Positions 1-64,000 of a DNA stretch of 64,000 nt are shown one piece after another. A program made the position numbers and the translations under genes. The stretch comes from Reyranella massiliensis 521 (GTDB taxonomy: Bacteria; Pseudomonadota; Alphaproteobacteria; Reyranellales; Reyranellaceae). The stretch lies in assembly GCF_000312425.1 (NCBI RefSeq), contig NZ_HE997181.1, positions 1,331,486-1,395,485 on the forward strand. Direction: 5' to 3'. A model generated the notes under the pieces. The model did not search any database, was not told the DNA's origin, and saw only the letters and a program-made list of their open reading frames with translations. The first letter of the stretch is position 1. Every line of letters starts with the position of its first letter.

Positions 1-989
1 TTGTGCAGGAGCGAGCAGGGAAAGACAGCGGCGGCCCCGGCGGGTGGGCTGACGCGCACGCCGGCATACTCGGGAAACACGAGTTCGCCGCCCTCGAAAT
101 CGTCGTTGAGGTTCAACGAAACGGCAAAGGCGCGGTCGGCCGTGGTCGGTGCGCCATTGTCGCGATGGGCGCCGAAGAAGTGCTCGCCTTCGGCGCTGTA
201 CGACAGGACGACGTGGGCATCGAAGGTAAACTGCTGGTCGAAGGCGAAGACCTTGGTGAGTTCGGGACCGATGCGGTAGGCCAACCGGTCGGAAACGGCC
301 TTCTGCATCATCGGCTCGACGATCATATAGTCTTCGGTGCGCTTCAGCTCGGTCATGTTGACGGTGCCGTAGCGGCTGGAAACGCCCCCATCCTGGCGAT
401 CGCCCTTGTTCCACAGGCGGATGAGCTGGGTGCAGAAATCCGGCTCGAAGACACGCGGCAGGACCAGCACCGGCGCCATGGCGGTGTTGAGCCGCACGTC
501 CGAACCGGCGTTGGCGCGCACGGAATCGGCCAGGGTCCCGATGGCTTCGGTGGTTGCCGCGAGCACACGCGTGTCGAAGGTGCCGGCGACGCGCTGGTTG
601 GGATCGAGGACGATCGTACGCTGGCGTAGCCCCATGCCTTGGCCAAAGGAGACGGCGCCGCCCTGAGAAAGCAGGGCAGGCAGGAACTGGCCCTTTTGAT
701 CGAGCAGCAGCAGCGGGTTTTCCGGCTCGGCGCCGAACTTCTTCCAGGCGGCGGCCGCCGCCGGTGTCTGGCTGGCAGAGACCACGACCAGTCGTGACGC
801 CGCGGCCGTGCACGCAGCGCGTAGCGCCGCGAAGGGTTCCGCATCGATCAAGCCGAGATCGGCGACGGCCAGCAGGACTACAGGGTCGCCGGTGAAGGAC
901 CAGACGAACTTGCGCAGCTTGCCGTCGAGTCCGGGCAGCACGAAATCCGGAAGGCGATCACCGACTCGGAGCGACAGGGCGTTGGTCAT
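1..989 (-). CDS. Peroxiredoxin-like domain fused to 2OG-Fe(II) dioxygenase (prolyl 4-hydroxylase type), partial at its 3' end
   Basis: Reading leftward from the ATG at 987-989 gives 329 open residues that run off the left edge. The first ~150 residues look like an AhpC/TSA-type thioredoxin fold (GDRLPDFVLPGLDG near residue 10), but the place where the peroxidatic Cys normally sits reads AVADLGLIDAEPF, so no peroxidatic Cys is visible. Residues ~170-329 match a prolyl-4-hydroxylase-type 2OG-Fe(II) dioxygenase: HRD iron ligands at H275 and D277, LNLNDDFEGGEL, and the distal ligand in FPCSLLH at H329, the last complete codon. Such enzymes use 2-oxoglutarate and O2 to hydroxylate a substrate; the substrate here is unknown. 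The 2OG-binding Arg and the stop lie outside the window. The gene lies downstream of tRNA-Val on the same strand. Confidence 0.85.
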   Translation of the reverse strand, partial: MTNALSLRVGDRLPDFVLPGLDGKLRKFVWSFTGDPVVLLAVADLGLIDAEPFAALRAACTAAASRLVVVSASQTPAAAAAWKKFGAEPENPLLLLDQKGQFLPALLSQGGAVSFGQGMGLRQRTIVLDPNQRVAGTFDTRVLAATTEAIGTLADSVRANAGSDVRLNTAMAPVLVLPRVFEPDFCTQLIRLWNKGDRQDGGVSSRYGTVNMTELKRTEDYMIVEPMMQKAVSDRLAYRIGPELTKVFAFDQQFTFDAHVVLSYSAEGEHFFGAHRDNGAPTTADRAFAVSLNLNDDFEGGELVFPEYAGVRVSPPAGAAAVFPCSLLH

Positions 990-1017
990 GGATCGGTCGG
1001 CTGCAGAACCTGGAACT

Positions 1018-1047
1018 AGGGCCCCGAAGCCAGTGCCTCGGAGCCCT
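1018..1047 (-). terminator. Hairpin between tRNA-Val and the dioxygenase gene
   Basis: Two 10-base arms (1018-1027 and 1038-1047) pair with a single C-A mismatch around a 10-base loop, ten bases downstream of the encoded CCA end of the tRNA. There is no long T-run after it, so it may be a 3' processing or weak termination structure rather than a classical intrinsic terminator. Confidence 0.4.
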
Positions 1048-1056
1048 ATGAAACCA

Positions 1057-1131
1057 TGGTGGGCGCTGTAGGGATTGAACCTACGACCCCACCCGTGTGA
1101 AGGGTGTGCTCTCCCGCTGAGCTAAGCGCCC
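1057..1131 (-). tRNA. tRNA-Val (anticodon CAC)
   Basis: The reverse complement folds as a 75-base cloverleaf: 7-bp acceptor stem GGGCGCT/AGCGCCC, D stem GCTC/GAGC, anticodon stem CACCC/GGGTG around the loop TTCACAC (anticodon CAC, reads GUG), T stem GTAGG/CCTAC with loop TTCAATC, and an encoded CCA tail. Identity is Val from the anticodon. It lies between divergently placed gph and the dioxygenase gene. Confidence 0.96.
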
Positions 1132-1167
1132 GGGAAGGGGGGCGTATAGGGCCTGTTGACCGAATCG

Positions 1168-1869
1168 TCAACGGCTCCCTGCCGCGAGTCGGCCCAGTGC
1201 GGCGGGCAAGGCATCGAAGCGGTCGATGACGGCATCGGCGCCGAGTTCGCTGGCAGGGCGGGCCGTGTAGCCCCAGCTCACCAGCACCGCCGGCAGGCCT
1301 GCGCCGCGCGCGGCCTCGGCATCGTGGATCGAATCGCCGATCATCACGGCGCGTTTGGGATCGCAGCCCATACGCTCCAGCAGCATCAGGATGTGTCGCG
1401 GGTCGGGCTTGCGGACCGGGAAGCTGTCGGCGCCGGCTACGTCGCTGATCGGCGGCATCAGCTTCAGGTGCTCCAGGATCATGCGCGAGGGCTTCTCGAA
1501 CTTGTTGGTGCAGACACCCTGCTTCAGTCTCTGCCCGGCGAAGTGGGCCACGACTTCCGCGACGCCAGCAAACGCAGTCGTATTGCTGATCGGGTCGGCC
1601 TCGTAATAGCGCACGAACTCGCGCGTCACGGCGCTCAGCGCCGCATCGTCCAGCACCTTGCCGTACTTGGCGAAGGCCTTGCCCATGGTGACCTTGCTGC
1701 CCTGGCCCATGAATATCCGTACATCTTCCTCCGAAACCGGCGGCAGGCCGTGGTCGGCCAGGACGTGGCTGACGGCCAGTTCCATGTCCTTGGCGCTGTC
1801 GATCAGGGTGCCGTCGAGGTCGTAGAGGACGGTATCGAAACGGGCGGCGATGAGCTTGTCGGTATCCAT
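1168..1869 (-). CDS. gph: Phosphoglycolate phosphatase, HAD superfamily
   Basis: A 233-residue HAD-family phosphatase. The nucleophile motif is DLDGT at residues 17-21 (D17 nucleophile, D19 acid/base). Motif II lies in GVCTNKFEKPS, the motif III lysine in FPVRKPDPRH, and motif IV is MIGDSIHDAEAA near the C-terminus. Residues between motifs I and II form the helical cap typical of Gph, which removes phosphate from 2-phosphoglycolate formed by DNA repair or RubisCO oxygenation. I chose the ATG at 1867-1869 because GAGGAG lies just upstream; a longer reading in the same frame would run into the divergent glmU. The exact substrate cannot be told from other Gph-like HAD enzymes by sequence alone. 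Confidence 0.88.
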   Translation of the reverse strand: MDTDKLIAARFDTVLYDLDGTLIDSAKDMELAVSHVLADHGLPPVSEEDVRIFMGQGSKVTMGKAFAKYGKVLDDAALSAVTREFVRYYEADPISNTTAFAGVAEVVAHFAGQRLKQGVCTNKFEKPSRMILEHLKLMPPISDVAGADSFPVRKPDPRHILMLLERMGCDPKRAVMIGDSIHDAEAARGAGLPAVLVSWGYTARPASELGADAVIDRFDALPAALGRLAAGSR

Positions 1870-1929
1870 GCAGACTCCTCTAGCACATCCGCCTTGCCCG
1901 GCTGCCAGCCGCATGGCATCGGACGGGGC

Positions 1930-3288
1930 ATGAAATCGCCTATCGCTGTGGTCGTGTTGGCCGCCGGAGCCGGCACGCGCATGAAGTCGGCTCTGCCGAA
2001 GGTCCTGCATCCGCTGGCCAACCGGCCGATGCTGCGGCACGTGCTGGCCAATGTGATGGCTCTGAAGCCAGCACGCATTGTGGGGGTCGTTGCTCCTGGT
2101 GCCCGCGACGTGATGGCGGCCTTCGCGCCGCATGCGACCGTGGTGCAGAAGAAGCCGCTAGGCACCGGCGATGCGGCCAAAGCCGCCCTCGGTGCGCTGC
2201 GTGGCCATACCGGCCCCGTCCTCGTCGTGTTCGGCGATGCACCGCTCGTGACGTCGGCCTCGTTGAAACGGCTGCTGTCTGCCTGCGCCAAGGAGCGCGC
2301 GGCCGTGGGCGTGCTGGGCTTCGTCGCCGGCGATCCGTCGCCTTATGGCCGGCTGATCGTCCAACGCGGCATGCTGGAGAAGATCGTCGAGAGCAAGGAT
2401 GCGGACGAGATCGAGCGGACCGTCGATTTCTGCAATTCCGGCGTGATGTGCCTGGACGGGCGCCTGATCGCCGGCCTGCTGGCAGGCATCAAGAACAAGA
2501 ATGCGAAGCGCGAATTCTACCTCACGGACGCGGTCGCGCTGGCACGTGCCGCCAGCCACAAGGCCATCGCCGTCGAGGGGGAGGAAGCGGAGTTCCAGGG
2601 GATCAACTCGCGGGCCGAGCTGGCAGTCGCCGAGCGGGCCCTCCAGCAGCGCCTGCGCGCTGCGGCGATGATGGGTGGCGTGACGATGATCGATCCTGAC
2701 ACTGTCTGGTTATCGGCTGATACCAAGTTTGCAAACGACATCGTCATCGGCCCCAACGTGCGCTTCGGTCCGGGCGTCGAGATTGCGGCCGACGTCGAAA
2801 TCAAGGCTTTCTGCGACATCGAAGGGGCGCGCATCGGGCGCGGCGCCATCGTCGGGCCTTTCACGCGCATCCGGCCGGGCTCGGAGGTGGCCGAGGATGC
2901 TCACATCGGCAACTTCGTCGAGCTCAAGGCCACGCGCATGGGGCGCGGCGCCAAGGCCAACCACTTGGCCTATCTTGGCGATGCCGACATTGGCGCTGCG
3001 AGCAATATCGGGGCGGGAACCATCGCCGTGAACTACGATGGCTTCGGTAAATGGCGCACCGTCATAGCGGACGATGTTTTCATCGGCTCCAACAGTTCTC
3101 TTGTGGCGCCGGTCCGTATTGGCAAGGGGGCTAATGTGTCGGCTGGCAGCGTCGTGACCGAGGATGTTCCCGAGGGGGCGCTGGCCTTCGGGCGAGCCCG
3201 CCAAGTGACAAAGGAGGGGCGGGCGGCGCCGCTTCGTGCGAAACTCAAAGCTCGCGCGGCGGCGGCCAAGCGCGGCAAGAAGAAATAG
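1930..3288 (+). CDS. glmU: Bifunctional N-acetylglucosamine-1-phosphate uridyltransferase / glucosamine-1-phosphate acetyltransferase
   Basis: A 452-residue cytoplasmic enzyme making UDP-GlcNAc, precursor of peptidoglycan and lipid A. The N-terminal Rossmann-like pyrophosphorylase domain opens with LAAGAGTRMKS (residues 10-20) and K24. The C-terminal half is a left-handed beta-helix of hexapeptide repeats, including the acetyltransferase region GNFVELKATRMGRGAK, HLAYLGDADIG and NYDGFGK. Length matches the family (about 456). The start at 1930 places MKSPIAVVVLAAG at the normal N-terminus; the same frame is open further upstream but would cover the divergent gph promoter. The C-terminus is a Lys/Arg-rich tail. 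glmS follows after 27 bases, so the two consecutive steps of amino-sugar synthesis are probably co-transcribed. Confidence 0.97.
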   Translation: MKSPIAVVVLAAGAGTRMKSALPKVLHPLANRPMLRHVLANVMALKPARIVGVVAPGARDVMAAFAPHATVVQKKPLGTGDAAKAALGALRGHTGPVLVVFGDAPLVTSASLKRLLSACAKERAAVGVLGFVAGDPSPYGRLIVQRGMLEKIVESKDADEIERTVDFCNSGVMCLDGRLIAGLLAGIKNKNAKREFYLTDAVALARAASHKAIAVEGEEAEFQGINSRAELAVAERALQQRLRAAAMMGGVTMIDPDTVWLSADTKFANDIVIGPNVRFGPGVEIAADVEIKAFCDIEGARIGRGAIVGPFTRIRPGSEVAEDAHIGNFVELKATRMGRGAKANHLAYLGDADIGAASNIGAGTIAVNYDGFGKWRTVIADDVFIGSNSSLVAPVRIGKGANVSAGSVVTEDVPEGALAFGRARQVTKEGRAAPLRAKLKARAAAAKRGKKK

Positions 3289-3315
3289 CCACTCCTCAGC
3301 CCGGACCCCCTTCCC

Positions 3316-5139
3316 ATGTGCGGCATCATCGGCATTATCGGCAAAGCGCCCGTCACGCCTCTGCTCGTCGACGCGCTCAAGCGGCTCGAATATCGCGGCT
3401 ACGATTCGTCGGGTGTCGCCACCCTGGTGAACGGCCACATCGACCGTCGTCGGGCGGAGGGCAAGCTGGTCAACCTCGAAGCCCGGCTGGCGTCAGAACC
3501 GCTGCCCGGGACCATCGGCATCGGCCACACGCGCTGGGCGACGCATGGCAAGCCGTCGGAGCGCAATGCCCATCCCATCGCCACCGATCGGGTCGCCGTT
3601 GTCCATAACGGCATCATCGAGAACTTTCAGGAGCTGAAGGGCGAGCTTGTCGCCGAGGGCCGGCACTTCGACAGCGACACCGACACCGAGGTCGTCGCCC
3701 AGCTCATCACCTCCTATCTCGAAAAGCAGATGTCGCCGGAGCAGGCGATGGGCAAGGCGATGGAGCGTCTGCGCGGCGCCTTTGCGCTCGCCATCCTGTT
3801 CAGCGGCCGGCACGACATCCTGATGGGCGCCCGCCGCGGCAGCTCGCTGGCGGTGGGCTACGGTGACGGCGAGATGTATGTCGGCACCGATGCGCTGGCG
3901 CTGGCGCCGTTCACGCGGCAGGTGAGCTACCTCGAGGACGACGACTGGGTCGTGCTGCGCGCCGATGGCTGCACCGTCTATCAGGGTGGCTTCGAAGTGA
4001 AGCGCGAGGTCCGCCAGAGCGGAATCTCCGGAGCGATGATCGGCAAGGGCAACCATCGCCACTTCATGCTGAAGGAGATCCACGAACAGCCTGCGGTCAT
4101 TGGCGACACCCTGCAGACCTATCTCGATCCGGCCACGCGCTCCGTCACCCTGCCGGTGCTGCCGTTCGACTGGAACAAAGTGAGCCGCATCACCATGACG
4201 GCCTGCGGCACGGCCTACTATGCCTGCATGGTCGCAAAATACTGGTTCGAGGGTCTGGCCCGGCTGTCGGTCGAGGTCGAGGTCGCGTCGGAACTGCGCT
4301 ACCGCGAGCCGCCGCTGCCCGAGGGCGGGGTCTGCATCGCCGTTTCCCAGTCGGGCGAGACGGTCGATACCCTGGCCGCCATCCGCTACGCCAAGGCGAA
4401 CAAGCAGACGATCCTTTCCGTGGTGAACGTGCCGGAAAGCGCCATTGCCCGCGAATCGCATCTGGTGCTGCCGACGCTCGCCGGACCGGAGATCAGCGTC
4501 GCCTCGACCAAGGCCACGACGACGCAGCTCACGGTGCTGCTCTGTCTGGCGATTGCCGCCGGCCGGGCCAGGGGGACGCTCTCTCCCGAGGCCGAAGCGC
4601 GGCTGGCGCTGGCGCTGATCGAGCTGCCGGCACACGTCAATCAGGCTTTGAACATGGAGGAAGAGTACCGGCGCGTCGCCGAGACGGTGCTCGCCGAGGC
4701 GCGCGACGTGCTCTACCTCGGCCGCGGCTCGTCCTTCCCGATCGCGCTGGAGGGGGCGCTGAAGCTGAAGGAGATTTCCTACATCCACGCCGAGGGCTAC
4801 GCGGCCGGCGAGATGAAGCACGGCCCGATTGCGTTGATCGACGAGACCGTGCCGGTGGTCGTGGTGGCGCCTACGGACGCGATCTTCGACAAGACCGCGT
4901 CGAACTTCGAGCAGGCCAAGGCGCGGGGCGGCAAGCTGGTCCTGTTGAGCGATGCTGCAGGCGTGGGGCGCCTCGGCAACCAAGCCGTAGTTTCCCTGAC
5001 CCTGCCGACGGTCGACCCCGTGGTGGCGCCGATCCTCTACACGGTTCCGGTGCAGTTGCTGGCGTATTACACGGCCGTTGCCAAGGGCACCGACGTCGAC
5101 CAGCCGCGCAATCTCGCCAAGAGCGTCACGGTCGAATGA
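3316..5139 (+). CDS. glmS: Glutamine--fructose-6-phosphate aminotransferase (isomerizing)
   Basis: A 607-residue enzyme converting fructose-6-phosphate and glutamine into glucosamine-6-phosphate, the first committed step to UDP-GlcNAc. It begins MCGIIGIIG, so Cys2 becomes the N-terminal nucleophile of the type II glutamine amidotransferase domain after Met removal. RWATHGKPSERNAHP and HNGIIENF are the glutaminase substrate-binding loops. Two SIS sugar-isomerase domains follow (TACGTAYYA, SQSGETVDT, STKATTTQL, GRGSSFPIALEGALKLKE), and it ends with the family signature PRNLAKSVTVE. It lies 27 bases after glmU and is followed by a strong hairpin. Confidence 0.98.
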   Translation: MCGIIGIIGKAPVTPLLVDALKRLEYRGYDSSGVATLVNGHIDRRRAEGKLVNLEARLASEPLPGTIGIGHTRWATHGKPSERNAHPIATDRVAVVHNGIIENFQELKGELVAEGRHFDSDTDTEVVAQLITSYLEKQMSPEQAMGKAMERLRGAFALAILFSGRHDILMGARRGSSLAVGYGDGEMYVGTDALALAPFTRQVSYLEDDDWVVLRADGCTVYQGGFEVKREVRQSGISGAMIGKGNHRHFMLKEIHEQPAVIGDTLQTYLDPATRSVTLPVLPFDWNKVSRITMTACGTAYYACMVAKYWFEGLARLSVEVEVASELRYREPPLPEGGVCIAVSQSGETVDTLAAIRYAKANKQTILSVVNVPESAIARESHLVLPTLAGPEISVASTKATTTQLTVLLCLAIAAGRARGTLSPEAEARLALALIELPAHVNQALNMEEEYRRVAETVLAEARDVLYLGRGSSFPIALEGALKLKEISYIHAEGYAAGEMKHGPIALIDETVPVVVVAPTDAIFDKTASNFEQAKARGGKLVLLSDAAGVGRLGNQAVVSLTLPTVDPVVAPILYTVPVQLLAYYTAVAKGTDVDQPRNLAKSVTVE

Positions 5140-5143
5140 CTCT

Positions 5144-5170
5144 CCGTCTTCCCGCGATGCGGGAAGACGG
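5144..5170. terminator. Perfect 12-bp inverted repeat between convergent glmS and EF-hand gene
   Basis: Arms at 5144-5155 and 5159-5170 are perfectly complementary around the 3-base loop GAT, five bases after the glmS stop and before the stop of the converging EF-hand gene. There is no T-run, so it may work as a bidirectional transcription barrier, or it may be a member of a dispersed palindrome family (compare 10023-10047). Confidence 0.55.
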
Positions 5171-5187
5171 CGGTAGATCGGAAAAAG

Positions 5188-6315
5188 TTAGCGCGTGCCT
5201 TGCGGCAAGCCAGGCGCAAGGCCCGGCGCAGGAGCGGGCGCCGGAGCAGGCTGCCCACCACGCGGTTGGGCCGGGCGTGGCTGTGCAGGCTGGGCCGGCT
5301 GCAGCGTCTGGATGAGCGCCCGGACCTTGGCCGCTTCACCTTCCTGCGCCTTCTTGAATTCGTCTTCGCTCAGGAAGCGATCCTTGTTGCTGTCGATCTC
5401 CAGGAACTGCTTCAGCGCGTAAGCGGTGAGCTCGACGCGGTCAAGCTGGCCATCCTTGTTGGTGTCGATCTCGGCGAACTTGCGCAGCGCGATCTGCTTG
5501 CGCAGATCGAAGGGCAGGAGATTCTTGGCCTGCGGGCCATCGGCCGGGCCGGCCATCACCAGGTATTCCTGCTGGTTGACCTTGCCGTCGTTGTTCTTGT
5601 CGAGCTGGTCGGCCGAACGCATCTGCATATCGATGAACTCGTTCAAGGTCATCAGACCCTGGCGGCGGCGCGCTTCGGCCTGTTGGCGCTCCTGGGCCTC
5701 GCGCTGCAAGGAGCGCTGGACGATCAGGCGGACTTCCGGCTCGGTGACCTTGTTGTCGCGGTCGGTATCGTAGTTGTTGAACTCCGAGTGAACCAGCGCC
5801 TCGGCTTCGCCACGCTCGACGAAACCATCGCGGTTGGTGTCGAGGTTCTGGAATTCGGCCCGTGCCCGTGTCTTACGCTCCTCGAGCGGCGGCAGATTCG
5901 GCACATCGGGGGTCATCGGCGGTTCGGTGACCTTCAGGAACTCTTCGAGCGACAGCTTGTTGTCCTTGTTAGCGTCGAGCTGCTCGAACGACTTCATGCG
6001 GTACTTCAGGAAGTCCGCACGTGTGACCTCGCCCTTCTTGTTGACGTCGATATCGACGAACCACTGCGGCAGGGGAATCGCGGGCGGAGTCGCACCGGCC
6101 TGCCCCGGTGCTGCAGGAGCGGTAGCTGCGGGCGCGCCGGCTGCGGGAGGCGTGGCGCCTGCTGCCGGAGGAGTCGCGGGAGCGGCCGCCGGCGGCTTGT
6201 TCGCGGGCCAGCCTTGAGTAGGCGGCGTCTGCGGCGGTGTCTGCTGGGCGACTGCGGGAGCGGTGAGGCAGGTAGCAGTGAGAAGGAAAAGCGACGGACG
6301 AAAAAGACGATGCAT
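5188..6315 (-). CDS. Exported multi-EF-hand protein
   Basis: A 375-residue protein with a Sec signal peptide (residues 1-23, cleavage after AVA), a Pro/Ala-rich low-complexity linker (about 24-83), and a run of EF-hand calcium loops. Loops at about 114-125, 159-170, 183-194, 239-250, 284-295 and 308-319 have the canonical D-x-[DN]-x-D pattern (DTNRDGFVERGE, DKNNDGKVNQQE, DTNKDGQLDRVE). An earlier one at 90-101 (DVNKKGEVTRAD) is degenerate. The C-terminal ~40 residues are again Pro/Ala/Gly-rich. The likely role is periplasmic or secreted Ca2+ binding or buffering; no enzymatic domain is visible. It converges on glmS. A smaller EF-hand protein lies at 14202-14630. Confidence 0.85.
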   Translation of the reverse strand: MHRLFRPSLFLLTATCLTAPAVAQQTPPQTPPTQGWPANKPPAAAPATPPAAGATPPAAGAPAATAPAAPGQAGATPPAIPLPQWFVDIDVNKKGEVTRADFLKYRMKSFEQLDANKDNKLSLEEFLKVTEPPMTPDVPNLPPLEERKTRARAEFQNLDTNRDGFVERGEAEALVHSEFNNYDTDRDNKVTEPEVRLIVQRSLQREAQERQQAEARRRQGLMTLNEFIDMQMRSADQLDKNNDGKVNQQEYLVMAGPADGPQAKNLLPFDLRKQIALRKFAEIDTNKDGQLDRVELTAYALKQFLEIDSNKDRFLSEDEFKKAQEGEAAKVRALIQTLQPAQPAQPRPAQPRGGQPAPAPAPAPGLAPGLPQGTR

Positions 6316-6576
6316 CGGCGGTAGACCCGCTTTGGGAGGGGAGGTTTCGTATCGGTTGCAATGCGTTCGCTGTCAATGTCCGCAGAGCGGCGACATCCTG
6401 CGGCGCAATCACGCCGAAAGCATGGCGCCGCGCCATTTGAGTTGCGTCCCACATTGGGATACGCCATCGTGAAGTATTGAGATGACTCCGAAGAAGGGTC
6501 GCAAGTACTTGGGAGGCAAGGGTTATTTCGACATGTTGGCATGCGATTTGTGCCGACAGTCGAAACCGGCACAATT

Positions 6577-7365
6577 ATGGCAGCACCGTCCTCATCTCGC
6601 GGCTCGGCGCTTTTGAGCGTCCGTGACGTTTCCGTCCGCTTCGGGGGAATCGTGGCCCTCGACGGCGTCAGTTTCGACGTCTTTCCCGGCCAGATCGCCG
6701 GTCTGATCGGTCCCAACGGGGCTGGGAAGACGACGCTCTTCAACTGCCTCAGTCGCCTCTACACGCCGCACAGTGGCGATGTCCGGTTCGAAGGCCAGTC
6801 GATCCTGAAGCGTCCGCGCCACGACATCCCTCATATCGGCATCGGCCGTACGTTCCAGAACGTGGCGCTGTTCGACAGGATGTCCGTTCTCGACAACGTG
6901 AAGGTCGGTTGCCACTCCGTCAGCTCAACCTCCTTCTTCGAGAACGCGCTGCGCCTGCCCAAGGTCAAGGGCGAGGAGGAGCGCATCACCAAACGGGCCA
7001 TGGAACTGATCGAGTTCATGGACCTCCTGCCTTTTACAATGGCGATGGCTGGGCCGCTGCCGTTCCCGATCCGCAAGCGCGTCGAACTGGCGCGCGCGCT
7101 GGCTTCCAGCCCCAAGCTGCTGCTGCTGGACGAGCCGGCCGCCGGGCTGAACCACGATGAGATCGAGGTCTTGAAGGGGCAGATCAAGCGGGTGCGCGAA
7201 ACCCAGCACGTCACCGTGCTGCTGGTCGAGCATCACATGAGCCTCGTCATGTCGGTGTCCGACAAGGTGGTTGCCATCGACTTCGGCAAGAAGATCGCCG
7301 ACGGCACGCCGGCGGAGGTGCAGCGCGATCCTGAAGTGATCCGCGCCTATCTGGGGACTGCGTAA
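6577..7365 (+). CDS. livG: Branched-chain amino acid-type ABC transporter ATP-binding protein LivG
   Basis: A 262-residue nucleotide-binding subunit of a HAAT-family importer. Walker A is GPNGAGKTT (about residues 45-53), the Q-loop region is IGRTFQNVALF, and Walker B is LLLLDEPAAGLNHDE followed by LLVEHHMSLVM. The ABC signature normally read as L-[PS]-[YF]-G-x-[QR] is here LPFPIRKRVELARAL, with Pro in place of the expected Gly. The ATG at 6577 gives the usual N-terminus; an in-frame ATG at 6541 would add 12 residues, and neither has a strong ribosome site. livF starts on the base after the stop codon. The 261 bases upstream hold the operon promoter region; I recognise no motif there. Confidence 0.93.
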   Translation: MAAPSSSRGSALLSVRDVSVRFGGIVALDGVSFDVFPGQIAGLIGPNGAGKTTLFNCLSRLYTPHSGDVRFEGQSILKRPRHDIPHIGIGRTFQNVALFDRMSVLDNVKVGCHSVSSTSFFENALRLPKVKGEEERITKRAMELIEFMDLLPFTMAMAGPLPFPIRKRVELARALASSPKLLLLDEPAAGLNHDEIEVLKGQIKRVRETQHVTVLLVEHHMSLVMSVSDKVVAIDFGKKIADGTPAEVQRDPEVIRAYLGTA

Positions 7366-8079
7366 ATGGCGGCACTGCTCGAAGTCAGTGGGCTGAAAGC
7401 CTTCTACGGCCAGACCCAGTCTCTCTACGATGTCGGGTTCGACATCCCGACTGGCGGCATCACCACTCTGCTGGGGGCCAACGGCGCCGGCAAGACGACG
7501 ACGCTCCGCGCCATCTGCAACATGGTACGCACCGACGGCACCATCCGCTTCGATGGCAAGAATATCCGCGGTATGGCCACCGAAGAAATCGTGCGGCAGC
7601 GGATCGCCCACGTGCCCGAGGGCCGCGGCACCTTCACGACGCTCACTGTCGACGAGAATCTCCGGATCGCCGCCTATACGCGGCGCGACAAGCAGGCCGT
7701 CAAGGACGAGCTCGAGCGGGTCTTTGCCTATTTCCCCCGTCTCAAGGAGCGCATCCAGCAACAGGCCGGAACGCTCTCGGGCGGCGAGCAGCAAATGCTG
7801 GCGATTGCCCGCGCGCTGATGCTGAAGCCCCGCCTGATGCTGCTTGATGAACCGTCGTTCGGTCTGGCGCCGCTGATCGTGCAGGAGATCTTTCGCATCC
7901 TGCGGCGCATCAACGAGGAGGAGAAGGTGAGCATCTTGCTGGTCGAGCAGAATGCTGCCTTGGCGCTCGATCTGGCTACCCACGCCTACGTTCTCGAAAC
8001 CGGCAAGGTCGTGATGTCCGGTCCATCCGACGTCGTGAAGAACGACGAGAACGTCCGCAAGTCCTATCTCGGCTACTGA
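7366..8079 (+). CDS. livF: Branched-chain amino acid-type ABC transporter ATP-binding protein LivF
   Basis: A 237-residue second ATPase of the importer. Walker A is GANGAGKTT (residues 37-45), the Q-loop region is IAHVPEGRGTFTTLTVDEN, the signature is canonical LSGGEQQMLAIARAL, Walker B is LMLLDEPSFGLAP, and the H-loop region is LLVEQNAALAL. The VPEGRG/LTVDENL arrangement is characteristic of LivF as opposed to LivG. It is fused head-to-tail to livG with no spacer and followed by livH after 10 bases, so one transcript is almost certain. The partner LivG has an altered signature motif, which may make the ATPase pair asymmetric. Confidence 0.95.
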   Translation: MAALLEVSGLKAFYGQTQSLYDVGFDIPTGGITTLLGANGAGKTTTLRAICNMVRTDGTIRFDGKNIRGMATEEIVRQRIAHVPEGRGTFTTLTVDENLRIAAYTRRDKQAVKDELERVFAYFPRLKERIQQQAGTLSGGEQQMLAIARALMLKPRLMLLDEPSFGLAPLIVQEIFRILRRINEEEKVSILLVEQNAALALDLATHAYVLETGKVVMSGPSDVVKNDENVRKSYLGY

Positions 8080-8089
8080 GGCACAGACC

Positions 8090-8995
8090 ATGGAACAGTT
8101 CCTCCAGCAGATCGCCTCGGGCCTGGCCAACGGTGCCATCTATGCCTGCGTCGCCCTGGCGCTGGTGATGATCTACGTGTCGACGGACCACATCAATTTC
8201 GCCCAGGGCGAGATGGCGATGTTCTCGACCTATCTGAGCTGGCAGCTCATGACCTGGGGCCTGAGCTTCTGGGCGGCCTTCATCGTGGCCGTGGCGCTCT
8301 CCTTCGTGATGGGCGTACTGATCGAACGGTTGATCCTGAGACCGCTGCATAGCGCGCCGGTGCTGTCGATCATCGTAGTGTTCATCGGCCTGCTGGCGAT
8401 CTTCAATTCGGTCGCGGGCGCCATCTGGAGCTACCTGATCAAGGAATTTCCTTCGCCGTTTCCGAAGTCGAGCTTCGGCATCGCCGGCGTGATCGGGCCG
8501 CACCAGTTGGGCGTCGTGGTCGTGACGCTGCTCGTGCTGGGCCTGCTGTTCGTCTTCTTCCGCTACACCCCGCTCGGGCTGGCGATGCGGGCAGCCGCGC
8601 AGAATCCACAGATGGCGCGCCTGGTTGGCGTGCGCGTCGACTGGATGCTGGCGCTGGGCTGGGGACTTGCCTCTTCGATCGGCGCGGTCGCGGGCATCAT
8701 GGTGGCGCACATCGTTTACCTCGATCCCAATATGATGGCCGGCATTCTGCTCTATGCTTTCGCCAGCGCCCTGGTCGGAGGCATCTCGAACCCTGCCGGC
8801 GCGGTCGCGGGCGGGTTTATCGTCGGCGTGCTCGAAAACATGGTGGCCTACGCCGGCAACCAGATCGAGAAAGCGACCGGCATCTACATCATCGGCAACG
8901 GCGAGAAGCTCACCGTCGCCCTGATCATCGTCATCTTTGTCCTGACCGTGAAACCCGCCGGCCTGTTCGGCCGCGTCGTCGTGAAGAGGGTCTGA
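8090..8995 (+). CDS. livH: Branched-chain amino acid-type ABC transporter permease LivH
   Basis: A 301-residue polytopic inner-membrane permease. Family signs are GLANGAIYACVALALVMIY near the N-terminus, INFAQGEMAMFSTY, the cytoplasmic coupling region RAAAQNPQMARLVGVRVDW, and LVGGISNPAGAVAGGFIVGV near the C-terminus. About eight hydrophobic spans are visible. It pairs with LivM to form the translocation path for a substrate delivered by one or more of the three binding proteins encoded just downstream. The sequence does not say which amino acid or analogue is carried. Confidence 0.95.
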   Translation: MEQFLQQIASGLANGAIYACVALALVMIYVSTDHINFAQGEMAMFSTYLSWQLMTWGLSFWAAFIVAVALSFVMGVLIERLILRPLHSAPVLSIIVVFIGLLAIFNSVAGAIWSYLIKEFPSPFPKSSFGIAGVIGPHQLGVVVVTLLVLGLLFVFFRYTPLGLAMRAAAQNPQMARLVGVRVDWMLALGWGLASSIGAVAGIMVAHIVYLDPNMMAGILLYAFASALVGGISNPAGAVAGGFIVGVLENMVAYAGNQIEKATGIYIIGNGEKLTVALIIVIFVLTVKPAGLFGRVVVKRV

Positions 8996-8998
8996 GGT

Positions 8999-10003
8999 AT
9001 GGCCAGCGCGTCGAAAAAGTGGGTTCTCGGCATCGTCGTCTTGGCGTTCGTCGTTCCGCTCCTGAAGCCGTTCTTTCCTGACTTGATCTCGGACTATCGG
9101 CTGTTCCTGGTCAGCACCATGATCATCGCCTCGATCGCGGTGCTGGGGCTGAACCTGCTGACGGGCTTCAACGGCCAGTTCTCGCTGGGCCATGGCGCCT
9201 TCTACGCGGTGGGCGCCTACACCGCCGCCATTCTGATGGATCAGTTGAGCGTGCCCTACTGGGCGACGATCCCGGCAGCGGCGATCGTCTGTTTCATCGT
9301 AGGTTATCTGTTCGGTCTGCCGGCGCTGAAGCTCGAGGGCCACTACCTCGCGCTCGCGACCTTCGCGCTCGCCTTGGCGGTACCGCAGATCCTGAAATAC
9401 AAGTGGCTCGAGGGCCTGACCGGCGGCGTGCAGGGCATCGTACTGATGAAGCCCGAGGTGCCGTTCGGCCTGCCGCTGACGGAAGACCAGTGGCTCTACT
9501 ATTTCTGCCTGATCGTGATGGTGGTGTTGTTCTGGGCGGCCGCCAACATGCTGAACAGCCGCAGCGGACGCGCCATGATGGCGATTCGCGACCAGTACAT
9601 GGCGGCCGACACGATGGGCATCGACACCGCCCTCTACAAGACCGTCACCTTCGGCATCAGCGCGGCCTATACCGGCATCGCCGGTGCGCTTTCGGCGTCG
9701 GCCATCGCCTTCGTCGCACCCGACAGCTTCAACATCTTCCTGTCGATCAAGTTCCTGATCGGCCTGGTGGTGGGCGGCATCGGCTCACTGACCGGCTCGG
9801 TGATCGGCGGCGTCTTCTACGTGCTGGTCGACAACTCCGCTCAGGCACTCTCGCAGTTCGTGAAGAACGATCTTGGGGTGCCGTTCGACCTCTCGGCCTA
9901 TACCGTTTTCGGCGTTCTGCTGATCGCGATTATTTACCTGATGCCGATGGGAATTGCGGGCGGTGTTGCCATCGCCTGGCGCAAGATCAGGGGCGCCCGG
10001 TAA
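8999..10003 (+). CDS. livM: Branched-chain amino acid-type ABC transporter permease LivM
   Basis: A 334-residue inner-membrane permease, four bases after livH. Typical LivM segments are visible: LGLNLLTGFNGQFSLGHGAF, LPALKLEGHYLALATFALA, the coupling helix SRSGRAMMAIRDQYMAADTMGID, and VVGGIGSLTGSVIGGVFYVL. It is the last gene before a perfect hairpin, so the core transporter (G-F-H-M) is one unit and the binding proteins that follow are probably expressed separately. Confidence 0.95.
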   Translation: MASASKKWVLGIVVLAFVVPLLKPFFPDLISDYRLFLVSTMIIASIAVLGLNLLTGFNGQFSLGHGAFYAVGAYTAAILMDQLSVPYWATIPAAAIVCFIVGYLFGLPALKLEGHYLALATFALALAVPQILKYKWLEGLTGGVQGIVLMKPEVPFGLPLTEDQWLYYFCLIVMVVLFWAAANMLNSRSGRAMMAIRDQYMAADTMGIDTALYKTVTFGISAAYTGIAGALSASAIAFVAPDSFNIFLSIKFLIGLVVGGIGSLTGSVIGGVFYVLVDNSAQALSQFVKNDLGVPFDLSAYTVFGVLLIAIIYLMPMGIAGGVAIAWRKIRGAR

Positions 10004-10022
10004 GGGCGAAGCGCAATCGGAG

Positions 10023-10047
10023 TCTCCACTCGCATAGCGAGTGGAGA
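10023..10047. terminator. Perfect 11-bp inverted repeat after livM
   Basis: Arms 10023-10033 and 10037-10047 pair perfectly around the loop ATA, 20 bases beyond the livM stop. There is no T-run. Its architecture (CGC, three-base loop, GCG in the centre) resembles the palindrome after glmS, so it may be a terminator or a dispersed intergenic palindrome. Confidence 0.5.
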
Positions 10048-10133
10048 GGGGCGGTCTGCCCGAATCGTGTGCAGATGAGACGAACGCCCGGTTGTATCGA
10101 CCGCAGCGTCGCACGCACTTAATGCCTCTTTAA

Positions 10134-10154
10134 TTCGCCCATATTTCGGGCGAA
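10134..10154. promoter_or_regulatory. Inverted repeat upstream of the first liv binding-protein gene
   Basis: TTCGCCC (10134-10140) and GGGCGAA (10148-10154) flank a 7-base AT-rich loop, ending 38 bases before the GTG start of the first binding protein. The spacing suits an operator or a leader hairpin. No regulator gene is adjacent, so its role is only inferred. Confidence 0.35.
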
Positions 10155-10192
10155 CATCATTCTTAGCCTATGAATAAAGGGAGGGTGTAAAC

Positions 10193-11413
10193 GTGAAGAC
10201 GAGTAGACGTGGTTTTGTAGGTGGTGCGTCCGCACTGGCGTTGTTCTCCGGCTCGACAGCCGCATTCGCCCAGAAGAAGTATTCCGATGGCGCGAGCGAT
10301 ACGGAAATCAAGATCGGCCACACCGGCCCCTATAGCGGCCCCGCATCATCCTATGGACAGATCGGCAAGACGCTCGAAGCCTATTGGAAGAGCGTGAACG
10401 ATGCAGGCGGCGTCAACGGCCGCAAGGTCAAGTTCCTGACGCTCGACGACGGCTACAATCCGGCGAAGATCGTGGAACTGACCCGCCAGCTCGTCGAGCA
10501 GGAAAAGGTGCTGTGCCTTTTCAATACGCTCGGCACGGCCAACAACACCGCCATCCACAAGTACATGAACCAGAAGAAGGTGCCGCAGCTCTATGTGGCG
10601 ACTGGCGCATCGAAGTGGGGCAAGCCCAAGGAATTCCCGTGGACGATGGGCTTCCAGCCCGACTACCACACCGAGGGCGTGATCTATGCCAAGCACATTC
10701 TGGCGAATGTGAAGGATGCGAAGATCGGCGTGCTGATGCAGAACGACGATTACGGCAAGGATTACTGGGACGGCTTCAAAGAAGGCCTGGGCAAGGATGC
10801 CAACAAGGTCGTGAAGCACGTGACCTTCGAAGTCACCGATCCCACGGTCGACAGCCAGATCATCCAGCTGAAGGACTCCGGCGCCAACGTCTTCTTCAAC
10901 ATCGCCACGCCCAAGGCGGCCGCGCAGGCGATCCGTAAGGCGGCCGATATCGGCTGGAAGCCGGTACAGTATCTCAACAACGTGTCGGCGTCGGTCGGCT
11001 CGGTGATGAAGCCCGCGGGCCTGGACAACAGCCAGGGCATCATCACGGCGCAGTATCTCAAGGACCCGACCGACAAGCAGTGGGAGAACACCGACGACTT
11101 CAAGGCCTGGATCGCCTGGATGGACAAGTGGATGCCGGGCTCCAACAAGGCCGACGCCAATCACGTGTTCGGCTTCGCGGTCGCCAGCCTGATGCACGAG
11201 ACTCTGAAGAAGTGCGGCAACGAGCTGACGCGCGAGAACGTCATGCGACAGGCGGCTAACTTCCAGAAGTACAAGCTGCCGCTGCTTCTGCCGGGCATCA
11301 CCATCAACACCAGCCCGACGGATTTCTATCCGATCCAGTCGGTGCAGCTTGCCCGCTTCAAGGGCGAAAGCTGGGATCTGTTCGGCGACATCATGTCGGC
11401 CGAAGGTTCCTGA
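10193..11413 (+). CDS. Leu/Ile/Val-type periplasmic substrate-binding protein, tandem paralogue 1
   Basis: A 406-residue periplasmic-binding protein of the branched-chain amino acid (type 1) fold. The N-terminus MKTSRRGFVGG carries a twin-arginine pair at 5-6, then a hydrophobic core and probable cleavage after AFA (residue 26). The mature protein starts with EIKIGHTGPYSGPASSYG, the ligand-cleft segment of the family, and contains GVNGRKVKFLTLDDGYNP and GVLMQNDDYGKDYWDG. The start is GTG, with GGGAGGG a few bases upstream. It lies downstream of livGFHM and is followed by two paralogues of the same length and a strong intrinsic terminator. The ligand cannot be deduced; related proteins bind amides, aromatic acids or amino acids. 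Confidence 0.93.
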   Translation: MKTSRRGFVGGASALALFSGSTAAFAQKKYSDGASDTEIKIGHTGPYSGPASSYGQIGKTLEAYWKSVNDAGGVNGRKVKFLTLDDGYNPAKIVELTRQLVEQEKVLCLFNTLGTANNTAIHKYMNQKKVPQLYVATGASKWGKPKEFPWTMGFQPDYHTEGVIYAKHILANVKDAKIGVLMQNDDYGKDYWDGFKEGLGKDANKVVKHVTFEVTDPTVDSQIIQLKDSGANVFFNIATPKAAAQAIRKAADIGWKPVQYLNNVSASVGSVMKPAGLDNSQGIITAQYLKDPTDKQWENTDDFKAWIAWMDKWMPGSNKADANHVFGFAVASLMHETLKKCGNELTRENVMRQAANFQKYKLPLLLPGITINTSPTDFYPIQSVQLARFKGESWDLFGDIMSAEGS

Positions 11414-11435
11414 GAGGCACAGAGACAAATGCCGG

Positions 11436-11467
11436 GAAGGCCGCCGAAAGGCGGCCTTCTCTTTTTT
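11436..11467 (+). terminator. Rho-independent terminator after binding protein 1
   Basis: A perfect 10-bp stem (11436-11445 with 11450-11459), a GAAA tetraloop and a following TCTTTTTT tract form a textbook intrinsic terminator 22 bases after the stop codon. Paralogue 2 therefore probably has its own promoter or relies on read-through. Confidence 0.9.
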
Positions 11468-11511
11468 GCCCCATTCGGCAGGCAAGCACGCGCCCGGTTT
11501 TTGTCGGGGGT

Positions 11512-12732
11512 ATGTGCATGCGTAGGCGTGGTTTCGTAGGCGGGGCATCCGCTGCGACGTTGCTTCTTGCTTCGGGGGCGGCCGGCCAGAAGAAATACGA
11601 CGACGGCGCCAGCGATACGGAAATCAAGATCGGCCATACCGGCCCGTACAGTGGGCCGGCTTCTTCCCTCGGTATCATCGGCAAGTGCATCGACGCCTAT
11701 TGGAAGAGCGTGAACGATACGGGCGGCATCAACGGTCGCAAGATCCGTTTCATGTCCCTCGACGACGGCTATTCGCCTGCCAAGACCGTGGAGCTCGTGC
11801 GCCGGCTCGTCGAACAGGAGAAGGTGTTCTGCCTGTTCGATACGCTCGGAACGCCCAGCAACACGGCGATCCACAAATATCTGAACCAGAAGAAGGTGCC
11901 GCAGCTTTACGTCGCCTCCGCGGCATCGAAGTGGGGCAAGCCCAAGGAATACCCTTGGACGATGGGCTTTCAGCCCGACTACCACACCGAAGGGGCGATC
12001 TATGCGCGCCACATCCTGGCCAATGTCGTGGACCCGCGCATTGCCGTCCTGATGCAAAACGACGACTACGGCAAAGACTACTGGGAGGGCTTCAAGAAGG
12101 GCCTCGGTGCCGATGCCGCCCGCAGGGTCGTGAAGCACGTGACCTACGAGGTTGCCGATCCCACGGTCGACAGCCAGATGATCCAGCTCGCGGCTTCCGG
12201 CGCCAACGTCTTCTTCAACGTCACGACACCCAAGGCGGCCGCGCAGGCGATTCGCAAGGCGGCGGATCTCGGCTGGAAGCCCGTTCACTACCTCAACATC
12301 GTCTCGGCGTCGGTGGGAACCGTGATGAAGCCTGCCGGGCTGGAGAACGGGCAGGGCACCATTACCGCACAGTATCTCAAGGACCCGACCGATCCGCAGT
12401 GGGACGACGATCCCGAGATGACGGCATGGCGGGCCTGGATGAGCAGGTGGATGCCGGGCGCCGTTCAGGCCGACGCCAACTACGTCTTTGCCTATGCGGT
12501 CACCTCGCTGATGCACGAGACGCTGAAGAAGTGCGGCGACGACCTCACGCGCGCGAATCTGATGCGCCAGGCCGCCAGTCATCAGAAACTGCGTGTGCCG
12601 CTGCTGCTGCCGGGCATCACCGTCAACACCGGCCCTGCGGATTTCTACCCCGTCCAGTCCATGCGGCTCGCCCGCTTCAAGGGCGCGAGCTGGGATCTAT
12701 TCGGCGACGTGCTGCACGCCGAGAGTGCCTGA
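11512..12732 (+). CDS. Leu/Ile/Val-type periplasmic substrate-binding protein, tandem paralogue 2
   Basis: A 406-residue paralogue of the genes on either side, with the same landmarks: EIKIGHTGPYSGPASSLG, NQKKVPQLYVASAASKWGKP, MQNDDYGKDYWEG, LLLPGITVNTGPADFYPVQ. The N-terminus MCMRRRGFVGG has a triple-Arg Tat-like motif followed by a short hydrophobic stretch. The ATG at 11512 aligns exactly with the paralogues' starts; the in-frame ATG at 11518 has better spacing from the upstream GGGGG and is an alternative. Substitutions relative to paralogue 1 (IIGKCID for QIGKTLE, LEDP-type differences in the C-terminal lobe) suggest a different ligand preference. It is bounded by terminator-like hairpins on both sides. 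Confidence 0.92.
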   Translation: MCMRRRGFVGGASAATLLLASGAAGQKKYDDGASDTEIKIGHTGPYSGPASSLGIIGKCIDAYWKSVNDTGGINGRKIRFMSLDDGYSPAKTVELVRRLVEQEKVFCLFDTLGTPSNTAIHKYLNQKKVPQLYVASAASKWGKPKEYPWTMGFQPDYHTEGAIYARHILANVVDPRIAVLMQNDDYGKDYWEGFKKGLGADAARRVVKHVTYEVADPTVDSQMIQLAASGANVFFNVTTPKAAAQAIRKAADLGWKPVHYLNIVSASVGTVMKPAGLENGQGTITAQYLKDPTDPQWDDDPEMTAWRAWMSRWMPGAVQADANYVFAYAVTSLMHETLKKCGDDLTRANLMRQAASHQKLRVPLLLPGITVNTGPADFYPVQSMRLARFKGASWDLFGDVLHAESA

Positions 12733-12753
12733 ACGCAGATGTCGGAGTGAGCA

Positions 12754-12781
12754 AGGGCCGTCGATATCCAGCGACGGCCTT
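12754..12781 (+). terminator. Probable terminator after binding protein 2
   Basis: GGCCGTCG (12756-12763) pairs with CGACGGCC (12772-12779), extended by a G-T and an A-T pair, around an 8-base loop. A T/C-rich tract (TTCTCCCTTCTT) follows. It sits 22 bases after the stop codon, like the terminator after paralogue 1. Confidence 0.7.
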
Positions 12782-12923
12782 CTCCCTTCTTGTGCGCTGC
12801 ACCATCCAAATGGTCTCAACAGCTCGCGCGTTTTTCGCTTTCCAAGCCTCAAATTTCGCGCAACCCTGTTCTGCATAAAACACAAATCGGGGAGTTGAAG
12901 CGCGTCAAACCAAGGAGGCAACG

Positions 12924-14144
12924 TTGAAGACCAGCAGGCGTACTTTCCTGAGCGGCGTATCGACCGCCGCTGTCTTGTCCGCGTCAGGCGTAGCGTTTGC
13001 CCAGAAGAAGTACGACGAGGGAGCGACCGACAAAGAGATCAGGATCGGTCACACCAACCCCTATAGCGGGCCGGCCTCGGCGTATGGCGTGATCGGCAAG
13101 ACGATCGAAGCTTATTGGAAGAGCGTGAACGAGGCGGGCGGCATCAATGGCCGCATGGTCAGGTTCCTCACCCGCGACGACGGCTACAATCCTTCCAAGA
13201 CCGTCGAGATGATCCGCGAACTGGTCGAGCAGGAGAAGGTGCTCTGCACTTTCAACACGCTCGGTACGCCGACCAATACGGCGATCCACAAGTACATGAA
13301 CCAGAAGAAGGTGCCGCAGCTCTTCGTCGCCACCGGCGCGTCGAAGTGGGGCAAGCCGAAGGAGTTTCCGTGGACGATGGGCTTCCAGCCCGATTACCAC
13401 ACCGAAGGCGTGATCTATGCCAAGCACATTCTGGCGAATGTGAAGGATCCGAAGATCGGCGTGCTGATGCAGAACGACGACTACGGCAAGGACTACTGGG
13501 AAGGCTTCAAGGAAGGCCTGGGCAAGGACGCCAACAGGGTGTCCAAGCATGTCACCTATGAGGTGACGGACCCGACAGTCGACAGCCAGGTGATTCAGCT
13601 GAAGGACTCCGGCGCCAACGTCTTCTTCAACATCTCGACGCCGAAGTTTGCCGCCCAGGCGATCCGCAAGGCCGCCGATATCGGTTGGAAGCCGGCGCAG
13701 TACCTCAACAACGTGTCAGCCTCGGTCGCTTCGACCATGAAGCCGGCAGGTTTCGAGAACAGCCAGGGCATCATCACCGCGGCCTATCTGATGGATCCCA
13801 CGGACAAGCAGTGGGACGACAACGCCGACATGAAGGCGTGGCGGGCCTGGATGGCCAAGTCCAACCCACAGGGCAACGTGACCGACGCGTCGAACGTGTT
13901 CGCCTATGCCGTCTCCTTCCTGATGCACGAGACGCTGAAGAAGTGCGGTGACAACCTGACGCGCGCGAACGTCATGCGTCAGGCAGCCAATCACCAGAAG
14001 CTCAAGGTGCCGCTGCTGCTGCCAGGAATCACCGTCAGTACCAGCCCGACGGATTTCTATCCGATCCAGGCCGTCCAGCTTCAGCGCTTCCAGGGGGAGA
14101 CCTGGCACCTGTTCGGCGATGTCATGCACGCCGAAAGCAGCTGA
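12924..14144 (+). CDS. Leu/Ile/Val-type periplasmic substrate-binding protein, tandem paralogue 3
   Basis: A 406-residue third copy of the binding-protein array. MKTSRRTFLSG matches the Tat consensus S-R-R-x-F-L best of the three, with cleavage likely after AFA (residue 26). The mature part shares EIRIGHTNPYSGPASAYG and the NQKKVPQLFVATGASKWGKP stretch with paralogue 1, and the long block around TMGFQPDYHTEGVIYAKHIL is identical to paralogue 1, so 1 and 3 look closer to each other than to 2. In the cleft region HTNPYSG replaces HTGPYSG. The start is TTG, supported by AAGGAGG at 12912-12918. A structured region follows before the converging EF-hand gene. Confidence 0.92.
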   Translation: MKTSRRTFLSGVSTAAVLSASGVAFAQKKYDEGATDKEIRIGHTNPYSGPASAYGVIGKTIEAYWKSVNEAGGINGRMVRFLTRDDGYNPSKTVEMIRELVEQEKVLCTFNTLGTPTNTAIHKYMNQKKVPQLFVATGASKWGKPKEFPWTMGFQPDYHTEGVIYAKHILANVKDPKIGVLMQNDDYGKDYWEGFKEGLGKDANRVSKHVTYEVTDPTVDSQVIQLKDSGANVFFNISTPKFAAQAIRKAADIGWKPAQYLNNVSASVASTMKPAGFENSQGIITAAYLMDPTDKQWDDNADMKAWRAWMAKSNPQGNVTDASNVFAYAVSFLMHETLKKCGDNLTRANVMRQAANHQKLKVPLLLPGITVSTSPTDFYPIQAVQLQRFQGETWHLFGDVMHAESS

Positions 14145-14154
14145 TCTCCTGATT

Positions 14155-14199
14155 CCTCCGCTCCCGATCGCCCGCTGCGGCGGCCTTTGGGGGCGGAGG
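14155..14199. terminator. Long hairpin between convergent binding protein 3 and EF-hand gene
   Basis: CCTCCGCTCCC (14155-14165) pairs with GGGGGCGGAGG (14189-14199) with one wobble, around a 23-base GC-rich loop. It fills the gap between two converging stop codons and so could terminate transcription from either side. There is no T-run. Confidence 0.4.
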
Positions 14200-14201
14200 G
14201 A

Positions 14202-14630
14202 CTATTTGCGCTGCAGCGCCTGGCGGCACTCGGCGGAGTCGATGCGGCCGTTCTTGTCGAGGTCGCAGCGCACGAAGTTGCGCTCGCCCTGGGCCATGAA
14301 CTCCGCGAGCGTCACGACACCATCCTTGTCCGTGTCGAGACGCTGGAAGTAGCTCGACTGGCGGCTGGCCTGACGGTCGCTCGGCAGGACGCTGTTGCCG
14401 GCGGCCGGGGTGCGGGCAAAGAGTTCGTCCTGGCTCAACTTGCCGTCGCTATTGGTGTCGAGCCGCTTGAAACGGGCTTCCTGGCCCGCATTCCACTCGT
14501 CTCGGTCGACCGCACCATCCTTGTTGGTGTCGTAACGCATGACGCCACTGGTGTTGCTGCGGGATTGCTGGGCGAGAGCAGGGGCGGCCAGGCCGAGCAC
14601 GGCCGCGGCGAGAAGGATGAGCTTGAGCAT
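14202..14630 (-). CDS. Small exported EF-hand protein
   Basis: A 142-residue protein with a Sec signal peptide (MLKLILLAAAVLGLAAPALA, cleavage near residue 20) and four EF-hand loops: DTNKDGAVDRDE (34-45), DTNSDGKLSQDE (58-69), DTDKDGVVTLAE (99-110) and DLDKNGRIDSAE (123-134). All four keep the Asp/Asn positions at loop positions 1, 3 and 5 and the Glu at 12, so this is a compact four-site Ca2+ binder of the periplasm. There is no other domain. It shares its design with the larger EF-hand protein at 5188-6315, but without the Pro/Ala linker. Upstream is the divergent gor gene. Confidence 0.88.
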   Translation of the reverse strand: MLKLILLAAAVLGLAAPALAQQSRSNTSGVMRYDTNKDGAVDRDEWNAGQEARFKRLDTNSDGKLSQDELFARTPAAGNSVLPSDRQASRQSSYFQRLDTDKDGVVTLAEFMAQGERNFVRCDLDKNGRIDSAECRQALQRK

Positions 14631-14767
14631 ATCTATCCTATAGGTTGTGTCAGAGACAATCTATACAATCATAAGTCTCCTTACCGCGCCTTGTGAGCCC
14701 CGATATAGTCCGGCCCGCGACCGAATTATGGCCGCGTTGAGGTTTTGTTCTCCTCTGGGGATATCCC

Positions 14768-16162
14768 ATGGCCTACGACTACGATCTTTTCGTCATCGGT
14801 GCCGGTTCGGGCGGCGTGCGCGCTTCGCGCATTGCGGCGGGCCATGGTGCGCGCGTCGGAATCTGCGAAGACTACCGCGTCGGCGGGACCTGCGTGATCC
14901 GCGGCTGCGTGCCGAAGAAGCTTCTGGTCTACGGGTCGAAGTTCGCGCACGAGTTCGAGGACGCCGAGGCCTTCGGCTGGACGGTGCCGGCGCCTACGCA
15001 CTCCTGGCCGACCTTGCGGGACAATGTGAACAGGGAAGTGGATCGCCTGAACGCGGTCTACCTGCGGCTGCTCGACGGTGCCGGCGTGAAGCTGCATATG
15101 GGGCGCGGCCGCCTGATGGATCGCCATACGATTCAGGTCGGCGACGAGACCATCACTGCCGACAAGATTCTGATCGCCACCGGCGGCCACCCCGTGATCC
15201 CGCCGATTCCGGGCCGCGAACACGCCATAACCTCGAACGAAGCGTTCCACCTCGCCGAATTCCCCAGGCGCATCACCATCGTCGGTGGCGGCTACATCGC
15301 CGTGGAGTTCGCGGGCATCTTCAACGGCCTGGGGGCGAAGGTCGATCTGGTGTTGCGGCGCGATCGCGTGCTGCGCGGCTTCGACGAGGAATGCCGGACT
15401 TTCGTGCACCAGGCGTTGGGCGACAGCGGTATCCGGCTTCGCACCGAGATGGAGATCGGCCGCATCGTGGCGAAGGGCGCGGATGGCAAGAGCGGTCCCT
15501 TCGAGATCCACACCCCGCATGGCGGCATGTTCGAAACCGATTGCGTCCTGTACGCGACGGGGCGTGCGCCCAATACCTCGGGCCTCGGGCTGGAAAAGGC
15601 GGGCGTTCAGCTCGACAAGGCGGGGGCCATCGCCGTCGACGAATGGTCGAAGACGACCGCGGAGAATATCTGGGCCGTGGGCGACGTCACGGACCGGATC
15701 AACCTGACGCCGGTCGCCATCATGGAGGGGCACTGCTTTGCCGACACCGAGTTCGGCAACAAGCCGCGCAAGGCCGATCATCGCGACGTACCGTCGGCCG
15801 TCTTCTGCCAGCCCGAGCTTGCCAATGTCGGTCTGACCGAGGAGCAGGCGAAACTGCAACTGGGTGAGTTGCGCGTCTTTACGGCCGCCTTCCGGCCGAT
15901 GAAGTACACGATCTCCGGTCGGCACCAGCGGACCTTCATGAAGCTGATCGTCGAGGCGGCGACCGACAAGGTCGTGGGCATCCACATGGTGGGCGACGAT
16001 GCCGCCGAGCTAATCCAGGGGCTGGCCGTGGCTGTGAAGGCTGGGGCCACCAAGGCCCAGTTCGACGCCACCGTCGGCATCCATCCGACGGCCGGCGAGG
16101 AATTCGTCACCATGCGCACGGCACGGGCCGATTCGACTCCCGAAAGGGCAGCCGCAGAGTGA
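14768..16162 (+). CDS. gor: Glutathione-disulfide reductase
   Basis: A 464-residue flavoprotein disulfide reductase that regenerates GSH from GSSG with NADPH. It has the N-terminal FAD motif GAGSGG (residues 11-16) and the redox-active disulfide in [13 protein letters not shown] (Cys42 and Cys47). The GxGxxA-type NADPH fold is at [18 protein letters not shown], followed by the Arg residues of [11 protein letters not shown] that favour [13 protein letters not shown] and [17 protein letters not shown] are FAD-binding, and the C-terminal active-site His/Glu pair is in HPTAGEEF (about H439 and E444). The motif [10 protein letters not shown] separates it from dihydrolipoamide and mercuric reductases. 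It is preceded by a short leader and transcribed away from the EF-hand gene. Confidence 0.95.
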
Positions 16163-16167
16163 TTTTT

Positions 16168-16181
16168 GGGCCTTCCGGCCC
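16168..16181 (+). terminator. Short hairpin after gor
   Basis: GGGCC (16168-16172) and GGCCC (16177-16181) flank TTCC a few bases after the gor stop, followed by GGCTGGTCTTTT. The stem is only 5 bp and the T-tract is displaced, so this is a weak terminator candidate. Confidence 0.35.
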
Positions 16182-16268
16182 GGCTGGTCTTTTATCCACA
16201 GCGCGTATAGGTTCACCACCCCCGAAGCGGCCCCCTTTGTTCCTGGTCGCCGGGTTCAGGAGGAGTCG

Positions 16269-17705
16269 ATGACCGCGATTCAGGGCCCATCCAAGGTGGC
16301 CGCGAAAGCGCAGTCCCGCAGTTCGAGTGCCGCCGACTGGTCGCTGACCAGTTGGCGCAGCAGGCCAGCCTTGCAGATGCCGGTCTATCCCGATGCTGCC
16401 GTCCTGGCGAATGCCGAGGCGCGTCTGCGCCGCTATCCGCCGCTGGTCTTTGCCGGCGAGGCGCGCAAGCTCAAGGGCGCTCTCGCCAAGGTCGCCAACG
16501 GCGAGGCCTTCCTGCTGCAGGGCGGCGACTGCGCCGAGAGCTTTGCCGACTTCACCGCCAACAACATCCGCGACACGTTCCGCGTGCTGCTGCAGATGGC
16601 CGTCGTGCTGACCTATGGCGCCGGCGTGCCCGTCGTGAAGGTCGGTCGCATGGCCGGCCAGTTCGCCAAGCCGCGCTCGTCCAATGTCGAGAAGATCGGC
16701 GACGTCGAGCTGCCATCCTACCGCGGCGACAACGTCAACGGCTTCGAGTTCACGGCCGCCGCACGCCTGCCCGATCCGGAGCGCATGGTGCAGGCCTATA
16801 ACCAGTCGGCCGCGACCTTGAACCTGCTGCGCGCCTTCGCCCAGGGCGGCTATGCCGACCTGCACGAGGTCAACCGCTGGAACCTCGACTTCGTGCACAA
16901 CTCGCCGTCGTCGGAGCGCTACCACGATCTTGCGGCCCGTCTCGACGAGACCTTGAACTTCATGGCCGCCTGCGGCCTCACCTCGGCGACGACGCCGCAG
17001 ATCGCGGAGACCGACTTCTTCACCAGCCACGAGGCGCTGCTGCTGCAGTACGAGGAGGCGCTGACCCGCGTCGATTCGACCTCGGGCGACTGGTACGACT
17101 GCTCGGCCCATATGCTGTGGATCGGCGATCGCACGCGCCAGCCCGATGGCGCGCATGTCGAGTTCATGCGCGGCGTTCGCAACCCGATCGGCTTCAAGGC
17201 CGGCCCGACGATGCCGACCGACGACCTGCTGCGCCTGATCGATGCGCTGAACCCGAGCAACGAGGCGGGCCGCATCGTCATCATCGCGCGCATGGGCGCC
17301 GACAAGGTGGGCGACAAGCTGCCGGCCCTGGTGCGCACGCTGAAGCGCGAGGGGCGCTCGGTGGTGTGGTCGTGCGATCCCATGCACGGCAACACGGTCA
17401 CGGCGTCCAACGGCAAGAAGACCCGCCACTTCGATGCCATCCTGAACGAGGTGAAAGCCTTCTTCGCGGTGCACCGCGCCGAGGGTACGCATCCCGGCGG
17501 CGTGCATTTCGAGATGACCGGCCAGGAAGTGACGGAGTGCATCGGCGGCTCGACCGACATCACGGTCGATAACCTCAACGAGCGCTACGAGACGCAATGC
17601 GACCCGAGGCTCAACGCCAGCCAGGCGCTGGAACTCGCATTTCTGCTGGCCGAGCAGCTCAAGGCCGAGCGCCTGTCGGCGACGAAGGTGCGTCCGGCCG
17701 TCTGA
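16269..17705 (+). CDS. aroG: Class II 3-deoxy-7-phosphoheptulonate (DAHP) synthase
   Basis: A 478-residue class II (plant/actinobacterial/alphaproteobacterial) DAHP synthase. It condenses phosphoenolpyruvate and erythrose-4-phosphate, the entry step of the shikimate pathway. Diagnostic segments are [88 protein letters not shown] and [19 protein letters not shown]; these hold the PEP/E4P-binding Arg/Lys and the metal-binding Cys, His, Glu and Asp residues. CAGGAGGAGT precedes the ATG. Symbol use varies for this class (aroF, aroG or aroH). The nicotinate phosphoribosyltransferase-like gene follows after 38 bases. Confidence 0.95.
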
Positions 17706-17743
17706 GCAACAAGAAGGCAGCGTAGGCGAGCCGGGGGAAGTCG

Positions 17744-18895
17744 ATGACGACGCAGCCGAGCAACGGCGAGATCGAGCGTTATACCGATCACTATTTCAAT
17801 CGCACGAAGCAGGTGATCGGCCGCTTTGGCGATGCCCGCGTAACCTACGCCGTCTTCATGCGCCGGCCGGTGGTCTTTGCGCCGCGGCTGGCGCTGGAGT
17901 GGCTGGAGGAGACCGGCCGGCAGCGCAACACCAAGGTCGAACTCGACCTGCGCTACGGCGAAGGCAAGTGGGTCGGCGCCGGCGAGCCGATGATGTACAT
18001 CACCGGCTCCTTCTTCCATCTCGTCGATCTCGAGACGATCTTCCTGCAGAAGCTGGGGCCGTCCTGCGTCGCGGCCTACAACGCCTGGACCATGTGCGCC
18101 GATCTGCCGAAGGCTGCCTTCCTCGCCATGGATGCACGCCATTGCGCAGGCCGCGAGATGGCCGAGATGATGGCTTATGCCGCGTCCGTTGGCTCCGCCC
18201 GCGCCAAGCGCAAGGTGGGCGCCGTCGGCTTCATCGGGAACGCCACGCACGCCACGGCGCACTTCTTCGGCCGCGAGCAGGGGCTCGGCACCATGCCGCA
18301 TGCATTGATCGGCTATGCCGGTTCGACCTTGCGGGCGGCAGAGATGTTTGCCGAGACGTTTCCCGGCGAGCCGATGACGGTGCTGGTCGACTACTTCGCG
18401 CAGGAGGTCTCGGACTCGCTCGAAGTCTGCCGCCGGTTCCCGGAGCTCGCTGCCAAGGGGATGCTCTCGTTCCGGCTCGACACGACGGGCGGCCGTTACG
18501 TCGAGGGCCTCGATCCGGCTTCGTCCTACGCCGTGCTGGAGCGCTTCTCGCCCGAATCGATTCGCGGCTACAGGAGCGAAGAGGAGTTGCGCTACCTCGT
18601 CGGTACGGGTGTTTCTGCCGCCGCGATTTTCCATCTGCGCGCCGAACTCGATCGTGCGGGCTTCAATGCCGTGAAGATCGTTGCCTCTTCGGGCTTCGGG
18701 CCGGCCAAGTGCCGCGTCATGGCCGAAGCCAAGGCGCCCATCGATGTGGTGGGCACGGGCTCGTTCCTGCCGTCCAACTGGACCGAGACCTACGCGACCG
18801 CCGACATCGTCGAATACAACGGCGAGAAGCGCGTGAAGATCGGCCGCGAGTTCCTGCATCGCGTCCGGCCCAACGGCAGCACCAAGCCGCTCTAA
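17744..18895 (+). CDS. Nicotinate phosphoribosyltransferase-family protein
   Basis: A 383-residue member of the NAPRTase/QPRTase barrel family, which makes nicotinate mononucleotide from nicotinate and PRPP for NAD salvage. Seen in the sequence: TDHYFNRTKQVI at the N-terminus, LDARHCAG-type Asp/Arg/His at about residues 127-133, VGFIGNATHATAHFFG, GTMPHALIGYAG, the phosphate-binding-like SSGFGPAKC and VVGTGSFLP near the C-terminus. It is shorter than E. coli PncB (about 400), resembling the compact archaeal/alphaproteobacterial type, and no separate ATPase domain is evident. It probably shares a transcript with the GST gene 17 bases downstream. Confidence 0.8.
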   Translation: MTTQPSNGEIERYTDHYFNRTKQVIGRFGDARVTYAVFMRRPVVFAPRLALEWLEETGRQRNTKVELDLRYGEGKWVGAGEPMMYITGSFFHLVDLETIFLQKLGPSCVAAYNAWTMCADLPKAAFLAMDARHCAGREMAEMMAYAASVGSARAKRKVGAVGFIGNATHATAHFFGREQGLGTMPHALIGYAGSTLRAAEMFAETFPGEPMTVLVDYFAQEVSDSLEVCRRFPELAAKGMLSFRLDTTGGRYVEGLDPASSYAVLERFSPESIRGYRSEEELRYLVGTGVSAAAIFHLRAELDRAGFNAVKIVASSGFGPAKCRVMAEAKAPIDVVGTGSFLPSNWTETYATADIVEYNGEKRVKIGREFLHRVRPNGSTKPL

Positions 18896-18912
18896 GCCTT
18901 CGGGAGACCCTC

Positions 18913-19542
18913 ATGCTCAAGCTCTATTACGCACCGGGCGCCTGCTCGACGGCGTCGCACATTGGCCTCGAAGAGAGTGGTGCCGCCTACGAATCGCAGG
19001 CCTTGAGCTTCGCCAAGAGCGAGCAGCGGACGCCGGAGTATCTCAAAGTGAACCCGCGCGGCCGCGTGCCGGCGCTGGTGGTGGACGAGGGCACGATCGT
19101 CGAGAACACGGCGATCCTCGACTATGTCGCGGCCAAGTATGCGCCGCAGCTCATGCCCAAGGATCCCGTTCAGCGGGCGCGGGCGATCTCGCTGATGGCC
19201 TGGTTCTCCAACGGCGTGCATCCGAACTTCACCCATATCGGCCGGCCCGAGCGTTTCGCCACCGATACGGCCGTGTTCGATCACCTGAAGGCGGTGGGGC
19301 GGGAGAACTTCCACGCCAACCTCAAGGAAATCGACGGGCTGCTGGCTGGCAAGACCTGGTTCCTGGGCGACGACTTCTCGGTCGTCGACGGCTACGCGCT
19401 GGTCTTCTACGGCTGGGGCAAGCGTATCGGCCTGCCCGTTGGCGAGCTCAAGAACTACACCGCCTGGAAGGACCGCATGCTTGCGCGCCCGGCCGTGAGG
19501 CGCGTGTTGGAGCGCGAGCAGAGCGTCCTGCTGGCAGCCTGA
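18913..19542 (+). CDS. Glutathione S-transferase family protein
   Basis: A 209-residue cytosolic GST. The N-terminal thioredoxin-like domain begins MLKLYYAPGACSTASH with Cys11 near the beta-class catalytic position, has the cis-Pro segment NPRGRVPAL, and the gamma-glutamyl-binding ENTAILDYVA. The all-helical C-terminal domain includes LAGKTWFLGDDFSVVDGYALVF, the N-capping box of GSTs. It conjugates or reduces electrophiles with GSH; the native substrate is unknown. Together with gor 3 kb upstream it gives the locus two glutathione enzymes. It follows the NAPRT-like gene after 17 bases. Confidence 0.92.
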   Translation: MLKLYYAPGACSTASHIGLEESGAAYESQALSFAKSEQRTPEYLKVNPRGRVPALVVDEGTIVENTAILDYVAAKYAPQLMPKDPVQRARAISLMAWFSNGVHPNFTHIGRPERFATDTAVFDHLKAVGRENFHANLKEIDGLLAGKTWFLGDDFSVVDGYALVFYGWGKRIGLPVGELKNYTAWKDRMLARPAVRRVLEREQSVLLAA

Positions 19543-19603
19543 ACGTCGCGCGCTGTCGGCTGCTCTTGACCCACGATTGTCAGGAGCGACAAAACCGCGT
19601 CGC

Positions 19604-20047
19604 TCAGGCGACGACGAAACTCTGATACATGAACTGCAGGTCCTGGCTTTCCTGCGGCGTGATCTCGCCGTCGAGGACACGCGCTTCCCAGTTCCTGAGC
19701 TTCCGCTTGATGTCGGCCGGCGTGCGCGGGCTTAGCAGCACCATGAAGAACTGTTCATGGGGCGAGAGATCGCGCTCGCGGCGATAGCCGAAGGGGCCGG
19801 CGCTGACGGCACGCGGAGGTGCCTCCGGTAGAGCCGGCGTGGGCGCCGAACGGGGAAGCACGGTCGTGTCGATTACCTGATCCCAGGTGAGACCGGCTTC
19901 GCGCACCATGGCCGAAGCGAGTTTAGCGGCCGCCAACGCCTCTTCGGCATGGCTGCTGTCCAGGATCTCGAGAACCTTGACCAGGGTGTTACGATTGAAG
20001 GTCGACACGAAATATGTGCCTTTGACTAATGAATGAGCAATGTGCAC
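19604..20047 (-). CDS. Hypothetical protein, 147 residues
   Basis: I do not recognise this gene. The N-terminal half contains a helix pair, AEEALAAAKLASAMVREAGLTWDQVI, a pattern like that of DUF2786-type segments (A-x-A-x-x-L-x-x-x-x-G-x-x-W). A short Pro-rich linker and a second helical part (DLSPHEQFFMVLLSPRTPADIKRKLRNWEARVLDG) follow. There is no signal peptide or membrane span, and the charge is mixed. The called ATG gives MHIAHSLVKGTYF ahead of the conserved-looking part; a GTG 13 codons in is an alternative start. It is divergent from the MFS gene, whose start lies 31 bases away, so the two share a very short promoter region. Confidence 0.6.
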   Translation of the reverse strand: MHIAHSLVKGTYFVSTFNRNTLVKVLEILDSSHAEEALAAAKLASAMVREAGLTWDQVIDTTVLPRSAPTPALPEAPPRAVSAGPFGYRRERDLSPHEQFFMVLLSPRTPADIKRKLRNWEARVLDGEITPQESQDLQFMYQSFVVA

Positions 20048-20078
20048 TAAGTGCCTATAAGATATAGATGGATTTGCC

Positions 20079-21320
20079 TTGGATCAAGCCAAGAGCCCAC
20101 CGCCTTCTCCCGACGCGTCTTCGGCCTTCCCTGTCTACCTCGCCGGCCTCGGCACCTGGTTCGTGCCGCTCGGCATCCAGATGGTGCTGTTCCCCTGGCT
20201 GGTCGCGGTGGTGCTGCGCATGGACGCCTTTGCCGTCGGCGTCGCGCAGGCGGCCGTCATGGCGCCCTCGCTGCTGTTTCTGCCGCTGGGGGGCTTGGTC
20301 GCCGACCGTGGCAATCCCCGCCGCCTGCTGCTGCTCTATCACATGCTCTATGCCGCGCCGCCGCTGGCGCTGGCGGCGTTGCTGTGGTCGGGCGGCGAGG
20401 GCGCGCTGAGCTATCCGCTGCTGATCGCCTACGGCATTGCCGCGGGCGCGATCGGCGCTTTTGCCATCCCGACGCGCGATGCGCTGCTGCCGGTGGTCGC
20501 GCCGAAAGGGGCGCTGCCGCGCGCTGTTGCACTGGCCACGGCACTCCAGTTCGGCGGTCAGCTCCTGGGCATCGGCTTCGCCTCGTCGGCCGACCGTTTC
20601 GGCGCGGTGCCCCTGCTGCTGCTGCATGCCGGCATGGTGCTGGTGGGTTGCTTTGCCGTGAAGAAACTGCCCGATCCACCGCCGCATCCGCCGGGCGCAC
20701 ATGCCGGCTTCTGGCGGAGCGTCGGCGAGGGGGTATCGGCGGCGGCCAAATCGGATCAGATCTGGCCGGTGCTGTTGCTCAACTTCGGTGTCGGCGTTTT
20801 CTACGTCGGGCCGTTCATGGCGGTCCTGCCGCTGGTCGTGCGCGACAACTATCAGGGCGGCGCGCTCGAACTTTCCTATGTCAACTTGGCCTTTTGGGCG
20901 GCGACCATCGTGGCCAGCATGGCGTTGGTCGGGCTGGCGCGGCGCTTCACCCTGCGCGGCCGGCTGATCGGCGTTGCGGTGATGGTCGGCGCGGGCGTGC
21001 TGTTCGCCATGGCGACGCTGCCCCCGTTCCCGGTCTTCGTGGCGCTGAACTTCGTCTGGGGCATCGGCGCCGGCATCACCATGACGCAGAGCCGGACGGT
21101 GGTGCAGATCGTGGCGCCGGCGACGCATCGCGCCCGGCTGATGTCGCTTTTCCAGTTGGGGTTGAGCGGCGGCGGCCCGATCGGCGCCTTCCTGACGGGA
21201 ACGATCTGTTCGGTGTGGGGCCTCAAGGTGGCGATGCTGCTGCCGGCCGGGGCCATGTTGGTGCTGATCGGCATCGTGCTGGTCCGCTCGCGTCTCTGGA
21301 CGATGCGGACGGTGGAGTAG
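20079..21320 (+). CDS. Major facilitator superfamily transporter
   Basis: A 413-residue polytopic membrane protein with about 12 hydrophobic spans. The MFS A-like motif GGLVADRGNPRRLL lies between spans 2 and 3 (about residues 71-84), and a second half-repeat begins after the central loop near residue 210. The closest resemblance is to MFS drug/metabolite exporters. The start is TTG at 20079; no ATG or GTG lies between it and the first span, and the N-terminus MDQAKSPPPSPDASSAFPVY is a plausible cytoplasmic tail. The stop lies three bases from the stop of the converging hemA. Confidence 0.85.
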   Translation: MDQAKSPPPSPDASSAFPVYLAGLGTWFVPLGIQMVLFPWLVAVVLRMDAFAVGVAQAAVMAPSLLFLPLGGLVADRGNPRRLLLLYHMLYAAPPLALAALLWSGGEGALSYPLLIAYGIAAGAIGAFAIPTRDALLPVVAPKGALPRAVALATALQFGGQLLGIGFASSADRFGAVPLLLLHAGMVLVGCFAVKKLPDPPPHPPGAHAGFWRSVGEGVSAAAKSDQIWPVLLLNFGVGVFYVGPFMAVLPLVVRDNYQGGALELSYVNLAFWAATIVASMALVGLARRFTLRGRLIGVAVMVGAGVLFAMATLPPFPVFVALNFVWGIGAGITMTQSRTVVQIVAPATHRARLMSLFQLGLSGGGPIGAFLTGTICSVWGLKVAMLLPAGAMLVLIGIVLVRSRLWTMRTVE

Positions 21321-21323
21321 ACG

Positions 21324-22547
21324 CTACTCCGCCGCAGCCTTCGAGGTGAGGCCCAAGGTCTGCCAGACGTCCTGAAGGGCATCGACCAGACGCGCCATAT
21401 CCTCGTCGCCGTGCAGCGGCGTCGGCGTGAGGCGCAGCCGCTCGGTGCCGCGCGGCACCGTCGGATAGTTGATCGGCTGCACGTAGATTGCGTGACGCTC
21501 CATCAGCAGGTCGCTCGCCTGCTTGCAGAGCGCGGCATCGCCCACGAACACCGGCACGATGTGCGTGACCGACGGCATCACCGGCAGGCCGGCGGCGGCA
21601 AGGCGGCGTTTCAGGGTCGTGGCGCGCTCCTGATGGCGGGCGCGCAACTCCGGCTGGCTGCGCACGAGGCGCACGCTGGCAAGTGCCGCAGCGGCAATGG
21701 CCGGCGGCAGCGACGTTGTGAAAATGAAGCCGGAGCCGCAGGAGCGCACGAAGTCGATCGTCGCCTCGGTCGAGGCGATGTAGCCGCCCACGACGCCGAA
21801 AGCCTTGGCGAGCGTGGCTTGCACGACGTCGACCTTGTCGAGCACACCGTCGCGTTCGGCAACGCCGCCGCCCCCATCCCCGTACATGCCGACGGCATGG
21901 ACTTCGTCGAGATAGGTGAGGGCACCGTAGCGATGGGCGACGTCGCAGATCTCGTTGATCGGCGAGATGTCGCCATCCATCGAGTAGACCGATTCGAACG
22001 CCACGATCTTGGGCGTCGCGGGATCGGCCGCGGCCAGCAACTCCTCGAGGTGACGCACGTCGTTGTGCTGGAAGATCTTGCGGACGGCACCGGAGTGGCG
22101 GATGCCCGCGATCATCGAGGCGTGGTTGAAGGCGTCGGAGTAGAGTTCGCAGCCCGGCAGCATGGCGCCGAGCGTCTGCAGCGTCGTCTCGTTGGCGACA
22201 TAGCCCGACGTGAAGACGAGGGCCGCCTGCTTGTTGTGAAGGGAGGCCAGTTCGCGCTCGAGCGCGGCGTGCAGCGTGTTGGTGCCGGAGATGTTGCGCG
22301 TGCCGCCAGCGCCCGATCCCTGCGCGCCGATCGCAGCCTGCATGGCCTCGACGACGGCGGGGTGCTGGCCCATCGCGAGATAGTCGTTGCTGCACCAGAC
22401 GGTGACGTCGCGCGGCGGCTTGCCTTCGCAATGCAGGCGTGCCCGCGGGAAGGCACCCACGATGCGCTCCAGTTCGGCGAAAACACGATACCGTCCTTCG
22501 TCGCGCAGGCGTCCGAGATGGCCGGTGAAGAATGCCTCGTAATCCAT
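21324..22547 (-). CDS. hemA: 5-aminolevulinate synthase
   Basis: A 407-residue PLP enzyme of the alpha-oxoamine synthase family that makes 5-aminolevulinate from glycine and succinyl-CoA, the first step of tetrapyrrole synthesis in alphaproteobacteria (Shemin or C4 pathway). Family landmarks: MDYEAFF at the N-terminus, [28 protein letters not shown] (substrate pocket), [21 protein letters not shown] (Asp and His for PLP), and the Schiff-base lysine K248 in [12 protein letters not shown]. It ends with [19 protein letters not shown]. The ATG at 22545-22547 is used rather than the adjacent TTG. ALAS is distinguished from KBL and BioF by NISGTN and the [11 protein letters not shown] segment. Confidence 0.96.
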
Positions 22548-22632
22548 CAAAGTAATTTTAGTCGTGTTGCAGCCTCTGCAGCAGACACATTTTAGTCGCG
22601 GGCGCGCGGTCCAGTTGCGAATCGCTCGCAGA

Positions 22633-22950
22633 TCACATCAGCAATGGTACGACCAGCGCCACGCTCAGGAACAGGGAAACCGAGAGAAGGGGAAGTGTGC
22701 CGAGCCAACGTGTCTGGGCCGGCAGGCCGTCCCAATATCGCAACGCCGGAACGGCGGCCCACAGCGCGAAGAGCAGGCCTACGGCCCAGAACAGCAGGGC
22801 CAACGGCTGGGCGGTGTTGATCTGATCTTCGGTCGCCGTTGCGACTCCGAGCCCGATGATGGCCGGCGCGATCGAGGCGCCGAACAGGGCGACGGCCCAG
22901 ATAGCCCGGTTGCGGATGCGGCGGCCCGTGCCGAACGGCGGTTCAGTCAA
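22633..22950 (-). CDS. Small three-span membrane protein, paralogue B
   Basis: A 105-residue hydrophobic protein with three predicted spans ([60 protein letters not shown]). It is a paralogue of the gene just upstream: both have the order span-span-ALWAA[LV]PALR[HY]W-LP-span. The start is a TTG that overlaps the upstream stop (TTGA), so translation is probably coupled; the frame is open further upstream, but that part overlaps the paralogue's coding sequence. The function is unknown and no catalytic motif is seen. Confidence 0.65.
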
Positions 22951-23294
22951 AGCCAAAGCACGAGCAACGCGACGGCCTGGGGCAAGCCAATGCAGAGAAG
23001 CGGGGTGATGGCCAACGAGCGCACTTCGCGGGGCAGGGTGCTCCAGTGGCGCAGGGCCGGCAGAGCGGCCCACAAGGCGACCAGAGTGCCCAGCGCCCAC
23101 AATGACACGGCGAACAGCAGTGGAAGATGGATGGAGCTGTTGTTCACCATGCCGAGCGTCGCAATGACGATCGGCACGATGGCAATCGCGAAAAGAACCA
23201 GCGCCCAGACAACGCCGGTGCGTATGTGGCGGTACGTGCCCGACGGCAGCGTTCCGCCGGATACTGCGCCAGCGCTATCTGGGCTGAAGGTCAT
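22947..23294 (-). CDS. Small three-span membrane protein, paralogue A
   Basis: A 115-residue integral membrane protein of unknown function. A soluble N-terminus (MTFSPDSAGAVSGG) is followed by spans TGVVWALVLFAIAIVPIVIA, LLFAVSLWALGTLVALWAAL and [20 protein letters not shown]. The loop ALPALRHWSTLPREVRSLA matches that of the downstream paralogue. It lies one base after the class III aminotransferase gene's stop on the same strand, so the order aminotransferase, A, B is probably one operon. Confidence 0.7.
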   Translation of the reverse strand: MTFSPDSAGAVSGGTLPSGTYRHIRTGVVWALVLFAIAIVPIVIATLGMVNNSSIHLPLLFAVSLWALGTLVALWAALPALRHWSTLPREVRSLAITPLLCIGLPQAVALLVLWL

Positions 23295-23295
23295 C

Positions 23296-24708
23296 TCAGC
23301 CCTTGAAGTGGCCTTCGGACTTGAGTTCGGCCAAGGTCGCGTCGAAGGCCTCGTGGAGACGGCCGAACAGGTCGGCGAGCTCGGTCTCGTTGATCACCAG
23401 CGGCGGACAGATCGCGACACGGTCACCCATGTTGCGGATGAACAGGCCGCGCGAGACGGCGTGATTGTAGACCTTGGTGCCGGCGGCACCGACGGCACCG
23501 ATCTCGAACGGCGCCTTGGTCTTCTTGTCGGCCACGATCTCGATCGCGCCCATCATGCCGACGCTCATCGCCTCGCCGACCAGCGGATGATTAGCGAACG
23601 ACTGGACGTGCTTCTGGAAGGCGGGGCTGAGGCGCTTGGCATGGCCGAACAGGTCGGTCTCGTCGTAGATCTTCTGCGCCTCCAGCGCGACGGCGGCAGC
23701 GACGGGATGGCCGGAGTAGGTGAAGCCGTGGCCCCAGGTGCCGATCTTGTCGCTCTCGCTCATCAGCGCCTGGTAGACGGCCTCGTTGATCATCACGGCC
23801 GAGATCGGCAGGAACGACGCCGACAGGGCCTTGGCGCAGGTCAGGATGTCCGGCTTGATGCCCATCGTCTGGCTGCCCCAGACATTGCCGGTCCGACCGA
23901 AGCCGCAGATCACCTCGTCGGCGATGAACAGCATGTCGTACTTCTTGCAGACCGCCTGGATCTTCTCGTAGTAGCCCTTGGGCGGGACGATCACGCCACC
24001 TGCGCCCATCACCGGCTCGGCGATCATCGCGGCAACCTCGTCGGCGCCGCCTTCCTTGATGATGAGCTGCTCGAGTTCCTCGGCGCAGCGCGTCGCGAAC
24101 TGCTCCTCGGTCTCACCGTCCTTGCCGAAACGGTAGAAGTGCGGGCAGCTCGTGTGGACGATGCCCTGGATCGGCAGGTCGAAGGAGCGGTGGTTGGTCG
24201 GAAGGCCGGTGAGGCTGCCCGACGCCACGGTGATGCCGTGATAGCCCTTGAGGCGGCCGACGATCTTCTTCTTCTTCGGACGGCCGAGCGCGTTGTTCAT
24301 GTACCACACCATCTTCACGACGGTGTCGTTGGCCTCGGAGCCGGAGTTGGCGAAGAACACCTTCGACATCGGGACCGGCGCCATCGACTTGAGCTTCTCC
24401 GCGAGGTTGATCGCGGGCTCGTGGCTGCGCTGGTTGAAGGCGTGATAGAAGGGCAGCTGCTTCATCTGCTCGTAGGCGACCGTCGCCAGCCGCTCGTTGC
24501 TGAAGCCGAGTGCGGCCGACCAGAGACCCGCCATGCCCTCGATGTATTCCTTGCCGTCGTCGTCCATCACGTAGACGCCGCGACCGCGCACGATGGTCAG
24601 CGGACCCGTCGCCTCGTGCTTCTTGAAATTGGTATAGGGGTGCAGATGGTGTGCGATATCCCGCGAAGCATTGGAATTGCCGCGGAAGCTGCGAGAAACG
24701 TCGTTCAT
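23296..24708 (-). CDS. Class III (omega) aminotransferase
   Basis: A 470-residue PLP fold-type I aminotransferase of the class III family, which moves amino groups from omega-amino acids, polyamines or beta-alanine, usually to pyruvate. Landmarks: GMAGLWSAALGF (58-69), ANSGSEANDTVVKMVWYM (PLP phosphate-binding region), YHGITVASGSLTG, the PLP pyridine-N ligand in ADEVICGFGRTG (D264), the Schiff-base lysine K293 in CAKALSASFLPIS, and FTYSGHPVAAA. The substrate cannot be fixed by sequence. It is divergent from the dipeptide-type transporter across a 205-bp region that carries the shared palindrome, so amine catabolism and peptide uptake may be co-regulated. Confidence 0.9.
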   Translation of the reverse strand: MNDVSRSFRGNSNASRDIAHHLHPYTNFKKHEATGPLTIVRGRGVYVMDDDGKEYIEGMAGLWSAALGFSNERLATVAYEQMKQLPFYHAFNQRSHEPAINLAEKLKSMAPVPMSKVFFANSGSEANDTVVKMVWYMNNALGRPKKKKIVGRLKGYHGITVASGSLTGLPTNHRSFDLPIQGIVHTSCPHFYRFGKDGETEEQFATRCAEELEQLIIKEGGADEVAAMIAEPVMGAGGVIVPPKGYYEKIQAVCKKYDMLFIADEVICGFGRTGNVWGSQTMGIKPDILTCAKALSASFLPISAVMINEAVYQALMSESDKIGTWGHGFTYSGHPVAAAVALEAQKIYDETDLFGHAKRLSPAFQKHVQSFANHPLVGEAMSVGMMGAIEIVADKKTKAPFEIGAVGAAGTKVYNHAVSRGLFIRNMGDRVAICPPLVINETELADLFGRLHEAFDATLAELKSEGHFKG

Positions 24709-24836
24709 GGCCGTACCCCTAATACTGTGAATTTGGCCACGATAGCCCGCCTGAGGCCTAAGTTCACTCTATCTGGACATGCAAATTTTTTGTGCAATTG
24801 ACGCCGTCTCATGGCGGGTGCAACGTGAACAAGATA

Positions 24837-24850
24837 TGCGTCCACGCATG
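24837..24850. promoter_or_regulatory. 14-bp near-palindrome upstream of the dpp binding-protein gene
   Basis: TGCGTCCACGCATG ends 63 bases before the ATG of the dipeptide-type binding protein. Thirteen of its 14 bases recur at 30725-30738, ending 66 bases before the M20 amidohydrolase start. The similar position and near-identity make it a candidate operator shared by the two transcription units. The regulator is not identified. Confidence 0.5.
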
Positions 24851-24913
24851 GGTTGGCGGCCGGGGAGGTTGCCCCTGCGGCAGTGACGACGACCACTGAG
24901 GGGGTAAGTTCTG

Positions 24914-26530
24914 ATGCATTTCAATCTGCGGCATACAGTGGCGCTGACGGCGCTCGTCTGCGCGAGCGCGGCGTTTGCGCCGATGGCCAACGCCAAGACC
25001 TTCAAGTGGGCCAATTCGGGCGATGTCAGCTCGATGGACCCCTACGCCCGGCAGGAAACCTTCCTGCTGACCTTCACCGCGAACATCTACGACCCGCTGG
25101 TGCGCCGTAACAAGGAGTTGAAGCTCGAGCCGGCGCTCGCGACCAAGTGGGGGCAGACGAGCCCGACGAGCTGGTTCTTCGACCTGCGCGAAGGCGTAAA
25201 GTTCAGCGATGGCACGCCGTTCACCGCCGACGACGTGATCTTCTCGATCAACCGCGCCAACGGCCCGGGCTCGAACGTCAACGGCAACTTCTCCTCGATG
25301 AAGGAGATCAAGAAGATCAACGACTACCGCGTCGAAGTGACGACGAGCGTTCCCGATCCGCTGCTTGCCGACAAGTGGGCGTCGATCAGCATCATGTCCA
25401 AGGCCTGGGCGGAGAAGAACAACGCCTTGCAGCCGGCGGACATGATCAAGAACGAAGAGAACTTCGCGACCCGCAATGCCATGGGCACCGGCCCCTTCAT
25501 GCTGAAGGAGCGCCGCGCAGGCGAGAAGACGATTCTCGTCGCCAATCCCACCTGGTGGGACAAGCCGGAGCACAACCTCACCGAGGTGATCTTCACGCCG
25601 GTGCCGAACGCTGCGACCCGCATTGCGGCGCTGAAGGCGGGCGATATCGACATGACCTACGAGGTGCCGCCGGCCGATACCGACAACCTCAAGAAGGACG
25701 CCAACATCAAGGTCCTCGAAGGGCCGGAAACCCGCATCGTCTTCCTGGGCTTCGACCAGGAGCGCGACGAGCTCGTGGAGTCCAACGTCAAGGGCAAGAA
25801 CCCGTTCAAGGACAAGAAGGTCCGTGAGGCGATCCATCGCTCGATCGACGTCGACGCGATCAAGCGCACGGTGATGCGTGGCCAGTCGTTCCCGACCAAC
25901 CTGATGGTGGCGCCGGGCATCAACGGCTACACGAAGGATCTCGACAAGCGTCCGGCGCTGCTGAAGCCCGAGGAAGCCAAGAAGATGCTGGCCGATGCCG
26001 GCTATCCCAACGGCTTCGAGGTCGGCATGGATTGCCCGAACGATCGCTACGTCAACGACGAGAAGATCTGTCAGGCCGTCGTCTCGATGCTGGCGAAGAT
26101 CGGTGTGAAGGTGAACCTGCGCGCCCAGACGCGTAACCTCTACTTCGCCAAGATCTTGCGTAGCACGGCGGACGGCAAGCCGAGCAACACCAGCTTCTAC
26201 ATGCTGGGCTGGTCGCCGGCGACGACCTACGACGTGCACAATGTCTTCGAGCAGATCATCCAGACGCCGAACGTGAAGGCCAAGAAGGGCCTCTATAACG
26301 CCGGCGGCTATTCGAGCAAGAAGTTCGACGAACTCTCCAACGCCATCGAAGTCGAGACCGACAAGGCCAAGCGCGATGCCCTGATCCGCGAAGCCACGAA
26401 GATCTACGTCGACGACTTCGCCTACGTTCCGCTGCACCAGCAGGCGCTGGTCTGGGCATCGCGCAAGAACATCAACCTCGTGCAGCCTGCGGACAACAGC
26501 TTCCCGCTGCGGTACGTGACCATCAAGTAG
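24914..26530 (+). CDS. Dipeptide/oligopeptide-type ABC transporter substrate-binding protein
   Basis: A 538-residue family 5 extracellular solute-binding protein. The Sec signal peptide runs to about residue 27 (cleavage after ANA). The mature protein begins with the family pattern KWANSGDVSSMDPY, then NIYDPLVRRNKELKLEPALATKW and LREGVKFSDGTPFTADDVIFSI, all typical of DppA/OppA-like receptors. GTGPFMLKERRAGEKTILVANP and the C-terminal AFVYVPLHQQALVWA-type region also fit. It captures peptides or peptide-like amines in the periplasm and hands them to the permeases encoded just downstream. A hairpin separates it from the permease genes, which may allow excess receptor synthesis. Confidence 0.93.
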   Translation: MHFNLRHTVALTALVCASAAFAPMANAKTFKWANSGDVSSMDPYARQETFLLTFTANIYDPLVRRNKELKLEPALATKWGQTSPTSWFFDLREGVKFSDGTPFTADDVIFSINRANGPGSNVNGNFSSMKEIKKINDYRVEVTTSVPDPLLADKWASISIMSKAWAEKNNALQPADMIKNEENFATRNAMGTGPFMLKERRAGEKTILVANPTWWDKPEHNLTEVIFTPVPNAATRIAALKAGDIDMTYEVPPADTDNLKKDANIKVLEGPETRIVFLGFDQERDELVESNVKGKNPFKDKKVREAIHRSIDVDAIKRTVMRGQSFPTNLMVAPGINGYTKDLDKRPALLKPEEAKKMLADAGYPNGFEVGMDCPNDRYVNDEKICQAVVSMLAKIGVKVNLRAQTRNLYFAKILRSTADGKPSNTSFYMLGWSPATTYDVHNVFEQIIQTPNVKAKKGLYNAGGYSSKKFDELSNAIEVETDKAKRDALIREATKIYVDDFAYVPLHQQALVWASRKNINLVQPADNSFPLRYVTIK

Positions 26531-26582
26531 CAGGGTGCGCGCTACTCTCACGAGTGGCGCAATCTCCGCCAATCGATGATGC

Positions 26583-26608
26583 AGCGCCGGGGGGCGAACC
26601 CCGGCGCT
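26583..26608 (+). terminator. Hairpin between binding-protein and permease genes
   Basis: A perfect 10-bp GC-rich stem (26583-26592 with 26599-26608) with a 6-base loop, followed by ACTTCATTTTT. It sits 53 bases after the binding-protein stop and 77 bases before the permease start. It is probably a partial terminator that keeps receptor mRNA in excess over permease mRNA. Confidence 0.6.
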
Positions 26609-26685
26609 ACTTCATTTTTGGCCTTAATCCTGCTAGGGATGATCCCGCGCGCAGGGGCGCTGGCGCCGAATAAAAAAGACAACGT

Positions 26686-27675
26686 ATGCTTGCCTTCATT
26701 CTGAGACGACTCTTGCAATCGATCGCGGTGCTACTGACGGTCGGGCTGGTCGCTTTTTCTCTGTTTCGTTACGTCGGCGATCCGATCAACGCGATGGTCG
26801 GGCAGGATACGCCGGCCCAGGAACGCGAGGCGCTACGCGAGAAGCTCGGCCTCAACGATCCTCCCCCCGTCCAGTTCGTTCGTTTCATCGGCAATGCCGT
26901 GCAGGGCAAGTTCGGCCTGAGCTACCGGACCTCCGAGCCGGTCGGCAGCATGATCGTCGAGCGAATGCCGGCGACACTCGAACTTTCCTTCTGCGCCGCC
27001 CTGTTTGCTCTGTTCGTCGGCGTCCCGATGGGCGTCTATACTGGCCTCTATCCCAATCACTGGTCGAGCCGGCTGTTCCAGGCCGTATCCCTGATCGGCA
27101 TCTCCTTACCCACCTTCCTGATCGGCATCCTGCTGATCCTGGTCTTTGCCGTCTGGCTCCATTGGCTGCCCTCGTTCGGGCGAGGGGAGACGGTGCAGAT
27201 CGGCTGGTGGACGACCAACTTCCTGACGGTGAAGGGATTGCAGGCGCTGATCCTGCCATCGATCACGCTCGGCCTGTTCCAGCTCACCCTTCTGATGCGC
27301 CTTGTGCGCTCGGAAATGCTGGAGGTGATGCGCACCGACTACATCAAGTTCGCGCGCGCCCGCGGCCTTTCCAATCGGGCCATCAACTTCGGCCACGCCC
27401 TGAAGAACACGCTGGTGCCGGTCATCACCGTGACGGGCCTGCAGCTCGGCGCTCTGATCGCCTTCGCCATCGTCACCGAGACGGTCTTCGCCTGGCCCGG
27501 CGTGGGCCAGCTCTTCATCCAGTCCGTCCAGTTCTCCGATATTCCGGTAATGGCGGCCTACCTGATGCTGATCGGCCTTCTCTTCGTGCTGATCAACCTG
27601 ACCGTCGATCTTCTCTACTTCGCCGTCGACCCGCGCCTGCGCGCGCAGGGCACGGCGCGCGCCGCGGGACACTGA
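26686..27675 (+). CDS. dppB: Dipeptide-type ABC transporter permease (DppB family)
   Basis: A 329-residue inner-membrane permease with about six spans. The N-terminus MLAFILRRLLQSIAVLLTVGLVAF and the following periplasmic GDPINAMVG and EREALREKLGLNDPPPVQ are diagnostic of the DppB/OppB family. The cytoplasmic EAA-type loop reads MRTDYIKFARARGLSNRAINFGHALKN, and the C-terminal part has ETVFAWPGVGQLFI. It pairs with the DppC-type permease one base downstream. The gene name is by family; the true substrate is unproven. Confidence 0.92.
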   Translation: MLAFILRRLLQSIAVLLTVGLVAFSLFRYVGDPINAMVGQDTPAQEREALREKLGLNDPPPVQFVRFIGNAVQGKFGLSYRTSEPVGSMIVERMPATLELSFCAALFALFVGVPMGVYTGLYPNHWSSRLFQAVSLIGISLPTFLIGILLILVFAVWLHWLPSFGRGETVQIGWWTTNFLTVKGLQALILPSITLGLFQLTLLMRLVRSEMLEVMRTDYIKFARARGLSNRAINFGHALKNTLVPVITVTGLQLGALIAFAIVTETVFAWPGVGQLFIQSVQFSDIPVMAAYLMLIGLLFVLINLTVDLLYFAVDPRLRAQGTARAAGH

Positions 27676-27676
27676 C

Positions 27677-28624
27677 ATGGCTGATTCATCGGCACGATCC
27701 GGGGCATCGCCCGGCTGGCTGCACCGCATGACGGACAGCGACGTCTGGTGGAGCTTCAAGTCCTCGCCGCTGACCGTGACGGCTGCGGTCGCCACCATCC
27801 TGATCGTCGCCATTGCCTTCCTGTCGCCGATCCTGGCGCCGCATACGCCCTTCGATCCGGCAACCTTGAGTCTCAGCGACGGGCTGAAACCGCCCGTGCT
27901 GATCTCGTCCGATGGTGACTGGACCTTTCCGCTCGGTACGGACGACCAGGGCAGGGACATCCTTTCGTCGATCATGTATGGCACGCGACTTTCCCTGGTC
28001 GTCGGCATCGCCTCGGTGGTGGTCGCCATGACCCTCGGCATCACGCTCGGCCTGCTCAGCGGCTATTTCGGCGGCACCATCGATGCGGTGATCATGCGCA
28101 TCGCCGATGTGCAGCTCACCTTTCCGGCCATTCTGGTGGCGTTGCTGATCGACGGTGTCGTGCGCACGGTGATCTCCGTGCAGCGCCACGATGAGATCGC
28201 CCTGTTCGTTATCGTTGGCGCCATCGGGCTTTCCTTCTGGGTCCAGTATGCCCGCACCGTGCGCGGCTCGGTGCTGGTCGAGAAGAACAAGGAATACGTG
28301 CAGGCGGCGAGGGTGATCGGCTTGTCGCCGCTGGTGATCATGGTCCGCCACGTCCTGCCCAACGTCACCGGGCCGGTCCTCGTCATCGCCACCATTAATC
28401 TCGGCCTCGCCATCATCACCGAGGCGACGCTCTCGTTCCTGGGCGTCGGGCTGCCCTCGACCGAGCCGTCGCTCGGCACTCTGATCCGGCTCGGCAACGA
28501 AGTGCTGCAGTCGGGCGACTGGTGGATCACTGTGTTCCCCGGTGTCACGCTCGCGGCCCTCGTGCTTGCGGTCAATCTTCTGGGCGACTGGCTGCGCGAC
28601 GCCCTCAATCCCAAACTGCGTTGA
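27677..28624 (+). CDS. dppC: Dipeptide-type ABC transporter permease (DppC family)
   Basis: A 315-residue partner permease. A hydrophilic N-terminal tail is followed by a first span at about residues 35-55, then FPLGTDDQGRDILSSIMYGTRLSLVVG (the DppC/OppC hallmark G-T-D-x-x-G-R-D), the EAA loop EYVQAARVIGLSPLVIMVRHVLPN, and LSFLGVGLPSTEPSLGTLI. It starts just after the dppB stop and is followed 13 bases later by the ATPase gene, so B-C-D-F form one transcript. Confidence 0.93.
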   Translation: MADSSARSGASPGWLHRMTDSDVWWSFKSSPLTVTAAVATILIVAIAFLSPILAPHTPFDPATLSLSDGLKPPVLISSDGDWTFPLGTDDQGRDILSSIMYGTRLSLVVGIASVVVAMTLGITLGLLSGYFGGTIDAVIMRIADVQLTFPAILVALLIDGVVRTVISVQRHDEIALFVIVGAIGLSFWVQYARTVRGSVLVEKNKEYVQAARVIGLSPLVIMVRHVLPNVTGPVLVIATINLGLAIITEATLSFLGVGLPSTEPSLGTLIRLGNEVLQSGDWWITVFPGVTLAALVLAVNLLGDWLRDALNPKLR

Positions 28625-28637
28625 GGTTGGACGCGAG

Positions 28638-29660
28638 ATGGCCGCCGCATCGAACAATCCGCCACTTCTCGAGGTTCGCAACCTCCGCGTCGAATTCCCG
28701 ACGCGCCGCGGGACCCTGCTGGCCGTCGACGACGTGTCGTTCGACATCGCACCGGGCGAGGTGCTGGGGGTGGTGGGAGAGTCCGGCGCCGGCAAGTCGT
28801 TGACCGGCAATGCCATCATCGGACTGCTCGAGCCGCCGGGCCGCATCGCCGGCGGCGAGATCAGGCTCGAAGGACGACGCATCGACAATCTGCCCTACGA
28901 GGAAATGCGCAAGATCCGAGGTGCGCGCATCGGCGCCATCTTCCAGGATCCGCTGACCAGCCTCAATCCGCTCTACTCGGTGGGGCGCCAGCTCATCGAG
29001 ACGATCCAGACACATCTCTCGCTTTCGAATGCGGCCGCGCGAACCCGTGCGATCGATCTCCTTAAGGAGGTCGGCATTCCCGGTGCGGAGATGCGTATCG
29101 ATCACTATCCGCACCAGTTTTCCGGCGGCATGCGCCAGAGGGTGGTGATCGCTCTTGCCTTGTGCGCAGGCCCGCGGCTGATCGTGGCCGACGAGCCCAC
29201 GACGGCCCTCGACGTTTCCATCCAGGCGCAGATCATCGCGCTCCTGAAGCGTCTTTGCCGCGAACATCAGACGGCGGTGATGCTGGTGACTCACGACATG
29301 GGCGTGATCGCCGAGACTGCCGACCGTGTGGCGGTGATGTATGCCGGCCGCGTTGCCGAAATCGGCCCGGTGCGCGACGTGGTCAAGCACGCACAGCATC
29401 CCTACACCAAGGGGCTGATGGGCTCGATCCCGAGCCTCGGCGTGCGCCACGAGCGGTTGACCCAGATCGACGGCGCCATGCCGCGGCTCACCGAAATTCC
29501 CAAGGGGTGCGCGTTCAATCCACGCTGCACCGTGCACGGCGCGCGCTGCCTCGTGGAGCGGCCGGAGCTGATGGCGGCCGGGGCGAGCCGCGCAGCCTGC
29601 TGGCGACACGATGCCGGTGGGGTTGGCCAAGCCGTCTCGAAGGAGATGGTCGATGCCTGA
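28638..29660 (+). CDS. dppD: Dipeptide-type ABC transporter ATP-binding protein (DppD family)
   Basis: A 340-residue cytoplasmic ATPase. Walker A is [10 protein letters not shown], the Q-loop region is [16 protein letters not shown], the signature is [15 protein letters not shown], Walker B is [14 protein letters not shown], and the H-loop region is [11 protein letters not shown]. The C-terminal extension has the oligopeptide-family cysteine pattern [14 protein letters not shown], which in related DppD/F proteins can hold an Fe-S cluster. The start is the ATG at 28638. The last eight bases overlap dppF, which implies translational coupling. Confidence 0.94.
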
Positions 29661-30681
29661 TGGCAGCCAGAACTATTTCGTCCAGCTCGAAGGGCTGAAG
29701 CGCTACTTCGACGTGTCGCCGCCCTGGCTGGTGCGTGCGCTCGAAGGCAAGCCGCGGCAGATCGTGCAGGCCGTCGACGGCATCGATATCGAGATCGCCA
29801 AAGGCGAAACCTTCTCGCTGGTGGGCGAATCCGGTTGCGGCAAGTCGACGGTGGCACGGCTGGTGGTGGGGCTTTTCCCGCCGACCGATGGCCGTATCGA
29901 GTTCGACGGCAACGACATGGCGTCGCGGCGCAGCAGGGCGGAGACGGCCTCGCTCAAGCGGCGCATGCAGATGATCTTCCAGGACCCCTATGCCAGCCTC
30001 AATCCGCGCTGGCGGGTGTTCGACATCATTGCCGAGCCGATCCGTGCCTTCGGCCTTTCCAAGGATCGCGCCGACCTGGAAAAGCAGGTTGGCGACCTGC
30101 TGCGCCAGGTCCGCCTGACGCCTGCCGATGGCCGCAAGTATCCGCACGAATTCTCGGGCGGCCAGCGCCAGCGTATCTCCATCGCCCGCGCACTCGCGAG
30201 CCAGCCGGAGTTTCTGGTGTGCGACGAGCCCACCTCGGCGCTCGACGTGTCGGTGCAGGCGCAGATTTTGAACCTGATGGTCGATCTGCAGCGGCGTCTG
30301 CAGCTCACCTATCTCTTCATTTCGCACAACCTCGCGGTCGTCTATCATATCTCCACGCGGGTGGGCGTGATGTATCTTGGCCGCCTGGTCGAGGTCGCGC
30401 CGACCGAGACGCTGTTCCGTCGGCCCAAGCATCCCTATACGCGGATGTTGCTCGATACGATCCCCGATCTCGACATGACCGGCCGCCAGCGCAGCCCGGT
30501 CGCCGGTGAAGTGCCCAGTCCCATCAACCCGCCATCGGGTTGCACCTTCCATCCTCGCTGTCCCTTCGCCAACGATCGCTGCAAGGCCGAACGGCCCAAG
30601 GCGCTGCCGATCGAGGGCGGCACGGTCGCGTGCCACGCGATCGAAGAGGGCAGGCTGCCGGTCGAAGACCGCAGCTACTGA
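29653..30681 (+). CDS. dppF: Dipeptide-type ABC transporter ATP-binding protein (DppF family)
   Basis: A 342-residue second ATPase of the importer. Walker A is GESGCGKSTVARL, the Q-loop region is IFQDPYASLNPRW, the signature is FSGGQRQRISIARAL, Walker B is FLVCDEPTSALDVS, and the H-loop region is FISHNLAVVYHIS. The C-terminal CTFHPRCPFANDRC is the DppF-type Cys cluster. I chose the ATG at 29653, eight bases inside dppD, because AAGGAG lies about ten bases upstream; a longer in-frame reading has no ribosome site. It completes the A-B-C-D-F set. Confidence 0.94.
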   Translation: MPDGSQNYFVQLEGLKRYFDVSPPWLVRALEGKPRQIVQAVDGIDIEIAKGETFSLVGESGCGKSTVARLVVGLFPPTDGRIEFDGNDMASRRSRAETASLKRRMQMIFQDPYASLNPRWRVFDIIAEPIRAFGLSKDRADLEKQVGDLLRQVRLTPADGRKYPHEFSGGQRQRISIARALASQPEFLVCDEPTSALDVSVQAQILNLMVDLQRRLQLTYLFISHNLAVVYHISTRVGVMYLGRLVEVAPTETLFRRPKHPYTRMLLDTIPDLDMTGRQRSPVAGEVPSPINPPSGCTFHPRCPFANDRCKAERPKALPIEGGTVACHAIEEGRLPVEDRSY

Positions 30682-30724
30682 CGCCGCTGTCTCTTGTCGG
30701 TCCGTCTTCTTGCACGACAGGGTG

Positions 30725-30738
30725 TGCGTCGACGCATG
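30725..30738. promoter_or_regulatory. 14-bp motif with 12-bp perfect palindrome upstream of the M20 gene
   Basis: TGCGTCGACGCATG contains the perfect 12-bp palindrome TGCGTCGACGCA (30725-30736). It matches 13 of 14 bases of the element at 24837-24850 and lies at nearly the same distance from the following start codon (66 bases). It is a candidate binding site for the same regulator. Confidence 0.5.
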
Positions 30739-30804
30739 CCGAGGAAGCTTGACCCCCTGCCGCGCCTGCTTACGATCCATTCGAACTTATTTCGGAGATT
30801 TTAG

Positions 30805-31998
30805 ATGCCGGTCATCAACCGCATTGCCTCGTTCCACAAAGACATGACGGCGTGGCGTCACGACATCCACAGCCACCCTGAGACGGCCTTCGAGGAAGTG
30901 CGGACTGCCGATGTCGTAGCCGAGAAGTTGAAGTCGTTCGGCCTCGAAGTGCATCGCGGCCTGGCCAAGACGGGCGTGGTCGGCATCCTGCGCAGCGGGA
31001 CGTCGAAGCGGGCTATCGGCCTGCGTGCCGACATGGATGCGCTCGACGTTCACGAGACCAACCAGTTCGACCACAAGTCGACGATTCCCGGCAAGATGCA
31101 TGCCTGCGGCCATGACGGCCACACGGTGATGCTGCTGGGTGCCGCCAAGTATCTCGCGGAGACCAAGAACTTCGACGGTACGGTCTACTTCATCTTCCAG
31201 CCGGCCGAAGAGAACGAAGGCGGTGGCCGCGTCATGGTCGAGGAGGGGCTGTTCGAGAAGTTCCCCGTCGAAGGCGTGTACGGCATGCACAATATTCCGG
31301 GCATCCCGGTCGGCCGCTTTGCCGTCCGTCCCGGCCCGATGATGGCGGCCTACGATATTTTCGAGATCGTCGTGAAAGGCGTCGGTGCGCACGGCGCCAT
31401 GCCCCATCACGGCATCGACCCGGTCGTGGTCGGTTCGCACATCGTGACGGCGCTGCAGTCGATCGTGGCGCGCAACCTCGATCCGATGGACACAGCCGTC
31501 GTCTCGACGACGCAGATCCATGCCGGCGATACCTGGAACGTCATCCCGCAGGAATGCGTGCTGCGCGGCACGGTCCGCACGTTCAAAAAGCCGGTCCAGG
31601 ACATGATCGAGAAGCAGATCGAAAAGATCGCGCGCAACGTCGCGGCGGGCTTCGGTGCCGAAGTCACCAATTGGCGTTACGAGCGGCGCTATCCGGCCAC
31701 CGTGAACTCCGAGCAGGAGACCGAGTTTGCCGCCAAGGCTGCGTCGGCGCTGGTCGGTCTGGAGAACGTGAACCGCAATCCGACGCCGGCCATGGGCAGT
31801 GAGGATTTTGCCTGGATGCTTCTCAAGAAACCGGGCTGCTACATCTGGATCGGCAACGGCGACGGTGTCGGCAGCTGCATGGTTCACAATCCCGGCTACG
31901 ACTTCAACGACGAGATCCTGCCCCTCGGCGCATCCTACTGGGCGACCCTCGTCGAGCAGCAGCTCGGCCGTGAAGCCCTGCCGCAGGCTGCGGAGTAG
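30805..31998 (+). CDS. M20 family amidohydrolase (hippurate hydrolase/peptidase-like)
   Basis: A 397-residue metal-dependent amidohydrolase of the M20D subfamily, which cleaves N-acyl amino acids or small peptides. Landmarks: MTAWRHDIHSHPETAFEE at the N-terminus, LRADMDALDV, the metal ligand cluster HACGHDGH (H99, C101, H103), IFQPAEENEGGGRVM (Glu ligand and catalytic Glu), the inserted dimerisation domain around GAHGAMPHHGIDPV, and the C-terminal PAMGSEDFAW. The Cys in CGHDGH marks the subfamily. There is no signal peptide, so it probably acts in the cytoplasm on imported peptides or acyl-amino acids. It follows the dpp operon, from which it is separated by its own regulatory element. Confidence 0.92.
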   Translation: MPVINRIASFHKDMTAWRHDIHSHPETAFEEVRTADVVAEKLKSFGLEVHRGLAKTGVVGILRSGTSKRAIGLRADMDALDVHETNQFDHKSTIPGKMHACGHDGHTVMLLGAAKYLAETKNFDGTVYFIFQPAEENEGGGRVMVEEGLFEKFPVEGVYGMHNIPGIPVGRFAVRPGPMMAAYDIFEIVVKGVGAHGAMPHHGIDPVVVGSHIVTALQSIVARNLDPMDTAVVSTTQIHAGDTWNVIPQECVLRGTVRTFKKPVQDMIEKQIEKIARNVAAGFGAEVTNWRYERRYPATVNSEQETEFAAKAASALVGLENVNRNPTPAMGSEDFAWMLLKKPGCYIWIGNGDGVGSCMVHNPGYDFNDEILPLGASYWATLVEQQLGREALPQAAE

Positions 31999-32027
31999 CG
32001 TCTAGCCTTTCTAACCGGCTCTGTGTC

Positions 32028-32891
32028 GTGGCTGTTTTAGATCATCCTTACGCCGGCGCGCGCGTCGGCCTCGCCACCATTCATGCCAAGGAGCAGGCGG
32101 CTGCGCCTGCCTTCCGGCGGGTACTGGGGGCAGAGGTCCTGGTCGCGCCGGATCTCGATACCGACAAGCTCGGTACGTTTTCGGGCGAGGTGCCGCGGCC
32201 CGACGCGCTGGTCGAGACCTGCGCCATCAAGGCCGAGATGGTCTTCAAGACCATGGACGTCGATTGCGCGCTTGCCAGCGAGGGCAGTTACGGGCCGATC
32301 GAGCGCGTGCCGTTGACGTCCTGCGGCGTCGAGATCATGGCCTTCGTCGACCGCAAGCGCGGTCTGCGCCTGGTCGAGACGCTGGGGACGCATCGCACCA
32401 ACTGGCGGCTGCAGCGCTTTCCTGCAGGCGATCCGGCGATTCCGGGCGTCCTGAAGGCGATGGGCTTCCCGCGCTACGGCGTGTTCGTGATCTGCTCCAG
32501 CGACATGGACCATCCGATCAAGGGCCTGGAGACGGAGGCCGAAGTGCTGGCGGCGATGGATCGCGAGGCGCGCCGCTCGGCCGACGGCCTGGCGGTGCTG
32601 CTGGCCGACATGCGCGCGCATCGCAATCCGACGCGCATGCAGGTGCTACGGGCGCTGTCGTGGAAGCTCGCCAAGCGCCTGGAGCGTCTGTGCCCGAAGT
32701 GCCGGACGCCGGGCTTCGGCCCCATTCAGTCCCGCCGGGGCCTGCCCTGCGAGGCCTGCGGTATGCCCACGCACTGGATCGACTTCGAGATCGATGGCTG
32801 TTCCGTCTGCGGCCATGCCGAAGCACGGCCACGAAAGGATGGCCGTCGCACGGCGCCCATGCTCTCCTGCCAGAGCTGCCGCCAGACCTAG
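32028..32891 (+). CDS. DUF6671-like protein with C-terminal zinc ribbons
   Basis: A 287-residue protein without known function. The N-terminal part (VGLATIHAKEQAAAPAFRRVLGAEV) resembles what I recall of DUF6671 proteins, which start with a T-[MI]-H-x-K-E motif. The C-terminal ~70 residues contain four CxxC pairs (CPKC, CEAC, CSVC, CQSC), consistent with two zinc ribbons. It has GTG as start, 29 bases after the M20 gene, so it may belong to that transcript. The stop overlaps the converging SDR stop by four bases (CTAG). It could be a nucleic-acid- or protein-binding zinc protein; nothing more can be said. Confidence 0.75.
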   Translation: MAVLDHPYAGARVGLATIHAKEQAAAPAFRRVLGAEVLVAPDLDTDKLGTFSGEVPRPDALVETCAIKAEMVFKTMDVDCALASEGSYGPIERVPLTSCGVEIMAFVDRKRGLRLVETLGTHRTNWRLQRFPAGDPAIPGVLKAMGFPRYGVFVICSSDMDHPIKGLETEAEVLAAMDREARRSADGLAVLLADMRAHRNPTRMQVLRALSWKLAKRLERLCPKCRTPGFGPIQSRRGLPCEACGMPTHWIDFEIDGCSVCGHAEARPRKDGRRTAPMLSCQSCRQT

Positions 32892-33646
32892 AACGTCGCG
32901 CGGCCGCCGGAGATGTCGAAAGTGGCGCCCGTCGAGAAGCTGCAGGCAGACGACGCGAGCCATAACGCCATCTCGGCAATTTCGCGCGGCGCCACGAAGC
33001 GGCCCATCGGCACGTTGGCGATCAGGCGGGCACGATAGGCGTCGGTGAGCTCACCGAAGATCGCGGTTTCGGACGCTGACGGCGCGATGGCGTTGACCAG
33101 CACACCGCGGGTCGCGAGTTCCTTGCCCATCGATTTGGTGAGGCCGATCACCGCTGCCTTCGAGGCGACGTAGCCTGCGACGTACGGGTTGCCGTCTTTG
33201 CCGGCGACCGAGGCGATGTTGACGATACGGCCATAGCCTGCCGCCACCATGTCCGGTACGGCGGCCTGGCAGCAGCGGAAGGTGCCATTAAGATTGACGT
33301 CGAGCACCCGCTGCCACGCTTCTTCCGGATAGTCGGCAAAGGCGGCGCTCGGGCCCAGGATGCCGGCGCTGTTGACCAGGATCGAAGGTGTGCCGAGCGA
33401 CTCCTTCGTCTTGGTCCAGGCAGCTCGCACGGCTTTCGTATCGGTGACGTCTGCGACGATGGCGCGTGCCGTAGCGCCGATCTTCTCCCTGGCATGCCCG
33501 AGGCCTGTGGGATCGCGATCCCACAGTGCCACCTGCGCGCCTTCCTCGGTCAACCGTTCGGCGATGGCGAGCCCCAGGCCCGACGCTGCGCCCGTGACGA
33601 CGGCCACTTGTCCGGACAACGACCGGGACGGGGAGGGATCGGACAT
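32888..33646 (-). CDS. Short-chain dehydrogenase/reductase
   Basis: A 252-residue classical SDR. The cofactor motif is TGAASGLG (residues 18-25), the acidic D43 in ALWDRD suggests NAD(H), NSAG is at 92-95, and the catalytic Ser146, Tyr159 and Lys163 are in NIASVAGK and YVASK. The C-terminal GRFVAPREIAEMALWLAS and STGATFDISGG are typical of 3-oxoacyl-ACP reductase-like or secondary-alcohol dehydrogenases. I chose the ATG at 33644-33646 because the frame upstream codes for the neighbouring VOC protein on another frame. It lies in the VOC/Bug/LacI catabolic group, so oxidation of an imported alcohol or hydroxyacid is likely. Confidence 0.9.
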   Translation of the reverse strand: MSDPSPSRSLSGQVAVVTGAASGLGLAIAERLTEEGAQVALWDRDPTGLGHAREKIGATARAIVADVTDTKAVRAAWTKTKESLGTPSILVNSAGILGPSAAFADYPEEAWQRVLDVNLNGTFRCCQAAVPDMVAAGYGRIVNIASVAGKDGNPYVAGYVASKAAVIGLTKSMGKELATRGVLVNAIAPSASETAIFGELTDAYRARLIANVPMGRFVAPREIAEMALWLASSACSFSTGATFDISGGRATF

Positions 33647-33651
33647 GACGA

Positions 33652-34173
33652 TCAGAGCCTGCGGATCGGGTTGCTGCCGTCCCAGTTCTCGGCTTCGCGG
33701 GCGATTTTCTCGAAGAACTTGCCCTTGTTGCCCGAGATCTCGGACAGCTCGATCACCGTTCCCGGATGGCCCGTGCTTTCGAAGTAGAGGAAGCGCCCGC
33801 GCGCGCCGATGTGGCCGCGATGGCCGATGCGCCAGCCGGCGTCGAGGCACTTGGCGAGCGTGCCGTCGAAGTCGGTGGTCCAGTATGCGACATGCTGCAG
33901 ACCTTCGTGGCCCGCCTGAAGGAAGTCGCGATACATCGATGGCGCGTCGTTGCGCTGCTGGATCAGCTCGATCTGCAGCGGGCCAGAGTTGGCGAGAGCA
34001 ATCGAGATGTCGGGCTGCGAGGGCTGCCCCTTGTACTCGAAGGCTTCGACCGGCGGCTTGTCGATGTAGTACCAGGGGCCGACACCCATGGTCTCCGACC
34101 AGTATTTCATGGCCTTCTCGATGTCGTGGACGACATAGCCGTTCTGACGGACGGGACCCAGCAGGCGGCTCAT
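33652..34173 (-). CDS. VOC family (glyoxalase/dioxygenase-fold) protein
   Basis: A 173-residue vicinal-oxygen-chelate protein with the two beta-alpha-beta-beta-beta modules of the family. The N-terminal module is NGYVVHDIEKAMKYWSETMG (His ligand); a second module starts at GLQHVAYWTTDFDGTLAK (His ligand) and has GTVIELSE near its end (Glu ligand). Related proteins include methylmalonyl-CoA epimerase-like and ring-cleavage enzymes, so the reaction is not settled. The start overlaps the Bug receptor's stop by four bases, and the SDR gene follows after five bases, so the three form one operon. Confidence 0.87.
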   Translation of the reverse strand: MSRLLGPVRQNGYVVHDIEKAMKYWSETMGVGPWYYIDKPPVEAFEYKGQPSQPDISIALANSGPLQIELIQQRNDAPSMYRDFLQAGHEGLQHVAYWTTDFDGTLAKCLDAGWRIGHRGHIGARGRFLYFESTGHPGTVIELSEISGNKGKFFEKIAREAENWDGSNPIRRL

Positions 34174-35144
34174 GGACGGACCCCCGCATCGCGCGCCAGT
34201 TTGGTCAGGATTTCGATGTCGCGGCCGGTCTGCGCCTTGAGTTCGGCCGGGCTGATGGTCGACGGGGTCATGCCGAACTCGATCCAGCGCGCTTTGATGT
34301 CGGGCAGGGCCAGGACCTTCATCAGTTCGGCATGCAGGCGATTGACGATCGGCTGCGGGGTCTTCGCCGGGGCCATCAAGTCGTAGCGCCAGACGAAGTC
34401 GAACGGCACGCCCTGCTCCACGTAACCCGGCACATCCGGGAAGTTGATCGAGCGACGGGCGCAGGAGGCGACCACCTTGACCTTGCCCGACTTGGCCATC
34501 GGCACGACGGACTGTACGTCGGCGAAGCCGAGCTTGATGTGTCCGGCGGCAATGTCGTTCAACACAGGTGCCGCCCCCTTGTAGGGGACATGTGTCATTT
34601 GAATGCCGGTCGCTGCCCTCACCATCTCGGCGCATATATGGCCGGTCGAGCCGTTGCCCCAGGTGCCGTAATTCAGTTCGCCGGGCTTGGCCTTGGCCAG
34701 GGCGATCACGTCACGCAGATCTTTGACCGGAAAATCTGGATGGGCGACCATCACGACCGAACCGGAGCCGACATCGCCCAGGTGCTCGAAGTCCTTGACC
34801 GGATCGTAGGGAAGGTCGGGCAGCACGGCGGGATTGACGACGACGGTGCTGGCCGAGCCCAGCACCAGCGTGTAGCCGTCGGGCGCCGACTTGGCGGCGG
34901 CCTCCATGGCGATGACGCCCGAAGCGCCGGGCTTGTTGTCGACGATGATGGTCTGGCCGAGGGCAGCACCGAGCTTCTCGGCAAGCGCGCGCGCCACCAG
35001 GTCGGTGCCGCCGCCCGCGGCAAACGGCACGATCATCTTGATGGGCTTGGCGCTCGGCCAGTTGGCATCGGCACCTTGGCCGAATGCCGGCACGGCAAAC
35101 CCTGCGGCCAGGGCAAATGCCATCGTTCTGCGAAGCATCTTCAT
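34170..35144 (-). CDS. Bug/TctC-type tripartite tricarboxylate transporter substrate-binding protein
   Basis: A 324-residue periplasmic receptor of the Bug family. The signal peptide MKMLRRTMAFALAAGFAVPAFG ends near residue 23. The mature protein shows WPSAKPIKMIVPFAAGGGTDLVAR, KPGASGVIAMEAAAKSAPDGYTLVLG and the characteristic VPYKGAAPVLNDIAAGHI. Such receptors bind carboxylates and normally work with TctA/TctB membrane proteins; none is encoded nearby, as is common for orphan Bug genes. The start is the ATG at 35142-35144 with GGGAAGGAA upstream. It lies between the LacI-type regulator and the VOC gene on one strand. Confidence 0.92.
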   Translation of the reverse strand: MKMLRRTMAFALAAGFAVPAFGQGADANWPSAKPIKMIVPFAAGGGTDLVARALAEKLGAALGQTIIVDNKPGASGVIAMEAAAKSAPDGYTLVLGSASTVVVNPAVLPDLPYDPVKDFEHLGDVGSGSVVMVAHPDFPVKDLRDVIALAKAKPGELNYGTWGNGSTGHICAEMVRAATGIQMTHVPYKGAAPVLNDIAAGHIKLGFADVQSVVPMAKSGKVKVVASCARRSINFPDVPGYVEQGVPFDFVWRYDLMAPAKTPQPIVNRLHAELMKVLALPDIKARWIEFGMTPSTISPAELKAQTGRDIEILTKLARDAGVRP

Positions 35145-35167
35145 CGTTTCCTTCCCCTCGATGTCCT

Positions 35168-36202
35168 TCAGGTTTTGGCAGGTGCGGCGCAGGACTCGCG
35201 CAGCACGAGATCGACAGGCAGCAGGGCGCGTGTTGCGGCTCCGGCTCCGTCGCCACGCAAGCGTTGCAGCAGCAGTTCGGCAGCGGCGCGGCCGACGTCT
35301 TCCAGGCTCCAGCGCAACGCCGTGATGGCCGGCGCGTGAACCGCTGCCAGATCGGTATCGCCGACCGACAGAACGGATAGATCGTTTGGCAGGGAGAGGT
35401 TGAGGTCGCGCGCGGCCCGAAGCGCACCGGCCAGAATGCGTGTACCGAGCGCGATCAACGCCGTTGGTCGATTGGCCCCACCCAGCAGTGCCAACGCATC
35501 GCCGTGCGCAAAATCCATCGACGATTCCTGCGTCGAAACGATCGCTCCCGCCAGATCGAGACCAGCCTCGGTAAACGCCGCCTGAAAGCCCGCGATGCGT
35601 TCGCGACCCGGCCGCATGCGCGCGCCGGGGGTGAGTAGCGCAATGCGGCGATGCCCGAGACCGATCAGGTAGCGGGTCGCAGCCTGGGCGCCGCCGCGGT
35701 GGTCGACCAGCACGGCAGGCCAGGGAGAATCGTCGCCATCCCCATCCGGCGCATCGCGATCGAGGATGACGACGGGAGACCCGCCGGCGACGAGGCCACG
35801 CCAAGTTTCGTCGTTGGCGTCGCTGCCGGGAGCGACGAGGACGCCATCGAGGCGGCGGCCGCGGAATTCTGCCGCGGCGGCCCGCTCGCGCGCCGGTTCG
35901 TTGGCGGTATTGGCGACGACCAGCAGATAGCCGGCGTCGCGCAGCCGCGCTTCTGCCGCGTGGACAGTGCCGGCGTAGAGCGGGTTGGCCACGTCCGATA
36001 CCAGGCAGCCGATCATGCCGCTGGAACGTGTACGTAGGCTGCGGGCGAGGAAGTCGGGCTCGTAGCCGAGCTGCTTGGCGGCCGCCGCCACGTCGCGCGC
36101 AATGCGCGCGCTGACATGCTTGCCGCCGTTCAGCGCCCGCGAGGCCGAACCCAGGGAAACCCCGGCCGCCTGCGCAACGTCGCGGATCGTGATTCGACCC
36201 AT
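35168..36202 (-). CDS. LacI family transcriptional regulator
   Basis: A 344-residue regulator. The N-terminal helix-turn-helix ITIRDVAQAAGVSLGSASRALNG (with the hinge RDVAAAAKQLGYEPDFLARSLRT) is typical of LacI/GalR. The periplasmic-binding-like sensor domain follows (SGMIGCLVSDVANPLYAG, DGVLVAPGSD, PVVILDRDAPDG). I chose MGRITIRDV (ATG 36200-36202) over the upstream in-frame reading because it begins directly at the DNA-binding domain. A palindromic operator overlaps the region immediately upstream (36205-36217), which suggests autoregulation and control of the divergent carboxymuconolactone-decarboxylase-like gene. The inducer is unknown; it could be the ligand handled by the SDR/VOC/Bug group. 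Confidence 0.93.
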   Translation of the reverse strand: MGRITIRDVAQAAGVSLGSASRALNGGKHVSARIARDVAAAAKQLGYEPDFLARSLRTRSSGMIGCLVSDVANPLYAGTVHAAEARLRDAGYLLVVANTANEPARERAAAAEFRGRRLDGVLVAPGSDANDETWRGLVAGGSPVVILDRDAPDGDGDDSPWPAVLVDHRGGAQAATRYLIGLGHRRIALLTPGARMRPGRERIAGFQAAFTEAGLDLAGAIVSTQESSMDFAHGDALALLGGANRPTALIALGTRILAGALRAARDLNLSLPNDLSVLSVGDTDLAAVHAPAITALRWSLEDVGRAAAELLLQRLRGDGAGAATRALLPVDLVLRESCAAPAKT

Positions 36203-36204
36203 TT

Positions 36205-36217
36205 GGAAACGATTTCC
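36205..36217. promoter_or_regulatory. Putative LacI-type operator 1
   Basis: GGAAACGATTTCC has perfect GGAAA/TTTCC arms around a 3-base centre and lies two bases upstream of the LacI-family start codon. LacI/GalR operators are commonly of the form [TG]GAAANCG[AN]TTTC[CA] with a central CG. Confidence 0.6.
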
Positions 36218-36271
36218 TATCAAAAATTTCTTTTAATATTGATCCATATATCTGAGTTGGCAAGAAGAATT

Positions 36272-36283
36272 GGAAACGTTTTC
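36272..36283. promoter_or_regulatory. Putative LacI-type operator 2
   Basis: GGAAACGTTTTC is a 12-bp palindrome with one mismatched pair and central CG. It lies 67 bases from operator 1 and just upstream of the ribosome site (AGGAG) of the divergent gene. The two similar sites in a 90-bp divergent intergenic region suit a regulator that binds both, perhaps with looping. Confidence 0.6.
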
Positions 36284-36293
36284 AGGAGTGCAA

Positions 36294-36851
36294 ATGTCCC
36301 GTCTGCCATCACGCCCGCGGCCCTACGAACCCGAGATCGAGAAGTTGATGGAGGGCATGCGTTTCGATGGGCCGGCGCCACGGCACCTCATGCAAGCATT
36401 GGCCCACTCGCCAAAGTTCCTGATGCGCTTCCAGGCGATGGGCGGGACGCTGCTGTTCCGCGGCAAGCTGCCGGCGCGGGAGCGCGAGATCGCCATCATG
36501 CGCACCGGCGCACGCACCCGTTCGGAATACGAATGGGGCATGCACGTGCGGCTCTACCAGGAGAGCTGCGATCTCACCGATGCGCAGGTCACTGCGACTC
36601 GCGAGGGCAAATGGAACGATCCCGTATGGACGGCACGCGAGCAACTCGTGCTCCGCACCGTCGACGAGCTGCATGACACGTCGACGGTCTCGGATGTGCT
36701 CTGGAAGGAGCTGGCTGCTGCATGGCCGGAGGAGCAGCTTGTCGAGCTGATCCTGACTATTGGCTACTATCACATGGCAGCGTTCTTCCTGAATGCGACC
36801 GGCGTCGCGTTGGAAGAGGGCGCGGCTCGATTCCCCGAGAAGGTTTCCTAG
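36294..36851 (+). CDS. Carboxymuconolactone decarboxylase-like protein
   Basis: A 185-residue alpha-helical protein of the CMD/AhpD-like superfamily. The core segment is LPAREREIAIMRTGARTRSEYEWGMHVRLYQE, in which the usual AhpD Cys pair is absent and a Glu-x4-His arrangement (EYEWGMH) is present, as in decarboxylase-type members. The C-terminal LVELILTIGYYHMAAFFLNATGVAL is typical. The ATG at 36294 is preceded by CAGGAG; a TTG at 36270 would add eight residues but would overlap operator 2. It is divergent from the LacI regulator, and its stop overlaps the converging desuccinylase stop (CTAG). Confidence 0.88.
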   Translation: MSRLPSRPRPYEPEIEKLMEGMRFDGPAPRHLMQALAHSPKFLMRFQAMGGTLLFRGKLPAREREIAIMRTGARTRSEYEWGMHVRLYQESCDLTDAQVTATREGKWNDPVWTAREQLVLRTVDELHDTSTVSDVLWKELAAAWPEEQLVELILTIGYYHMAAFFLNATGVALEEGAARFPEKVS

Positions 36852-37882
36852 CCTGCGATATCCGTGGCGAGATGGAAGAGGCAGTCGCCGCGCTCGCAGC
36901 GCGCGGGGACTCGCTTGCAGAGCACGAGGCCGGCGCGCTTGAACGGCACGACCTCGGGTTCGCGCCACGGCGTGTGGTGGAAGTGGATGCGCGCGGCAGG
37001 TTGACCGGCCTTTACCTCATCGCCCAGCTCGACCAGGGGCTCGAACAGGCCGCCGTCGGTGGCGTAGACGTAATAGTCATCGCCGCCGATTTCCGTGAGC
37101 CGCGTCGGCGACGGCGCAGGAGCGGGGCCTTGCAGCAAACCGACATGGGCCAGCACGCGCCGCGTGCCGCTTTCCGCGACCTTGAGGGAACCCGGCGTCA
37201 CCAGTCCGCCGCCGCCCAGCTCCGTGCCCATGGCGATCACGCCTGCGCGATAGGCAGCCGAGGTGAAAGTGCGGCCGCCGCCCTGGGGGGCGGCGGAGAT
37301 GTAGCTCACTGGCGCGCCGAAGGCTTTCAGCAGGCCGGTGACTTTCTCCATGCGCGCGGCGTCCTGATGGCGCGGCGCCAGCGCGCTTGGAATGTAGGTG
37401 AGGGAGCTGCCGCCGGAATGGAAGTCGAAGGCGTAATCGAAGCCCGGCAGCAGGGCATGCTCGATCCAGTAGGCGATCTGCTGCGTGATCGTGCCTTCGG
37501 CATCGCCCGGGAAGGAGCGGTTGAGGTTGCCCTCGTCGATCGGCGAGGTGCGCCGACCTTCCATGGCGGCGGGAAAGTTCGCGGAGGGCAGGATGACCAG
37601 CCGGCCCTTGATGTCCTTGGGCTCGATGCTGCGGATCAGGTTGCCCAGCCCGATCTGGCCTTCCCATTCGTCGCCGTGGTTGCCGGCCTGCATCAGAACG
37701 TTCGGCCCGTCGCCGTTCTTGATGCGCACGATGGGGATCGGAATCCAGCCATAGGCAGAGCGGTGCACCGAATGCGGCACGCGGACGAAGCCCGTGGCCT
37801 TGCCCTCTCCATTGAGGTCGATGTCGGCAGTTAGCCTGCTGAGTGCGGTGAACTCGGCGGATTTCAATGTTGCATCGGTCAT
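36848..37882 (-). CDS. Succinylglutamate desuccinylase/aspartoacylase-family zinc hydrolase
   Basis: A 344-residue zinc carboxypeptidase-like deacylase. The zinc ligands are H69 and E72 in QAGNHGDEWEG and H155 in FDFHSGGSS; the segment DEGNLNRSFPGD resembles the Asn-Arg substrate-binding motif of aspartoacylases. The C-terminal part is a small beta-domain (GDEVKAGQPAARIHFH). Family members remove acyl groups from N-acyl amino acids. The start is the ATG at 37880-37882, which overlaps the permease stop by one base. Its place directly after a peptide-type permease pair suggests it acts on an imported acyl-amino-acid ligand. It has no signal peptide. Confidence 0.88.
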   Translation of the reverse strand: MTDATLKSAEFTALSRLTADIDLNGEGKATGFVRVPHSVHRSAYGWIPIPIVRIKNGDGPNVLMQAGNHGDEWEGQIGLGNLIRSIEPKDIKGRLVILPSANFPAAMEGRRTSPIDEGNLNRSFPGDAEGTITQQIAYWIEHALLPGFDYAFDFHSGGSSLTYIPSALAPRHQDAARMEKVTGLLKAFGAPVSYISAAPQGGGRTFTSAAYRAGVIAMGTELGGGGLVTPGSLKVAESGTRRVLAHVGLLQGPAPAPSPTRLTEIGGDDYYVYATDGGLFEPLVELGDEVKAGQPAARIHFHHTPWREPEVVPFKRAGLVLCKRVPARCERGDCLFHLATDIAG

Positions 37883-38766
37883 CAGCGTCTCTCGCTTCGG
37901 GGGTCGAGGGCGTCCTGCAGACCGTCTCCAAGGAAATTGAAGGCGATCACGGTCAGGAAAATAAGGAGGCCAGGCCATAGCGCCAGCAAGGGTGCTTCCT
38001 GCAAGAGTTCCTGCGCGCCGGTCAGCATATTGCCCCAGCTTGCGGCCGGCGGCTGGATGCCGAGGCCCAGGAACGAAAGGGTCGACTCGAGCAAGATGAG
38101 CGTGCCCATCGAGATCGTCGTGGCAACGATCAGGGATCCCGCCGTATTGGGCAGGATATGGCGCAGCATGATGCGTAGAGGCCGGGCACCCAGCGCCCGC
38201 GCGGCCCGCGAGAAGTCGCGCGCCTTGAGCGACAGCGTTTCGGCGCGCACCAGTCGCGCGACCGTCGTCCAGCCCGTAAGGGCGATGATCACGACGATGC
38301 GATAGAGCGAGAAGGCTTCCGACTGGGCCAGCTCCGCCGGCACGCCGAGCTTTCGCGGATCGATGGCGGCCACCACGAGCAGCAGCGGCAGCAGGGGCAG
38401 GGCGATCACGCCATCGGTGAAGCGCATCAGGAAGGCATCGAGCCGGCCGCCGAGATAGCCGGCCGCGACGCCGATCAGCGCACCGAGCAGGCCCGAGAGA
38501 AGAGCACCGGCAAGGCCAACCAGAAGAGACACCCGTCCGCCGTCGAGCAGGCGCTGGAAGAGGTCGCGGCCGACATCGTCGGTGCCGAGCCAGTACGCGG
38601 CCGAGGGCGGCTCGAAGCGGCGGAACAGGTCGGTCTGCGTGGGATCGACGCCCCGGAGTTCCGCGATCAGCGGAGCAGCGAGCGATAGCGCCATGATGAC
38701 GATCAGGAAGATCAACGAAGCGCGCGCCAGATGGTGGCGTCGCAGGCGGTTCCAGCCGCGGGTCAT
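37882..38766 (-). CDS. Second dipeptide-type ABC transporter permease (DppC family)
   Basis: A 294-residue inner-membrane permease. A first span (LIFLIVIMALSLAAPLIAEL) is followed by YWLGTDDVGRDLFQRLLDGGRVSLLVG, the DppC hallmark, the EAA loop RDFSRAARALGARPLRIMLRHILPN, and STLSFLGLGIQPPAASWGNML. The ATG at 38764-38766 overlaps the upstream DppB-type gene by four bases. No ATPase genes accompany this B-C pair. Confidence 0.92.
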   Translation of the reverse strand: MTRGWNRLRRHHLARASLIFLIVIMALSLAAPLIAELRGVDPTQTDLFRRFEPPSAAYWLGTDDVGRDLFQRLLDGGRVSLLVGLAGALLSGLLGALIGVAAGYLGGRLDAFLMRFTDGVIALPLLPLLLVVAAIDPRKLGVPAELAQSEAFSLYRIVVIIALTGWTTVARLVRAETLSLKARDFSRAARALGARPLRIMLRHILPNTAGSLIVATTISMGTLILLESTLSFLGLGIQPPAASWGNMLTGAQELLQEAPLLALWPGLLIFLTVIAFNFLGDGLQDALDPRSERR

Positions 38767-39743
38767 GGCTGATCTGCCGCCAGCGAGACACGCGGATCGA
38801 CCCAGGCATAGCCCAGGTCGGCCAGCAGATTGCCGGCGATGGTGGCTGCTGTCGCCAGCAGCAGGCCGACCAGCGCGAGGTTGTAGTCGTTTTCGAGGAT
38901 CGCCTGATAGATCGCCTTGCCCATGCCCGGCCAGGCGAACATGGTCTCGGTGATCACCGCGCCGGAGAACAGCCCGCCGAACGACAAAGCCAGGATCGTG
39001 AGCACGGGAGCCAGCGCGTTGGCGAAGGCATGCCGCCACAGCACGGTCCGTTCCGGGGCGCCCTTGGCGCGTGCCGTGCGGACGTAGTCCTGGCGCAGCG
39101 CTTCGATCATCGCGCCGCGCATGAAGCGCGTGTACGGCCCGAGCTGGACCAGGGTCAGCGTCACTACCGGCAGCACGAGGTGGCGAAGCTGCTCGGCAAG
39201 CGCGACGCTCCAGGGCGTGTCGGGGCGCGGATACGCCATGCCACCGGCTGGCAGCCAGCCCAGGAAAACGGCAAACAGGGTGATCAGCAAAAGCGCTAGC
39301 CAGAAAGGCGGCGTGGAAATGCCGGCGAAGCAGAAGAGATTGATCAGATAGTCGGCGCGGCTGCGGGGATGGGCGGCGGCCCAGATGCCCAGAGGCAGGG
39401 CGATCGCGACAGACAGCACGAAGGCCGAGCCGGCCAGAAGAAGGGTGTTGAGGAGGCGCGGCCAGAGGATGGTGAGCACCGGCTGGCCGAAGGAGCGCGA
39501 GTAACCGAAATTGCCCTGCACCGCTTCACCTGCCCAGGCGAGATAGCGTTCGAGCAGCGGCCTATCGAGCCCGTAGGCTGCGCGCAGTCGGGCTGCGTCC
39601 TCGCTCTTCATGTTGGGGTCGCCCGAGATCATCAGATCGATCGGATCGCCCGGCATCAGTCCGATCAGCAGGAAGACGACCAGGCTCATCACGGCGAGCG
39701 TGAAGATTGTCTGGACGGCGCGCGAAACGAAGTAGCGACTCAC
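38763..39743 (-). CDS. Second dipeptide-type ABC transporter permease (DppB family)
   Basis: A 326-residue permease: N-terminal MSRYFVSRAVQTIFTLAVMSLVVFLLIGLMPGDPIDLM, then AARLRAAYGLDRPLLERYLAW (family periplasmic segment), the EAA loop RQDYVRTARAKGAPERTVLWRHAFAN, and ITETMFAWPGMGKAIYQAI. About six spans. It overlaps the DppC-type gene downstream and follows the binding protein after nine bases. It is clearly divergent from the dppB at 26686. Confidence 0.92.
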   Translation of the reverse strand: MSRYFVSRAVQTIFTLAVMSLVVFLLIGLMPGDPIDLMISGDPNMKSEDAARLRAAYGLDRPLLERYLAWAGEAVQGNFGYSRSFGQPVLTILWPRLLNTLLLAGSAFVLSVAIALPLGIWAAAHPRSRADYLINLFCFAGISTPPFWLALLLITLFAVFLGWLPAGGMAYPRPDTPWSVALAEQLRHLVLPVVTLTLVQLGPYTRFMRGAMIEALRQDYVRTARAKGAPERTVLWRHAFANALAPVLTILALSFGGLFSGAVITETMFAWPGMGKAIYQAILENDYNLALVGLLLATAATIAGNLLADLGYAWVDPRVSLAADQP

Positions 39744-39752
39744 CTCAAGGGC

Positions 39753-41405
39753 TCACGGGCCTTCCCACCGCCACTGCTCGATCCAGAGCGTCGAGCTGTT
39801 CAGCGTGCCGGTGGGCGTGACGCCCTTCAGCGCCTTGGGGATCACGAAGGGATCGACGCGGAAGAAGAGGGGCAGGGAAGGCAGATCGTCGGCCGCGAGC
39901 TTCTGGATCTCGGCAAACAAGGCGCGGCGCTTGTCGACGTCGAGTTCACGCTCGGCGTCGTCGAGCGCCTTGTCCATCTGCGGGTTGGCGTAACCCGGGT
40001 AGTTCTGGCCGCTCCACCCGTTCTCGGCAGTGGGGATTTCCTTGGAATGCAAGGTCGAACGCGGCACGCCGCCGGGACGCTGGACCCACGCATACATGCC
40101 GAGCCCGTTATAGTTCCGCCGGTTCATCACTTCGAAGAAGAGGCGGGGCGGTTCGGCCTTGATGCGGGCCTCGATGCCGACCTGCCGAAGCTGGCTCTGG
40201 ATGACCTGCGCCACCAGCTCGCGCACACGATTGCCGGCCGTCGTTCCAAGCTCGATCGACAACCGTTCGCCCGCCGCGTTCTGGCGCACGTTGTTGCGGA
40301 TGGTCGAGAAGCCCGCTTCGTCGAGCAGCTTCTTGGCGGCAGCGGGATCATAGCCGTACTGCCGCGCCGCCGGGCTGAACATCGGGTCGAGGTCGCTGAT
40401 GCCGCCATGCGCGATCGGCTGCTTGCCGTCGAACAGCTTCTCCGAAATCGCCTTGCGGTCGATGGCAAGCAGCATCGCCTGCCGCACCCGCTTGTCGGCC
40501 AGCAATTTGTTGTCGAGATTGACGTCGATGTGTTCCCAGATCAACGCGGGCTTGTAGATGACGTTGTACTTGACGCCGTGACGCTTCTCGAACGCAATCG
40601 CCTGGTCGAGCGAGAGGCCGAGTTCGCCCAGCACATAGTCGACACCGCCCGAAAGCAGGTTGGCTTCCAGCGCCGCCGTGTTCTCGATGATCTTCACGAC
40701 AATGCGCTTGAAGTAGGGCTTCTCGCCGGTCCAGGTCGGGTTCTGTTCCAGGGTGATCCGGCTGCCGGGCACGATCTCGACGATGCGGTAGGGGCCGAAA
40801 GCCAGGCCCGGATTGGTCGATTGGGTGTCGTAGGCCGTCTTGTTGCGGTACTCGGCCGGGTTCGCCTCGAAGATCGGCTTTTCGATGTGCGCCGGCAGCA
40901 GAAGCAGGGCGCTGCTGTTGTAGTCGAAGGTTACCCGGTCGATCGTCATGGTGAAGCGATGATCGTCTTTGACGTCGAGCTTGAGGACCCGTTTGAAGCC
41001 TTCGGAGGAGGCGACTCCCGACAGCGGATGCTTGCCGACTTCGAGGGTGAAGGCGACGTCCTTGGTCGTCACCGGCACGCCGTCGCCCCAGCGCAGGTCG
41101 CGCAGCTCGACGTCGACCTCCATGCCCTTCTTGCCGTCGGGCAGGTCGATCACACGCGCCTTGCCGTTCTCGATGGTCGGCAGTTCGGTGCAGGCGAGAC
41201 AGACCAGCTTCCAGTCCGCGTCGTAGGCCGTGAGCGGACGGGCCGTCATGTTGGCGATCAGCGACTTGGCCAGCATCGAGCTGATGACCGGATTCCAGGT
41301 CCCGGGCATCTGCGTCATGGCAACGACGAGTTCGTCCTTGGCATGGGCAGGAGTGGCGGCGAGGGCGGCGAGGGCCAGAAGGCCGGCAAGGAAACGGCGG
41401 ATCAT
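39753..41405 (-). CDS. Second family 5 periplasmic binding protein
   Basis: A 550-residue extracellular solute-binding protein of the dipeptide/oligopeptide family. The signal peptide MIRRFLAGLLALAALAATPAHA is cleaved near residue 22. The mature protein starts LVVAMTQMPGTWNPVISSM and has ELRDLRWGDGVPVTTKDVAFTLEVG in the usual place; the C-terminal part shows DKRRALFAEIQKLAADDLPSLPLFFRV. It is less canonical than the receptor at 24914 (WGDG in place of FSDG). It heads a receptor-B-C-hydrolase operon. Downstream of pyrE on the same strand, it is separated from it by a paired hairpin region. Confidence 0.9.
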   Translation of the reverse strand: MIRRFLAGLLALAALAATPAHAKDELVVAMTQMPGTWNPVISSMLAKSLIANMTARPLTAYDADWKLVCLACTELPTIENGKARVIDLPDGKKGMEVDVELRDLRWGDGVPVTTKDVAFTLEVGKHPLSGVASSEGFKRVLKLDVKDDHRFTMTIDRVTFDYNSSALLLLPAHIEKPIFEANPAEYRNKTAYDTQSTNPGLAFGPYRIVEIVPGSRITLEQNPTWTGEKPYFKRIVVKIIENTAALEANLLSGGVDYVLGELGLSLDQAIAFEKRHGVKYNVIYKPALIWEHIDVNLDNKLLADKRVRQAMLLAIDRKAISEKLFDGKQPIAHGGISDLDPMFSPAARQYGYDPAAAKKLLDEAGFSTIRNNVRQNAAGERLSIELGTTAGNRVRELVAQVIQSQLRQVGIEARIKAEPPRLFFEVMNRRNYNGLGMYAWVQRPGGVPRSTLHSKEIPTAENGWSGQNYPGYANPQMDKALDDAERELDVDKRRALFAEIQKLAADDLPSLPLFFRVDPFVIPKALKGVTPTGTLNSSTLWIEQWRWEGP

Positions 41406-41452
41406 GTCCGCCGCACCGTAGCAAAAGACTCTATCAGCGTCCCTGTTTCACG

Positions 41453-41495
41453 GTCCGAGTATCGGACGCGGAACTTACCGTCCGAGCGTCGGACG
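41453..41495. repeat. Two tandem hairpins with identical GTCCGA/TCGGAC arms at the end of pyrE
   Basis: GTCCGA-GTA-TCGGAC (41453-41467) and CGTCCGA-GCG-TCGGACG (41479-41495) lie 12 bases apart. The second covers the last pyrE codons and the first lies just beyond the stop. They could form a terminator for pyrE, or an alternative larger structure because every arm can pair with either partner. Confidence 0.5.
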
Positions 41496-42257
41496 CGACG
41501 AGGGCGGACGGCCGCCGTGGCTGGCCGACCACTGCTCTGGCGCTTCGAGGAAGGCACGGGTCTCGGTGAGGCCCTTCTCGTCGAAGTACTTGTGCTTCTC
41601 CGCCGCTTCCAGCGCATCCCACCAAGTCGCAAGCGCATGCAGCTTAACGCCGGTGGAAGACAGCATCTCAATGCTCTGCGGAAAGATTCCGTAGTGGAAG
41701 ATCACGAAACAGTCGGAAACCTTCGCCTCGGCCTTCCGAAGCGCTTCGATGAAGACGAGCTTGCTGCCGCCGTCGGTGGCCAGATCCTCGACCAGCAGGA
41801 CCCGCTTGCCCGGCTTCAGCTCGCCCTCGATCTGCGCCATGCGCCCAAAGCCCTTGGGCTGCTTGCGCACATAAATCATCGGCTTCTTGGCCAGTGCAGC
41901 CAGAAAGGCGGCAAATGGGATACCCGCGGTCTCACCGCCGGCCACCACGTCGATCTTGCTCCAGCCGATCGACTTCTCGATCATTTTATGCGCATGCGCC
42001 ATGATTTTGGCGCGGGCCTCCGGGAAGGAGATGATCTTGCGACAGTCGATGTAGACCGGGCTCGCCCGCCCCGACGTGAAGATATACGGGTTGTCGGGTC
42101 GGCAGTGGATCGCCTCGATCTCCAGGAGGAGTCGTGCGGTATCCCTGGCTTCCGGCGTACCGCTGGTACGATCCAGGTTTGCCTTGCCGTTCAAGTTCTT
42201 GGCCGCCTTGTCCGCAGGAGCAGTGCCAGGCGATGATGCTTTCTTCTTCGTCGCCAT
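41475..42257 (-). CDS. pyrE: Orotate phosphoribosyltransferase
   Basis: A 260-residue enzyme that joins orotate to PRPP to form OMP in pyrimidine synthesis. The conserved parts are HCRPDNPYIFTSGRASPVYIDCRK, AGGETAGIPFAAFLA, YVRKQPKGFGRMAQIEG, and the PRPP loop VLLVEDLATDGGSK. The first ~45 residues (MATKKKASSPGTAP...) form a Lys/Ala-rich low-complexity extension that typical PyrE proteins lack, and the C-terminus runs to PTLGR. I chose the ATG at 42255-42257 because upstream in-frame residues look non-coding; an internal start near the conserved domain is also possible. Confidence 0.93.
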   Translation of the reverse strand: MATKKKASSPGTAPADKAAKNLNGKANLDRTSGTPEARDTARLLLEIEAIHCRPDNPYIFTSGRASPVYIDCRKIISFPEARAKIMAHAHKMIEKSIGWSKIDVVAGGETAGIPFAAFLAALAKKPMIYVRKQPKGFGRMAQIEGELKPGKRVLLVEDLATDGGSKLVFIEALRKAEAKVSDCFVIFHYGIFPQSIEMLSSTGVKLHALATWWDALEAAEKHKYFDEKGLTETRAFLEAPEQWSASHGGRPPSSRPTLGR

Positions 42258-42358
42258 GCTGCTTTTCCCCCACGCCGCTTGCGACAAAATGACGGCCGGA
42301 TGTTTAGCGTCCCTCCACAAGACCGGCAAGGGCAGGGCGCGGATTCAGGCGTTGGAAT

Positions 42359-42988
42359 TTAGTCGGTTTTTTTAAAAGACCGTGTTTTGGTCGCCGCAAT
42401 CGGCAAATGCCACCCCCGATAGATCGACATCAGGCGCAGGAAGAGACAAAGCCCTGCCCCTGCGAGGGCTACCGGCAGGCTGGGGAGGCCGAGCCATGTT
42501 CCCAGTGCAACCGTCCCCGCTCCGGCGAGGGCTGCCACCGCATAGAGCTCGGACCGCAGGACCGTCGGCACCTGCAAGGTGAGCAGGTCACGCGCCACGC
42601 CGCCGCCAACGCAGGTCACCAGGCCCAGAGCAGCGGCCATGACCGGGTTCAGCCCATAGGCCAACGCCTTCTGCGTGCCGGTCACAGCGAACAGGCAGAG
42701 GCCTGCCGCATCGAAGAGCATGACGGGGGTGCGCAGCCGGTCGATCCAATCCGAGGCGAAGAAACCCAGCACGCCGGCGGCGAGGGCGGCAGCAAGATAG
42801 TGCCAGTTGGAGATCGCCGCCGGTGGCACGGCGCCGATCAGGAGATCCCGGGCAATGCCGCCTGCGACCGCTGCCGCCCAGGCGACCACCAGGACACCGA
42901 ACAGATCGAGACGCTTATGCACTCCGCGAGTCGCGCCGCTGATGGCGAACACGAAGGTCGCGGCGAGGTCCATCGCGGTGAAGAGCAT
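42359..42988 (-). CDS. TRIC/YadS-type (UPF0126) cation channel family membrane protein
   Basis: A 209-residue polytopic protein with two homologous halves. GATRGVHKRLDLFGVLVVAW and AAVAGGIARDLLIG in the first half match TGTQKALAYGLNPVMAAAL and CVGGGVARDLLTLQVP in the second. The twin GG[IV]ARD motif is the hallmark of the trimeric intracellular cation channel family in prokaryotes, where it is thought to form K+-permeable channels. It is divergent from the DUF1345 gene, 55 bases away. The C-terminus RSFKKTD is Lys-rich. Confidence 0.9.
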   Translation of the reverse strand: MLFTAMDLAATFVFAISGATRGVHKRLDLFGVLVVAWAAAVAGGIARDLLIGAVPPAAISNWHYLAAALAAGVLGFFASDWIDRLRTPVMLFDAAGLCLFAVTGTQKALAYGLNPVMAAALGLVTCVGGGVARDLLTLQVPTVLRSELYAVAALAGAGTVALGTWLGLPSLPVALAGAGLCLFLRLMSIYRGWHLPIAATKTRSFKKTD

Positions 42989-43043
42989 TATACATAAACA
43001 TTACAACGATTACCCTGCGCTGCCGAGATGGCAGAGTGCGGTC

Positions 43044-43694
43044 ATGAAGCTCCGAGCGCCTCGTTTCCTCCATGCCCACCCCAGGTTGTTGCTGTCCTTC
43101 GTGGCCGGGCTCGCATTGTTCCTGTTGTTGCCTCACGGCATGCGGATCGAAACGAGATGCCTGCTCGGCTGGGATCTGATGGCGTTGCTCTACATCGGCA
43201 GCACGCTGCGGATGATATCGACATCGACGGTCACGACCTGCAGGACCCGAGCCGAACTCTACGATGAGGGCGATTGGGTGATCATTCTCGTCGTGGTGGT
43301 GAGCGGGGCGGCGAGCTTTGCCGCGATCTTCGCCGAGCTTGCCCTGCTCAAGACGCCGCACGGTTCGCTCTGGCTTGCGCTGCTGATTTCCGGCGGCACC
43401 GTGGTGCTGTCATGGTCGTTCACGCACATGGTCTTCGCGCTTCACTACGCGAACATCTACTACCGGCTCGACGATGACGGGCCCGGCGGGTTGCGTTTTC
43501 CCGGCGACCGCCCGCCCGACTACCGGGATTTCCTCTACTACTCCTTCGTCATCGGCTGCGCGGCGCAGACCGGCGACGTCGAGACGGAGTCGCACGCAAT
43601 GCGCCGGCTCAGCCTCATCCACGGAATCGTGGCCTTTGCATTCAACACTGCGATCCTGGCGCTCACCATCAACGTCGGCGCCAGCTTGATCTAA
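43044..43694 (+). CDS. DUF1345 family membrane protein
   Basis: A 216-residue integral membrane protein with about five spans. The family pattern W[DN]-x-x-A-L-x-Y-[LI]-x-x-x appears in CLLGWDLMALLYIGSTLRMI. It is followed by DEGDWVIILVVVVSGAASFAAI, SWSFTHMVFALHYANIYY and the charged segment FPGDRPPDYRDFLYYSFVIGCAAQTGDVETES, all diagnostic of DUF1345. The function is unknown. The ATG at 43044 was chosen as the first Met before MKLRAPRFLHAHP; the open frame further upstream overlaps the divergent YadS-type gene. It converges on the acyl-CoA ligase, and the two stops overlap (CTAA). Confidence 0.88.
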   Translation: MKLRAPRFLHAHPRLLLSFVAGLALFLLLPHGMRIETRCLLGWDLMALLYIGSTLRMISTSTVTTCRTRAELYDEGDWVIILVVVVSGAASFAAIFAELALLKTPHGSLWLALLISGGTVVLSWSFTHMVFALHYANIYYRLDDDGPGGLRFPGDRPPDYRDFLYYSFVIGCAAQTGDVETESHAMRRLSLIHGIVAFAFNTAILALTINVGASLI

Positions 43695-45193
43695 CGGCGT
43701 GGAGACAATCGGAAATCGCGACCGTCTTTGAGCCAGGCCAGCCGCTCGTCGCGCAGCAGGGTCCGGCGTGCCTTGCCGGAATCGTCGCGCAGGCTCGCCG
43801 TGGCGATCTCGTAGCTCTCGGGATGCTTGTTGCGACTGAGCAAGTCGGCCAGCAGGGGACCCATGCCGTCGATGACGCTTCGCGGATCGGCATCCTCTCT
43901 GATCTCGATGATGGCGTGGAGGCGGTTGCCGAGTTCGGCATCGGGCAAGCCGACGACGATGCTGGAGCGCACGTCGGGATGTGCCACCACGGCCGCTTCG
44001 ACCTCCGCCGGATAGATGTTGGCGCCGCCGCGCAGGATCATGTCGCTCAGCCTGTCGCCGAGGTAGAGATAGCCCTCGGCATCGAAGTGTCCGACGTCGC
44101 CGATCGATTCCCAGCCATCCTGCCGCCGCTTCGGGTTCGCCCCGAGATAGTGGTAGGTGCTGCCGGAACCGGAGGCGGGCAGGAAGTAGATTTCGCCGGT
44201 TTCACCGGGCGCCACGTCCTTGCCGTCTTCGCCGATGATCCGGATCTGGCACACGGCGGGGTCGGGCCGTCCGACGGAGCCCTTGTGAGCGAGCCATTCG
44301 GTTCCTGAAATCACGGTGCTGCCCTGGCGTTCGGTGCCGCCATAGAGCTCGAAGATCCGCTCGGGGCCCAGCCAGTCGATCCACTTTTCCTTGAGCCAGG
44401 GCGGCATCGGGGCGGCCATGTGGAAGACGACCATGAGGCTCGACAGGTCATAGCGGTTGCGAACGCTCTCCGGCAGCGCCCAGATCCGATGCATCATCGT
44501 GGGCACGAAGTTCACCCATTCGAGCCTGTGCGCCTCGATCAGACGCAGCGCTTCCTCGGCATCGAACTTCCTCAGGCCGGTGACGCTGCCGCCCGCGAAC
44601 AGCGCCTGGTGGCTCACGAGAAACGGCGCATTGTGATAGAGTGGGCCGGGATTGAGCAGCGCCGTGCCGGGCTCGATGCCGAGCAGCGCCGGCGCCGCGA
44701 GCTCGACGACGGCGGGCTGGTGGTCGAGGATGATCTTGGGACGCCCCGTGGAGCCGCCGCTGGTCATCGCCTTCCAGTAACGAGCGACGGGGCGGTCGAG
44801 CGGTTCGTCGGAAACGCCTTCGGGGACGAAGTCCTGCGGCAGGGCATTCGGGGCGTTCCAGTCCGGCTCGCCGCCGACGACGAGGGCGGGTTTCAGGACC
44901 TCCAGGATCGCCGCTACTTCGCCGCGCGGTAGACGATGCGAGAGCGATGTCGGTGTCGCGCCCAGTTTCCAGATTGCAAAGCTCGTCTCATAGAACGCGT
45001 TGCTGTTGGGCAGGCCGATGGCGACGAAGTCGCCGGCTTTGACGCCCCGCTCGGCAAAGGCGCGCGCGCGCCGGTTGGCACCGCGTTCGAGGGCGTCCCA
45101 GGTGAGCTCCCGTCCCTCGTGCCGCACGGCAACGGTGCCGCTCGGTTTGTGGTCGGCATGCCAGCGCGGCACGTCGGCGAGCGGCAGCAGCAT
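43691..45193 (-). CDS. AMP-binding acyl-CoA ligase
   Basis: A 500-residue ANL-superfamily ligase that activates a carboxylic acid as acyl-AMP and then acyl-CoA. The P-loop-like motif is MTSGGSTGRPKI (about residues 143-154), the A5-type motif is ELYGGTERQG, the hinge region is GDRLSDMILRGGANIYPAEVE, and the probable catalytic lysine is in DDSGKARRTLL near the C-terminus. The motifs resemble those of bile-acid or aromatic acid:CoA ligases of soil bacteria. The N-terminus MLLPLADVPRWHADHKPSGTVAV is short. It may be co-transcribed with the DHA2-type exporter that precedes it by ten bases. Confidence 0.9.
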   Translation of the reverse strand: MLLPLADVPRWHADHKPSGTVAVRHEGRELTWDALERGANRRARAFAERGVKAGDFVAIGLPNSNAFYETSFAIWKLGATPTSLSHRLPRGEVAAILEVLKPALVVGGEPDWNAPNALPQDFVPEGVSDEPLDRPVARYWKAMTSGGSTGRPKIILDHQPAVVELAAPALLGIEPGTALLNPGPLYHNAPFLVSHQALFAGGSVTGLRKFDAEEALRLIEAHRLEWVNFVPTMMHRIWALPESVRNRYDLSSLMVVFHMAAPMPPWLKEKWIDWLGPERIFELYGGTERQGSTVISGTEWLAHKGSVGRPDPAVCQIRIIGEDGKDVAPGETGEIYFLPASGSGSTYHYLGANPKRRQDGWESIGDVGHFDAEGYLYLGDRLSDMILRGGANIYPAEVEAAVVAHPDVRSSIVVGLPDAELGNRLHAIIEIREDADPRSVIDGMGPLLADLLSRNKHPESYEIATASLRDDSGKARRTLLRDERLAWLKDGRDFRLSPRR

Positions 45194-45203
45194 TCAATTC
45201 CTC

Positions 45204-46664
45204 CTAGTGCTCCGCACTTTCGGGGTGGGCGGCGCGATGCTTTTGGGAGTCGTGCTGGCTGATGGTGTCACCATCGTCCTTCCGAAGCTCCATGAAGACG
45301 ACCGACGATACGACCGTGAGGATGCCCAATGCCAGAAAGGATTGCTGCACGCCGTGGATCAACGCATCGGGATGCGAATGCAGGGACGGCGGCACGAAGA
45401 TGGCAGCGATGAGGCCGGCGCCCGCGACGCCGAAGCTGATGGCCAGTTGCTGGCCGGTCGCGGCGATGGTGCTGGCGGCGCTGGTCTGCGAGGCGCTGAC
45501 GTCGGCATACACCAGCGTGTTCATGCTCGTGTATTGCATCGAGGTGAAGAAGCCCAGGATGAAGGCCTGCAGGACGATCAGCCAGATCGGCGTGTGAGCC
45601 CCCACCGTGGCGAACGACATGATCATGAGGCCAACGACGATCGTGTTGCCGACCAGCACGTTGCGATAGCCGAGCCGCGCCAGGATTGCCGGCATGAAGG
45701 TCTTCAGCCCGATCGAGGCGATTGCCTGGGGCAGGACCAGCAGGCCGGATTGAACCGGCGAGAAGCCCAGGCCGATCTGGTAGAGCAGCGGAAAGAGGAA
45801 AGGGATGCCGCCGAGGCCAAGGCGCGTGAAGAACCCGCCGCTCACGGCCGCGCGGAAGGTGCGCAGCTTGAACAGTCCGAGGTTGAGCAGCGGAAAGTCG
45901 GTCATGCTGGCACGGATGCCATAGCCTGCGAGCAGTGCGACGGCGATGCCGAGAAGTCCGAGTATCTCCATCATGCCGAGCGTGTTCTCGCCGAAGACCT
46001 CCAGAACATAGGAGAGAAGGGCGATGCCGCCGCCGAACAGCACAAGACCCAGAAAATCGAGCCGGTGGGTCTGTTCCTCGCGATAGTCCGGCAAATAGCG
46101 CCGCACGAAGTAGAGACCGAGCAGGCCCACCGGAATATTCACGAAGAAGACGATGCTCCAGTGGAGATAGGCAACGATCAGGCCACCTGCCACCGGGCCG
46201 ATCATGGGGCCGACGAGGCTCGGAATGGCGACGAAGCTCATGGCCTTCACGAGATCGGACTTGCCGAAGGTGCGTGCGAGCGTCATGCGGCCGACCGGCA
46301 TCATCATCGCGCCGCCCGCACCCTGGATCACGCGGCAGGCCACCAGCATCTCGATGCTGGTCGCGAGACCGCACAGGATAGAGCCCAGGGTGAATAGACC
46401 GATGGCCGAGGCGAAGACGCGGCGGGTGCCGAAGCGATCGGCCATCCAGCCGCTGATCGGAATGAAGACCGCGAGGCTCAACGTGTAGCTCGCCAGCACC
46501 GCCTTCATGTTGAGCGGCGTCACCTCCATTGCCTTGGCGATCGCCGGAACGGCGGTGTTCAGGATCGTCGTGTCGAGCGACTGCATGAAGAAGGCGACGG
46601 CGACGAGCCAGGGCAGCAGCCGCTTGATTGAGTCGCTGGGCAGGTCCGAAGAGGGGGAGGACAT
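45204..46664 (-). CDS. DHA2-type (14-span) MFS exporter
   Basis: A 486-residue MFS protein. LVAVAFFMQSLDTTILNTAVPAIA is the span-1 motif D1 of DHA2 (EmrB/QacA) drug-proton antiporters. SGWMADRFGTRRVF is motif A, and RVIQGAGGAMMMPVGRMTL is the motif-B region. About 14 hydrophobic spans are visible. Start at ATG 46662-46664; the TTG two codons upstream is less likely. It exports amphipathic or toxic compounds; the ligand is unknown. It lies ten bases upstream of the acyl-CoA ligase gene, in the same direction. Confidence 0.9.
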   Translation of the reverse strand: MSSPSSDLPSDSIKRLLPWLVAVAFFMQSLDTTILNTAVPAIAKAMEVTPLNMKAVLASYTLSLAVFIPISGWMADRFGTRRVFASAIGLFTLGSILCGLATSIEMLVACRVIQGAGGAMMMPVGRMTLARTFGKSDLVKAMSFVAIPSLVGPMIGPVAGGLIVAYLHWSIVFFVNIPVGLLGLYFVRRYLPDYREEQTHRLDFLGLVLFGGGIALLSYVLEVFGENTLGMMEILGLLGIAVALLAGYGIRASMTDFPLLNLGLFKLRTFRAAVSGGFFTRLGLGGIPFLFPLLYQIGLGFSPVQSGLLVLPQAIASIGLKTFMPAILARLGYRNVLVGNTIVVGLMIMSFATVGAHTPIWLIVLQAFILGFFTSMQYTSMNTLVYADVSASQTSAASTIAATGQQLAISFGVAGAGLIAAIFVPPSLHSHPDALIHGVQQSFLALGILTVVSSVVFMELRKDDGDTISQHDSQKHRAAHPESAEH

Positions 46665-46730
46665 AGGCAATCGGCTGCTATCGTCGGGCTGTCGCCGACG
46701 GGCGTAGCCGCCAACCGTATTACCCTTGCC

Positions 46731-47657
46731 CTAGGGCGAAGTCATGTCGGCCTTTTCCCAGTTCTTGTCGGGATCGAACAGCGCGATGGTCCCGGCGCGT
46801 TCGCCGGTCTTCGGGCCGAGATCGCGTTCGTAGACCACACCGTCCTGGTTCACGATGAAGGTCATGACGCCGGTCTCGCCGTAGGTCACAGGCCAGGCGA
46901 TGACGCCGAAGCCGCCGACCATGCGATTGTTGACGAGGTAGTCGTAGGCGCCGCCTCGGGCCGCAGCACCTTGGCCGTAGAGCAGGCGGAAATGGTAGCC
47001 GAAATAGCCCTGTCCAGGCCCGTCGCCCGGTTGCGCCTTGGCGACGAGAGCGCCGAGCGGGCTCTCCGGCTCGCCGGGTTTCGTCTCCCAATAGAGGCCA
47101 TTCTTCTGGCCGGGTGAGCTGAGCAGGCGACGCGCATAGGTCGGAACTCCGATCTTCATCGGATCGAGCGCGGCATAGTCGTGCTGTGCGTCGACAATCG
47201 CGAGCAGGGTCTGGATGACGGTGAACTCGTCGCGTCCGATTTCGCGGGCTTCGATCTCGGTCTTTCCCGCCACGACGTCGAAATGCCAGCCACCGGCGTC
47301 CTTGACCAGCGGGATCGGCATGCTCCAGCCGGTCTTGCCTGCTTCGACGAGCGCCTTGTCGTCGCCTTGCATCACGACCTTGTGATTCTCGTCCCACGCG
47401 GCGAGGAAGCGGGCACGCAGATCGTCCTCGTGTGCGGTGTTGCCGGGAATCAGGTCACGCCAGCCGGTTCCGAGGATTGCCTCGACCTTCTTGTCGTCGT
47501 TCTTGCGAATCGCCTCGGTGAGCGTGTCGGCGGCGACATCGGGAGTGGCAAAGCGTTCCTGCTTGTCGGTCTGCGCGGACGCGACGCCTGCAAGCGACGC
47601 GAAGAGCAACAGGGCAAAGCCCATGCTCCCGAGGAGCATTCGAATGGATATGCTCAT
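46731..47657 (-). CDS. DUF2950 family exported protein
   Basis: A 308-residue protein. The signal peptide MSISIRMLLGSMGFALLLFASLAGVASA ends near residue 28. The mature part matches the DUF2950 pattern: RFATPDVAADTLTEAIRKND, IGRDEFTVIQTLLAIVDAQ, DYA, YARRLLSSPGQKNGLYW, GYHFRLLYGQG and GGFGVIAWPVTYGETGVMTFIVN. The function is unknown. It overlaps the DUF3300 gene by four bases, and the two families are commonly found as neighbours. Confidence 0.9.
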   Translation of the reverse strand: MSISIRMLLGSMGFALLLFASLAGVASAQTDKQERFATPDVAADTLTEAIRKNDDKKVEAILGTGWRDLIPGNTAHEDDLRARFLAAWDENHKVVMQGDDKALVEAGKTGWSMPIPLVKDAGGWHFDVVAGKTEIEAREIGRDEFTVIQTLLAIVDAQHDYAALDPMKIGVPTYARRLLSSPGQKNGLYWETKPGEPESPLGALVAKAQPGDGPGQGYFGYHFRLLYGQGAAARGGAYDYLVNNRMVGGFGVIAWPVTYGETGVMTFIVNQDGVVYERDLGPKTGERAGTIALFDPDKNWEKADMTSP

Positions 47658-48934
47658 CGCCTGCCTCCCCTCGTTCCACCACCGCCACCATGAGAGCCGC
47701 CGCCACCGCCGCGGGCGCCACCGGATGGCCGCTGATAGTTCGGATGCGAGTTGGCACGTCCTTGCTGCGCGCGGCCGCGCGTCGCTTCGCGATTCACTTG
47801 CTGGCCTCGATTGACACCGCTCAGGGCCGACGGCTTGTCGCCCTGAGCGAAGTTGCCGCGATTCTGAACCTGGGGATGCGTGCCGGCTTGCGGTCGATTG
47901 GCGCCGCCCTGCGGACGATTGGCACCACCCTGCGGCAGGTGAGGCGCCTGACCGGGCGTGCGGCCGCCAGGCGTTTGTCCGGCGAGTTGACCGCGGAACT
48001 GTTGGCGCTCGGCAGCGCCGGCTGGTTTGTGCTGGCCAAACTGCTGGCGGGTCGCCGGATCGCGGTAGGCGACGCCACGGCGGTGGCCGGGATCGTGCTG
48101 CCAGCGGTTGCTGTTGTTGACGTAGCGGTTGCGGTCGAAGTTGTTGTCGATGTTGACCGCGCGATTGACGTTCACGTTAACGTAGGAATTGCCGCGGCCC
48201 CAGTTCCAGCTCGAGAACATCGAGCCTGCTGCGGCGATGCCGATACCCCACAGCAGGCCGGTCGCCAGGGCCGCTCCATAGCCGTAGCCGGGTGGCGGCG
48301 GATAGTAGGTCGGCGGATAGGCAGGATAGGGCCAGGCGCCATAGGCCCAGGCGGGGTTGTAGGACGGAACGTAGATGACTTCGGGATTGGCCGGCTCGAT
48401 GATGATCGTGCGGTCTGCGCCCGAGCCCTGGCTCGTGACGGTCTGCTGCTGACCGCTCTTGAGATTGCCGGCGTCCGCTGCCTTGGCGCGAAGTCGCTGA
48501 ATCGAGTCCGCGACGTCCTGCTGCTGCGAGATCATTGCGTCGCCGAGCTTCTGCGTCCATTCGAGATGATCGCTGAGCTGCGTCAGCACGGCAGGGAAGG
48601 CCACCAGCGACTTCACGCTGACGTCCCAGCTCTTGTCCTTCACGGCCGCAACAGCCGCATCGCCTTTCAACGCCGGGTTCGCTTTAGACCAGCGGGCAGC
48701 CTCGACGATCTCCAACGGATATCCCGTCGCCATCAGAACTTGCGACAGTAGCGAATCGGGATAGAGCGCAATCGGCGCGAGGATCTGGTCGAGTTCCTCG
48801 GGCTTCAATGTTTTCTTGTCGTCCTCGGGCGCGGGAGGTGCCGGAGGAGAGGCCTGGGCAAAGCACGGCATGGAATTCAACGATCCCAGCGCGGACATCG
48901 CCAAGGCGCCCAGCAGCATTCTACGCCGATCCAT
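47654..48934 (-). CDS. DUF3300 family exported protein
   Basis: A 426-residue exported protein. The N-terminal MDRRRMLLGALAMSALG is Arg-rich and Tat-like, with a signal region to about residue 27. The DUF3300 core is LKPEELDQILAPIALYPDSLLSQVLMATGYPLEIVEAARW, with KGDAAVAAVKDKSWDVSVKSLVAFP, SQQQDVADSIQRLRAKA, and the NPEVIYVPSYNPAWAYG motif. The tail (about residue 260 onward) is Asn/Arg/Gln/Gly-rich with short repeats (ANRPQGG) and ends in a Gly/His run, GGGGGSHGGGGG. The start is the ATG at 48932-48934. It is divergent from the sulfatase across 217 bases. The cellular role is unknown. Confidence 0.9.
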   Translation of the reverse strand: MDRRRMLLGALAMSALGSLNSMPCFAQASPPAPPAPEDDKKTLKPEELDQILAPIALYPDSLLSQVLMATGYPLEIVEAARWSKANPALKGDAAVAAVKDKSWDVSVKSLVAFPAVLTQLSDHLEWTQKLGDAMISQQQDVADSIQRLRAKAADAGNLKSGQQQTVTSQGSGADRTIIIEPANPEVIYVPSYNPAWAYGAWPYPAYPPTYYPPPPGYGYGAALATGLLWGIGIAAAGSMFSSWNWGRGNSYVNVNVNRAVNIDNNFDRNRYVNNSNRWQHDPGHRRGVAYRDPATRQQFGQHKPAGAAERQQFRGQLAGQTPGGRTPGQAPHLPQGGANRPQGGANRPQAGTHPQVQNRGNFAQGDKPSALSGVNRGQQVNREATRGRAQQGRANSHPNYQRPSGGARGGGGGSHGGGGGTRGGRR

Positions 48935-49151
48935 ATGTGTCTCCCGCGTCCAGAATTGCGGCTGCCAACACACCCTAGGATGGAGTGAGCATCAGCGTCC
49001 AGATCACAAATGCGTTTCTGGCGTGCACACCAAGTGATCGGCGCGTGGTTGCGAGGTCGGTCTGTCCCGCGCGCCTATGCGCAATCTGAGATTTACCGGC
49101 GGCGACAACCGGTCGTAAAGTCCACCCCTGCTGTGCAACAGGGAGGTTGGT

Positions 49152-50777
49152 ATGAGCGACGATCGCAGCGGTCGAGTGATCGACAATCGGCGACGCAACC
49201 TCTTGCTTGGCGGTGCAGCGGTTTCGGTGCTGGGTACCGTCGGGCTTGCCGGGACGGTGCAGCAGGCGCAGGCACAGCAAACGCCGGCCGGCGGGCGACG
49301 GCTGAACATCCTCGTCATCTTTGGCGACGATGTCGGGCAGTCGAACATCAGCGCTTATACGTTCGGCCTGATGGGATACAAGACGCCCAACATCGACCGC
49401 TTGGCGCGCGAGGGCGCGATGTTCACCGACTACTACGCCGAGCAGAGCTGCACGGCGGGGCGGTCGACCTTCATCACGGGACAATGCACGTTGCGCACCG
49501 GCCTCAGCAAGGTCGGTGTGCCGGGCGCGACGGTCGGGTTGCAGGCCCGCGACGTCACCATTGCCGAGATTCTCAAGCCGATGGGCTATGCGACCGGTCA
49601 GTTCGGCAAGAATCACCTGGGCGATCGCGACGAGTATCTGCCGACCAATCACGGCTTCGACGAGTTCTTCGGCAACCTCTATCACCTGAACGCCGAGGAG
49701 GAGCCTGAGCAGCGCACCTATCCGAAGGATCCGGAGTTCCGCAAGAAGTATGGGCCGCGCGGCGTCATCCGCTCCTATGCCGACGGTCGCATCCAGGACA
49801 CCGGCCCGCTCACCAAGAAGCGCATGGAGACCATCGACGACGAAACGTCGGCGGCCGCCATCGACTTCATGGATCGCCAGGTAAAGGCCAACAAGCCATT
49901 CTTCTGCTGGTTCAACTCCACGCGCATGCACTTCCGCACGCATGTGAAGGAGGATCGACGCAGCCCGGCCGGCCTCACGGCGCTCACAGAATATGCCGAC
50001 GGCATGGTCGAGCATGACGGTCATATCGGGCAGATCCTGAAGAAGCTCGACGATCTCGGCATCGCCAACGACACGCTGGTGATCTACACGACCGACAACG
50101 GCCCGCACGCCAACTCCTGGCCCGATGGCGCCACCACGCCTTTCCGCAGCGAAAAGAACACCAACTGGGAGGGGGCGTATCGTGTGCCCTGTTTCGTTCG
50201 CTGGCCGGGCCGCGTTCAGCCGGGGACCGTATTCAACGGAATCGTGAGTGGGCTGGACTGGTTCCCGACGCTTGTGGCGGCGGCCGGCGAGGCCGACATA
50301 AAGGACAAGCTGCTCAAGGGCTATCAGACCGGCGGCAAGACCTACAAGGTCCATCTCGACGGCTACAATCAGCTTCCTTATCTGACCGCCAAGGAACCCA
50401 ACAGCGCGCGCAAGGAGTTCGTCTACTTCAACGATGATGCCGAACTCGTCGGTCTGCGCTACGAGAACTGGAAGATCGTCTTCGAGGAGCAGCGCGCGCC
50501 CGGAACGATGCGGGTGTGGGCGGAACCGTTCACCAAGCTGCGCCTGCCGAAGCTGTTCGATCTCCGTGCCGACCCCTACGAACGGGCCGACATTACCTCG
50601 AACACTTATTACGACTGGTTCATCTCGCAGCCCTACGTCATCTTTGCCGCACAGGAAGTGGTCGGCAAATTCCTGGCGACGTTCAAGGAGTATCCGCCCA
50701 GTCAGCGGGCCTCTAGTTTCTCGATCGACCAGATCGTCGAGGGCATGCAGAAGTCGTTGAACGCAATCTCGAAATAG
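49152..50777 (+). CDS. Exported Cys-type sulfatase (alkaline phosphatase superfamily)
   Basis: A 541-residue sulfatase. The N-terminus RRRNLLLGGAAVSVLGTVGL (residues 13-32) is a Tat-type signal, cleavage near AQA (about 41). The active-site metal-binding start is ILVIFGDDVGQ (D59, D60). The modification motif is CTAGRSTFITG with Cys100, which formylglycine-generating enzyme or an anaerobic maturase would convert to formylglycine in a C-x-[PA]-x-R context. NHLGDRDEYLPTNHGFDEFFG and YTTDNGPHANSW are the other metal/sulfate-binding segments. It would hydrolyse sulfate esters in the periplasm with one bound Ca2+. No maturase gene is in the window. It heads the nine-gene MoxR operon: the DUF333 gene follows after ten bases. 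Confidence 0.93.
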   Translation: MSDDRSGRVIDNRRRNLLLGGAAVSVLGTVGLAGTVQQAQAQQTPAGGRRLNILVIFGDDVGQSNISAYTFGLMGYKTPNIDRLAREGAMFTDYYAEQSCTAGRSTFITGQCTLRTGLSKVGVPGATVGLQARDVTIAEILKPMGYATGQFGKNHLGDRDEYLPTNHGFDEFFGNLYHLNAEEEPEQRTYPKDPEFRKKYGPRGVIRSYADGRIQDTGPLTKKRMETIDDETSAAAIDFMDRQVKANKPFFCWFNSTRMHFRTHVKEDRRSPAGLTALTEYADGMVEHDGHIGQILKKLDDLGIANDTLVIYTTDNGPHANSWPDGATTPFRSEKNTNWEGAYRVPCFVRWPGRVQPGTVFNGIVSGLDWFPTLVAAAGEADIKDKLLKGYQTGGKTYKVHLDGYNQLPYLTAKEPNSARKEFVYFNDDAELVGLRYENWKIVFEEQRAPGTMRVWAEPFTKLRLPKLFDLRADPYERADITSNTYYDWFISQPYVIFAAQEVVGKFLATFKEYPPSQRASSFSIDQIVEGMQKSLNAISK

Positions 50778-50787
50778 GAGCGACGTT

Positions 50788-51195
50788 TTGCGGGGAGCGA
50801 TCATTCTCGGTACGGTGCTGCTGAGTGCATTCGGCAGTGCTTCCGCGCAAGATCAACGTCCGCCGCAACTTGCCAATCCGGCTTCGGTGCGATGCGTCGA
50901 GCAGGGCGGGGCGCTCGAGATCGAAAAGCGCCCCGATGGCGGTCAGTACGGTGTCTGCACCTTCGTCGACAACTATCAGTGTGAGGAATGGGCACTGTTC
51001 CGCGGCGAATGCCCAAAGGGAGGGTTGCGCGTGACGGGCTATGTAACGTCTGCCGGCCGGTTCTGCGCCATCACCGGCGGCCGCTATGCCGTGTCGTCGC
51101 CGCCGGCTGCCGCCGCAGAAAAGGGCGTGTGCTCGCTTCCCGGCGGCAAGACCTGCGACGCCGACGCCTACTATGCAGGGACGTGCTCACGATGA
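50788..51195 (+). CDS. DUF333 family exported protein
   Basis: A 135-residue Cys-rich exported protein. The signal peptide MRGAIILGTVLLSAFGSASA ends at about residue 20. The DUF333 signature is LANPASVRCVEQGGALEIEKRPDGGQYGVC, followed by NYQCEEWALFRGECPKGGLRVTGY. The C-terminal part repeats a Cys pattern (GRFCAITGG, GVCSLPGGKTCDADAYYAGTC), so disulfides are likely. The start is TTG with AGGAG about ten bases upstream. It is embedded between the sulfatase (10 bases upstream) and moxR (4-base overlap), so it is expected to be co-translated with both. Its role is unknown. Confidence 0.82.
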   Translation: MRGAIILGTVLLSAFGSASAQDQRPPQLANPASVRCVEQGGALEIEKRPDGGQYGVCTFVDNYQCEEWALFRGECPKGGLRVTGYVTSAGRFCAITGGRYAVSSPPAAAAEKGVCSLPGGKTCDADAYYAGTCSR

Positions 51196-52166
51196 GCGCG
51201 CGCGAGCAGATCGCCGAGATCCAGCGCCGGGTAAATGCGTCGGTCATCGGCCAGGAAAGGGTGGTCGAGCGGCTGGTGATCGCCCTGCTGGCCAACGGCA
51301 ACGTACTGATCGAAGGGCTGCCGGGGCTGGCCAAGACGCGCGCGATCAAGAGCCTGTCGAAGGCGCTGGAGTCAGAGTTCAGCCGCATCCAGTTCACGCC
51401 GGACCTCCTGCCATCCGACGTGACGGGGGGCGAGATCTATCTCAGCCAGGGCGCGGGGGCAGGCACCTTTCAGTTCCGTCAGGGACCCGTGTTCGGCAAT
51501 CTTGTGCTGGCGGACGAGATCAACCGTGCGCCGGCCAAGGTCCAGTCGGCATTGCTGGAAGCCATGGAGGAGCGTCAGGTCACGGTTTCGGGCAAGCGCT
51601 ACAAGCTGCCGGCTCTGTTCATGGTCCTGGCGACCCAGAACCCAATTGAACAGGAAGGCACCTATCCGCTGCCCGAGGCGCAGATGGATCGGTTCCTGAT
51701 GCATGTCCGAATCGACTATCCAAGCGATGCGAACGAAGTGAAGGTGCTGCAACTCGTGCGGGGGGAAGAAGCACAGGGCGTCGAGACGGCACCTCTGCCG
51801 CCGGTGGAGCAGCGGGCCATCTTTGCTGCGCGCGGAGAAATCGATCACGTGAAGAGCGTTGCCGCCGTCGAAACCTATATTGTCGCGCTGATCGCCGCGA
51901 CCCGTCGACCATCGGAATATGGCGACCAGCTCAAGGACTGGCTCTCGATCGGCGCCAGCCCGCGTGGCTCGCTGGCGCTGGACCGCTGTTCGCGAGCCCA
52001 TGCCTGGCTGCAGGGACGTGATCATGTCCTGCCGGAAGACGTGCGGGCGGTGTCACACGATTGCCTGCGCCATCGCCTGACGCTTTCCTACGAGGCCACC
52101 GCCGCGGGCGTCGGCAAGGATGACGTCATCGACGAAATTCTGAAGCAGGTGGCCGTCGCGGCGTGA
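51192..52166 (+). CDS. MoxR family AAA+ ATPase
   Basis: A 324-residue AAA+ ATPase of the MoxR class. Walker A is GLPGLAKT (residues 42-49), the pre-sensor segment is FTPDLLPSDVTGGEIY, Walker B is LVLADEINRAPAK (D108, E109), sensor 1 is VLATQNPIEQEGTYPLPEAQMDRF, and an Arg-rich sensor 2 is in ASPRGSLALDR. Members act as chaperones that insert metals or remodel von Willebrand-domain partners. It overlaps the upstream DUF333 gene (ATGA) and is followed by DUF58, DUF4381, VWA, VWA, TPR and BatD-like genes, its usual partners. The ATG at 51192 is chosen because the conserved sequence begins there. Confidence 0.95.
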   Translation: MSAREQIAEIQRRVNASVIGQERVVERLVIALLANGNVLIEGLPGLAKTRAIKSLSKALESEFSRIQFTPDLLPSDVTGGEIYLSQGAGAGTFQFRQGPVFGNLVLADEINRAPAKVQSALLEAMEERQVTVSGKRYKLPALFMVLATQNPIEQEGTYPLPEAQMDRFLMHVRIDYPSDANEVKVLQLVRGEEAQGVETAPLPPVEQRAIFAARGEIDHVKSVAAVETYIVALIAATRRPSEYGDQLKDWLSIGASPRGSLALDRCSRAHAWLQGRDHVLPEDVRAVSHDCLRHRLTLSYEATAAGVGKDDVIDEILKQVAVAA

Positions 52167-52182
52167 CGCAGAAGGAGGGCGG

Positions 52183-53121
52183 ATGACTGAGGCACGCGCC
52201 TATGTGACCCTCGACGAGCTGCTGCATCTGCGCCATCGCGCCAAGGGCTTCAGCTTTCTGCCCCGCCAGCCGGTGCATAGCCTTTTGACCGGCCGACATG
52301 CCTCGCGGCTGCGCGGCCGCGGTCTCGATTTCGAGGAACTGCGCCACTATGCCGAAGGCGACGACACTCGAGCTATGGACTGGGCTGCGACCGCGCGGCT
52401 CGGGACGCCGCATGTCCGTGTCTATGGCGAGGAACGCGATCGCAACGTCCTGCTGCTGGTCGATCAGCGGCAATCCATGTTCTTCGGCAGCCAGCTTGCC
52501 ATGAAGTCTGTCGTCGCCGCCGAAGCGGCAGCCCTCTCGGCCTTCCGCGTCGCGTCGTTGGGCGACAGGGTCGGCGCCATTGTCTTCTCGGAGGCGGGCG
52601 GCGTGGTCGAAATCAAGCCGGAGGCGCGCGACGCCGGTGTCCGGCGCATCCTGGGCGAGATCGTGCGTCACAACCGCTTGCTGTCGGCGACGGCTGGTGA
52701 GTCCGATCCGGCGCTGCTCAACGAAGCGCTGCGCCGCGCCGTCCGCCTCGCTCATCACGATTGGCTGATCGTGCTGATCTCCGACATCGCGGGGGCCGAC
52801 GCCGAGAGCGTCAAGCACGTGACGCGCCTCACTGGCCACAACGACGCGCTTTCCGTATTCATTTCAGACCCCCTGGAAGCCGAATTGCCGGACATTGGAA
52901 ACGCCGTTCTGACCGATGGCAGCCGCCAGATCGAAGCGGACCTCTCCGCAGGTGTTCTGCGTCGGCAATTCTCGGCAGGCTTTGCCGAACGGCGGGCCAG
53001 CGCGGCCCGTTTCTCGTTGCAGCGAGCCATTCCCGTGTTGCCGTTGGTCACGGGCCGCGACGTGTCCGACCAGTTCCGCGAACAGCTCGGCCGACGCCTT
53101 TCCCGGCGCCGCGCGGCCTGA
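52183..53121 (+). CDS. DUF58 domain protein (VWA-like)
   Basis: A 312-residue cytoplasmic DUF58 protein. The family signature is GRGLDFEELRHYAEGDDTRAMDW (about residues 46-68). It is followed by a VWA-like fold whose metal site, normally D-x-S-x-S, reads DQRQSMFFGS here, an S-to-R change at position 3. DDWLIVLISDIAGAD-like and HDALSVFISDP segments complete the fold. DUF58 proteins form the second component of MoxR systems. It is spaced 16 bases from moxR and eight from DUF4381. Confidence 0.9.
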   Translation: MTEARAYVTLDELLHLRHRAKGFSFLPRQPVHSLLTGRHASRLRGRGLDFEELRHYAEGDDTRAMDWAATARLGTPHVRVYGEERDRNVLLLVDQRQSMFFGSQLAMKSVVAAEAAALSAFRVASLGDRVGAIVFSEAGGVVEIKPEARDAGVRRILGEIVRHNRLLSATAGESDPALLNEALRRAVRLAHHDWLIVLISDIAGADAESVKHVTRLTGHNDALSVFISDPLEAELPDIGNAVLTDGSRQIEADLSAGVLRRQFSAGFAERRASAARFSLQRAIPVLPLVTGRDVSDQFREQLGRRLSRRRAA

Positions 53122-53129
53122 GCGCGGGG

Positions 53130-53564
53130 ATGAGCGATCCCGCCGATCTTTCCAACCTGCGCGACATCGTCGTCCCACCTGAGGTCGCCCTGTGGCCACC
53201 AGCGCCGGGCTGGTGGATACTCCTGGCGGGCGGCATTGCCATGGCGGCGATCTTCGCCGGCATGATCGTCGCTCGATACAGGCGCAATGCCTATCGACGG
53301 GCCGCCCTCGTTGCTCTCGACACGGCCGACGCTGGCGACATCTCCAGCATCTTGAAACGCGTGGCGCTGGCGGCGTGGCCGCGGGCCGAAGTGGCGTCGC
53401 TGACGGGCGCCGAGTGGCTTGCCTTTCTGGACCGCACCGCCCGCAGCAATGTGTTCACCCAGGGAGCCGGGCGCGATTTGGAAGGCTTGGCCTTTGGCGG
53501 CGCCGGCGACGAGCAGGCCGTCCGGGCGGCGGCCCGCAACTGGATTCGGCGGCATCGATGCTGA
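53130..53564 (+). CDS. DUF4381 family membrane protein
   Basis: A 144-residue protein. A short periplasmic N-terminus (LSNLRDIVVPPEVALWPPAPGWW) is followed by one span, ILLAGGIAMAAIFAGMIVARY, and a cytoplasmic part that ends in the family pattern SLTGAEWLAFLDRTARSNVFTQGAGRDLEGLAF. DUF4381 genes are almost always inside MoxR/VWA clusters. Start at the ATG 53130-53132. It overlaps the next VWA gene by seven bases. Confidence 0.88.
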   Translation: MSDPADLSNLRDIVVPPEVALWPPAPGWWILLAGGIAMAAIFAGMIVARYRRNAYRRAALVALDTADAGDISSILKRVALAAWPRAEVASLTGAEWLAFLDRTARSNVFTQGAGRDLEGLAFGGAGDEQAVRAAARNWIRRHRC

Positions 53565-54556
53565 CGTTTGCCCAACCATGGTTCGCTCTTCTCCTGCCTC
53601 TGCCGGCACTGATCTGGTGGCTCATGCCGGCATATGCAGAGAGCCGGCGCGGCGTGCGTGTCCCGTTCTTCACGCTGCTCGTTTCTGCAACCGGCTTGCA
53701 GCCGCACGAAGGTGTCGTGACCCGGCAGCGTGGTTTCTGGCGGACGGCAAGCCTGGTGCTGTGCTGGCTGCTGTCGTTGCTGGCCCTGATGCGGCCGCAA
53801 TGGCTCGAGCCGCCGATCCATCGGGAAAGGCCGGCGCGGGATCTCCTGCTGCTGGTCGACCTCTCGGGCTCGATGGATACCAGGGACTTCACCGATCCAT
53901 CGGGCGCCAAGGTCGATCGCCTGACGGCCGCGAAGCAGGTGCTCGACGAGTTTCTCGCGAAGCGGCAAGGGGATCGCGTCGGTGTCGTGGTCTTCGGTAA
54001 CGCGGCCTTCACGCTGGTACCCTTCACGACTGACCTGAAGCTGGCGCGCGCGCTGCTGCAGGAGATGCAGGTCGGCATGGCCGGGCCGCGTACCGTGCTG
54101 GGCGACGCGATCGGGCTCGGCATCAACCTGTTCGCCCGCTCGACGGCGCCGGCCAAGACCATGATTGCCTTGACCGACGGTAACGACACGGCGAGCAGCG
54201 TGCCGCCGGCCGAAGCGGCGCGCATTGCTCACGATAAGGGGATCGTGATCCATACCGTGGCGATCGGCGATCCCGCAGCGGCCGGCGAGGAGAAGCTCGA
54301 CGAAGCGGCGTTGAAGGACGTGGCCACGGTGACCGGCGGCGGCTTCTACCGCGCGCTCGACCGCGCCGAACTGGCCGGCATCTATACGAAGCTCGACCAA
54401 ATCGAAGCACGCAAGGTCGATACGGTGAGCTACCAGCCGCGTACCGATCTCTATTGGGTTCCGCTGCTTGCGATGATCACGGTGGCGCTGTTGGCGCAGG
54501 CCCTGATGGTCGTGCGGCGGCCACGGTTGAGCCGCCTCCTGAAGGTGGCGTCATGA
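53558..54556 (+). CDS. von Willebrand factor A membrane protein (BatA-like)
   Basis: A 332-residue protein with an N-terminal pair of spans (LTFAQPWFALLLPLPALIWWL and LVLCWLLSLLALM), an extracytoplasmic VWA domain and a C-terminal span (WVPLLAMITVALLAQALMVV). The MIDAS is intact: DLSGS (D101, S103, S105), a Thr in the DLKLARAL region, and ALTDGND. This is the metal-competent VWA of the pair. It overlaps DUF4381 by seven bases and the second VWA-like gene by four. The start at 53558 gives the common MLTFAQPWF N-terminus. Confidence 0.93.
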   Translation: MLTFAQPWFALLLPLPALIWWLMPAYAESRRGVRVPFFTLLVSATGLQPHEGVVTRQRGFWRTASLVLCWLLSLLALMRPQWLEPPIHRERPARDLLLLVDLSGSMDTRDFTDPSGAKVDRLTAAKQVLDEFLAKRQGDRVGVVVFGNAAFTLVPFTTDLKLARALLQEMQVGMAGPRTVLGDAIGLGINLFARSTAPAKTMIALTDGNDTASSVPPAEAARIAHDKGIVIHTVAIGDPAAAGEEKLDEAALKDVATVTGGGFYRALDRAELAGIYTKLDQIEARKVDTVSYQPRTDLYWVPLLAMITVALLAQALMVVRRPRLSRLLKVAS

Positions 54557-55482
54557 CCGCTTTCCTCGAGAACTTTCATCTGTTGCGCCCTTGGGTGTTG
54601 CTGCTGCTCTTACCCGCACTGGCCCTGTGGTGGGCGAGCCATCGGGCCAGCGACACGATGCGCCGGTGGCGGCAGGTGATCGATCCGGCGCTGCTGAAGC
54701 ATCTCGTCGTTGGCGACACGGCCCGCCGTGCCTTGCGCCCGCATCATCTGCTGCTGGCTGGTATTGCCGTGGTGACCTTGGCGGCGGCAGGGCCGACGTG
54801 GCATCGCGAACCGTCGCCTTTTGCCGAACAGGCGGCACCGGCGATGATCGTGCTCAAGGTGACGCCCTCAATGACGACACCCGATCTGGCGCCGACGCGC
54901 CTCGACCGGGCACGACAGAAGATCGGCGATCTGCTCAAGCTCCGGGACGGCATGCCGGCAGGGCTCATCGCCTATAGTGGCTCCGCCCACCTCGTCCTGC
55001 CGCCGACACCCGATCGCGACGTGGTGATTGGTATGGCGGGGGCGCTGTCGCCGGCGATCATGCCGCGCGAAGGCGACCAGCTGGCCGATGCGGTGAAGCT
55101 CGCTGCGCAGGTGCTGCGGGATGGCGGACAGGGCGGCTCGATCCTGGTCGTGGCCGACAATGCGGCGCGCGGTCAGGCCGCGGCGCTGAAATCGCTCGCC
55201 GTCGGGGCGCCGGTGATCCTGTTCGCCGTGGCTCCGCCGCAGTTCGTGGCGGCCGATGCGGGCCTTGCGGCGGCAGTGTCGGCACTCGATGCCCGTGAGG
55301 TCGTCGCGACGGTGGACAATCAGGATGTGCAGGCGATTGCACGCCGGCTGGTGGATGCACCCGGTGCGCCAGTGGCTGCCGGTGAGACGGTGCATTGGCA
55401 GGAAGCAGGCTGGTGGCTGACGCCAGCCGTTTCTCTGATGGTGCTGCTGTGGTTTCGCCGCGGTTGGGTCATCGCGTCATGA
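54553..55482 (+). CDS. VWA-like membrane protein with degenerate MIDAS (BatB-like)
   Basis: A 309-residue paralogue of the upstream VWA protein with the same layout: N-terminal spans (RPWVLLLLLPALALWWA and HLLLAGIAVVTLAAAG), a VWA fold, and a C-terminal span (LTPAVSLMVLLWF). The metal site, expected as D-x-S-x-S after the first strand, reads LKVTPSMTTPD, so Asp is replaced by Lys102 and the first Ser by Thr104; only Ser106 remains. It is probably a metal-free partner of the BatA-like protein. It starts inside the upstream gene (ATGA overlap), and the TPR gene overlaps its end. Confidence 0.88.
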   Translation: MTAFLENFHLLRPWVLLLLLPALALWWASHRASDTMRRWRQVIDPALLKHLVVGDTARRALRPHHLLLAGIAVVTLAAAGPTWHREPSPFAEQAAPAMIVLKVTPSMTTPDLAPTRLDRARQKIGDLLKLRDGMPAGLIAYSGSAHLVLPPTPDRDVVIGMAGALSPAIMPREGDQLADAVKLAAQVLRDGGQGGSILVVADNAARGQAAALKSLAVGAPVILFAVAPPQFVAADAGLAAAVSALDAREVVATVDNQDVQAIARRLVDAPGAPVAAGETVHWQEAGWWLTPAVSLMVLLWFRRGWVIAS

Positions 55483-56099
55483 AGCGGCCGGGTACCTCGA
55501 TGGCTGTGGTGGCATCGCTGGTCGTCGCGGCTTTGGCGATCGGAGCTTGGCAGATCGGCTGGGCCGATCTTTGGATGACACCGGATCAGCGTGGTCGCCG
55601 GTGGATGGCGGAACAGAATTATCGCGAGGCCGCCAAGGCCTTCGCAGATCCGATGTGGGCTGGCGTTGCCCGCTTCCGCGCCGGTGAGTTCAAGGAGGCC
55701 GCGGAGACCTTTGGTGGCCTGGCGACCGCAGCGGCGGCTTACGATCAAGGCAATGCACTGGTGATGCTCGGTAAGTACGACGATGCCGTCGGCCGCTACG
55801 ATCGTGCCTTGGCCCTGCGGCCGGGCTGGGCCGATGCAGAGGCAAACCGGACGCTGGCAAGACTGCGGGCGGAAATGATGCGGCAGAAGGGTGCCGATGC
55901 CGGCGACCAGCGCGAGGGCGCCGACGAGATCGTCTACGACAAGGACAAGAAAAACCAGGAGGGGCAGAAGACCGAGGTTACCGGCGCCGTGATGACCGAC
56001 GAAGCCTCGCGCGCCGTGTGGCTGAAGCGTCTGCAGAGTCGCCCCGCCGACTTCCTTCGGGCGCGCTTCGTCAACCAGCTCGAGAGCAAGGCGCCATGA
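55479..56099 (+). CDS. TPR-repeat membrane protein (BatC-like)
   Basis: A 206-residue protein. One N-terminal span (MAVVASLVVAALAIGAWQI) is followed by TPR-like helical pairs (YREAAKAFADPMWAGVARFRAGEFKEAAETF, and AAYDQGNALVMLGKYDDAVGRYDRALALRPGWADAEANRTLARLRAE). The C-terminal half is a Lys/Glu/Asp-rich region. A short TPR protein after two VWA proteins is the typical BatC position. Overlaps of four bases on both sides (ATGA) indicate tight co-translation. Confidence 0.9.
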   Translation: MKRPGTSMAVVASLVVAALAIGAWQIGWADLWMTPDQRGRRWMAEQNYREAAKAFADPMWAGVARFRAGEFKEAAETFGGLATAAAAYDQGNALVMLGKYDDAVGRYDRALALRPGWADAEANRTLARLRAEMMRQKGADAGDQREGADEIVYDKDKKNQEGQKTEVTGAVMTDEASRAVWLKRLQSRPADFLRARFVNQLESKAP

Positions 56100-57313
56100 G
56101 AGTGGTGCTTTCGCTTCTGGTCCTGCTGCTGTCGGTGCCGGCGATGGCCCAGACCGAAGGCGTGGTCGTACGGACCACGGTGAAGCCGGAGCAGGGCGTC
56201 GTGCTGGGGCAGCATGTCCGCGTCTTGGTGGATGTCCTGTTTCCGGGCGAGATGCCTCGACCGCCGCGGGTTTCTCTCGCCGACATGTCGGGCGCGCAGA
56301 TCGTACGCTACGAAACGCAGGCCACGACAATGAGCGACACGATCGACGGCAAGACTTATGCCGGGCAGCGCTTCGAGTTCGCCCTTTATCCGCGTCGCGG
56401 CGGCCGGCTCACCATTCCGGCGCCGTCGGTGACCATATTGAACAGCTCCGGCGATATTGCGGGCCAGCTCCAGGGAAAGCCGCTCGAGTTGCAGATTGCC
56501 GTGCCGCCGGGTGTCGATCCGACGGCACCGGTGGTCGCCGCCGACTCGCTCACGCTTGAAGAACAATGGCAGCCGGTGCCGTCGAATGCCTTCAAGGCGG
56601 GCGACGCCATCGTCCGCACGATCACCCGCGTCGCCGCCGATGTGCCAGGCATGGCAATGCTCGACCTCGCCTTCACCGCGCCGCGAGGCGTACGTGTCTA
56701 TGTCGACCCGCCGCAAAGCACCGATCAGGTCAGTCGCGGCGCGCTAACAGGCCGGCGAACCGATCGCGTGACCTATGTGTTCGAGACTGGCGGTTCGTTC
56801 GTAATTCCCGAGGTCGCGCAGCCCTGGTGGGATCTTTCGGCGAACCGTCTCCGGCGCGCCGTGGGTGGAGGCGCCACGATCGCGGTGGCGAGCGCGCCGG
56901 TTGCTGCGGCGCCTGGCGACCCTGTCGAGCGCTGGGTATTCGCGGCCGCCACGGTACTGGGTCTCGTGTCCTTGGCGCTGTGGAGCTGGCTGCATGTACG
57001 CAGATGGCAGGCTGATCGTCGCGCCCGCTGGCTGGCTTCCGAATCAAAGGCCTTCGACGATCTCAAGGCTGCGTGTCGCAAAGACGGACCTGAGGCCGCC
57101 TATCGCACCTTTGCGGCGTGGCGGCAGCGCTTGCCAAGGCCGGAGGATGCCGCGCCACTTGCCGAGGAGATTGAAGCCGCATTGTTTGCCGGCGCGCCCT
57201 GGTCGCCCGATAGGGCCGATGCCTTCGCCAGGAAGGCCGAGGCGCTGCGCCATGCGACGGTACGGCGAGAGCGGGCGAGCATCTTGCCGCCGCTCAATCC
57301 CGCGGTGCCCTGA
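56096..57313 (+). CDS. BatD-like exported membrane protein
   Basis: A 405-residue protein. The signal peptide MRVVLSLLVLLLSVPAMA runs to residue 18. A beta-rich periplasmic part contains RTTVKPEQGVVLGQHVRVLVDVLFPGEMP and the typical FEFALYPRRGGRLTIPAPSVTI. A C-terminal span (WVFAAATVLGLVSLALWSWLH, about residue 285-305) is followed by a cytoplasmic helical tail (FDDLKAACRKDGPEAAYRTFAAWRQRL). Organisation matches BatD (oxygen-tolerance family). It is the last gene of the cluster; the next gene converges 22 bases beyond. Confidence 0.88.
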   Translation: MRVVLSLLVLLLSVPAMAQTEGVVVRTTVKPEQGVVLGQHVRVLVDVLFPGEMPRPPRVSLADMSGAQIVRYETQATTMSDTIDGKTYAGQRFEFALYPRRGGRLTIPAPSVTILNSSGDIAGQLQGKPLELQIAVPPGVDPTAPVVAADSLTLEEQWQPVPSNAFKAGDAIVRTITRVAADVPGMAMLDLAFTAPRGVRVYVDPPQSTDQVSRGALTGRRTDRVTYVFETGGSFVIPEVAQPWWDLSANRLRRAVGGGATIAVASAPVAAAPGDPVERWVFAAATVLGLVSLALWSWLHVRRWQADRRARWLASESKAFDDLKAACRKDGPEAAYRTFAAWRQRLPRPEDAAPLAEEIEAALFAGAPWSPDRADAFARKAEALRHATVRRERASILPPLNPAVP

Positions 57314-57335
57314 CGGGACACCGCCGCCGAACGGC

Positions 57336-57884
57336 TCAGGTCTGTTCGGAAGGCGCCTGCCTGACAGTAGACCGCTTTCGACTGCTTGGTGCCGGCTTCA
57401 TCAATGACGCAGCCAGCCGCACCGATAGAACAAGAGCGCGGCCGACCAGCATGCCGGCGCAGCATGTCGCAATGAGCGCGGCGCCGAGCTGAAGGTTCTC
57501 GAGAGCCGGGGTGAAGATCGCGGCCACGATCTCGGTGGCGACCGCAACGGCAAGAATGATCGGCACCCAGAGCAGCGCCCGCTTGGCGGCGGACCGCTCC
57601 TGCAGCATCGACATGTAGAGATCGACGTGCAGCACGGTCGTGAAGCCGCGGAGCATGCCGATCGCCAAACCCGCGAGCACTGCCGCCTCGAAAACCCAGG
57701 GAGGCCGATGGGCGATGACCTGCAGCAGGAACATGCCGATGGCGACGACCGTCGCCAGCGTTGCAGGCACGAACAGACGCCAGATCGACACGTAACGGCG
57801 TCGGATCTCGCGCAATGCGAAGTACACACAGCCGCTCGCCCCCAAAGCCAGCAGCAGGTGGACCAAAGTTAAATTGTAGACCAT
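57336..57884 (-). CDS. Four- or five-span membrane protein of unknown function
   Basis: A 182-residue hydrophobic protein I do not recognise. Spans are visible at about residues 5-23 (LTLVHLLLALGASGCVYFA), 37-57 (LFVPATLATVVAIGMFLLQVI), 66-84 (FEAAVLAGLAIGMLRGFTT), 103-121 (ALLWVPIILAVAVATEIVA) and 131-152 (LGAALIATCCAGMLVGRALVLS). The C-terminus is Arg/Lys-rich. The spans with few charged residues fit an integral inner-membrane protein. It converges with the BatD-like gene. Confidence 0.65.
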   Translation of the reverse strand: MVYNLTLVHLLLALGASGCVYFALREIRRRYVSIWRLFVPATLATVVAIGMFLLQVIAHRPPWVFEAAVLAGLAIGMLRGFTTVLHVDLYMSMLQERSAAKRALLWVPIILAVAVATEIVAAIFTPALENLQLGAALIATCCAGMLVGRALVLSVRLAASLMKPAPSSRKRSTVRQAPSEQT

Positions 57885-58000
57885 TTCCCGTTGAACACCC
57901 GACAGTACACTAACCGCTGCCGTCGCGTCGGGCGAGTATGTTTCGACCTGCTAAACGCCGCAGCTGGGTTCCTAAATGTTGCAGGTGGATTACGGCATCC

Positions 58001-58327
58001 TTACGGATGCGGCCCCCAGGGTGCCGCATTCAGCAGCTTCACTTCCTGACTCATCACCAGCGGACGAAACTTGACGGCGAAGCCGTCCATGAAGGCGGGG
58101 TCGGAGAAGACAGCGGCCCAGTGGCTGCGTCGGTGAGCATCGTCGTTGAACTTCCAGAGATGAACGAGCTGATTGATGGTACCCGTGTCGCCCTGGAAAT
58201 AGCCGACGAGGTTTTTGGCATGGCCGCCCTTGTCGAGCGCGGGGAAGCCGAACTCCTGATAGAGCTTTACCGCCTCCGCCATCTTGCCGACGTAAAGCGT
58301 GTAGGTCCTGAGTTCGTAGAGCGCCAT
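58001..58327 (-). CDS. NIPSNAP family protein
   Basis: A 108-residue ferredoxin-like dimeric alpha/beta-barrel protein. MALYELRTYTLYVGKMAEAVKLYQEFGFP is the classic NIPSNAP opening (Y-E-[LM]-R-x-Y), with INQLVHLWKFNDDAHRRSHW later. The function of bacterial members is unclear. It lies between a membrane-protein gene on the same strand and the divergent FAD monooxygenase, whose start is 70 bases away. Such proteins often sit beside oxidative catabolic genes. Confidence 0.88.
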   Translation of the reverse strand: MALYELRTYTLYVGKMAEAVKLYQEFGFPALDKGGHAKNLVGYFQGDTGTINQLVHLWKFNDDAHRRSHWAAVFSDPAFMDGFAVKFRPLVMSQEVKLLNAAPWGPHP

Positions 58328-58396
58328 TTCGATCTCCCGCCGTGATGCTGGACCTCAGGATGACAAGGACGCGCGTTACGCTCTAGGCTCGATTCC

Positions 58397-60175
58397 ATGG
58401 ATGTCGAACTCAGCCGTGATGCGAAACAAGTTGTCGGCGATTGGCTGACAGGCCTGAATGCCGCTCTCGAGGCAAAGGACGCTGCCGCTGTCGGCGCCCT
58501 GTTCCGCAGCGATTGCGATTGGCGCGATATCGTGGCGCTCACCTGGACCATCGAGACGGTGAGTGATCGCGAGCCCGTCGCGCGGCGCCTCGTGGAAGCT
58601 GCCACAGCCACCGGGGCGTGCGACTTTGCCATAGATCCCGAACGCCATCCGCCGCGCGACGTCGAGCGCGCCGGCGAGACTTGCGTCGAGGCGATCCTGA
58701 CTTTCGCGACGAAGGTGGGCAGGGGAGCCGGCATCGTTCGCTTGAAGCGCAGCGACTGCCGCGCTGGCTCGACGGTGGCCTGGACCTTGATGACCGCCCT
58801 CGACGAACTCACCGGCTACGAAGAAGAAGTGATCCTCGAAGCCTCGGAAGAACCCGCCTTCGAGCGCGATTTCCACGGCCCCAACTGGCTCGACCGCCGG
58901 GAGCAGTCGTCGCGTTACGAGGATCGCGAGCCGGTGGTGCTGATCGTGGGCGGCGGCCATGCCGGCGTGACGGCGGCGGCGCGCTTCAAGGCCCTGGGCA
59001 TCGATGCGCTGGTCGTCGACCGCATGGCACGCATCGGCGACAACTGGCGCAAGCGCTATCATGGGCTGAAGCTGCACAATCAGAAGCACAGCAATCACTT
59101 CCCGTATCTGCCGTTTCCCAAGACCTGGCCGAAGTACATTCCCAAGGACAAGATCGCCAACTGGATCGAGTCCTACGTCGAGACCATGGAGATCGACTTC
59201 TGGACGCGCACGACCTTCCAGGGAGCCACCTGGGACGCGTCGAAGAAGCGCTGGACGGCGCAGCTTGCCCTCGACGTCGCCGACGGTGTGGGGCGCACGC
59301 TCCATCCACGCCATATCGTGATGGCGACCAGCGTCAGCGGTACGCCGAACCTGCCCGACATCCCGACCCTCGACCGCTTTACGGGGCCGGTTGTCCATTC
59401 CAGCAAATTCACCGACGGCGCCGCGTGGCGCGGCAAGAACGTCTACGTGTTCGGCACGGGGACCAGCGCGCACGACATTGCGCAGGACCTGCACGGCAAT
59501 GGCGCCCACACGACCGTCGTGCAGCGCAGCCCGACCCTCATCACCAACGTCGAGCCCAGTGCGCAGCTCTACGACGGCGTCTATTACGGCAAGGGGCCGG
59601 CCTATGAAGACCGCGACCTGATCAACGTCTCGGTGCCGCTGCGCGTGATGAAGGTGGCGCACAAGATCCTGACCGACGAATCGCGCCGGCACGATGCCGC
59701 GCTTCTCGAAGGGCTGGAGAAGGTCGGTTTCCGGCTCGAATTCGGCGAAGGCGGCACCGGCTGGCCGCTGAAGTACCGCTCCCGAGGCGGCGGTTACTAT
59801 TTCAATGTCGGCGCCTCCGATCTGGTCGCGCGCGGCGAGATCGGCCTCATCCAATATGCCGACATCGCCGAGTTCACGGCGACCGGCCTGAAGATGAAGG
59901 ACGGCGGCGAACGTCCTGCCGATCTGATCGTGCTGGCTACCGGCTACAAGGGGCAGGACCACCTGGTCGGCCAGCTTTTCGGCCCGGAGGTCGCCAAGAA
60001 GGTCGGTGCGGTCTGGGGCTTCGATCCGGTCACTCAGGAGCTGAACAATATGTGGGTGCCGACCGCGCAACCCGGCCTCTGGTTCACCGGCGGCTCCTTC
60101 GCGCAGTGCCGCATGTACTCCAAGTACCTCGCCCTGCAGATCAAGGCGCAGGAAGAGGGGCTGGCACCTCGATAG
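58397..60175 (+). CDS. NTF2-like domain fused to FAD-dependent (FMO/Baeyer-Villiger-type) monooxygenase
   Basis: A 592-residue fusion. Residues ~1-145 are a SnoaL/NTF2-like cone (WLTGLNAALEAKDAAAVGALFRSDCDWRD), then a class B flavoprotein monooxygenase follows. The first Rossmann motif is VGGGHAG (about 184-190, FAD), the family fingerprint is FTGPVVHSSKF (F328, G330, H334, F338), and the second Rossmann motif is FGTGTSAHD (about 352-360, NADPH). ATGYKGQD is near the C-terminus. The fingerprint is FMO/BVMO-like, but the usual final Trp of BVMOs is Phe here. It is predicted to oxygenate a ketone, amine or other soft substrate. An SMP-30-type lactonase follows after 11 bases. Confidence 0.88.
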   Translation: MDVELSRDAKQVVGDWLTGLNAALEAKDAAAVGALFRSDCDWRDIVALTWTIETVSDREPVARRLVEAATATGACDFAIDPERHPPRDVERAGETCVEAILTFATKVGRGAGIVRLKRSDCRAGSTVAWTLMTALDELTGYEEEVILEASEEPAFERDFHGPNWLDRREQSSRYEDREPVVLIVGGGHAGVTAAARFKALGIDALVVDRMARIGDNWRKRYHGLKLHNQKHSNHFPYLPFPKTWPKYIPKDKIANWIESYVETMEIDFWTRTTFQGATWDASKKRWTAQLALDVADGVGRTLHPRHIVMATSVSGTPNLPDIPTLDRFTGPVVHSSKFTDGAAWRGKNVYVFGTGTSAHDIAQDLHGNGAHTTVVQRSPTLITNVEPSAQLYDGVYYGKGPAYEDRDLINVSVPLRVMKVAHKILTDESRRHDAALLEGLEKVGFRLEFGEGGTGWPLKYRSRGGGYYFNVGASDLVARGEIGLIQYADIAEFTATGLKMKDGGERPADLIVLATGYKGQDHLVGQLFGPEVAKKVGAVWGFDPVTQELNNMWVPTAQPGLWFTGGSFAQCRMYSKYLALQIKAQEEGLAPR

Positions 60176-60186
60176 GGGGACAATCG

Positions 60187-61041
60187 ATGCAACAGGTCGC
60201 GACAGGCTACGGGCTCGTCGAAGGCCCAGTCTGGGATTCGGCCCATGGTCTCTATTTCAGCGACGTCATCAATGGCGGGGTCTACCTGCTGGATCGCGCC
60301 GGTGCAGTTTCCCTGGCCGTGCCGAAGCGGCGGGGCATCGGCGGCATGGCGCTTCACGATAGCGGCGGTCTGATCGTGGGCGGGCGCGACATTGCCCATG
60401 TCTCGTTGGCCGACGGGGGCACGAAGACGCTGCTGCCGCTCGATGCCATCCCCGGCGCCACCGGCTTCAACGATCTCACGACCGACAGCGTCGGGCGCAT
60501 CTACGTAGGGTCGCTGGCCTTCAAGGTATTCGGCGGCGAACCGCCGAAGCCCGGGCACCTGCATGTCATCGACGTGGACGGCTCGATGCGCACCGTGTCC
60601 GACGGCATACTCCTGACCAACGGATTGGGCTTTTCGCCCGACGGGAAGCGTCTCTATCACAGCGACGCGCGCGCCGGGATCGTCCGTGTCTACGATGTGG
60701 CGGCGGATGGCGGCGTCGGCCCGTGGGGGCAGTTCGCCTCGATGGGCGACGGCGGCGTTCCCGACGGATTGAAGGTGGCGAGCGACGGTTCGGTCTGGGT
60801 TGCCGACGCCCATGGCGGCCGCGTCGCGGTCTTCGGTGCAGACGGTGCGCACCGCCGCGATCTCGAAGTGCCTCTGCCGATGGTCACCAGTGTCTGCTTC
60901 GGCGGCGACGACCTGCGTGATCTCTACGTCGTCACGGGCTCACGTGGCGGCCCGAGCGAGAATTGCGGCAGCATTTTCAAGACGAGGGTCGACGCTGCAG
61001 GCTTGGCACTGCCGCCAGCCAGGACTAGGCTGACGCCCTAA
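60187..61041 (+). CDS. SMP-30/gluconolactonase family protein
   Basis: A 284-residue six-bladed beta-propeller. The opening GLVEGPVWDSAHGLYFSDVINGGVYLLD carries the metal-binding Glu of EGP[VI]W and the substrate loop. GFNDLTTDSVGRIYVGS provides the Asn metal ligand, TNGLGFSPDGKRLYHSDA the second Asn and the Asp, and GVPDGLKVASDGSVWVADAHGGRV the closing blade. Members hydrolyse lactones with a bound divalent metal. The start is the ATG at 60187 with GGGGGACAATCG before it. The tight link to the monooxygenase suggests lactone hydrolysis after oxygenation. Confidence 0.9.
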   Translation: MQQVATGYGLVEGPVWDSAHGLYFSDVINGGVYLLDRAGAVSLAVPKRRGIGGMALHDSGGLIVGGRDIAHVSLADGGTKTLLPLDAIPGATGFNDLTTDSVGRIYVGSLAFKVFGGEPPKPGHLHVIDVDGSMRTVSDGILLTNGLGFSPDGKRLYHSDARAGIVRVYDVAADGGVGPWGQFASMGDGGVPDGLKVASDGSVWVADAHGGRVAVFGADGAHRRDLEVPLPMVTSVCFGGDDLRDLYVVTGSRGGPSENCGSIFKTRVDAAGLALPPARTRLTP

Positions 61042-61134
61042 CGGAAAATTCATCGACTGCGTGCGTGCCGCGTTCTGGCTTTCTGCGGGGGCGCGGTGCC
61101 TCAATGACATCGGTTCGGATCGGGAGGGCGACCC

Positions 61135-61941
61135 ATGGTTGAAGCCTCGCGTCACGATGCATGGCAGGCGGGCGAAAGCTACGATGCCTATATGGGCAGG
61201 TGGAGCCGCAAGGTCGCACCTCGCTTCCTCGACTGGCTAGCTGCGCCGGAGGACCGCAACTGGCTCGATATTGGCTGCGGTACCGGGGCGCTCACGGCCG
61301 CCATTCTCGCGCAGTGCAAGCCAACGAGCTTGCTGGCCATCGACCCTTCCGACGGCTTCGTCGCAAAGGTGCGAGCAGGCATTCCCGACAAGCGCGCCGA
61401 GTTCCGGGTCGGCGATGCCCAGGCGGTCGAGGTGGAAACGGACAGCCGCGACGTCGTGGTATCGGCCCTGGTGCTGAACTTCGTTCCCGACCGGCGCAAG
61501 GCGCTCGCGGAGATGAAGCGCATCGTCCGGCCGGGTGGAACGATCGGCTTCTATGTCTGGGACTATCCCGGCGGCGGCATTGAGTTCGTGCGTGCCTTCT
61601 GGCGCGCGGCGGTGTCACTCGACCCTGCGGCGCAGGACCTTACCGAGGACAGACGCTTTCCTTTCTGCACGCCGAAGGGCCTGGCCGAGTTGGCAGCCGA
61701 TGCCGGTCTCGGGCTAGTGAGCTGCGCGCCGATCGAAGTGCCGACGGTCTTCAGCGACTTCGACGACTACTGGCGGCCCTTCACCTTGGGGGCGGGGCCG
61801 GCGCCGGGCTACTGCGCGAAGCTGGCGCCGGACGCTCGGGAGAAGTTGAGGCAGAAACTGCAGGACAGCGTCCCGTTGCGGGCCGACGGCGCAATCCCAT
61901 TCAAGGCGAGAGCCTGGGCGGTTCGCGCGGCCTTCGACTGA
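61135..61941 (+). CDS. Class I SAM-dependent methyltransferase
   Basis: A 268-residue Rossmann-fold methyltransferase. ESYDAYMGRWSRKVAPRFLDWL precedes motif I, WLDIGCGTGALTAAIL (about residues 42-57). The acidic motif II is LAIDPSDGFVAK, motif post-II is FRVGDAQAVEVE, and the final motif is MKRIVRPGGTIGFYVWDYPGG. It resembles UbiE/Methyltransf_11-type enzymes of unspecified substrate. It is 93 bases after the lactonase-like gene, with its own GGGAGG ribosome site, and could be co-transcribed. Confidence 0.9.
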   Translation: MVEASRHDAWQAGESYDAYMGRWSRKVAPRFLDWLAAPEDRNWLDIGCGTGALTAAILAQCKPTSLLAIDPSDGFVAKVRAGIPDKRAEFRVGDAQAVEVETDSRDVVVSALVLNFVPDRRKALAEMKRIVRPGGTIGFYVWDYPGGGIEFVRAFWRAAVSLDPAAQDLTEDRRFPFCTPKGLAELAADAGLGLVSCAPIEVPTVFSDFDDYWRPFTLGAGPAPGYCAKLAPDAREKLRQKLQDSVPLRADGAIPFKARAWAVRAAFD

Positions 61942-62081
61942 GGTTCGCGGAGGCAGCGGGCGGTTCCACCGTGGCTAGAAATTAAGGTTCGTGAACGGCG
62001 TTGCACACCTGTTGCAAGGCGGCCTGGGATTGGCCATATCCGGTCCTCCGATCCACTTATCAACTGACGGAATCCCCCCCC

Positions 62082-62648
62082 ATGACGCCCGCCGAGGCCA
62101 CTGCACCGATCCGTGATCCCAGAAGCCTGCGTCCGATCCCGCGTCTGATCTTTGCGTCGCGATGGCTGCAGCTTCCGCTCTATCTGGGCCTGATCGTTGC
62201 GCAATGCGTCTACGTCTTTCTGTTCCTCAGGGAACTGGTTCACCTGGTGCTGCACAGCCCCAGCGTCACCGAGCAGCAGGCCATGCTGATCGTGCTGGGT
62301 CTCATCGACGTGGTGATGATCTCCAATCTCCTGATCATGGTGATCGTCGGCGGCTACGAGACCTTCGTGTCGCGGATGCAGCTCAATCGCCATCCCGACC
62401 AGCCGGAGTGGCTGAGCCATGTCAACGCCAGCGTGCTCAAGATCAAGCTCGCCATGGCAATCATCGGCATTTCCTCGATCCATCTGCTGCGGACGTTCAT
62501 CGAGGCCGGCTCGCTCGGCAAGCCCGACTCGGCTTACACCGAGGCAGGCATCATGTGGCAGACCATCATTCACGGCCTGTTCATCCTTTCCGCCGTCGGC
62601 ATCGCCTTCGTCGACAGGTTGAGCCAGTCGCCCAACGGCAAGCACTGA
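62082..62648 (+). CDS. YqhA-like (UPF0114/TIGR00645) membrane protein
   Basis: A 188-residue integral membrane protein. [52 protein letters not shown] (near residues 65-97) and [31 protein letters not shown] are diagnostic of the TIGR00645/UPF0114 family; four spans are visible. The function is unknown. The ATG at 62082 gives [22 protein letters not shown]; the upstream in-frame stretch is unlikely to be coding. Convergent with the frameshifted binding-protein gene, ten bases away. Confidence 0.9.
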   Translation: [188 protein letters not shown]

Positions 62649-62658
62649 GGCTGGAGCG

Positions 62659-63790
62659 CTATCTGATCGTGTAGCGCTCGACGACCTTGGGTACGCGGCT
62701 CGTGCCGTCGAAGCAGACGATCTCGGCTTCGTGGGCCATGTTGCCCTTGCCGTCCGACTTGTAGGTCGTGACCAGCCCTTTGTAGCTGTCACGATCGAGA
62801 GCGCCACGGACGGCGCTCGGCGTGACGGTCTGCTTCGCCTTCTTGAGGTCGGCGACAATCGTGGCCAGCATCCCGACGGCGTCGTATTGGGCGGCCGCGA
62901 ACGCGTCGGGCTCGGTCTTGAAGGCAGCGCGGTAGGCGTCGGTGAACGCCTTCATCGGGCCGCTGGTCGCCGAAATCGGCGAGGCTGCAGTTTCGGCGCA
63001 TACACCCTTCAGTTCGGCGGGTTCGAGCAGCGCGGCCGTCGCGGGTTGGTGCATGGCCGAGCCCGCGACGACCGGCAGGTCGGGGAAGAGCTGTCGCGCC
63101 TGGCGGACAGCCAGCACCGTCGAGGCGGCATGCAGGTGCAGCACGATCACGTCGGCATTGGCGCCCTTGGCGCGAGTGAGAGCCGCTGTCAGGTCGTTGG
63201 CGGACGGCGCAACGCTCTGCTCGAGCACCGGCGCGGCTTTGAGGTCGGCGAGCGTCTTTGCGAGCTGCTCGCGGCCCGACTGGCCGTAGGCGGTGCTCTG
63301 GTAGATCACGGCGGGCCGCTTGGCGCCGAGCTTCTCGACCACGTAGCGGGCGTGCGCCACCTTCACTGTCGAATCGCTAGGGAAGAAGCGGAAGAAGTAG
63401 GGGTTGCCCATCTCCGACAGCCGCGCCGTTCCGGAAACGGTGAGCAGGGGCACACCGACAGCCTGTGCGAGCGGCATCAACGCCAGCATTTGCGTGCCGA
63501 GGATCGGGCCCACCACGGCGAGTGGCGGGGGCGCCGACCGCCCGTTCCCAGGCCGTTACGGCAGCCTCGGGGGTCGCCTGCGTGTCGAGCACGCGCGTCT
63601 CGATCTTCACGTCGCGGAGCTGGCGCTCAGCCAGAATCGCACCGTTGCGCTGGCTCGTACCTTCCAGCGCAACGAAGCCCGTGAGCGGAACGAGCACGGG
63701 AAGCGAGACATCGGCCTTTTGCGCCGCAGCCGGAGCCGCGAGCGCAAAAGACATCAATGCCGCGGCTACTGCGCGGCGCCGCCGGCCCAT
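62659..63790 (-). pseudogene. Leu/Ile/Val-type binding protein with an apparent +1 frameshift
   Basis: Two frames together make one periplasmic receptor of the branched-chain amino acid type. The N-terminal part (start at 63790: MGRRRRAVAAALMSFALAAPAAA, signal peptide; then SLPVLVPLTGFVALEGTSQRNGA) runs up to about AWERAVGAP. The continuation (PPLAVVGPILGTQMLALMPLAQ and on to VVERYTIR) is in the next frame. The break falls in a run of five G at 63527-63531; one G fewer restores a single frame of about 376 residues. Either a recent frameshift or a sequencing error explains it. Its start overlaps the gamma-glutamyltransferase end by 25 bases. Confidence 0.75.
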
Positions 63791-64000
63791 GGCGACATGA
63801 TCTCGTTCATGCCGGTCAGTTCGCCGGTTTTGGGATCGCGCACGATGCAGGACGGGTTGGCGAAGCCCAACGGCGAGACCGGATTGTCGACCTCGACCAT
63901 CGGCAGCTTGGCGGCAATCGCCTTCTTCACCGCATCCGGCAGATCGCGATTAACCCGGATCGGACCGACGCCGGACACGTCGATGCGCGGCTGGTGGAAG
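63766..64000 (-). CDS. Gamma-glutamyltransferase family protein, C-terminal end only
   Basis: About 77 residues are visible before the stop at 63766; the 5' part lies beyond the right edge. The segment reads FHQPRIDVSGVGPIRV, LPDAVKKAIAAKLPMVEVDNPVSPLGF, and ends NPSCIVRDPKTGELTGMNEIMSPWAGGAA. The pattern vDPKTGxLTGxxDxxxxGxA is that of the C-terminus (small subunit) of gamma-glutamyltranspeptidases, which cleave glutathione and related gamma-glutamyl bonds. Coupled to a binding-protein gene downstream on the same strand. Confidence 0.7.
   Translation of the reverse strand, partial: FHQPRIDVSGVGPIRVNRDLPDAVKKAIAAKLPMVEVDNPVSPLGFANPSCIVRDPKTGELTGMNEIMSPWAGGAAQ

Follow-up and report, generated by a model that had tools for sequence, protein, structure and literature searches.

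The enzymes of the monoterpene ketone route in Rhodococcus erythropolis DCL14 are a type I Baeyer-Villiger monooxygenase (BVMO) and an alpha/beta hydrolase. The route combines the BVMO with the lactone hydrolase MlhB (excerpt of PMC7794910), and the order of its chemistry, from ketone to lactone to hydroxy acid, is the one proposed below for two adjacent genes, FMO and SGL, of Reyranella massiliensis 521. The products of these genes, however, belong to another monooxygenase family and another hydrolase family. Both genes lie in the window, the whole stretch of 64,000 nucleotides that was analysed, which is part of a 5.8-Mb single-contig genome.

Closer to the monooxygenase itself are the type IIb FMOs, including FMO-E, -F and -G of Rhodococcus, which carry an N-terminal extension of about 160 residues and a fingerprint ending in (H/y/f)P (excerpt of PMC7570161). 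The N-terminally extended type II FMOs listed as active on ketones are FMO-E, -F and -G, PsFMO A, B and C, and JsFMO of Janthinobacterium svalbardensis, with PsFMO C clustering apart from the other extended enzymes (excerpt of PMC10028610). According to the same excerpt JsFMO converts cyclobutanone derivatives and norcamphor to lactones and linear ketones to acetates, accepts both NADPH and NADH, and sulfoxidises poorly. None of its residues His216, Asp217 and Tyr458 is essential, the D217A variant retaining about half of the activity, while Arg363 contacts the 2'-phosphate and Arg571 has a structural role (PMC10028610, excerpt).

The two proteins and their junction

The locus comprises the following features, given in window coordinates:

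57336..57884, minus strand: 182-aa protein, no Pfam match
58001..58327, minus strand: NIPSNAP-family protein (PF07978), divergent from FMO with 69 nt between them
58397..60175, plus strand: class B flavoprotein monooxygenase (FMO) with NTF2/SnoaL N-terminus, type IIb, 592 aa (8acs match, Pfam)
58397..58830, plus strand: N-terminal NTF2/SnoaL-like domain of FMO, approximately residues 1-145, border estimated (8acs alignment and excerpt of PMC10028610)
60176..60186, plus strand: FMO-SGL spacer of 11 nt, beginning with a GGGGGA run, a candidate ribosome-binding site picked by eye
60187..61041, plus strand: predicted SMP-30/gluconolactonase/LRE-like six-bladed beta-propeller hydrolase (SGL), 284 aa (PF08450, AlphaFold2, PDB folds)

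The FMO frame runs exactly from the ATG at 58397 to the TAG ending at 60175. The first-pass annotation had credited its product with both Rossmann motifs and the FxGxxxHxxxF fingerprint, and these were located as the FAD motif G185-x-G187-x-x-G190, the NAD(P) motif G353-x-G355-x-x-A358 and the fingerprint F328-x-G330-xxx-H334-xxx-F338, so the two dinucleotide motifs and the FxGxxxHxxx(H/Y/F) signature of type IIb FMOs are all present. The fingerprint ends in F338 and not in W, hence the type I BVMO signature FxGxxxHxxxW is absent. The next residue, T339, departs both from the K/R found in other FMOs and from the P of the type IIb consensus (H/y/f)P. Position 339 is a variable column across 166 FMO loci (duplicates included), and the proline is regarded here as common among type IIb FMOs without being diagnostic of them.

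Pfam models Pyr_redox_3 and FMO-like scored above their cut-offs, no Pfam model matched the N-terminal domain on its own, and no NCBIfam model reached its cut-off for either FMO or SGL. The best solved relative of FMO is JsFMO (8acs; 392 bits, E 3.5e-116), the next structure scoring 58 bits. The NTF2/SnoaL-like domain at the N-terminus, likewise predicted in the first pass, was assigned from the 8acs alignment, which extends over residues 15-589, together with the domain description in the excerpt of PMC10028610. Such a domain fused to an FMO core is the architecture of the type IIb FMOs, of which FMO-E and FMO-G were set beside the window protein by description only. Residue D44 aligns with JsFMO Asp43, which has been compared with the catalytic Asp38 of ketosteroid isomerase (excerpt of PMC10028610).

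JsFMO and the window FMO are alike in length, in the SnoaL/NTF2-like N-terminus and in the two Rossmann motifs, and His216, Tyr458, Arg571 and Arg363 of JsFMO correspond to H227, Y467, R572 and R377 in the 8acs alignment. H227, Y467 and R572 are kept in 166 of 166 FMO loci and R377 in 160 of them (duplicates included). The two enzymes differ in the NAD(P) motif, which reads GxNxxA in JsFMO and GxGxxA here, and in Asp217, which is Asn228 in the window protein; two residues of the His216/Asp217/Tyr458 set are thus kept (H227, Y467) and one is replaced (N228). Across the 166 loci, duplicates included, 151 have N at position 228 and the other 15 have D. The D-type enzymes form a separate branch of the FMO tree that includes a second NTF2-FMO of the window genome (G000:C1:481440, in locus L057), which, like JsFMO, has D at 228, N at 355 and H at 338. 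The tree was built from 128 rows and leaves out fragments shorter than 480 aa (that of genome G016 among them), recognised duplicates, rows picked by hand from L144-L183, and some near copies (L119, L120, L132, L178, L185-L188).

These residues bear on the type of oxidation to be expected. It is conceivable, if unlikely, that FMO mainly catalyses N- or S-oxygenation or a YUCCA-like oxidative decarboxylation of an alpha-keto acid and that SGL works on another compound. Around H227 the sequence is similar to that of YUCCA, and Asn228 stands in place of Asp217. The NTF2-bearing FMO-F shares clade III with a YUCCA and heteroatom oxygenation predominates among FMOs, but that YUCCA is also credited with Baeyer-Villiger oxidations (excerpt of PMC10682829). 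Similarly, the sulfoxidation by JsFMO, poor as it is, has to be set against the ketone activity of the extended type II FMOs listed in the excerpt of PMC10028610. Since JsFMO D217A keeps about half of its activity, N228 would not argue strongly against Baeyer-Villiger activity.

The SGL frame begins with an ATG at 60187 and its stop codon ends at 61041. The protein matched PF08450 with 167 bits (cut-off 26), and its AlphaFold2 model (mean pLDDT 91.3) gave mouse/human SMP30 (4gn7, 3g4e) and Caulobacter xylonolactonase (7plc, 7plb) as the top PDB folds. With 4gn7, 3g4e and 7plb it shares the propeller fold (TM-score 0.84-0.87) and the metal ligands at an identity of 24-30%. Residues E12, N95, N145 and D193 align with E18, N103, N154 and D204 of regucalcin, which we take to be its metal ligands, and are invariant in 24 aligned sequences, the window SGL included. 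Both the fold and the ligands of the SMP-30/gluconolactonase family (PF08450) are thus found in SGL, and the first-pass description of an SMP-30-type gene with metal ligands 11 nt downstream of FMO holds. Two other residues of regucalcin, R101 and E121, presumably those that bind the sugar substrate, are replaced in the alignment by G93 and K113. The residues expected of a sugar lactonase are therefore missing and a sugar lactone is an unlikely substrate; a hydrophobic, non-sugar lactone or ester would suit SGL instead. Both FMO and SGL match solved proteins over all or nearly all of their length, so that their family assignments, judged from sequence, are not due to chance.

A scan of positions 58200-61300 detected no promoter-like site and no terminator-like site between FMO and SGL; the one terminator-like site of this region lies inside the FMO gene, and neither the promoter nor the terminator count exceeded that of shuffled sequences. 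On the other side of FMO, the NIPSNAP gene is also present in several relatives without SGL, and the 182-aa family likewise occurs near FMO in relatives without SGL, but there in the opposite orientation. The true partner of FMO could be the divergent NIPSNAP protein, with SGL incidental, which we consider very improbable. The NIPSNAP gene lies upstream and divergent of FMO, at a distance of 52-836 nt, in relatives with and without SGL, and in G048 a 79% identical NIPSNAP gene is found 17 nt downstream of a paralogous FMO. None, however, accompanies other FMO orthologues, e.g. those of G066 and G017, and in the loci outside the genus just two NIPSNAP genes were seen, some 6 kb away from FMO.

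Distribution of the gene pair

A close FMO orthologue (73-100% identity) was detected in 24 of the 75 family genomes and an SGL homologue (E <= 1e-45) in 52. The two genes form a tight pair in 4 of the 24 FMO genomes, all of one genus, being separated by 11 nt in the window, G034 and G022 and overlapping by 4 nt (ATGA) in G016. Five more genomes (G013, G012, G020, G062, G069) carry them 2.7-9.6 kb apart on the same strand with FMO upstream. Linkage within 10 kb, on one strand and with FMO upstream, was accordingly seen in nine of the ten testable genomes, with differing flanks; the single testable miss is G068, where the 9.3 kb that follow FMO contain no SGL. G026 stands outside this count, its FMO and SGL being on different contigs and FMO about 660 nt from a contig end. 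G036 and G067 belong to the 13 of 24 FMO genomes with SGL and not to the ten testable ones, as they carry only a 64-65% identical SGL on other contigs, and G042, whose sequence ends 145 nt after FMO, gave no SGL match. All distances were taken from the match positions of the survey; gene calling misses or merges SGL at G012, G024 and G035. In a genome of 5-6 Mb, a chance position in the 10 kb downstream of FMO and on its strand has, by simple arithmetic, a probability below 1 in 500, but the genomes compared share ancestry.

The presence of the two genes follows a different pattern. SGL is absent (E <= 1e-45) from 11 of the 24 FMO genomes, near-complete ones among them, and any association within the family is a negative one (odds ratio 0.36, p 0.06). 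Dependence of SGL on FMO was rejected, as 39 of the 51 family genomes without a close FMO carry SGL.

The loci examined outside the genus contained no FMO-SGL pair. Of 581 named loci, the best 80 (FMO identity 49-96%) had SGL in their flanks only at L112, apparently the same locus as that of G034, and on these loci a widespread conserved operon was rejected; the recurrence in unrelated genomes expected of such an operon is replaced here by four genomes of a single genus. In 385 genomes of the class, FMO (E <= 1e-80) was found in at least 40, SGL (E <= 1e-55) in at least 21 and both in at least nine, against about two expected (Fisher p 7e-5, and 6e-4 once the own family is removed, both uncorrected for phylogeny). 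Seven of the genomes with both genes lie outside the family; in six of these FMO and SGL are on separate contigs and in G269 a distance of 583 kb lies between them, and the fetched FMO flanks of class genomes outside the family contained no SGL. The check named in the first pass, co-occurrence of the pair in other genomes, thus came out mixed: positive for the tight pairs of one genus and the linked loci of the family, negative for the FMO genomes that lack SGL, for the many SGL genomes that lack FMO and for the loci examined elsewhere. On this co-occurrence test the coupling of FMO and SGL would be a local Reyranella arrangement and not a general property of the FMO family.

Six annotated plasmid homologues of FMO (39-46% identity), hand-picked from 164 records, have SDR genes nearby in all six cases, a carboxylesterase, alpha/beta hydrolase or amidohydrolase in four, an aldehyde dehydrogenase in three and an annotated SGL in none of the six. 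These are degradative surroundings in which the hydrolases have other folds, and ketone breakdown would be expected to look like this. A literature search, which most subscription papers lie outside, gave no paper combining Baeyer-Villiger oxidation and a lactonase with either a type II FMO or SMP-30, and none on DUF2855, a gene family discussed below. Matches to Baeyer-Villiger and gluconolactonase gene clusters and to NIPSNAP with FMO were apparently unrelated, and those to BVMO-lactone hydrolase clusters and valerolactone hydrolase yielded nothing on the pair in the excerpts consulted, one of which describes an engineered cascade.

Origin of the junction and the propellers of Bradyrhizobium

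In eight relatives without FMO (G057, G029, G024, G045, G043, G032, G014, G056) SGL lies beside one common block, which contains a periplasmic binding protein (PF13458, assigned from the window copy) and a 518-aa protein taken by eye as a gamma-glutamyltransferase; in G024, where gene calling missed SGL, its place is known from the survey position. The same block follows SGL in G034, G022 and G016. Conversely, G011, G010 and G064, which have no SGL, carry NIPSNAP upstream of FMO as in the window, with the 182-aa family close by in flipped orientation. The window junction is thus the meeting point of two blocks that exist apart in relatives. The comparison of SGL surroundings covered 24 of the 39 genomes that have SGL and no close FMO.

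A single clade of 7 rows holds the linked FMOs (the tree does not include G016), whereas the SGLs of the linked genomes scatter over several SGL clades among genomes without FMO, in a tree covering 41 of the 52 genomes with SGL. G016 has an FMO fragment of 420 aa, located at the end of a contig, with 92% identity, and its SGL reaches only 79%. As judged from these sequences, the histories of FMO and SGL disagree: either the linkage is old and was lost many times, or FMO joined SGL more than once. In G069 the SGL contains an internal TAG while the FMO is open, and an assembly error is possible.

The two genes may accordingly be neighbours without a shared pathway, a rearrangement having placed an FMO-NIPSNAP block upstream of an SGL with an older role of its own, the two being co-transcribed by accident. 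We regard this as the main rival of the role proposed below and as nearly as likely, though itself short of probable. It would account for the blocks found separately, for the mutually independent presence of FMO and SGL and for the single FMO clade facing several SGL clades. It sits less well with the linkage on one strand in nine of ten testable genomes despite differing flanks, part of which may be explained by shared ancestry, and with the short or overlapping junction kept in four genomes.

A different propeller accompanies FMO in Bradyrhizobium. In 29 of 153 loci (the 166 minus 13 recognised duplicates), mostly of this genus, an NHL beta-propeller gene lies downstream of FMO and on its strand, with no gene between them in 27 of the 29, and DUF2855 lies upstream of FMO in 18 loci, mostly those with the NHL propeller. 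The resulting trio of DUF2855, NTF2-FMO and NHL propeller (e.g. L144) resembles the window in having a homologous FMO (51-58% identity) followed by a beta-propeller gene on its strand; it differs in the type of propeller, NHL and not SMP-30, and in the FMOs, which form one clade apart from the window FMO and thus indicate a separate origin of the arrangement. The Bradyrhizobium protein scored 74 bits with the Pfam NHL model and 33 bits with SGL, and by sequence it matched NHL domains best; peptidyl-alpha-hydroxyglycine alpha-amidating lyase (PAL) was also among the matches, at E 1e-24. PAL (3fvz) was also the best fold match of its model (mean pLDDT 76). The higher NHL score, the NHL/PAL structures and the separate FMO clade rule out that it is the same gene as SGL.

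The propellers found in the fetched flanks are all downstream of FMO and, except for one fragment, on its strand; the search profile was seeded only with the window SGL and the Bradyrhizobium NHL protein, so that distant propellers and missed genes would escape it. In G065 (L241) a 50% identical FMO paralogue has another SGL-family gene 2.4 kb downstream. As the rows are closely related, the FMO-propeller neighbourhoods represent two or three independent events rather than 40. NTF2-bearing FMOs might have recruited a dedicated downstream beta-propeller partner more than once, the SMP-30 type in Reyranella and a PAL-like NHL protein in Bradyrhizobium, giving two unrecognised pathways in which metal-dependent propellers process the FMO product, the second possibly through a lyase reaction at a hydroxylated carbon in place of lactone opening. 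We consider so broad a reading improbable.

Proposed role of the pair

The best single reading, held tentatively and close to that of neighbours without a shared pathway, is that FMO and SGL catalyse successive steps from a ketone through a lactone or ester to a hydroxy acid. The two genes would be co-transcribed. FMO, with NAD(P)H and O2, would insert an oxygen beside the ketone carbonyl in a Baeyer-Villiger reaction, and the metal-dependent propeller of SGL would open the lactone or ester produced by FMO to the hydroxy acid. The Baeyer-Villiger and hydrolysis steps draw on what is known of the two families and on the gene spacing, and on this footing they are possible though short of probable. 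The first-pass proposal of a ketone-lactone-hydroxyacid pair is thereby supported in part: the chemistry is plausible, the nearest solved relative of FMO being the lactone-forming JsFMO and SGL having a predicted lactonase fold with its ligands, but among the loci examined the tight pairing was confined to a few close relatives in one genus. Each protein belongs to a known family, and a two-step pathway of this kind would be plausible but largely ordinary.

The neighbourhood survey points first to the FMO-NHL arrangement of Bradyrhizobium, which was met in many more genomes than the pair of Reyranella. Type IIb FMOs have been studied as biocatalysts, and we know of no natural substrate for any of them; if the proposed reading is true, the pair names a physiological partner for them. 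It would then also represent a compact ketone-to-hydroxy-acid cassette in which an SMP-30-type hydrolase takes the place of the usual alpha/beta hydrolase.

Histories of the FMO and SGL genes

The FMO, a class B flavin monooxygenase with an N-terminal NTF2-like domain (NTF2-FMO), and the SGL, a propeller of the SMP-30/gluconolactonase family, are encoded at 58397-61041 of the window, and their histories are mismatched when this pair is compared with that at G016:C287 in another genome. The FMO of G016, a fragment, was 92% identical to the window's FMO and the adjacent SGL 79% identical to the window's SGL, the latter being no closer than SGLs from genomes lacking this FMO.

FMO-propeller linkage in other genomes

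Among the loci compared, a trio of the Bradyrhizobium type was present in more genomes than the window's FMO-SGL pair.

L144 4778-8783: DUF2855, NTF2-FMO and NHL genes
L147, L153, L162, L171, L183: arrangement like that at L144
L241 (G065), about 11204-12157: gene of the SGL family, on the same strand as an NTF2-FMO paralogue that lies 2.4 kb upstream

The trio, whose NHL propeller is PAL-like, is conserved in Bradyrhizobium and near kin; no mention of DUF2855 by that name was found in the literature searched. The L241 paralogue was 50% identical to the window's FMO, and it possibly forms a further FMO-propeller link with the SGL-family gene.

Other genes in the window

58001-58327: gene for a NIPSNAP-family protein, in divergent orientation to the FMO
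51192-57313: MoxR-type AAA ATPase, VWA and BatD-like proteins, probably a Bat-type operon
10241-14144: three tandem Peripla_BP_6 substrate-binding proteins (mutual identity 74-80%), after ABC permease genes

The divergent NIPSNAP-FMO arrangement recurs in many Reyranella relatives. In G048 (L056) a paralogous NTF2-FMO is followed after 17 nt by a NIPSNAP gene whose product is 79% identical to the window's.

FMO subtypes

G000:C1:481440-483131 (L002): second NTF2-FMO of the window's own genome

This second protein carries residues like those of JsFMO (D at 228, H at 338, N at 355), and one genome holds two NTF2-FMO subtypes. R377, the Arg for the 2'-phosphate of NADPH, is replaced by Asn in 6 of the 166 FMO loci (column count, duplicates included), namely L056 and five others; these are perhaps NADH-preferring type IIb FMOs.
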